IMG/VR virus record: IMGVR_UViG_3300009421_000016
Span: 1 to 21,590 of that record
Reading direction: 5' to 3' (one strand)
DNA: 21,590 nt
Source: a virus
Under the pieces are notes generated by a model that saw only the letters and a program-made list of their open reading frames with translations, had not been told where the DNA came from and did no database searches. A program made the translations under genes and the position numbers. Of the stretch, positions 1-21,590 are shown one piece after another. The stretch's first letter is position 1, and the number at the start of each line of letters is the position of its first letter.

Positions 1-2
1 TG

Positions 3-773
3 CCGCGCCTCGCCGTCGTCGTGGCCATCGCCCTCGCGCTGCTCCTCGCCGCCGCCGCCGCCATCACCGCCGTCAAGGTGCTCGGGCGCGAGCTCCACAC
101 CCATCTCCCCGCCTCCACCTGGCTCGCCGTCGAAAGTGTCGAGGCGCTCGAGGAGCGGATCTACCGCGGCGAGCCGCTCGTCTACGCGCTCCGCGCGCTG
201 CGCCATCGCGAGCACACCGAGCAGCGCACCGCCGTGCTCAGCTGCCGCCCGCTGAACGAGGCCACCGGTCCGCTGCAGGCGATCTGGACCCCGTACGGCG
301 AGCCCCAGCGGCGCCCCCGCCAGCACGTCGCCCCGGCGGTGATCGGCTACGAGGCCGAGGAGCCGGTACCCGAGGCGCTCGCCGAGGCCGAGCGGCTCGA
401 CGGGCTCGAGCGCTGGCGCGGCTCGCTCCCGCTCGAGCCGCACGCCTGCATCCTCGCGTTCCGCTGGAGGATCCGCACCGGGGCGGGGGCCGAGCACGAG
501 ATTTCGGCCCGCTTCGGACAGGAAGTCATCATCGGCGGCGCCCGCCCCGCGCTCGCCCTCGAGGACGGCCCGGACAGTGCCCCGCTGGCCGCCCCGACCG
601 CCGCCGCCGCGCTCGAGGCGGCCGAGACCCCGGAGGAGGGCACCGAGGGGGGCGCCGAGCCGCCCGCGCTCGGCGCCTCAGAGCCCGCCTACGCCCCGGA
701 GGGCGACGCATCGCCCCTCCCCCCGCCCGAGCCGGCGCCCGCGCCGCGCCGCCGCTCAGGCGACCCCCTGTAG
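3..773 (+). CDS. Membrane-anchored protein of unknown function, probably 5'-partial
   Basis: I do not recognise this protein. The frame is open to the left edge, so translation may begin outside the window; the first start codon inside is GTG at 21, which would give 250 residues. There is no clear ribosome binding site before that GTG, and the residues just upstream (Pro-Arg-Leu-Ala-Val-Val-Val) extend the hydrophobic stretch, which favours an upstream start. The N-terminus is one Ala/Leu/Val-rich membrane helix or signal anchor of about 20 residues. A soluble region of about 150 residues with no motif I know follows. The last 60 or so residues are rich in Pro, Ala and Glu, low in complexity and probably disordered. 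The stop overlaps the start of the EAL-domain gene (TAGTG at 771-775), so the two are probably co-translated and may work together, for example by placing the EAL protein at the membrane. That link is inference. Confidence 0.6.
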   Translation, partial: PRLAVVVAIALALLLAAAAAITAVKVLGRELHTHLPASTWLAVESVEALEERIYRGEPLVYALRALRHREHTEQRTAVLSCRPLNEATGPLQAIWTPYGEPQRRPRQHVAPAVIGYEAEEPVPEALAEAERLDGLERWRGSLPLEPHACILAFRWRIRTGAGAEHEISARFGQEVIIGGARPALALEDGPDSAPLAAPTAAAALEAAETPEEGTEGGAEPPALGASEPAYAPEGDASPLPPPEPAPAPRRRSGDPL

Positions 774-1573
774 TGCATCCGGGGGTTCTCGCCTGCGTCG
801 AGCCGGTCTATCAGCCGCAGATCGAGCTCCGTAGCGGGCGCGTGGTCGGGCTCGAGGCACTCGCGCGGTTCCGCGAGCCGTGCGGGCGCCTTCTCGGCGC
901 CGCCGCCGTGCTGCAGTACGCCCAAGACCCACCGGCGCGGCGCGCCCTGGGGCGGCACATGCTGCGCCGCAGCACGCGCGAGATCGCCTCCCTCGGCGTC
1001 GCCTCCGGGCTCGCCCTCGCGGTCAACGTCGAGGCCGATCACTTGAGCGATCCGGCCCTGGTGCCGGACGTGATCGAGGCGCTCGGGCACTCGGGACTCG
1101 CCCCCGATCGGCTCGAGCTCGAGCTGACCGAGACCGAGCCGCTCGCCTACGGCGGTGCCCTCGAGATCAACCGCGCCGCCCTCGAAGGGCTCGGCGTGCG
1201 GCTCGCGATCGACGACTACGGCACCGGCTACGCCGATGCCCCCTACCTCCGCCGACTCGCCCCGCACACCGTCAAGCTCGCCGCGCACTGGATCGCCGAG
1301 CGCACGCCCGAGACCCGCGACGCGCTCGGGCACCTGGTCTCGATCCTGCGAGATGCCGGCGTCGGCATCGTGGCCGAGGGTGTCGAGCACCGCTGGCAGG
1401 ACGCGTTGGTTTCCGCGCACGCGCCGATCGGGCGCGCACAGGGCTATCTCTACTCCCGTCCGCTCACCCTCGAGGCGCTGCGTAGCTCCCTCAGCCTCGA
1501 GCACCGCATCCCGCGCGCCGCCGCCCTCGTCCGCCACCGCCGCCGCCCACCGACCCCGGAGAGCATCCCGTGA
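773..1573 (+). CDS. EAL-domain protein, probable cyclic-di-GMP phosphodiesterase
   Basis: A single EAL domain fills the 266-residue protein. EAL enzymes hydrolyse cyclic-di-GMP to pGpG using two metal ions. The signature EAL is at 28-30, preceded by a YQP motif at 13-15. The metal and catalytic residues can be placed one by one: N85 in the VNV segment, ELTETE at 117-122, the DDYGTGY loop at 147-153 (D147, D148), K168, E202 in AEGVE, and Q223 in AQGYLYSRPL. The one departure is in the KxD motif, normally K-I-D, which reads K168-L-A170. There is no GGDEF, PAS, REC or membrane segment, so this is a minimal stand-alone EAL protein. The start is GTG at 773, overlapping the upstream stop; its own stop overlaps the next GTG (GTGA at 1570-1573). 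An EAL gene in a phage late region is unusual. It may be active, or it may be only a nucleotide sensor. Confidence 0.9.
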   Translation: MHPGVLACVEPVYQPQIELRSGRVVGLEALARFREPCGRLLGAAAVLQYAQDPPARRALGRHMLRRSTREIASLGVASGLALAVNVEADHLSDPALVPDVIEALGHSGLAPDRLELELTETEPLAYGGALEINRAALEGLGVRLAIDDYGTGYADAPYLRRLAPHTVKLAAHWIAERTPETRDALGHLVSILRDAGVGIVAEGVEHRWQDALVSAHAPIGRAQGYLYSRPLTLEALRSSLSLEHRIPRAAALVRHRRRPPTPESIP

Positions 1574-1890
1574 GTGATCTGACGAACCAGCACGGGGAGG
1601 CGCTTCCCGCCGGTACGCACTTCATCAACCTGCACAACTCGAAAAGCACTCACCAGCTGGTCGTCCGCGGCGCGGGGGCAGGGCAAGTGAGCGTGCTCGC
1701 GCATCCCCCCGGCGAGCGCGGCGCGGACGGGCGCGCGACGCATGTCGTCACCGGCCCCGTGCTGATCGAGGGGGGCGTGATCGACCTGAGCGAGCCGCTC
1801 GCCACGATGGTGCTGCTCGTCGGCTGGGTCGACTGCCTCGAGCTCCGCGCAACGGGCGCGTTCTCCTACCGACTGAACAGCGGGGACTGA
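1570..1890 (+). CDS. Small beta-rich protein of unknown function
   Basis: This 106-residue protein starts at GTG 1570, overlapping the stop of the EAL gene. I do not recognise it with confidence. Alternating hydrophobic and polar residues suggest an all-beta fold: strands around INLHN, QLVVRG, QVSVLAH, HVVTGPVLIEGGVIDLS and MVLLVGWVDCLELR. It has no signal peptide, membrane segment or catalytic motif. The ending (G-V-I-D-L-S, then L-E-L-R-A-T-G-A-F-S-Y) is reminiscent of small beta-sandwich proteins of phage virions such as decoration or tail-appendage modules, but this is an impression and not an identification. It lies between an EAL gene and another small beta-rich gene, and is probably made from the same message. 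Confidence 0.7.
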   Translation: MSDLTNQHGEALPAGTHFINLHNSKSTHQLVVRGAGAGQVSVLAHPPGERGADGRATHVVTGPVLIEGGVIDLSEPLATMVLLVGWVDCLELRATGAFSYRLNSGD

Positions 1891-1895
1891 CAGCG

Positions 1896-2276
1896 ATGCG
1901 CGCGCAACGCCTCGGCGCCTTCGGCGCCCCGCGTCCGATGCGGATTCGCGATCGGTGCGGGCCGTCGATCGTGCTCGGCGCCTCCGATCTCGAGATGATC
2001 CATCTCGTCGACAGCGCCCCGACCCTCGGGCCGATCGACAGCGCGCACATCGGGCGCACCCTGGTGCTCCTCAGCTGCGCCACGCGCCGGATCGTGCTCG
2101 AGGAGGAGGAGGACGGGGTGGCGCTCTACGGCGCGCGCACCCTCACCGCCGAGTCCCTGACTCGGATCACCGTCGCCGCCGACGGTGTGTGGTGGGCCGC
2201 GACCTGCCCCGTCAGCGGCGGCGATCTGCAGCGCGGGAAACGCGCGCGCCGCGAGCACGGTCGATTGCTGCCATGA
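1896..2276 (+). CDS. Small protein of unknown function, beta-rich
   Basis: This 126-residue protein begins with ATG at 1896, five bases after the previous stop; an in-frame ATG at 1938 (MRIRDRCG) is a possible shorter start. The central part (about residues 25-105) looks beta-rich. It ends in L-T-R-I-T-V-A-A-D-G-V-W-W-A, which resembles the T-L-x-x-D-G-x-x-W closing strand common in small phage tail-fibre or capsid-appendage domains. The last 25 residues are basic (GKRARREHGR). No enzyme motif is visible. Its stop overlaps the start of the ParB-like gene (ATGA at 2273-2276). With the preceding gene it may form a pair of small virion or anti-defence proteins, but neither role is shown by the sequence. 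Confidence 0.65.
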   Translation: MRAQRLGAFGAPRPMRIRDRCGPSIVLGASDLEMIHLVDSAPTLGPIDSAHIGRTLVLLSCATRRIVLEEEEDGVALYGARTLTAESLTRITVAADGVWWAATCPVSGGDLQRGKRARREHGRLLP

Positions 2277-3175
2277 GCACCACCAAACCCACGCTCGCCG
2301 TCGAGATGCGCCGGACCGAGGCGCTGATCCCCTACGCGATGAACGCCAAGGTGCACACCCCGGAGCAGATCGCGGCCATCGCCGCGTGCATCCGGGAGTT
2401 CCATTTCTGCAACCCCGTTCTGATCGACCCCGAGGGCGGAATCATCGCCGGGCACGGGCGGGTGCTCGCCGCCCGAAAGCTCGCGCTCGAGGAGGTTCCG
2501 ACGATCACCCTCGGGCATCTCACCGACGCCCAACGACGGGCCTACATCATCGCCGACAACCGTCTCGGCGAGATCGGCGGCGGCTGGGATCGGGAACTGC
2601 TCGAGACCGAGCTCGAGAGCCTTTCAGCCGAGGAGATCGACCTCGAGCTCGTCGGCTTCGAGATCGGGAACCTCGATATCGCGCTCGGCCCCCTCGACGG
2701 TCTCGCCCCGGAGGCCTCGGCCGAGCCCGAGTCGGGGACCGACCCCGAGTCGGGGACCGCCCCCCCGGAGAACTACTCGCGCAAGATCGAGGCGCCGATC
2801 TACGAGCCGCACGCCGATAGAGCGCCCCCCGTCACGGACCTGTTCGACCGCACCCGCGCCCTGGCGCTGCTCGAGCGCATCGACGCCGTCGCCGACGAGC
2901 TCGAGCCCGAGCTCGTCGACTTCCTCCGCTGCGCCGCCGAGCGTCACACACGGTTCAACTTCCGCAACATCGCCGAGTTCTACGCCCACGCCGACGCCGA
3001 CGTGCAGGCGCTGATGGAGGACAGCGCGCTCGTGATCATCGACTTCGATCGCGCCGTCGAGCTCGGCTTCGTCAAGCTCTCAGAGGAGGTACTGCGCCTT
3101 CGCGCCGAGAGCGACGAGCTCGCCGAGAACAAGGACGACGACGGGGAGGAGGACGATGAGCGCCTCGCCGCCTGA
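2273..3175 (+). CDS. ParB/sulfiredoxin-fold protein, phage DNA-modification type
   Basis: The start is ATG 2273 (MSTTKPTLAV), overlapping the previous stop. The frame stays open upstream, but that part only shadows the previous gene. The protein has 300 residues. Residues about 15-105 form a ParB N-terminal-like domain: L-I-P-Y-A-M-N-A-K, then P-V-L-I-D, then the box GGIIAGHGRVLAARKL at 55-70, then Y-I-I-A-D-N-R-L. This variant is typical of phage and plasmid proteins near methylases and terminases, not of chromosome partition ParB, and there is no ParA beside it. A Pro/Glu/Ser linker (about 145-165) follows. A second block (about 166-275) carries N-Y-S-R-K-I-E-A-P-I-Y-E-P and later I-A-E-F-Y-A-H-A-D and A-L-V-I-I-D-F-D. 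I recall such a block in phage proteins next to TAGT-like glycosyltransferases. The acidic C-terminus ends inside the next gene, a 20-base overlap. Likely role: DNA or nucleotide binding partner of the glycosyltransferase. Confidence 0.85.
   Translation: MSTTKPTLAVEMRRTEALIPYAMNAKVHTPEQIAAIAACIREFHFCNPVLIDPEGGIIAGHGRVLAARKLALEEVPTITLGHLTDAQRRAYIIADNRLGEIGGGWDRELLETELESLSAEEIDLELVGFEIGNLDIALGPLDGLAPEASAEPESGTDPESGTAPPENYSRKIEAPIYEPHADRAPPVTDLFDRTRALALLERIDAVADELEPELVDFLRCAAERHTRFNFRNIAEFYAHADADVQALMEDSALVIIDFDRAVELGFVKLSEEVLRLRAESDELAENKDDDGEEDDERLAA
2726..2758 (+). repeat. 18-bp period tandem duplication in the ParB-protein linker
   Basis: A 15-base unit, CCCGAGTCGGGGACC, occurs at 2726-2740 and again at 2744-2758. 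Being 18 bases apart, the copies keep the frame and encode a repeated P-E-S-G-T-D/A in the linker between the two conserved blocks. It looks like a recent in-frame slippage event in a flexible linker. Confidence 0.8.
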
Positions 3176-4049
3176 TCCGTTCGAGAGCTTCTGTGCCCTG
3201 ATCCTGACGAACCGCCGCAGCGAGCACGTCCACACCTACTCGACGCTGCGCCGCAACGGCTACACCGGGCCGATCGTGCTCGTGGTCGATGACGAGGACC
3301 CGAGCGTAGAGGACTACCGTGCACGCTTCGGCGACGACGCCGTGCAGGTGTTCGACAAGCGGGCCATCGCCGCACGCTTCGACGAGGGCGACAACTTCGA
3401 GGACCGACGCTCGATCTTCTACGCACGCAATGCCTCGTTCGACATCGCCGAGGCGCTCGGCTACCGCTACTTCATCCAGCTCGACGACGATTACACCGGC
3501 TTCGGCTTCCGATTCCGAGCCGACGGCACCTACGGCACCGGCGTGGTGCACAACCTCGACGGACTCCTTCGTGCCGTGCTCGCGTTCTTCATCGCCACCC
3601 CGGCACTGAGCTCCGTTGCGCTCGCGCAGGGCGGGGACTTCATCGGCGGGGGCGCCAACAGAACTACAGCCGCCTCTATCTGCACGCTCCGCAAGGCAAT
3701 GAATAGCTTCGTTTGCGATACGCGGCGTCGCTTCGAGTTCCTCGGTCGCGTCAACGAGGACGTGAACACCTACAGTGCATCGCAGCGCAGCGGCCGAGCG
3801 CTGTTCCTCACCCTCAACGCCGCCTCGATCACGCAGCTCACGACCCAGGCGAATGCCGGCGGGCTGACCGAGATGTACCGCGACTCCGGCACCTACGTGA
3901 AGAGCTTCTACTCGGTGCTGTACGCCCCCTCGGCGGTGCAAATCGCGATGATGGGGAACATCAATCGCAGGCTTCATCACCACGTGCGTTGGGACGCGGT
4001 CGCGCCGCTGATCCTCTCCGAGCGCCACCGGCGCGCCTCCGCGCCGTAG
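3156..4049 (+). CDS. TAGT-like DNA glycosyltransferase (GT-A fold)
   Basis: The protein has 297 residues. ATG 3156 is preceded by a strong ribosome binding site (GGGGAGGAGG, 3143-3152) inside the end of the ParB-like gene. Residues 14-50 read A-L-I-L-T-N-R-R-S, then T-Y-S-T-L-R-R-N-G-Y-T-G, then V-L-V-V-D-D-E-D, a Rossmann-like nucleotide-sugar half. D-E-G-D-N-F-E-D-R-R follows at about 76-85, and a DxD-type metal site, F-I-Q-L-D-D-D-Y, with the aspartates at 110-112. The second half holds N-E-D-V-N-T-Y near 200, then G-G-L-T-E-M-Y-R-D-S-G-T-Y-V-K-S and an H-H-H-V-R-W near the end. These match my recollection of the TET/JBP-associated glycosyltransferase family of phages, which adds sugars to hydroxymethylated bases in DNA. 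Acting on DNA is inferred from family and context. No TET/JBP or hydroxymethylase gene lies in this window. Confidence 0.82.
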   Translation: MSASPPDPFESFCALILTNRRSEHVHTYSTLRRNGYTGPIVLVVDDEDPSVEDYRARFGDDAVQVFDKRAIAARFDEGDNFEDRRSIFYARNASFDIAEALGYRYFIQLDDDYTGFGFRFRADGTYGTGVVHNLDGLLRAVLAFFIATPALSSVALAQGGDFIGGGANRTTAASICTLRKAMNSFVCDTRRRFEFLGRVNEDVNTYSASQRSGRALFLTLNAASITQLTTQANAGGLTEMYRDSGTYVKSFYSVLYAPSAVQIAMMGNINRRLHHHVRWDAVAPLILSERHRRASAP

Positions 4050-4239
4050 GGCGCGCGCCCCAGGGCAGGGGAGGGGGAGGGGAGGGGAGGGGGGATTTCC
4101 CGCGCGCGCGCCCCCCCCACCGGCCGCTCAGGGCGCTACCGTTCAAGCGCGAACCAGGCAGGTTTTCCAGGGCTACGGACGTAGACAGGCGCGGCCGATA
4201 CCCCCGGCACCGCCCCGGAAATTCCCGCCAATAAAAAGC
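4050..4239 (+). other. Non-coding gap before the terminase genes
   Basis: This 190-base gap is the largest stretch without a convincing gene. It begins with a GC palindrome over the upstream stop (GGGCGCGCGCCC, 4049-4060), followed by the G-run motif listed separately, an alternating CG stretch and a run of eight C (4111-4118). The second half is less GC-rich and ends with an A-rich patch (AATAAAAAG, 4230-4239 region), rare in this genome, just before the small terminase start. Packaging signals often lie in or near small terminase genes, so this is a candidate region for one, and a candidate promoter region. I could not identify a definite -10/-35 pair, cos or pac site. Confidence 0.5.
4063..4094 (+). 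promoter_or_regulatory. G-quadruplex motif on the + strand
   Basis: Six consecutive G runs are separated by one or two bases: 4063-4065, 4068-4071, 4073-4077, 4079-4082, 4084-4087 and 4089-4094. Five runs have at least four G, with single-A loops between the last five. This exceeds the usual four-run rule for intramolecular G-quadruplexes. It lies 14 bases after the glycosyltransferase stop and about 145 bases before the small terminase. The final six-G run could instead pair with the C run at 4111-4118. Effects on transcript end formation, the next transcript, or replication are all possible but not shown. Confidence 0.7.
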
Positions 4240-4563
4240 GTGGCCCACACCCCGACGGCCGAGACCCGCGATCAGGTCCACAGCTTCGCTGCCGTCGGCA
4301 TCGCGCAGGACGATATCGCGCGCGTGCTCGGGATTGATCCGAAGACGCTCCGCAAGCACTACCGCGACGAGCTCGACACCGCCGCGATCCGAGCCAACGC
4401 CGCCATCGGCGGCGCGCTCTTCAACAAGGCGAAGCGCGGGGACGTCACGGCTCAGATTTGGTGGACAAAGGTGCGCATGGGCTGGAAGGCCGACGCCGGT
4501 AGCGACTCGAGCGAGGATCTTGTGGAGGCGCTCCGCGCGCTCGTGGCGAAGCTGCCGGCGTGA
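4240..4563 (+). CDS. terS: Terminase small subunit
   Basis: This 107-residue protein starts at GTG 4240. Small terminases bind the phage DNA at the packaging site and load the large subunit. Residues about 13-45 form a helix-turn-helix (V-G-I-A-Q-D-D-I-A-R-V-L-G-I-D-P-K-T-L-R-K-H-Y). The second half (I-G-G-A-L-F-N-K-A-K-R-G-D, then A-Q-I-W-W-T-K-V-R-M-G-W-K) is the oligomerisation segment typical of short small terminases, where G-D-x-x-A-x-I-(F/W)-W-L-K-x-R-x-G-W-K recurs. Length is normal for the compact type. Its stop overlaps the GTG start of the large subunit (GTGA, 4560-4563), as expected for translational coupling of the two terminase parts. Confidence 0.92.
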   Translation: MAHTPTAETRDQVHSFAAVGIAQDDIARVLGIDPKTLRKHYRDELDTAAIRANAAIGGALFNKAKRGDVTAQIWWTKVRMGWKADAGSDSSEDLVEALRALVAKLPA

Positions 4564-5924
4564 GCGGCGACGCCCTGGAGGCGCCCGACGCGAGCGCGCT
4601 CCCGGCCGCGCTCCGCGCGAGCCTCGATCGCTGGTACCCCCTTCGCGATCACCCCGTACAGCTGGCGCTGATCAACGCCGTGCCCTCCGGCATCCGCTTC
4701 CCGGTCGTCCCCGCCGGGCGCCGCTCGGGGAAAACCGAGCGATTCAAGCGCTTTCTAGTCAAGCAGGCGTTCGAGGGCGGGCCGGGCGATCACTTCTTCG
4801 CCGCCGCGCCGACGCGCGATCAGGCAAAGAAAATTTTCTGGGAGGATCTGAAACTCCTGTCCTTCGCCGCGCTGCACGCGCGCCGCCCCTCCGAGTCCGA
4901 GCTACGGATCTATCTCGATAACGGCGCTCAGATCCACGTCCTCGGGCTCGATCGTCCGCAGCGGATCGAGGGCGTGGCGTGGACGGGGGGCGGGATCGAC
5001 GAGATTGCCGACATTCGCGAGGCGGCGATCGACTCGAACATCATGCCGGCGCTGAACACCGTCGACCCGCGTCGGCCCGACTACCGCGCGTGGTGTTGGT
5101 TCCTCGGCGTCCCCGACGGGCTCAATCACTACTACCGCATGGCCCAAGCGGCCACCCTCGAGAGCAACCCCGAGTGGGCGCTGTTCACCTGGACGAGCGC
5201 GGAGATCCTGCCCGTGGACGTGATCGAGGCGGCCCGGCGGACGATGTCCGAGCGGCAGTTCCTGCAGGAATACTGCGCGAGCTTCGAGGTCGCCACCGGC
5301 CGGATCTATGACCAGTACGCGGCGGAGAACCTCACCAGCGCGAGGATCGAGCCACACGAACAGCTTCTCTGGTCGCACGATCAGAACTTCACCCCGCTCT
5401 CCTCCTCGATCTCCGTCCGACGAGGGGAGGCGCTCTATCTCCTTGACGAGATCGTGCTCACGAGCGCGGTTGCGCGCCAGGCGGCCGAGGAGTTCGTCGA
5501 GCGCTTCGAGGGGCACAAGAACAAGCATGTGCTGATCTTCGGCGACCCTGCCGGGCGCGCCGGTGAGAAGCACGGGCATCCCTCCGATTACCGCGAAATC
5601 GAGAACGTCCTACGGGCGAACGGGTGGACGTTCACGCGCCGCGTGGCACGAAAAGCGCCAGCGATCAAGGACCGACAGAACGCGGTGCGCGCGCGCGTGT
5701 GCAACGCCGCCGGTGAGCGCCACCTGTTCGTCAACCCCGTCAGCGCGCCGTGGTGCCACGAGGGCCTGGCCACCGTGCAGCTACAGCCGGGCTCGACGTT
5801 CCAGGAAGACCCGACGAACGACTACCAGCACATCACTACCGCCATCGGCTACCAGGTCGCCGTGCTCTGGCCCGTCTCGCGCGAGATCGTGCGCGCCAGC
5901 GGACCGGTTGCCGGCATGGCCTGA
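4560..5924 (+). CDS. terL: Terminase large subunit (packaging ATPase and nuclease)
   Basis: The 454-residue motor protein pumps DNA into the prohead and cuts the concatemer. The ATPase half shows a Walker A motif G53-R-R-S-G-K58-T, an A-A-A-P-T-R-D-Q-A motif near 82-89, and a Walker B-like G-G-G-I-D147-E148. The C-terminal RNase H-like nuclease half begins near 270, with candidate metal ligands D274 (S-H-D-Q-N-F-T-P) and D329 (F-G-D-P-A-G). The third conserved acid, usually in H-x-x-D-A, reads H424-I-T-T427-A. The protein is slightly short for the family, but both halves are present. The start is GTG 4560, overlapping the small subunit stop. The portal gene follows after about 38 bases. Confidence 0.95.
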   Translation: MSGDALEAPDASALPAALRASLDRWYPLRDHPVQLALINAVPSGIRFPVVPAGRRSGKTERFKRFLVKQAFEGGPGDHFFAAAPTRDQAKKIFWEDLKLLSFAALHARRPSESELRIYLDNGAQIHVLGLDRPQRIEGVAWTGGGIDEIADIREAAIDSNIMPALNTVDPRRPDYRAWCWFLGVPDGLNHYYRMAQAATLESNPEWALFTWTSAEILPVDVIEAARRTMSERQFLQEYCASFEVATGRIYDQYAAENLTSARIEPHEQLLWSHDQNFTPLSSSISVRRGEALYLLDEIVLTSAVARQAAEEFVERFEGHKNKHVLIFGDPAGRAGEKHGHPSDYREIENVLRANGWTFTRRVARKAPAIKDRQNAVRARVCNAAGERHLFVNPVSAPWCHEGLATVQLQPGSTFQEDPTNDYQHITTAIGYQVAVLWPVSREIVRASGPVAGMA

Positions 5925-5962
5925 GCTCGAGCCGAGCCGCACACGAGAGGACACGCGCCCCG

Positions 5963-7336
5963 ATGCCGATCACCACCGAACACCCCGAGTACACGCGCAA
6001 GAAAGCGCTATGGCGCACGATCGCCGACTGCCTCGAAGACGAGAGCATTGTGAAGGCCGCCGGCCCCACCTACCTGCCCAAGACCGGCGGGATGGAGGCG
6101 AACGATGCGAGCGGGAAAAGCTATGACGCGTATCGCGCCCGCGCGCGGTTTCCGGACATCACCAGCGAGGCACTGACCGGGATCATCGGGCTGGTGTTCG
6201 AGGAGCCGCCCGAGGGGGCGAGCGAGGAGCCGATCACCCCGAGCGGGCAGACCAATACCGATCTCGCGCGCGACACCCTTCGCGGCTGCGCCACGCGCGG
6301 GCGCGACATCCTCCTCGTCGACGCCCCGCGCGAGGGCGGAGAGCCGTTCGTCACGCGCTACGGCGCCGAGGCGCTAATCAACTGGCGGGTGGACCCCGCG
6401 CGCCCTTCGGACTTACTCCTCGCGGTGCTCGAGGAGCAGGAGCCGGCGGCGGCGGATCTGTACGGGCACGAGACCCGCACCGTGTACCGGCGATACTTTC
6501 GCGAGAGCTCCGAGGCGCCGATCGAGGTCACGCGCTGGATTGTCGAGGACGAGGTGGAGCGCCGGATCGAGCCCCCGATCCTCCTCCCGGTGCCGTTCAT
6601 GCCGATTGTGTGCGTCGGCTCGATCGACATCCTTCCCGGCTGCGACCCGCTGCCGCTCTTGCCCGTCGGGCGCTGCGCTCTGGCCTACTACCGAAAGAGC
6701 GCCAGCTATGAACACTCGCTCTACCTCGCAGGCCAACCGACGCCCTACGTCACGGGGCTCGATCAGGAGCAGTACGACCAGATCCGCCGCCAGGGCATCG
6801 GCTCCTCCGCGCTCTGGCATCTCGGGGACGATGGCCGCGCGGGCTTCCTCGAGACGAGCGGCATCGGACTCAAGGAGCAGCGCGAGGGCATGGCGATGGA
6901 GCTCCACCAGGCGGAGACCTACGCCGTTCGCCTCGTGCAGCGTCAGGCGGGCGGTGTGGAGTCGGCGGCGGCGATGGCGATGCGCGCCGCCGCACAGCAC
7001 GCCTCGATCTACTCGCTCGCCGATGGCGTGAGCGATGGCGTGCAGCGCGCCGAGCGGATGCGCGCGCGCTGGTCCGGGCGCGCGGACCCTGCCCGCTTCC
7101 GCCTCCGCACGGAGTTCTCCGAGCAGTACGCGAGCGAGCAGATGGTGGCCGCGATCGACCGCGCGGTGACCAGCGGCAACGCCCCGCGATCGGTGCTCTT
7201 CGAGACGTTCCGGCGCGCGAACCTCACGAGCAAGAGCGACGAGGAGCTTGCCGCCGAGATCGAGGCGAGCGGGGCGATTCCCTTCGAGGAGCGCGCCGCG
7301 AGCGCGTCCGGGGGTGAGGGGCGCCAGGGCGCATGA
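5963..7336 (+). CDS. Portal protein, DUF4055-like
   Basis: The start is ATG 5963 (MPITTEHPEY); the frame is open further upstream but there overlaps the terminase gene, so I reject that extension. The protein has 457 residues. A GAGAGG 12 bases upstream is the likely ribosome binding site. The N-terminal pattern T-Y-L-P-K-T-G-G, then S-Y-D-A-Y-R-A-R-A-R-F, then G-I-I-G-L-V-F-E-E-P-P, then R-D-I-L-L-V-D-A-P and E-A-L-I-N-W-R-V-D matches my memory of the DUF4055 family found in the portal position of many siphoviruses. The portal is the dodecameric ring at the head vertex through which DNA passes and to which the tail attaches. Position between the large terminase and a MuF-like gene supports this. 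Its stop overlaps the next start (ATGA, 7333-7336). Confidence 0.9.
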   Translation: MPITTEHPEYTRKKALWRTIADCLEDESIVKAAGPTYLPKTGGMEANDASGKSYDAYRARARFPDITSEALTGIIGLVFEEPPEGASEEPITPSGQTNTDLARDTLRGCATRGRDILLVDAPREGGEPFVTRYGAEALINWRVDPARPSDLLLAVLEEQEPAAADLYGHETRTVYRRYFRESSEAPIEVTRWIVEDEVERRIEPPILLPVPFMPIVCVGSIDILPGCDPLPLLPVGRCALAYYRKSASYEHSLYLAGQPTPYVTGLDQEQYDQIRRQGIGSSALWHLGDDGRAGFLETSGIGLKEQREGMAMELHQAETYAVRLVQRQAGGVESAAAMAMRAAAQHASIYSLADGVSDGVQRAERMRARWSGRADPARFRLRTEFSEQYASEQMVAAIDRAVTSGNAPRSVLFETFRRANLTSKSDEELAAEIEASGAIPFEERAASASGGEGRQGA

Positions 7337-8370
7337 GCGCCCCCGATATCGAGCGCCTTCTACGTCGACGGCTCTACCTACAGCGCTACGTCAGTGCGCT
7401 CGACGAGGAGCTCACCGCGCTCGCCGAGCCGGGGGATGCACGCCTGCTCGCCGCCCTCGGCGACTTCCTCGGGCGCGCCGACGCGCGCGCGCTCGGCGCC
7501 CTCGGGCGCGCGCGGCGCACCCATCCGCTCGTGCGCGAGTTGCACGCGCAGATCGCCGCCGTCCTCGGCGAGCAGCGCGCCGCGACCCTCGCGCTGATCG
7601 CCGAGGCGCTCCCCGATCTTGCCGCGCGAGAGCTCCGCGTCACCGCCGAGGCGATCAGCCTCGCCGCGGTACCGAGCGCGCGGGGGCTGGCCACCGAGCC
7701 GGCTGATGGGAGCCCCCCGGCGGTGCTCCTCGGCGCCGCGCTCGCGCTCTACGCGCGGCGGCTGAACGCGGAGATCGTGCGCGCGGCGACGAGCGAGACA
7801 CCCGAGGCGATGCTCTCGCTCGTGCGCGGGAGCGGCGCGCTCCGCCAGCGCGACGGGCTTCTCCACTGGCGCCGCACGCGCCTGCTGCGCCCGAACGTGG
7901 ACTTGATCGTGAACGCCACCGCCTCGAACGCGGCGCGGCGCGCGTACCGCCTCGCCCGCGTCGAGCTCGTCGACCATCTCGCCACGCTCGACTACCGCAC
8001 CTGCCCGCGCTGCCGGGCGGCCGAGGCGGGCGGACCGTACCGCCTCGGCACGGAGCCGGGGCCGACGCTGCACCCGCGCTGCCGCTGTCTCTCGATACCG
8101 GCCGGCTACCTCGCCGAGATCGTGCGCCCGTTCGTGGCCGATGCCCGACCGGTGAAGGACATCCCCAAGGGCGAGCGCGCCGGGAAGATCGGCCGGACGC
8201 GGCTCTCGATCGAGCAGTTTTTCGCGCGCATGAGTGCCGAGGACCGTCGCGCCTACCTCGGCCCCACCCTCGCCGCGCGATGGGAGCGCGGGGTAGTGAC
8301 GGACATCCGCGACCTTGTGGACGCCCGAACGCTCGCCCCGCTCCGACTCGATCAGATCCCCGAGCGCTAA
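7333..8370 (+). CDS. MuF-like head morphogenesis protein (minor capsid)
   Basis: The 345-residue protein starts at ATG 7333, overlapping the portal stop. The family (Mu gpF / SPP1 gp7) binds the portal and helps start head assembly or DNA ejection. The recognisable part is near residues 210-255: V-D-H-L-A-T-L-D-Y-R-T-C-P-R-C-R, then a spacer, then T-L-H-P-R-C-R-C-L-S-I-P. This C-x-x-C ... H-P-x-C-R-C arrangement is the Cys/His hallmark of MuF proteins and may bind a metal. The first 160 residues are Ala/Leu/Arg-rich and helical. After the hallmark comes a further 90-residue tail (about 255-345) with E-Q-F-F-A-R-M-S-A-E-D-R-R-A-Y-L-G-P; no toxin domain is visible there. The gene ends 96 bases before the scaffold start. 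Confidence 0.88.
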   Translation: MSAPDIERLLRRRLYLQRYVSALDEELTALAEPGDARLLAALGDFLGRADARALGALGRARRTHPLVRELHAQIAAVLGEQRAATLALIAEALPDLAARELRVTAEAISLAAVPSARGLATEPADGSPPAVLLGAALALYARRLNAEIVRAATSETPEAMLSLVRGSGALRQRDGLLHWRRTRLLRPNVDLIVNATASNAARRAYRLARVELVDHLATLDYRTCPRCRAAEAGGPYRLGTEPGPTLHPRCRCLSIPAGYLAEIVRPFVADARPVKDIPKGERAGKIGRTRLSIEQFFARMSAEDRRAYLGPTLAARWERGVVTDIRDLVDARTLAPLRLDQIPER

Positions 8371-8396
8371 CCCTCTGCCGCTCAGGCACCGCCCGT

Positions 8397-8464
8397 GTAG
8401 GCCGAAACCCGTGGTGAACCGCGGGGCGATGTTCGCCCCGCCTCCACCACGAGGCTGTGCCTAC
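8397..8464 (+). promoter_or_regulatory. Three-tiered RNA hairpin directly before the scaffold start codon
   Basis: Nested inverted repeats sit between the MuF and scaffold genes. The outer stem is GTAGGC (8397-8402) with GCCTAC (8459-8464). The middle stem is GTGGTG (8411-8416) with CACCAC (8445-8450). The inner stem is GCGGGGCG (8421-8428) with CGCCCCGC (8434-8441), and the loop is ATGTT. All three stems are perfect. The structure ends two bases before ATG 8467 and places the only weak ribosome binding match (GAGG, 8451-8454) in an internal loop. There is no T run after it, so a simple rho-independent terminator is unlikely; translational control or RNA processing fits better, by inference. 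Confidence 0.75.
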
Positions 8465-8466
8465 CA

Positions 8467-9213
8467 ATGCCGTTCAAGTTCTCCGAAATCGAGGGGTTCG
8501 ACCCCGAGCTCGCCGCCCGACTCGACGCGGACGACAGCGTCAGTACCGCGCTCGCCGCGCACCACAAAGCCGAAATCGAGGGCGGAGTGGCCGCCCGCGT
8601 CGAGGTCGCCAAGGGCGAGTTCAAGAAGAAGATGGACTCGATGGGCACCAAGCTCGCGGACGCGGAGGCGCGTGCCGAGGGACGGGCCGCGATCGACCCC
8701 GAAGAGCTCAAGGCGCTACGGCTCGCCGCCGACAAGAGCCCAGAGCTCACCGCGCAACTCGAGGCGATGAAGAAAACGGCAGCCGACGCCGAGACGGCTG
8801 CCAAGCAACGGGCGGAGGAGAACGTCGCGCTACGGCGCTCGCACGTGGTCACGCAGGCCGTGAACGAGCACAACGCGGCAAACCCCACGGTGGCTCTCAA
8901 GCCCGACGCACACGACCTGGTCGAGATGCTCGCGGCGAACACGCTGCGATACGACGAGGACGCGAAGACGTTCCGCGTCTACCAGGGGCAGGAGATCGTC
9001 GCGACCGACAAGGGCGCGGCGACGCCGCAGGACTGGATCGCCGGACTCCGTGAGTCCCGCCCCAGTCTCTTCGCGGCACCGGTCGGGGGCGGTGCGCCCG
9101 GCTCCCGAGGATCCGGCAGTGCCGGCGAGAAGCAGATCAGCCGCAGCGACTTCGAGGCCTTGGCCCCCGCGCGCCAAGGCGAGGTCGCGCGAACCCACGC
9201 CATCACTGACTGA
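8467..9213 (+). CDS. Scaffold-like protein
   Basis: This 248-residue protein lies between the MuF gene and the major capsid gene, the standard place for a scaffold that shapes the prohead. It has a short N-terminal segment (M-P-F-K-F-S-E-I-E-G-F-D-P-E-L), then a charged Ala/Glu/Lys-rich region (about 35-130) that looks like coiled coil, including a stretch of repeated A-E and K-K patterns. A more ordered region (about 135-200) holds V-E-M-L-A-A-N-T-L-R-Y and F-R-V-Y-Q-G-Q-E-I-V-A. A Gly/Ser linker then leads to a short C-terminal helix (I-S-R-S-D-F-E-A-L-A-P-A-R-Q-G-E-V-A), a type of ending I associate with phage scaffolds and capsid-associated proteins. Assignment rests on composition and position, not on a catalytic motif. 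Start ATG 8467 follows a strong hairpin. Confidence 0.78.
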   Translation: MPFKFSEIEGFDPELAARLDADDSVSTALAAHHKAEIEGGVAARVEVAKGEFKKKMDSMGTKLADAEARAEGRAAIDPEELKALRLAADKSPELTAQLEAMKKTAADAETAAKQRAEENVALRRSHVVTQAVNEHNAANPTVALKPDAHDLVEMLAANTLRYDEDAKTFRVYQGQEIVATDKGAATPQDWIAGLRESRPSLFAAPVGGGAPGSRGSGSAGEKQISRSDFEALAPARQGEVARTHAITD

Positions 9214-9227
9214 GAGAGACGCCACCC

Positions 9228-10373
9228 ATGGCCAACAACCTCACGGGTCTTATACCCACCATCTACACCGCGCTCGATATCGTCCGGCGCGAACTGATCG
9301 GGTTCATCCCCAACGTTTCCGTCGACGCTGCCGCCACCGGCGCCGCGGTCGGGCAGACGGTGACCGCGCACGTCGTGCCCCAAGGCGGGCTCGAGGATAT
9401 CGTGCCCGGCGCGCAGCCGGCCGCGAGCGGCGATCACGAGCTCGGGAGCGTCTCGGTCGGGATCACCAAGAGCAAGGCGTACCCGATCCGCTGGACCGGA
9501 GAGGAGCAGCTGGCCCTCGGCCAGAACGGGCAGTACAACGCCATCCTGGCCGATCAGTTCGCGCAGGGCTTTCGCACGCTCTCGAACGCGGTCGAGGCGG
9601 ATCTCGGCTCGCTGTACACGAAGTTCGCCCGCGCGATCGGCACCGCCGGCACTACCCCGTTCGGCGTCGCCGACGATCACTCGGATTGGTCGAACGCCAA
9701 TCGCGTGCTCGACGAGCTCGGGTGCCCGCAATCGGGGCGCGTCATGGTCCTCGGGAGCCAGGCTCGAGCCAAGGTCGAGGGCGTGCAGTCGGGGCTCTTC
9801 AAGGTCAACGAGGCCGGCGACGCGGGCGCGATGCTCCGCGAGCGGCAGCTGCGCGAGATCCACGGCTTCACGATGGGCTTCTCCGCTGGCGTGCGCAATC
9901 ACAGCGGCGGCACCGGCTCGGGCTACCTGGTGAACAACGGCGCAGGGTACGGGGCCGGTGACACCGCCCTCGTGCTCGACACCGGCACCGGCACCGTGCT
10001 GCCCGGCGACGTGGTGACGATCGCAGGCTCGGGCGAGCAATTCGTCGTCGCCTCGAAGTCCGGCTCCGAGCTCACGCTCAACGCGCCGGGGCTCGACACC
10101 GTGATCGTCGACGACGCGGCCGTGACCGTGGTCGGGAACTACACGGCGAACGCCTTCTTTCACCGCAACAGTCTGCTCCTCGCCGCGCGCGCGCCGGCAA
10201 TGCCCGCCGGTGGCGACTCCGCCGACGACGTGATGACGGTGACCGATCCGGTCAGCAACATCACGTTCCAGGTGGCGATGTATCGCCAGTACAAGCAGAT
10301 CAAGTACGAGATCGGATTGGCGTGGGGCGTGGACGCGCCGAACGCGGGCTTGGCAGGCGTCCTGCTCGGCTGA
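9228..10373 (+). CDS. Major capsid protein, P22 coat (gp5)-like
   Basis: The 381-residue protein starts at ATG 9228 after a GAGAGA-type site. Its beginning, M-A-N-N-L-T-G-L-I-P-T-I-Y-T-A-L-D-I-V, with R-E-L-I-G-F-I-P just after, is the characteristic N-terminus of P22 gp5-like coats, an HK97-fold branch. Other family features are G-Q-T-V-T-A-H-V-V-P (residues 42-51) and a central beta-rich insertion, about residues 230-305 (G-D-T-A-L-V-L-D, then L-P-G-D-V-V-T-I-A-G, then V-V-G-N-Y-T). A conserved C-terminal part follows (F-H-R-N-S-L-L-L-A-A-R-A-P and Y-R-Q-Y-K-Q-I-K-Y-E-I-G-L-A-W-G-V). It is somewhat shorter than the P22 protein (about 430 residues). Many copies build the icosahedral shell over the scaffold. 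Confidence 0.94.
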   Translation: MANNLTGLIPTIYTALDIVRRELIGFIPNVSVDAAATGAAVGQTVTAHVVPQGGLEDIVPGAQPAASGDHELGSVSVGITKSKAYPIRWTGEEQLALGQNGQYNAILADQFAQGFRTLSNAVEADLGSLYTKFARAIGTAGTTPFGVADDHSDWSNANRVLDELGCPQSGRVMVLGSQARAKVEGVQSGLFKVNEAGDAGAMLRERQLREIHGFTMGFSAGVRNHSGGTGSGYLVNNGAGYGAGDTALVLDTGTGTVLPGDVVTIAGSGEQFVVASKSGSELTLNAPGLDTVIVDDAAVTVVGNYTANAFFHRNSLLLAARAPAMPAGGDSADDVMTVTDPVSNITFQVAMYRQYKQIKYEIGLAWGVDAPNAGLAGVLLG

Positions 10374-10378
10374 TCGAC

Positions 10379-10675
<297 letters not shown>

Positions 10676-10679
10676 TCCG

Positions 10680-11186
10680 GTGGCGCTGATCGTCGAGGAC
10701 GGGAGCGGCGTTGCCGAGGCCGAGAGCTACGTGAGCGTCGAGGCGGCGGGCGTGTTCTTCAGCGCGCGCGATCTCGCGCCCCCCGCGGAGGGGCTTCTAC
10801 GCCGCGCCATGGACTACCTCGAGACGCTTTCGTGGGCGGGGAGGGTGGCCGAGGGCACGCAGCCGCTGGCCTTCCCGCGCGCCGGGCTCACGAACCGAAA
10901 CGGGGCGCCGCTCGGCGCCGATCTCGTGCCGCCCGAGCTCGTGCGCGCACAGCTCTGGCTCGCCTACTACATCGGGCAGGGCACCGACCCAGGGGCGCCT
11001 GCCGCGCTGAACGTGCGCCGCGAGAAGGTCGGCCCGATCGACACGGAGTACGCCGTCGGGGTCGGCGCCCGCCACGCGATCCGTATCGAGGAGCTCCCGC
11101 GCGTCTACCGCGAGCTCGAGCCGTTCCTCGCCAACGATAGCGGCACCCTCGTTCGCACGAGCGTGCTCGGGATCGATCGCGCGTGA
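10680..11186 (+). CDS. DnaT-like head-tail connector protein
   Basis: The 168-residue protein starts at GTG 10680 (M-A-L-I-V-E-D-G-S-G-V-A-E-A-E-S-Y-V-S). This opening, with R-R-A-M-D-Y-L-E, then F-P-R-A-G, then V-P-P-E-L-V-R-A-Q-L-W-L-A-Y-Y and R-R-E-K-V-G-P-I-D-T-E-Y, matches a phage family that databases often label DnaT-like ssDNA-binding protein but which sits at the head-tail connector position. The helical core is what one expects of an adaptor ring below the portal. The label DnaT should not be read as a replication role. The start is four bases after the previous stop and its stop overlaps the next start (GTGA, 11183-11186). Confidence 0.8.
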   Translation: MALIVEDGSGVAEAESYVSVEAAGVFFSARDLAPPAEGLLRRAMDYLETLSWAGRVAEGTQPLAFPRAGLTNRNGAPLGADLVPPELVRAQLWLAYYIGQGTDPGAPAALNVRREKVGPIDTEYAVGVGARHAIRIEELPRVYRELEPFLANDSGTLVRTSVLGIDRA

Positions 11187-11536
11187 GCGGCCCGCACGAG
11201 AGAGGGGCGGCGAGCGCCGAGCGCGCCATCGCGCGCCACGGGCGCGATATCACGCTGATCGTGCCGGGGGCACCCACCGGCTCGAAGCGCGATCCGCAGC
11301 CGGGGGCGCCGACCGAGATCGTGGTCCGCGCGCTCGAGCTCGAGATCGCCTCCTCCGAGATCGACGGGAGCGTGATCCAAGGGCACGACCGGCGCTATCT
11401 CGTGGCCGGCTCCGTCGCGGTCACCACCGCGATGCGCCTCAGAGATGACGTGCCGGCGGCGTACGAAATCGTACGCACGCAGCCGACGCAGCCGGGCACC
11501 ACGCGGCTTGTCACCGAAATCCTGGCCAGGCTCTGA
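11183..11536 (+). CDS. Putative head closure / head-tail joining protein
   Basis: This 117-residue protein starts at GTG 11183, overlapping the previous stop. It contains H-G-R-D-I-T-L-I-V-P-G, a flexible stretch rich in Pro and Gly, then E-I-V-V-R-A-L-E-L-E-I, then D-G-S-V-I-Q-G-H-D-R-R-Y-L-V-A-G and Y-E-I-V-R-T-Q. A short beta barrel with a mid-protein loop is typical of head closure proteins (SPP1 gp16 or lambda gpFII type), and gene order (connector, this gene, HK97 gp10-like, terminator-like) fits. No specific family motif is strong enough for a firm name. The next gene begins seven bases after its stop. Confidence 0.65.
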   Translation: MSGPHERGAASAERAIARHGRDITLIVPGAPTGSKRDPQPGAPTEIVVRALELEIASSEIDGSVIQGHDRRYLVAGSVAVTTAMRLRDDVPAAYEIVRTQPTQPGTTRLVTEILARL

Positions 11537-11543
11537 GCGCCCC

Positions 11544-11915
11544 GTGCCCGCCCTCTCCTCACTCGTGGCCGAGTACAAGCGCCGACTGCTGTTCGTCGCG
11601 CAGCGAGCCACCGAGATCACCGCCACGCGCGTGTACGTGCGTACGCCGGTGGACTCCGGGGCGCTGCGCGCGAGTTGGACGCCGAGCCTCGATGGCGCCT
11701 ACCGCCTCGCCTCGAGCGCGGGGGATGCCACGCCCCTCGCCCCGGTCATCGCGCGACTCACCCTCGGGGCCGTCTTCACGCTCCGAAACCGCCAGCCCTA
11801 CGGCCCGGCGATCGAATACCACGGGCATAGCGGCCAGGCGCCCGCCGGGATGCTCGGGCCGAGCATTGCCGAGTGGGGAGCGAACGTTCGGGAGGCCACC
11901 CGTGCCGCCCGATGA
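11544..11915 (+). CDS. HK97 gp10-like tail completion/neck protein
   Basis: The start is GTG 11544 (M-P-A-L-S-S-L-V-A-E-Y-K-R-R), giving 123 residues; the frame is open further upstream but there overlaps the previous gene. The recognisable core is T-R-V-Y-V-R-T-P-V-D-S-G-A-L-R-A-S-W-T-P near 24-43, the T-P-V-D-(T/S)-G-x-L-(R/K)-x-S motif of the HK97 gp10 family. F-T-L-R-N-R-Q-P-Y-G-P-A-I-E-Y-H-G-H-S then follows near 77-95, with a short C-terminal helix. Proteins of this family join the tail to the head or complete the tail end. The last 14 bases overlap the next gene, whose ribosome binding site (GGGAGG, 11890-11895) lies inside this one. Confidence 0.85.
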   Translation: MPALSSLVAEYKRRLLFVAQRATEITATRVYVRTPVDSGALRASWTPSLDGAYRLASSAGDATPLAPVIARLTLGAVFTLRNRQPYGPAIEYHGHSGQAPAGMLGPSIAEWGANVREATRAAR

Positions 11916-12324
11916 AGAGGAGCTACGGGTGCTGTTCGGCGAGGCGATCGACGCCTTTGCCGGCGCGCGCGCACTGCACTCGGTCGATCCGAACATCGCT
12001 TTCGATCCCGCGAGCCTCCCGCCCGAGACGCGTCAGTACCTGCGCGTCTCGACGATGGCGTCGGAGCCGGAGCCGATCGGCACCGGCGCCGAGTCGCTGT
12101 ACCTGTGGACCTACCAGGTGCTCGTCTGCGCCCGCTCCGGGCTCGGCGAGCTCGCGCCGCTGCGCCACGCGCAGGCGCTGCGCGCCGCCTTCCTCCCCTT
12201 CCACGAATTTCTCGGCACCACGGACACGTTCCGCGTGATCCGCACCGCCGAGATCGCCAGCCCCGTCCCGCGAGACGGGTGGTACACCATCCCGGTTCGC
12301 TTCCGGGTCCAGTGCATCACGTAA
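11902..12324 (+). CDS. Tail terminator-like protein
   Basis: The start is GTG 11902 (M-P-P-D-E-E-E-L-R-V-L-F), chosen because a good GGGAGG site stands six bases before it; a longer in-frame reading upstream lies inside the previous gene. The protein has 140 residues. The order helix, then Y-L-R-V-S-T-M, then L-Y-L-W-T-Y-Q-V-L-V-C-A, then a helix (A-P-L-R-H-A-Q-A-L-R-A-A-F), then F-R-V-I-R-T-A-E-I and Y-T-I-P-V-R-F-R-V-Q-C matches the alpha/beta layout of phage tail terminators (lambda gpU-like; DUF4128-like). These cap the finished tail tube and join it to the head. It directly precedes the tail tube gene, as expected. Confidence 0.75.
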   Translation: MPPDEEELRVLFGEAIDAFAGARALHSVDPNIAFDPASLPPETRQYLRVSTMASEPEPIGTGAESLYLWTYQVLVCARSGLGELAPLRHAQALRAAFLPFHEFLGTTDTFRVIRTAEIASPVPRDGWYTIPVRFRVQCIT

Positions 12325-12342
12325 CCCGGAGATCACACGAAC

Positions 12343-12801
12343 ATGAGCACGAACACTTACGCCGGCACGCAGCTCAGTGGCGTTGCCTCCACCCCCGCCA
12401 CCAACGACCAAGCGGGCTTCGAGGCGCTGACGTTCATCACCGGCGGTGCCTCGCTTCGCCAGGTACCGAGCGTCGGGCGCACCTGGAACACCGTCTCGGA
12501 GGACCTGGTGGACACCGAGACCAACACCGACGTGAAGGCGTCCTCGAAATACAAGCCCATGGATTTCCCGGTCGCGATCAAGCCGGGCGACGCCCTGCAC
12601 GCCGTTCTCCGTGGGCTCGAGGAGGATCGCACCGCCGTCGGCTCCTTCAAGCTCGCTCTGCCGGGCGACCTCGGCACGATCTACGTGCAGGCGCAGGTGT
12701 CGATGTTCGACGAGATCGGCGGCGGCGGTCAGGACGCGATCGTAGACGCCAACGTGCAGCTGCTCCCCCAGGCGAAGCCGATCTACGTCGCCGCCCCCTG
12801 A
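12343..12801 (+). CDS. Major tail tube protein
   Basis: This 152-residue protein starts at ATG 12343, 18 bases after the terminator-like gene. It is beta-rich and Gly/Thr/Val-rich: F-E-A-L-T-F-I-T-G-G, then L-R-Q-V-P-S-V-G-R-T-W-N-T-V-S-E-D, then Y-K-P-M-D-F-P-V-A-I-K-P-G-D, then F-K-L-A-L-P-G-D-L-G-T-I-Y-V-Q-A-Q-V and V-D-A-N-V-Q-L-L-P-Q. The G-R-T-W-N-T-V pattern and the position (after a terminator, before the chaperone pair and tape measure) fit a siphovirus tail tube monomer that stacks in hexameric rings. A very strong hairpin follows the gene, consistent with a need for high expression. Confidence 0.82.
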   Translation: MSTNTYAGTQLSGVASTPATNDQAGFEALTFITGGASLRQVPSVGRTWNTVSEDLVDTETNTDVKASSKYKPMDFPVAIKPGDALHAVLRGLEEDRTAVGSFKLALPGDLGTIYVQAQVSMFDEIGGGGQDAIVDANVQLLPQAKPIYVAAP

Positions 12802-12815
12802 TCGGGGCGCTGAGC

Positions 12816-12877
12816 GCGCGCGCCGCACCCATCCGAGCCCCCCGCCCGGGGGAGGCTCGGGGCGGTGCGGCGCGCGC
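12816..12877 (+). terminator. Very strong hairpin after the tail tube gene
   Basis: Perfect 14-bp arms (12816-12829 with 12864-12877; sequence GCGCGCGCCGCACC and its complement) enclose a second stem, CCGAGCC (12833-12839) with GGCTCGG (12854-12860). That stem is extended by C 12840-12843 with G 12849-12852. The sequence after it is CTTGCTCTTCAC, pyrimidine-rich but not a clean T run. It may be a partial rho-independent terminator or an mRNA-stabilising hairpin that keeps the tail tube transcript more abundant than the downstream genes. Confidence 0.7.
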
Positions 12878-12921
12878 CTTGCTCTTCACGGTCTCCGATT
12901 CGCGACTGAGACAGGCTGTAC

Positions 12922-13356
12922 ATGGACATTCTCGATTACGACACTTCCGCGCGCTCGATCGAAGGGGCTTACATGCCCTTCGTCGACCCGAGTACGGGCG
13001 AGCCCGTGCGCCACCGGGCGAAGGGCGACAAGGAGGAGCGCGAGCTACACCTGGTCCTTCTCGGGCCGGAGGCGCCGGAGTCAATCCGGGTCTTCAAGCA
13101 GCTCCAGCACCGCGCCTCGAAGAAGGGGGCGAACCACTCGCCGTCGGACGCCGAGATCGAGTCCGAGCGCGTGAGCGACGCGAAGGCGGTCGCGCGACTC
13201 GTCGTCGGCGGGCTGCTCTTCAGTGCCGATCGGTGGGTGGACATCACCCGCGAGAACGCGGGGGACTTTCTCTACAAGGTCGGCCCGCTCCGGGGCCAGG
13301 CGGTGAAGTTCATTCTAGACGAGGGAAACTTCACCACGGTTGCCCTGGCAGCCTAG
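12922..13356 (+). CDS. Tail assembly chaperone, short form (lambda gpG-like)
   Basis: The 144-residue protein starts at ATG 12922. Between the tail tube and the tape measure, siphoviruses encode a chaperone that coats the tape measure before the tube polymerises around it. The acidic and charged N-terminal half, the segment A-R-L-V-V-G-G-L-L-F-S-A-D-R-W-V-D-I-T near 94-112 and the position agree with a gpG-like protein. Near the end, the frame carries GAG GGA AAC (codons 134-136), which forms a slippery heptamer. Most ribosomes should read through to the TAG at 13354-13356 and make this form. A minority should shift and make the 277-residue fusion described in the next CDS. Confidence 0.88.
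   Translation: MDILDYDTSARSIEGAYMPFVDPSTGEPVRHRAKGDKEERELHLVLLGPEAPESIRVFKQLQHRASKKGANHSPSDAEIESERVSDAKAVARLVVGGLLFSADRWVDITRENAGDFLYKVGPLRGQAVKFILDEGNFTTVALAA
13323..13353 (+). promoter_or_regulatory. Programmed -1 ribosomal frameshift signal
   Basis: The heptamer G GGA AAC (13323-13329) is in the X XXY YYZ phase relative to the upstream chaperone frame. An 8-base spacer follows, then a hairpin: 13338-13343 (GGTTGC) pairs with 13348-13353 (GCAGCC), with a CCTG loop and one G-T pair. The stop of the short form lies just after (13354-13356). The -1 frame from 13329 runs open to 13754. This is the arrangement known for the lambda G/GT pair, whose slippery sequence is GGGAAAG. Confidence 0.9.
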
Positions 13357-13754
13357 ACGCGCTGCTCGAGTACGCGCAGATGCTCGCCTGGCTCCACCAG
13401 AGGCCCGAGGAGGCGCACCGCTGCAACGGCGAGCGCTACGGGCTCGACGCGCCCGAGGTGGAGCCGGAGAGCGAGCACCTGGCGCGCCTGCTCGACGAGC
13501 TCGGGCACGTCACCCACACCGGCATGGGCGCCGCCCCCCTCAGCTACGCCGAAATCGACGCCTACGCGCGCCTCACGGGGCTGGTGCTCACGCGGGGGGA
13601 GGCGATGGGGCTGAGGATGATGTCCGCCGCCTTCGCCGCGACCGCCAACATCCCCGATGCCCCGTGTCCGATCGAGGACGATCATGCGCGGCGCACGATC
13701 GACGAGGTGAACATCCGGGCGCTGATCCGAATGTGCGAGGCCGGCGATGGCTGA
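13329..13754 (+). CDS. Tail assembly chaperone, frameshift extension (lambda T-like part)
   Basis: This part is read after a -1 shift at 13323-13329. The joined product has 136 residues of the upstream frame followed by 141 here (L-H-H-G-C-P-G-S-L-D-A-L-L-E-Y-A-Q and on), 277 in all. It could also be started alone at ATG 13380 (M-L-A-W-L-H-Q-R-P), but no clear ribosome binding site stands before that codon. The sequence contains Y-A-Q-M-L-A-W-L, then L-L-D-E-L-G-H-V-T-H-T-G-M-G, then L-S-Y-A-E-I-D-A-Y-A-R-L-T-G and E-A-M-G-L-R-M-M-S-A-A-F. These fit a helical gpT-like domain that binds the tape measure and recruits tube subunits. It overlaps the tape measure start by eight bases (13747-13754). 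Confidence 0.85.
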   Translation, partial: LHHGCPGSLDALLEYAQMLAWLHQRPEEAHRCNGERYGLDAPEVEPESEHLARLLDELGHVTHTGMGAAPLSYAEIDAYARLTGLVLTRGEAMGLRMMSAAFAATANIPDAPCPIEDDHARRTIDEVNIRALIRMCEAGDG

Positions 13755-16700
13755 TCTTGCTGACCTCGGATTCAACGTCAACACGGGCGACCTGGAGCGC
13801 GCCGCCCGTGTGCTCGACGAGCTCGAGCGGCGCGGGCGCGCGGTCGAGCAGTCCGGGCGTGGGGCCGGGCGCGGGCTAGATGAAGGGATGCGCGGGGCGG
13901 TCGGTGGGATCGGCGCCGCCTCGGCCGCTACCAGCGGCTTCGCCGCGAAGCTCGGCGGTATCGGCTCGCTCGTCGGCGGGCTCGGGCTCGCGGCGCTGGC
14001 GAAGAACGCGGTCGATATGGCCGCGCGTTTCGGCGGCGCGATGAACACCGTGCAGTCGAAGCTGCTGATCTCCAAGGAGGCAATGAGCGGGCTGCGCGAG
14101 CAGGCGAAGGCGCTCGGGTCAACGACGAAGTTCAGCGCGACCGAGGCGGCCGAGGGGATGGGCTTTCTCGCACAGGCGGGGCTCGACGCCGAGGAGATTT
14201 TCCAGGCCATGCCCTCGACGCTGCAGCTCGCGACGGCCGCCGGGATCGAGCTCGCGGACGCGGCCGATATCGCAACCAACGTCATGGGCGCCTTCCGCAT
14301 GGAGGTGGGAGACCTGCCCTCGATCATGGATGTGCTCTCGGCCACTGCGGCGAAATCGAACACTTCCGTGCACGAGCTCGCGATGGCGCTTCGAGACAGC
14401 GCGCCGGTGGCCGCCGAGTTCGGTGTCGACATGTACGAGATGTCCGCCGCCGTCGGCGGCCTGGCCAACAGCGGGATCAAGGCAACGGTTGCCGGCACGA
14501 CGCTCAAGAACATGTTCCTGAACCTCGTTACTCCGGCGGGGCAGACACAGAAGGCGTTCGACAAATTCAACCTCAGTACGAAGGACTTTTTCCGAACGAG
14601 CGCCGAGGGCAAGACCGAGTTCCTCGGCATGGCGAACATGATGGAGGTGCTCCGCTCGCGCGGCGTGGACGCGGCCGGGGCGATGGAGATTTTCGGCCGC
14701 GAGGCGGGCCCCGGAATGCTGATCGCGCTCGCCCAAGGCGGGGCGGAGCTCGAGGGGTTCGAGGTCGAGCTCAAGAAGGTCGGCGTTGCCGCCAAGAGCG
14801 CCTCGATCATGTCCGAGGGGCTGGCGGGCGAGCTTCAGAAGACCGCCTCGATGTGGGAGGGACTGAACCTCGCCTTCATGGACGGGGGCGGTACCTCGCT
14901 CGCGGTGAAGGGGTTGCACCTGGTACAGAAAGCCATCGCGTTCGTCGCCACCGACGGGCTCGACTACCTCACCGCGTCGGTCGCTCGGGTCAAGACGGCG
15001 TGGGCGGACTTCCAGAAGAACCTGGCCACGTCCGAGGCGCTGCAGTTCGTTGCGCTACGCACCCTCGGCGACGCGATCGTCTCACTCGGCCGGGCGCTCA
15101 CGCCCGTCGTGCCCTACCTCGATGATTTCGCCATCGCCGCCGCCGCGATCGTCGCCGCCGGCGCCGGTATCGCCATCGTTGCCGCCGGGCTCTCGGCCGT
15201 CGCCGCCGTGGTGCTCTCCCCGGTGGTGCTCGGCGTCGGCGCGCTCGCCGCCGCCGCCGTCACGATCCGCGCCAACTGGGACGGTATCAGCGCGTGGTGG
15301 GCGGGGCTGTGGGAGGGACTCGATGGGGACGTGGGGCTCTTCGCCCAACGCCTCGGCGCCTCGCTCAAGTCGCTCGGCGGGAGCTTCATCGCCGCCGCCG
15401 GCGAGAGCGTGCGCGCGTACGCCGCGGAGCTCAACACGCGGTTGTCCACGGTGCTCGGTGAGATCCGCTGGCCGACGCGCTATGAAGTACTCGGCGCGGC
15501 CTCCGATCTCGTCGCCGGCTTCGGCACGCTCGCGCTGACGGGTCTGCGCGTGCTCACCACCAGCCTCGGCACGGGGCTCGGATCGTTGCTCGGGAACGTC
15601 CAGTGGCCGACGGCGGAGGAGGTGGGGCGCGCCGCCGCGAATTTCGTGCTCGGCTTCGTGCGCCTCGCCGCCGACGCCCTGGCCGCGCTCGACGAGGGGC
15701 TCCGGGGCGCGGGGGAGGGGATCGAGTGGCCGACGCCGCTCGAAGTGATCGAGGGGGCCGCCAGTCTCTTGAAGGGCTTCGCCGATACCGCCGGTGTCGC
15801 CGTTTCGACCTTCGCCACCACGCTCGGCAAGGGGCTACTGAACGCGGTCACGGGCGCGCTCGAGGCGCGCGCGGGCGATCTCAAGCGCGCCGCCATCAAC
15901 GCGTTCGACTTCCTGCCCTTCATCGGCGACGAGGTCGAGAAACGCGCGCGTCCGGCCGCCGAGGTCGTGCCCGAGACCATCGCCGCCACGCTCTCGCGCG
16001 AGGCGCCCGTGCTCCGGCGCGCCTCCGAGGAGCTTGCCGAGGTCGTGAGCACGGGGCTCGAGTCCGGCGTGGCGGGCGCCGAGCGCGCGGGGGAGGACAC
16101 GGGGGGCGGGTTCTGGCGCGGGATCGCCAGCACGCTCGGGCTGATCGAGGAGGTCTCCGCCACGATGGGCGGGACGCCGGAGAAGGTCGCGCGCAAGGAG
16201 TCCGAGACGAAGTCACCCTCGCGCGCACTGTGGCGCGTCGGGCGCGACATCGCTCTCGGCTTCGCCGGTGGTATGCGCGAGAACCTCCGAGCAGTCGGCG
16301 AGGCGGCCGGGATCCTCTCCGATCAAGCGCTGAACGTGTTCAACAACTTGAACGAGCGCCTGAAGGCGGAGTCGATCCTGCTGATCCAGGGGGCGGAGGC
16401 GGCCGAGCGATACCGGCTCGAGAAGCAGGGGATCGTCGGCGCGGCGGCCGACGAGATCGTGAAGAAGGGGCAGCTGAACGAGCAATATCGGGACGAGAAG
16501 GAGCGGCTCGACGGGGTGAACGGCGCGATGCGCGACTTGGTCATCCGCCGCGCGATCCTCACCGAGCGTCTCGAGAACGGGGCGGACGCCGCGCGCCGCC
16601 TCGAGCTCCAGACCCAAAAGCTGACCGACACCGAGATCGACGCGCGGATGGAGGCGGAGAAGCGCACGCAGCGGCTCGCCGAACAGGTGCGCGCTGTGGA

Positions 16701-19605
16701 GGACGGTGCCCGCCGGTTCGAGGCGCTGAAGGGCAAGTGGGAGGGCATCATCGGGCGCAACCTCGTCGACGGCGGGAGCGTGCGCGACACGCTCAAGGAG
16801 CTCGGCTCCTATAGCCGGGACTGGCTCAAGCGGCTCGCCGCCGAGTTCGCCTCCAAAGCGATCGTTGCCGTCTTCACCGGGGACACGAGCGGGCTGAACA
16901 CGGCGATATCGGCCGCCACCGGCGCCCTCGGCGGCCTCGGCGGTGTGATCAAGTCGGTCGGCGGGAAGGCGCTCGGGTGGCTCTCGAGCGCAACGGGCGG
17001 CTTCGGCGGACTCAGCACCGCCGCCAATGGGGCGGCAACCGCGTTCACCACCGCGGGGGGCGGTATCAGCGGGGCGAGCGCGGGACTGAGCGCGTTCACC
17101 GCGACCGCCGCCGGGGCGACGGCCGCCGCCGTCGGGGTGGCCGGCGCGATGTACGCCGCCGGCAAAGCGGTCGGCGACTTCACCGGGGCGGCGAACCCTA
17201 AAGCGATGGGGTTCGCCGCCCTCGCCCTCGGGATGGGGCCGGGGCTGATCGTCGGCAGCGCATTCGGCGCCGGGACGCAGAAGACGGACGCCGGGGTGCA
17301 GATCGGCGTACGCGGCGGACGCGTGGGCGGCAAGGCGTACGAGCGCTTCGAGAAAGAGCGATCGTTCTGGCGTGGGACGAAGGTGACCGAGCACTTCAGT
17401 GCGCTCGAGTCCCAGATCCGAGACGAGCTCAACGGATTCCTCTCCGGGCTCGGCGCGGAGCTCTCGCGCTCGTTCGGCGCGCTCGGCGTCGCCGGGTCAA
17501 GCTCGATCATTGATGGTCTGAACGTGGCCATCACGCGAATCAGCGCCAGCCGGTTCGAGGAGGACATCGCCGAGTGGGTCGAGAGCACCACGCGCGCGGC
17601 CTACCGAGACGCCTTCGCGCGGCTCGGCCCGGACATGCGCGATCTGGTGTCCGACTCGGTCGATCTGGTCAATGCACCGATCGAGGAGATACAGAAAACG
17701 TTCGCCGAGCTCGGGCGCGTGGCCGGGCAGAGTGTGCCGCTACTGAAAAGCCTCGGCATCGGGCTCGGCGAGACGCTGGGGCTGCAGATGCGCGCGGCGA
17801 TGGGGCTCGCGGAGCTCGCCGGTGGCATGGACGCGCTCGAGCAGAAAGCCGGCGCGCTCTACGCGCGGATGTACACCGAGAGCGAGCGTCAGGGGCACGC
17901 CGTCGAGGCCGCGCGGCGACAAATCGCCGAGTTCAATACCGCCATGGGGCTCGCGGGGATGAGTGCGGTGACGAGCGAGCGCGGGCTGTGGGCCTACGTG
18001 CAGGCGCAGGACGCCACAACCGCCGCCGGCAAGCGAAACATCAACATGGCGCTCGACTACGCCGGGAGCTTCGCCACCGTCGCCGACGCGCGCCTTGCCG
18101 CGCTCCGAACCGCACGCGCGGAGGAGGAGGCCGCGCGCGCCGAGCACGAGCGCCTCGGCACCGTGCTCGGAAGCGTGCGCGACATTGCCGAGAAACTAAA
18201 CCTGAAGTTCGTCGTCTTCGGCCCCGCGGCGCTGAAGTCCGCCGACGCGCTCGCCAAGCTATTCGGTGGCATGGAGGCGCTGAGCGCCGCGACCAATAGC
18301 TACTACGAGGAGTTCTACTCGGAGACCGAGCGCGCCGCGCTCGCCACCGCCGAGGCGGCCACGCAGGTACTGGCCTTCAACGACTCGCTCTCGAGCGCGG
18401 CGCTCGCCGCCGCTGGCGTCACCGATGGCGTGATCGACACCCGCGAGGAGTTCCGCCGCTACGTCGAATCGCTCGAGCTTCATACCGAGGCCGGACAGCG
18501 CGCGTTCAAGGCGGCGATGGACCTACAGGGCTCGCTCCTTCAAGTGGCCGATGCCGAAGGGACGCTCGAGCAGATGATCCAGGGGCTGCCGCCGGAGCTC
18601 GAGAACGCGTTCGGGGCGATGACCAACGAGACGGCCAAGGCCGCGCTGGTGCTCGAGGCGAAGTTCGCAGAGATGGCCGAGAAGGCGGGCATCTCCGGCG
18701 GGACACTGGAGGCGAACTTCACCAGCGCGTTCGATGCCGTGGTTGGCGCCGCGGACACCACGAGCGAGAACCTCGTGACGCGACTTCGCGGGGCGTACAC
18801 CACCGTTCTGAGCGACGCCGGTGTGCTCTCGGAGCGGATGCCGCCCGCCGTTCGCGTCGGCTTCGACGCCATGGTGAACGAGGCGGTCAAGGCCTCGATC
18901 GAGCTCGAATCGGCCTCGAAGGACGGGCGGAAGTCGCTCGACTCGCTCGGCGACGCCGCGCGCGGGCAGGGCGCCCCGCTGAACGGGCTCGAGGGTGAGA
19001 TCAACGACATCGGCGGGGCGGCGGGGCGCGCGAGCGGCGGGCTCGATTCGATGGGCAGCGCCCTCGATCGGTTCGGCAACTCGATCTCGAAGGCCTCGCG
19101 CGACACGCGCGAGGAGGCGCGGCAGATCGAGCGCGAGCTCAGCCGCGCGAAGTCGCTATCCCAGCGCGCGGGCAACATGGACGACCTACGCGACCTCGGG
19201 AGCTTCGAGACAGGACTCACGCGCGTGGCGCAGCCCGAGCGCGTGGTGCGCGTTCACCAGGGCGAGATGATCGCGCGCGCCGATGTTGCCGCGCGCCTTC
19301 GCGCGATGGGCGTCACCGCGCAGCGTATCCCGCCCGACTTCGGACGACGCGCACCGGTGGTGAGCGTGAACGCGCGCGGGGGCTCGGGCAGCGAGGGGCA
19401 CGCGGCGATCGTCGCCGAGCTCCGCGCGGCCAATGCTCGACTGGACGCGATCGAGCGCGGGCACCGCGAGGAGGCGCGCCGCGCCGAGGGCACGCGCACG
19501 CGCATCGCGCGCGGTACCGAGGCCTCGAGCGCGGTTCTCGAGGAGACGCGCCGCGATGCCCGGCGCGGCGCGCGGCGCACGCGCACCAGCGCCGAGACGC
19601 TGTGA
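13747..19605 (+). CDS. Tail tape measure protein
   Basis: At 1952 residues this is by far the largest gene. The tape measure sets tail length and forms the DNA channel on ejection. Residues about 85-330 match the tape measure core family (A-K-A-L-G-S-T-T-K-F-S-A-T-E-A-A-E-G-M, then L-A-Q-A-G-L, then A-A-V-G-G-L-A-N-S-G-I-K). A hydrophobic Ala/Val block at about 457-508 could cross the host membrane. Three W-P-T repeats start at 573, 618 and 659. A charged coiled-coil region spans about 865-1000, and a long Gly/Ala-rich hydrophobic block about 1050-1178. Two pairs of C-terminal repeats follow (1357 and 1505; 1614 and 1698). The end is basic (R-R-G-A-R-R-T-R). At about 0.15 nm per residue the tail could be near 290 nm, if most of the chain is helical and uncleaved. 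Confidence 0.95.
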   Translation: MADLADLGFNVNTGDLERAARVLDELERRGRAVEQSGRGAGRGLDEGMRGAVGGIGAASAATSGFAAKLGGIGSLVGGLGLAALAKNAVDMAARFGGAMNTVQSKLLISKEAMSGLREQAKALGSTTKFSATEAAEGMGFLAQAGLDAEEIFQAMPSTLQLATAAGIELADAADIATNVMGAFRMEVGDLPSIMDVLSATAAKSNTSVHELAMALRDSAPVAAEFGVDMYEMSAAVGGLANSGIKATVAGTTLKNMFLNLVTPAGQTQKAFDKFNLSTKDFFRTSAEGKTEFLGMANMMEVLRSRGVDAAGAMEIFGREAGPGMLIALAQGGAELEGFEVELKKVGVAAKSASIMSEGLAGELQKTASMWEGLNLAFMDGGGTSLAVKGLHLVQKAIAFVATDGLDYLTASVARVKTAWADFQKNLATSEALQFVALRTLGDAIVSLGRALTPVVPYLDDFAIAAAAIVAAGAGIAIVAAGLSAVAAVVLSPVVLGVGALAAAAVTIRANWDGISAWWAGLWEGLDGDVGLFAQRLGASLKSLGGSFIAAAGESVRAYAAELNTRLSTVLGEIRWPTRYEVLGAASDLVAGFGTLALTGLRVLTTSLGTGLGSLLGNVQWPTAEEVGRAAANFVLGFVRLAADALAALDEGLRGAGEGIEWPTPLEVIEGAASLLKGFADTAGVAVSTFATTLGKGLLNAVTGALEARAGDLKRAAINAFDFLPFIGDEVEKRARPAAEVVPETIAATLSREAPVLRRASEELAEVVSTGLESGVAGAERAGEDTGGGFWRGIASTLGLIEEVSATMGGTPEKVARKESETKSPSRALWRVGRDIALGFAGGMRENLRAVGEAAGILSDQALNVFNNLNERLKAESILLIQGAEAAERYRLEKQGIVGAAADEIVKKGQLNEQYRDEKERLDGVNGAMRDLVIRRAILTERLENGADAARRLELQTQKLTDTEIDARMEAEKRTQRLAEQVRAVEDGARRFEALKGKWEGIIGRNLVDGGSVRDTLKELGSYSRDWLKRLAAEFASKAIVAVFTGDTSGLNTAISAATGALGGLGGVIKSVGGKALGWLSSATGGFGGLSTAANGAATAFTTAGGGISGASAGLSAFTATAAGATAAAVGVAGAMYAAGKAVGDFTGAANPKAMGFAALALGMGPGLIVGSAFGAGTQKTDAGVQIGVRGGRVGGKAYERFEKERSFWRGTKVTEHFSALESQIRDELNGFLSGLGAELSRSFGALGVAGSSSIIDGLNVAITRISASRFEEDIAEWVESTTRAAYRDAFARLGPDMRDLVSDSVDLVNAPIEEIQKTFAELGRVAGQSVPLLKSLGIGLGETLGLQMRAAMGLAELAGGMDALEQKAGALYARMYTESERQGHAVEAARRQIAEFNTAMGLAGMSAVTSERGLWAYVQAQDATTAAGKRNINMALDYAGSFATVADARLAALRTARAEEEAARAEHERLGTVLGSVRDIAEKLNLKFVVFGPAALKSADALAKLFGGMEALSAATNSYYEEFYSETERAALATAEAATQVLAFNDSLSSAALAAAGVTDGVIDTREEFRRYVESLELHTEAGQRAFKAAMDLQGSLLQVADAEGTLEQMIQGLPPELENAFGAMTNETAKAALVLEAKFAEMAEKAGISGGTLEANFTSAFDAVVGAADTTSENLVTRLRGAYTTVLSDAGVLSERMPPAVRVGFDAMVNEAVKASIELESASKDGRKSLDSLGDAARGQGAPLNGLEGEINDIGGAAGRASGGLDSMGSALDRFGNSISKASRDTREEARQIERELSRAKSLSQRAGNMDDLRDLGSFETGLTRVAQPERVVRVHQGEMIARADVAARLRAMGVTAQRIPPDFGRRAPVVSVNARGGSGSEGHAAIVAELRAANARLDAIERGHREEARRAEGTRTRIARGTEASSAVLEETRRDARRGARRTRTSAETL

Positions 19606-20675
19606 TGGGCGTGAGCGATGCGGAGTTCGAGGCCTGGATCGGGAACCGGCGCGCCGAGCGCCTGGTGCTCGTCGAGATCGATCACTTTCTCGGGACCGTG
19701 CTGCTCGCCAGCGATGATTGGATCTCCGATGCCGCCGACGGATACCGCCCCTACGACGGCAATCTCGTCGCCCCGCTCGTGCTCGAGGAGGACTTGGAGG
19801 ACTTCGCCGGCGGAGTAGGGGATGTGACCGCGCTGAACACCGACCCCGCCGTGCACTGGCCCGATCTCGCGGTGCGCGGACACGAGGCGCGCTGGCTTGT
19901 CGGCGATCGGGCATGGGCGCGGGCGGACTTCCGCCCGATCGCCACGGTGCTGAGCGATGGCGTGCGCGCCGTCGACGGTCGCATCGCAACGTTCGAGCTC
20001 TCGACGGCGGGGAGCCTGTTCGGGCGCCGCCCGAGCGGGGCGGACGAGACGCGCACCGGGACCGCTCAGAGCGTGATCGAGGCGCTGGTGGCCGACGTGG
20101 GCGCGACGGCGCCGACGTTCACGAACGTCCCGCCCGCGCGCCTCGCCTGGCAGGTGTCGATCGAGTTGACGCAATCGACGACGCTCGGCGAGGCGCTCGA
20201 GCGCGTGGTGCAGAGCGTGCACGCGAACGTTCGCGTGCGCCGCGGCGGGCGCATCGACGTGTTCGTGAGCGAGGCACTGAACGAGCTCGAGATCGAGGAG
20301 GACGATATCGTGGGGCGCAAGATCGAGGAGCTCTCCGTGCGCCCGGCCCGCTCGCGCGTGGTGCTCGAGTACGGGGCCGATTCGAGCGTGGAGCGCACGC
20401 CGGTGCTCGCCGGCGGCGGAGTCTACGAAAGCGAAGTGGTGATTCCGAGCGCCCTGGTGAGCGCGACCGATGCCGGCGCGCTCGCCGATCTCGAGGCGGT
20501 GCGCTACGGGCAGGATCGCCGGGTGCGGGAGCTCCGTCTCTCGGCCCTCGCGCACCGCCTCGAGCTCGGCACGCGCGTCGGCGTCACTCACGAGGACTGG
20601 TCGGGCTCGGGCATCGTGCGCGCGATCTCTCGCGAGCCCGATAGCGCGTTCTCCACCGTGGAAGTCATCTCGTGA
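19605..20675 (+). CDS. Putative tail tip / distal tail or hub protein
   Basis: The start is ATG 19605, sharing a base with the tape measure stop (TGATG); GTG 19602 directly before it is an alternative. The protein has 356 residues. The opening R-L-V-L-V-E-I-D-H-F, then L-L-A-S-D-D-W-I, then Y-R-P-Y-D-G-N-L-V and G-D-V-T-A-L-N-T-D recalls the first domain of tail-tip proteins that follow tape measure genes in siphoviruses. The sequence then has T-A-Q-S-V-I-E-A-L-V-A-D and a second beta-rich part (E-D-D-I-V-G-R-K-I-E-E-L-S-V-R-P-A-R-S-R-V-V-L-E-Y-G). I cannot point to a peptidase or receptor-binding motif. Its stop overlaps the next start. Confidence 0.72.
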   Translation: MGVSDAEFEAWIGNRRAERLVLVEIDHFLGTVLLASDDWISDAADGYRPYDGNLVAPLVLEEDLEDFAGGVGDVTALNTDPAVHWPDLAVRGHEARWLVGDRAWARADFRPIATVLSDGVRAVDGRIATFELSTAGSLFGRRPSGADETRTGTAQSVIEALVADVGATAPTFTNVPPARLAWQVSIELTQSTTLGEALERVVQSVHANVRVRRGGRIDVFVSEALNELEIEEDDIVGRKIEELSVRPARSRVVLEYGADSSVERTPVLAGGGVYESEVVIPSALVSATDAGALADLEAVRYGQDRRVRELRLSALAHRLELGTRVGVTHEDWSGSGIVRAISREPDSAFSTVEVIS

Positions 20676-21526
20676 CAGCGCCGCCACAGATCCCGCTCCG
20701 CTTCGCCACGGGCAACCACCTCGAGGGCGCCACGATCACGGTCACGCCGGAGCCGGCGGCGGCCACGCCGATCGCGCACCTGGTCGACGAGCGGGCGAAC
20801 CGTCAGGTGATTTGGGCGGGGCTGGAGCGCGATGTAGTGATCGACATCGTTCCCGATCAGCTGCGCGCGACGAGCGTCCTCGCGCTCCTCGGCGACACCC
20901 TCGCGGGGCTCGACCAGGCGCGGCTGAACCTCTACGCGGACGACGCGCACACGGCGCTCGTCTACAGCACCGGCTTTGTCCCGCTCGCCGAGCCCCTGCC
21001 GGTGGAGACCTGGCGCGCCGGCGTGGATGAGTTCGGCTCGACCGCCGAGGAGGATCGCCCCTCGGTCTACATGCAATGGCTCCCCGAGCCGATCGCGTAC
21101 CGTAGCGCCCGGCTGGTGATCCGCCGCGCCGAGGACAGCTCCGGCGAGACGCTCGCGCTACGCGCGGCGGTGCTCGGGGAGATGCTGGAGTTCGAGCGAA
21201 ACTTCGCCTTCGGGGTCGAGCTCGAGTACTTCCGCTCCGAGCCCGCGCGGGAGCTCGCCTCGGGGCGGCACGCGTACGCGCGCCCGTGGCGCCCCTCGCG
21301 CCGCCTGACGCTCACGCTACCGGCGATGACCGACGGGGACCGACAGCAGCTCTCGCGAATGCTCCGACGCCTGGCCGGTGCCCCGTTCCTCGTCTCGGCC
21401 TTCTCGGGCTCCAGCGGCTGGGAGCACGATGACTACTCGATGCTCTGCGTACTGGAGGACTCGAACGCCTACCGCCACGTCCGGCTCGGGCGCCACTCGA
21501 CTTACCTTGTGCTACTCGAGGCCTGA
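20672..21526 (+). CDS. Tail-region protein of unknown function
   Basis: The 284-residue protein starts at GTG 20672, overlapping the previous stop (GTGA, 20672-20675). I do not recognise a family. It is beta-rich and moderately acidic, with an N-terminal domain (I-P-L-R-F-A-T-G-N-H-L-E-G-A-T-I-T-V-T) and a middle part including S-V-Y-M-Q-W-L-P-E-P-I-A-Y-R. The C-terminal part looks structured: R-P-S-R-R-L-T-L-T-L-P-A-M, then L-S-R-M-L-R-R-L-A-G-A-P-F and V-R-L-G-R-H-S-T-Y-L-V-L-L. Position after the tape measure and a putative tip protein makes a baseplate or tail-tip structural role likely. No lysin, fibre repeat or enzyme motif is visible. Confidence 0.7.
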   Translation: MTAPPQIPLRFATGNHLEGATITVTPEPAAATPIAHLVDERANRQVIWAGLERDVVIDIVPDQLRATSVLALLGDTLAGLDQARLNLYADDAHTALVYSTGFVPLAEPLPVETWRAGVDEFGSTAEEDRPSVYMQWLPEPIAYRSARLVIRRAEDSSGETLALRAAVLGEMLEFERNFAFGVELEYFRSEPARELASGRHAYARPWRPSRRLTLTLPAMTDGDRQQLSRMLRRLAGAPFLVSAFSGSSGWEHDDYSMLCVLEDSNAYRHVRLGRHSTYLVLLEA

Positions 21527-21531
21527 GCGCA

Positions 21532-21590
21532 GTGAGCAGCAAACCGCCGATGATCACCAGCGCGTTCGTCCCGCTCGCGCTGGTGCCGAA
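21532..21590 (+). CDS. Start of a further tail-region gene, cut by the window edge
   Basis: GTG at 21532 opens a frame that runs to the right edge with no stop (M-S-S-K-P-P-M-I-T-S-A-F-V-P-L-A-L-V-P). An ATG at 21550 is an alternative start. It begins five bases after the previous stop, so it continues the same operon. About 19 codons are too few to name the product. Confidence 0.5.
   Translation, partial: MSSKPPMITSAFVPLALVP

Follow-up and report, generated by a model that had tools for sequence, protein, structure and literature searches.

The window, as we call the whole stretch of DNA analyzed here, is the 21,590-base IMG/VR virus contig IMGVR_UViG_3300009421_000016, and every recognizable gene in it lies on the + strand (Table 1). 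A stand-alone EAL gene with a GTG start encodes a 266-amino acid protein and is physically joined to its neighbors, overlapping the upstream gene g1 by 1 nt (TAGTG) and the downstream gene by 4 nt (GTGA), as an earlier note on this DNA had described. The same note had placed the gene next to the packaging module. The phage-gene setting holds, whereas the adjacency is loose, with four genes (1570-4049) intervening before terS at 4240. The GC3 value of the EAL gene is 0.90, compared with 0.87-0.91 for the structural genes. At positions 1-4600 of the window, a search that covered the sigma-70 consensus only and is weak in DNA of about 72% GC found nothing resembling a promoter or terminator. Based on the 1-nt and 4-nt overlaps and the lack of promoter or terminator matches in this region, we rejected the possibility that the gene is a phage moron with its own promoter and terminator. 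A 282-amino acid antisense ORF at 689-1537 was discarded as a high-GC artefact.

Further downstream, the gene at 10376-10675, between those for the major head protein and Ad1, encodes a small protein containing an (EP)n run, and tail genes come after the connectors. The ParB-like gene is located directly upstream of the TAGT gene in the window (2273-4049) and in 79 of the 80 IMG/VR loci containing TAGT, an arrangement suggesting that the two work together in DNA hypermodification. Nothing resembling a TET enzyme was recognized in the window genes that were scanned.

Table 1. Genes of the window, with positions, strand and the basis of each assignment.
Feature	Position	Strand	Basis or remark
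g1, membrane-anchored protein	21..773	+	TM helix; no Pfam, PHROG or NCBIfam family
EAL-domain protein, stand-alone, predicted c-di-GMP phosphodiesterase	773..1573	+	PF00563, catalytic residues, AF2 model, Foldseek
Small protein without family	1570..1890	+	4-nt overlap of its start with the EAL stop; missing from L006
Small protein without family	1896..2276	+	ORF only
ParB-like protein	2273..3175	+	phrog_620, E 2.9e-52
TET-associated DNA glycosyltransferase (TAGT)	3156..4049	+	PF20691, E 1.2e-26; phrog_842, E 2e-58
Terminase small subunit (terS)	4240..4563	+	phrog_309, E 2e-10
Terminase large subunit (terL)	4560..5924	+	phrog_2; 66-68% to Nipunavirus and Stenotrophomonas phages
Portal protein (DUF4055)	5963..7336	+	phrog_145, E 3.2e-82
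Head morphogenesis protein	7333..8370	+	phrog_241
Scaffold	8467..9213	+	phrog_206
Major head protein, P22-coat type	9228..10373	+	phrog_283, E 2.8e-90; 55% to E. coli/Salmonella phages
Connector genes Ad1, Hc1, Ne1	10680..11915	+	phrog_477, 161, 169
Long ORF, putative tape-measure gene	13747..19605	+	size and position

Active site and predicted fold of the EAL protein

The Pfam family PF00563 matches residues 10-230 of the EAL protein (profile positions 14-236 of 236) with a score of 147.9 bits against a cut-off of 31.3 and an E-value of 3.9e-43, which rules out a chance match. This single domain represents the whole annotated content of the protein. In a phmmer search of solved structures, 43 sequences were matched, nearly all of the EAL family, with 2r6o as the top match (E = 1e-26). 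EAL enzymes cleave c-di-GMP to pGpG by a two-metal mechanism, and the metal-binding residues involved are those found intact in the window protein. All nine metal-binding and catalytic positions are present (E28, N85, E117 within ELTE, D147, D148, K168, E202, E205 and Q223). The Pfam match and the residue check thus agree with the earlier note on the gene, its length and the residues it listed; its description of the catalytic set as almost complete was too cautious. In an alignment of 14 EAL sequences, E28, E117, D147, D148, K168, E202, E205 and Q223 are invariant and N85 is nearly so. Loop 6, the dimer/active loop, canonically DDFGTGYSS, reads DDYGTGYAD in the window protein and DDFGTGAAS in the EAL protein of a second contig described below (L006), with the core kept and the final residues differing, and residues 36-59 of the window protein, canonically P..FIP.AE..G, are degenerate.

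The AF2 model of the protein shows an EAL-type barrel (pLDDT 86, pTM 0.84), with low confidence for the tail from residue 245. Its top Foldseek match is 3n3t, an EAL structure with c-di-GMP (TM 0.82, 2.2 Å), and comparison with the c-di-GMP-bound structures 3n3t, 5mf5 and 4hjf gives TM values of about 0.8 at 2.2-2.4 Å. Fold, catalytic set and domain length are shared with bacterial EAL phosphodiesterases, namely those of Thiobacillus denitrificans (2r6o/3n3t), PA3825 and YahA, at about 25-39% identity. The window enzyme belongs to a known family and is ordinary within it. In contrast to bacterial EAL domains, which are usually found within GGDEF-EAL or sensor proteins, it consists of a bare domain encoded in a phage operon.

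A second phage contig and the slot between lysis and packaging genes

A terminase search of IMG/VR identified 80 loci, the best of which is located on L006 (IMGVR_UViG_3300009415_000012), a contig of 9,264 bases from a different metagenome than the window. Identities to the window are 74% for terL, 56% for the portal, 51% for the scaffold and 76% for the MCP. The gene order of L006 is endolysin (phrog_465), holin-like, g1, EAL, HslV-like, terS, terL, portal, scaffold and MCP. Its EAL gene is likewise stand-alone, occupies the same slot as in the window with the same g1 partner, overlaps its neighbors by 4 nt on both sides and is flanked by phage genes on either side, endolysin upstream and terminase downstream. 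In the window, phage genes are present downstream of the EAL gene and g1 upstream. L006 supplies the lysis cassette as the immediate upstream side of g1-EAL; with the window beginning within or right at g1, the far-upstream side was read from L006 alone. The earlier note's view of the gene as phage-borne instead of part of a host flank is upheld by the virus record and by the position of the L006 EAL gene between endolysin/holin-like genes and terminase. The phage genes on either side of the L006 gene also answer the refuting condition set in that note, a host chromosome with the gene outside the phage boundaries.

The two phage EAL proteins are about 40% identical and have all catalytic residues in common. 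Retention of these residues, although the proteins are otherwise different at about 60% of positions, implies that catalysis is likely under selection in the two phages. Downstream of EAL the contigs diverge, with an HslV-like gene in L006 versus two small genes, ParB and TAGT in the window. The HslV-like peptidase of L006 (phrog_1040, 2338-2811) is encoded directly before terS and overlaps the EAL gene. Head genes with 100% protein identity to those of the window are found at 1-5540 of a third contig, IMGVR_UViG_3300027498_000016, which ends short of the EAL gene, indicating that the window phage was assembled twice and that the same phage is present in another sample. Overall, two phages carry the g1-EAL arrangement. 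No EAL gene was found in whole-record searches of the other 47 terL-related records or, within the DNA covered, in other terL-, MCP- or TAGT-related viral loci.

The g1 protein consists of an N-terminal TM helix, a domain with two conserved cysteines and a Pro/Ala/Glu-rich tail, and its predicted structure has a pLDDT of 40. As its reading frame runs without a stop back to base 3, the start of g1 is probably located upstream of the contig end. The sole relative found in IMG/VR is encoded on L006 (50% identity over 148 amino acids), likewise directly upstream of EAL, and an alignment-based search of IMG/VR returned L006 itself alone. No g1 was detected among 754 proteobacterial genomes (369 of the class of Massilia and 385 of the class of Rhodospirillum), so this search gave no host assignment.

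Related phages carry other genes in the corresponding region. In Nipunavirus PaMx25 (terL 66%), terS is preceded by genes for a lytic transglycosylase, a holin and a TM/coiled-coil protein, gp04, which we read from its sequence as spanin-like; g1 was considered as a homologue of gp04 and comparison showed no homology. Rac-type E. coli phages (MCP 55%, TAGT 53%), named here for TrkG, which is known from the Rac prophage, possess the order holin, endolysin, spanin, TrkG, ParB, TAGT, small gene, terS and terL. The slot of the window EAL gene, between spanin and ParB-TAGT-terminase, is thus occupied by TrkG in phages such as vB_EcoS-673R7, and this arrangement is seen at 4707-9905 of record ON470616. 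TrkG is a protein unrelated to EAL and its gene is separated from its neighbors by gaps of about 120-140 nt on either side. Because what fills the slot differs between the window (EAL), PaMx25 (a spanin-like gene) and Rac-type phages (TrkG), it looks like an accessory-gene site, or hot spot, with exchangeable content. The absence of intergenic gaps at EAL, unlike at TrkG, points to expression together with the lysis and packaging genes.

Distribution of EAL domains in viral sequence collections

The motif DD[YF]GTGY identified 165 EAL loci in IMG/VR, a number that may undercount divergent phage EALs as the motif misses L006. Nearly all of the best 80 loci, which were inspected, encode long multidomain EAL proteins and, bar cut fragments and L006, all but one are found in ORFs of at least 375 amino acids. 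Another stand-alone EAL (282 amino acids) was located in an enterobacterial prophage flank beside a chemotaxis receptor and was rejected as bacterial. Searching IMG/VR for relatives of the L006 EAL returned L006 itself alone, and a search with the EAL alignment added a few distant multidomain EALs. EAL matches are present in 26 of 50,697 named phage records versus 1,970 of 72,556 plasmid records, and several of the 26 represent evident bacterial sequence or transposon cargo. Seven of nine phage EAL records examined encode proteins of 519-853 amino acids; the remaining two are an unverified Listeria clone (249 amino acids) and Salmonella phage SJ1, with the mer-transposon protein Urf2 and a YdiV-like protein.

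The known phage-borne cases differ from the window gene. The EAL protein of Citrobacter phage Chris1 is a 519-amino acid, GGDEF/EAL-annotated protein encoded beside the integrase end, and Urf2 of SJ1 is cargo of a mer transposon. At 6453-7142 and 7923-8570, the P1-like SJ1 genome carries a YdiV-like EAL, annotated as an anti-FlhDC factor, and a Tn21-type Urf2 EAL. PHROGs 11823 and 22021 also contain an EAL domain, but their profiles are 690-780 positions long. The EAL model had no match at E <= 0.001 in a viral structure library, itself not complete, which fits the rarity of phage EALs. A tree built from 165 EAL domains places the window and L006 proteins as sisters with moderate support (SH-aLRT 82) on very long branches, a pairing that long-branch attraction could explain; the bacterial EALs were picked by similarity to the window protein and a closer donor may lie outside the sample. 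Our search of the open-access literature turned up no account of a phage lysis/packaging operon with a stand-alone EAL gene. The coupling of such a bare EAL gene to one for a membrane protein, as seen in the lysis-packaging operon of two phages, looks like a rare variant.

Possible roles of the EAL protein during infection

The second messenger c-di-GMP sets the choice between swimming and biofilm life, and surface sugars under its control can be phage receptors. The EAL protein is probably a stand-alone phosphodiesterase encoded by an accessory gene of a siphovirus whose head module is of the Rac-like ParB-TAGT-terminase type, made late and lowering host c-di-GMP. Its gene, in a seemingly exchangeable slot between lysis cassette and packaging genes, would be translated together with the upstream membrane-protein gene, most likely late in infection, and location in a late lysis/packaging operon suggests that the enzyme acts near the end of infection. 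Judging by its intact active site, the enzyme would linearize c-di-GMP to pGpG and the host pool would fall. Synthesis of c-di-GMP-dependent exopolysaccharide and adhesins would consequently be shut off before lysis, and the most probable benefit would be departure from the biofilm, either of the progeny or of the infected cell itself. An effect on host state, proposed in the earlier note for motility or biofilm, can reasonably be inferred; naming biofilm release as the benefit is guesswork based on timing. A more specific version, in which g1 and EAL, translated with the lysis genes, form a dedicated late signal-erasing step that drains c-di-GMP before lysis so that matrix and adhesins are dropped and progeny escape the biofilm, with the g1-EAL pair as a previously undescribed phage module, is doubtful and offered as a tentative idea.

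Several other explanations were considered. The enzyme could act in superinfection exclusion by stripping c-di-GMP-dependent surface glycans or pili, the receptors of rival phages, from infected cells or lysogens. In E. coli, the receptor glycan of phage N4 needs c-di-GMP, and cells are protected from N4 by PdeL, a phosphodiesterase that is catalytically active (PMC8669472, PMC8669469). The slot also takes cargo potentially able to act in lysogens, for example TrkG of Rac-type phages. We nevertheless regard this role as unlikely given that the EAL gene, unlike the gap-flanked TrkG, overlaps its neighbors and has no visible promoter of its own, and that late expression would be too late against most rival phages. 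Alternatively, the protein could be non-catalytic, a YdiV- or FimX-like regulator acting by c-di-GMP binding or protein contact, possibly paired with g1. There are indeed EAL proteins whose motifs are near-complete but which are inactive or work via protein contact. The coupling of adjacent g1 and EAL genes in both phages, with g1 found nowhere else, and the degenerate EAL of SJ1 (annotated YdiV) are consistent with such a function, which we consider quite unlikely all the same: YdiV- and FimX-type proteins lose several catalytic residues, whereas the two phage proteins, about 40% identical, retain every one, and g1 has almost no cytoplasmic part to hold EAL. A YdiV-type degenerate EAL was rejected on the same nine intact positions.

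Very unlikely, and the least supported of the proposals made in the earlier note, is a counter-defence function in which EAL destroys the cyclic dinucleotide, c-di-GMP or 3',3'-cGAMP, that serves CBASS-like systems as an alarm. Some bacterial STING systems do use c-di-GMP, which counts in its favor. A solved stand-alone EAL of Vibrio cholerae (6ij2) is titled 'versatile', and phage nucleases and sponges directed against CBASS signals provide a precedent (reviewed in PMC12072042). However, the EAL gene is part of what looks like a late lysis-packaging unit and not of an early region, and there was no match in PADLOC, a resource for defence genes and not for counter-defence ones. EAL enzymes also normally prefer c-di-GMP over cGAMP. 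The anti-CBASS proteins Acb1 and Acb2, of families not known to be related to EAL, would have cyclic dinucleotide targets in common with it only if the anti-defence reading were right. Finally, a bacterial EAL gene could have been joined onto a phage contig as host flank or by misassembly, since most EAL matches in virus collections are long and host-type and many are found on host flanks or in unverified clones. The matching gene order in L006, a contig from another metagenome in which phage genes flank EAL on either side, the overlaps and the GC3 continuity of the EAL gene with phage genes, and the third contig repeating the window head genes at 100% protein identity, with the EAL gene beyond its end, make such an artefact extremely improbable.

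If the favored reading of a late-made phosphodiesterase is correct, a bare EAL enzyme encoded in the lysis-packaging region would represent direct viral control of the c-di-GMP switch during the lytic cycle. Phages with such a gene may reset the biofilm or surface state of their host late in infection.

Follow-up and report, generated by a model that had tools for sequence, protein, structure and literature searches.

Organization of the locus

The window analyzed here is the whole of the IMG/VR virus record IMGVR_UViG_3300009421_000016 (21,590 bases), which comes from an uncultured bacterial virus. Two overlapping open reading frames, G (12922-13356) and T (ending at 13754), lie directly upstream of the tape measure gene, and they are listed with the other features of the locus in Table 1. 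The ORF at 12343..12801 is probably a tail tube gene, an assignment made from its position alone; it has no Pfam match and a weak PHROG match.

Table 1. Features of the window, by position.
Feature	Position	Strand	Basis or remark
Terminase	4560-5924		PF03237
P22-type coat protein	9228-10373		PF11651
Upstream tail gene, probably tail tube by position	12343..12801	+	ORF
Gene G, short tail assembly chaperone, 144 aa, ATG to TAG	12922..13356	+	ORF
Slippery heptamer G GGA AAC, in phase with G	13323..13329	+	direct reading
-1 frame T extension, 141 aa after slip (LHHGCPGS...)	13329..13754	+	reading, family match, codon usage
Spacer TTCACCAC, 8 nt, contains Phe codon TTC	13330..13337	+	
Hairpin GGTTGC-CCTG-GCAGCC, 6 bp including one G-U; possible stimulator	13338..13353	+	
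Zero-frame TAG stop, short form	13354..13356	+	directly after hairpin
ATG in T frame, nearest independent start	13380..13382	+	without recognisable Shine-Dalgarno sequence
Tape measure protein, 1952 aa	13747..19605	+	PF10145 PhageMin_Tail, E 1.4e-40

A sequence-only reading of this DNA had placed GGGAAAC in the exact slippery phase, with an 8-base spacer behind it and the short-form stop right after a hairpin. Direct reading bears out all of this: the heptamer stands in the X XXY YYZ phase of the ORF at 12922-13356 (codons GAG GGA AAC TTC, in phase with the ATG at 12922), the spacer fills 13330-13337, and the TAG at 13354-13356 adjoins the end of the stem at 13353. The same reading had the -1 frame open to the tape measure gene, and this is also what we found: the frame is open far upstream of the site and runs on to a TGA at 13752-13754, past the tape-measure ATG at 13747, which the end of T overlaps. 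A fusion product would consist of residues 1-136 of G and the 141 aa of T, or 277 aa.

The P22-type coat protein is 55% identical to those of Escherichia and Salmonella phages, and it coexists in one record with a long tape measure protein. A coat-protein search gave one contig with a coat identical to that of the window (L018), which is short and stops before the shift site, and a second with a coat protein 64% identical (L019), which is too short to reach it.

Coding signal across the G/T boundary

We compared the frames in 45-nt bins by means of a codon score derived from the remaining genes of the window. Through position 13326 every bin scores better in the G frame, 13327-13371 is a tie, and the -1 frame is ahead in all bins of 13372-13731. 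A single switch fits best at about 13345-13353, and the handover of coding signal, from the frame of G to the -1 frame, falls at about 13330-13360. We conclude from this switch that the -1 ORF is genuinely coding and succeeds G where that gene ends.

Statistical weight of the heptamer and the hairpin

As bare letters GGGAAAC is unremarkable, with 2 occurrences in the window against 1.04 expected. When phase is taken into account (17 window genes, 5,939 codon pairs), there are 9 in-phase XXXYYYN heptamers in total, and the GGGAAAC at 13323 is the only in-phase XXX(AAA/TTT)N. Codon shuffling of G places such a heptamer within the last 12 codons with P of about 0.002. With the protein held fixed, synonymous shuffling produces the heptamer 8.5% of the time (0.085): the protein sequence accounts partly for the heptamer, because E-G-N permits it. 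The heptamer needs the codon GGA, which makes up 30 of the 554 glycine codons elsewhere in the window.

The 6-bp hairpin forms as had been claimed, the stem at 13338-13353 folding at -8.7 kcal/mol, but its stability is ordinary for G+C-rich DNA (z -1.1; 26 of 200 shuffles equally stable). Longer stretches around it adopt other folds, and comparison with relatives lends the hairpin of this phage no support either; we regard it as a possible stimulator, a downstream structure being optional at sites of this type. The earlier description of the site as a complete cassette is accurate in that the parts are present letter for letter; it is overstated, since the hairpin of the window is at chance level and the closest relative has no canonical heptamer (see below). 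The same region also holds a 9-bp perfect inverted repeat, GGTGAAGTT/AACTTCACC, at 13302-13310 / 13327-13335, whose loop contains the first four bases of the heptamer and whose 3' arm contains its last three.

Conservation of the proposed shift point

Each of the 24 relatives examined, isolate genomes included, has T in the -1 frame of G, as the window does. Of ten divergent lineages (G mostly 10-49% identical), eight carry an in-phase heptamer within the final 12 codons of G, where 0.31 would be expected (P about 1e-12 by codon shuffling, with the lineages treated as independent); it is missing from L002 and from the phiHSIC-like group. This count leaves out Paracoccus L024 and Stenotrophomonas L028, whose in-phase heptamers come with another layout.

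The letters of the heptamer vary from lineage to lineage, but its location is constant, at one conserved Phe codon that is invariant among the relatives and encodes the last invariant residue of G. The in-phase sequence is A AAT TTT in Salicola phage CGphi29 and Acinetobacter phages, A AAT TTC in Synechococcus phage Yong-M4-211, T TTT TTA in four IMG/VR sequences (L010, L011, L015 and L017), T TTT TTC in Vibrio phages 1.151.O and 137E35-1, and G GGA AAG in Mannheimia phage 1152AP2, so that at least six different heptamers occur at one homologous shift point. Conservation of the heptamer in relatives, which had been proposed as a check, is thus found for an in-phase heptamer in eight of ten lineages, but not for its letters, and not in L002. 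In several relatives, the T frame is free of stops only in the final 19-67 nt of G; a joined product is therefore possible in them only at the slip site.

The closest relative found is L002 (IMG/VR contig 3300009415_000013), in which G is 49% and T about 40% identical and T again lies in the -1 frame of G. Its junction, GTC AAT TTC ACG AAG GGG TGA, contains no canonical heptamer. Within 5405-5423 of L002 the stop of G overlaps a T-frame GTG (GTGA, 5420-5423), and from this arrangement L002 may have switched from frameshifting to re-initiation.

Searches by way of G in genome contigs and of the tape measure N-terminus in viral contigs found no relatives. One candidate relative, L004, was dropped because its T match was weak and no chaperone pair was present. 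Salmonella phage SPF_0923, a relative by its coat protein, has a different chaperone pair with A AAA AAG, in which T is also in the -1 frame. The phage records examined annotate G and T as separate ORFs, with the start of T usually placed downstream of the shift site and no joined gene, and the claim that a standard gene caller would miss the site is plausible.

Relation to tail assembly chaperones

T matches PF23812 Phage_TAC_18 at E 1.2e-4, with a score of 22.5 that is below the curated cut-off of 27. This family matches five of the five T members tested (best 1.7e-5), the other four likewise below the curated cut-off. T also matches phrog_18915 (E 2e-10) and phrog_4966. G itself matches no sequence family, and its relatives L002, L026 and L027 (the Mannheimia phage) match phrog_313, tail assembly chaperone. 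Compared by sequence with solved structures, T has no match and G has chance-level matches alone.

The predicted model of G (pLDDT 82) resembles annotated tape-measure chaperones: the 161- and 310-aa forms of Caulobacter phage Sansa and, to a lesser degree, proteins from Serratia phage Scapp (129 and 236 aa), from E. coli phage K1H and from CcrColossus. Its match to the solved HK97 chaperone 2OB9 is weak and not decisive by itself (Z 4.5 over 100 residues, rank 2 in the PDB). For the model of T (pLDDT 84) the scores are weaker, and its matches include several of the long annotated chaperones that G resembles; both models resemble CcrColossus K4K660. We regard G and T as related to known tail assembly chaperones, weakly for T as judged by Pfam, and for G by its model and the matches of its relatives.

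Frameshifting and its alternatives

We interpret the site as a programmed -1 ribosomal frameshift of the lambda G/GT type, with a probability of about 0.92. The tail-chaperone frameshift had been the original interpretation, and it is supported: the position and phase of the site, the switch of frame, the protein family and the conservation seen among distant relatives all agree with it. Seen directly are the anatomy, the frame switch, the family resemblance and the repeated presence of in-phase slip sites at homologous positions. Counted against frameshifting are the missing heptamer of L002, the shuffle-level hairpin and the in-frame ATG at 13380.

We infer slippage itself, its rate and the roles of the chaperones along the following lines. 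The majority of ribosomes would translate G and terminate at the TAG at 13354. A minority would slip back one base with GGA in the P site and AAC in the A site, re-pair on GGG and AAA, and continue in the -1 frame to 13754, yielding a G-T fusion in which ...ILDEGN is followed by LHHGCPGSLDALLEYAQ... If the lambda roles apply here, the tape measure protein would be coated by G, and tail-tube subunits would be brought in by the less abundant G-T form. The slippage rate may be low, since the heptamer listed as highly shift-prone in E. coli is GGGAAAG, not GGGAAAC (PMC5009743).

T might instead be a separate protein: ribosomes that had finished G would re-initiate, in a coupled manner, at ATG 13380, 24 nt downstream of the G stop, and the heptamer would be there by chance. 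The ATG is in frame, and the GTGA overlap of L002, at a junction where no canonical heptamer is found, is a typical re-initiation arrangement. Yet none of the three T-frame start codons shortly after the site (ATG 13380, GTG 13458 and ATG 13524) is preceded by a recognisable Shine-Dalgarno sequence, a start at 13380 would shorten T as far as the invariant Y-A of its domain, which would be lost as well, and eight of the ten lineages have an in-phase heptamer at this very place; we consider such a start unlikely. The earlier statement that the -1 frame has no good independent start is apt as regards the Shine-Dalgarno sequence before 13380, although an ATG does lie in the frame there.

We give still less credence to frameshifting that is real but occurs mainly at another nearby site, which would leave GGGAAAC a bystander. 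The T frame of the window is open throughout G, so that stops do not exclude other slip points, and the relatives would slip around the next codon, Phe; however, G has no second in-phase canonical XXXYYYN, and the next codons, A AAC TTC, re-pair fully in the P site only. It is hardly credible that the G/T boundary is a sequencing error in what is truly one continuous ORF. Although the window is a single metagenomic record, with no overlapping contig because L018 ends short of the site, the -1 relation of G and T is repeated in the 24 relatives.

Comparison with known frameshift sites

The G/GT heptamer of phage lambda, near the 3' end of G as in the window, is GGGAAAG, ending in G where that of the window ends in C, and the two sites are likened by description, not by sequence. 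As in the window, the lambda order is tail gene, G, T and tape measure, with T in the -1 frame (PMC5009743). That the mechanism is known for tail chaperones, as had been noted, agrees with the wide conservation of the G/GT frameshift among long-tailed phages (PMC5009743). GGGAAAC is the published site of Caulobacter phage Colossus (PMC3556154) and a predicted -1 site in the tail chaperone genes of Burkholderia phage KL1 (gp18/gp19; PMC3483164) and of haloarchaeal virus HCTV-1 (PMC5009743). Colossus shares with the window pre-tape-measure chaperones with this heptamer, its K4K660 resembling the model of G and weakly that of T, but it belongs to another phage group; in KL1 the tape measure gene is not directly adjacent, and the host of HCTV-1 is an archaeon. 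Because the G/GT frameshift is widespread and GGGAAAC has been reported before, we take the site to be an ordinary example of a known mechanism. PRFect, which provides a predictor, found most of the frameshift overlaps it examined to be without an XXXYYY motif (PMC10885494).

Mannheimia phage vB_MhS_1152AP2 (L027) has a layout near-identical to that of the window, reading CTG GGA AAG TTC ... TAA with T in the -1 frame, and its G matches the tail assembly chaperone phrog_313 at E 3e-24. It differs in having GGGAAAG, in having no stable downstream hairpin predicted, and in its G, which is about 17% identical. L002 shares the -1 position of T with the window and differs in the GTGA overlap that stands in the absence of a canonical heptamer.

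Frameshifting would correct the annotation of this phage, with a joined 277-aa chaperone besides the 144-aa one, and would enlarge the collection of natural -1 sites by one lineage. More useful is the comparison, with at least six heptamers at one homologous shift point and one branch that has a conserved hairpin but lacks a heptamer.

A branch without a heptamer

In ten phiHSIC-like Vibrio phages, CTTTTA occupies the shift place instead of a heptamer (L005, 1983-2025, and the homologous place in L006, L007, L012, L013, L023, L025, L030, L031 and L032). A 12-bp hairpin, strict in its placement, begins 6 nt after CTTTTA; all of its pairs are kept in 10 of these 10 sequences, which are related, and three pairs covary, being changed on both sides. 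T is open in these phages solely over the last 19-67 nt of G. Judged from its sequence, this is a candidate non-canonical -1 site that would combine one slipping tRNA with a strong stimulator. Somewhat short of even odds, in our estimate, is a more general proposal for the chaperone family: the shift would be tied to one conserved Phe codon, with the slip sequence itself free to change, and some branches would have lost the two-tRNA heptamer (the phiHSIC-like phages, with CTTTTA and a hairpin, and L002, which may use GTGA). If this is true, CTTTTA with its hairpin would be a P-site-only slip variant, and the family would offer a natural series in which to test the minimal needs of a -1 site.

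Other genes of the window

No Rfam families or tRNAs were found within the 21,590-base window. A TET-associated glycosyltransferase is encoded at 3156-4049 (PF20691 TAGT, E 1.2e-26), directly 3' of a ParB-like ORF, and its presence hints at hypermodified DNA. A complete EAL-domain protein is encoded at 773-1573 (PF00563, E 3.9e-43), with apparently intact EAL, DDYGTG and AEGVE motifs. Its matches in the phage collection are distant (about 24-32% identity among the matches listed), several of them on contigs of bacterial appearance. A c-di-GMP phosphodiesterase, as predicted from this protein, would be unusual cargo for a phage.
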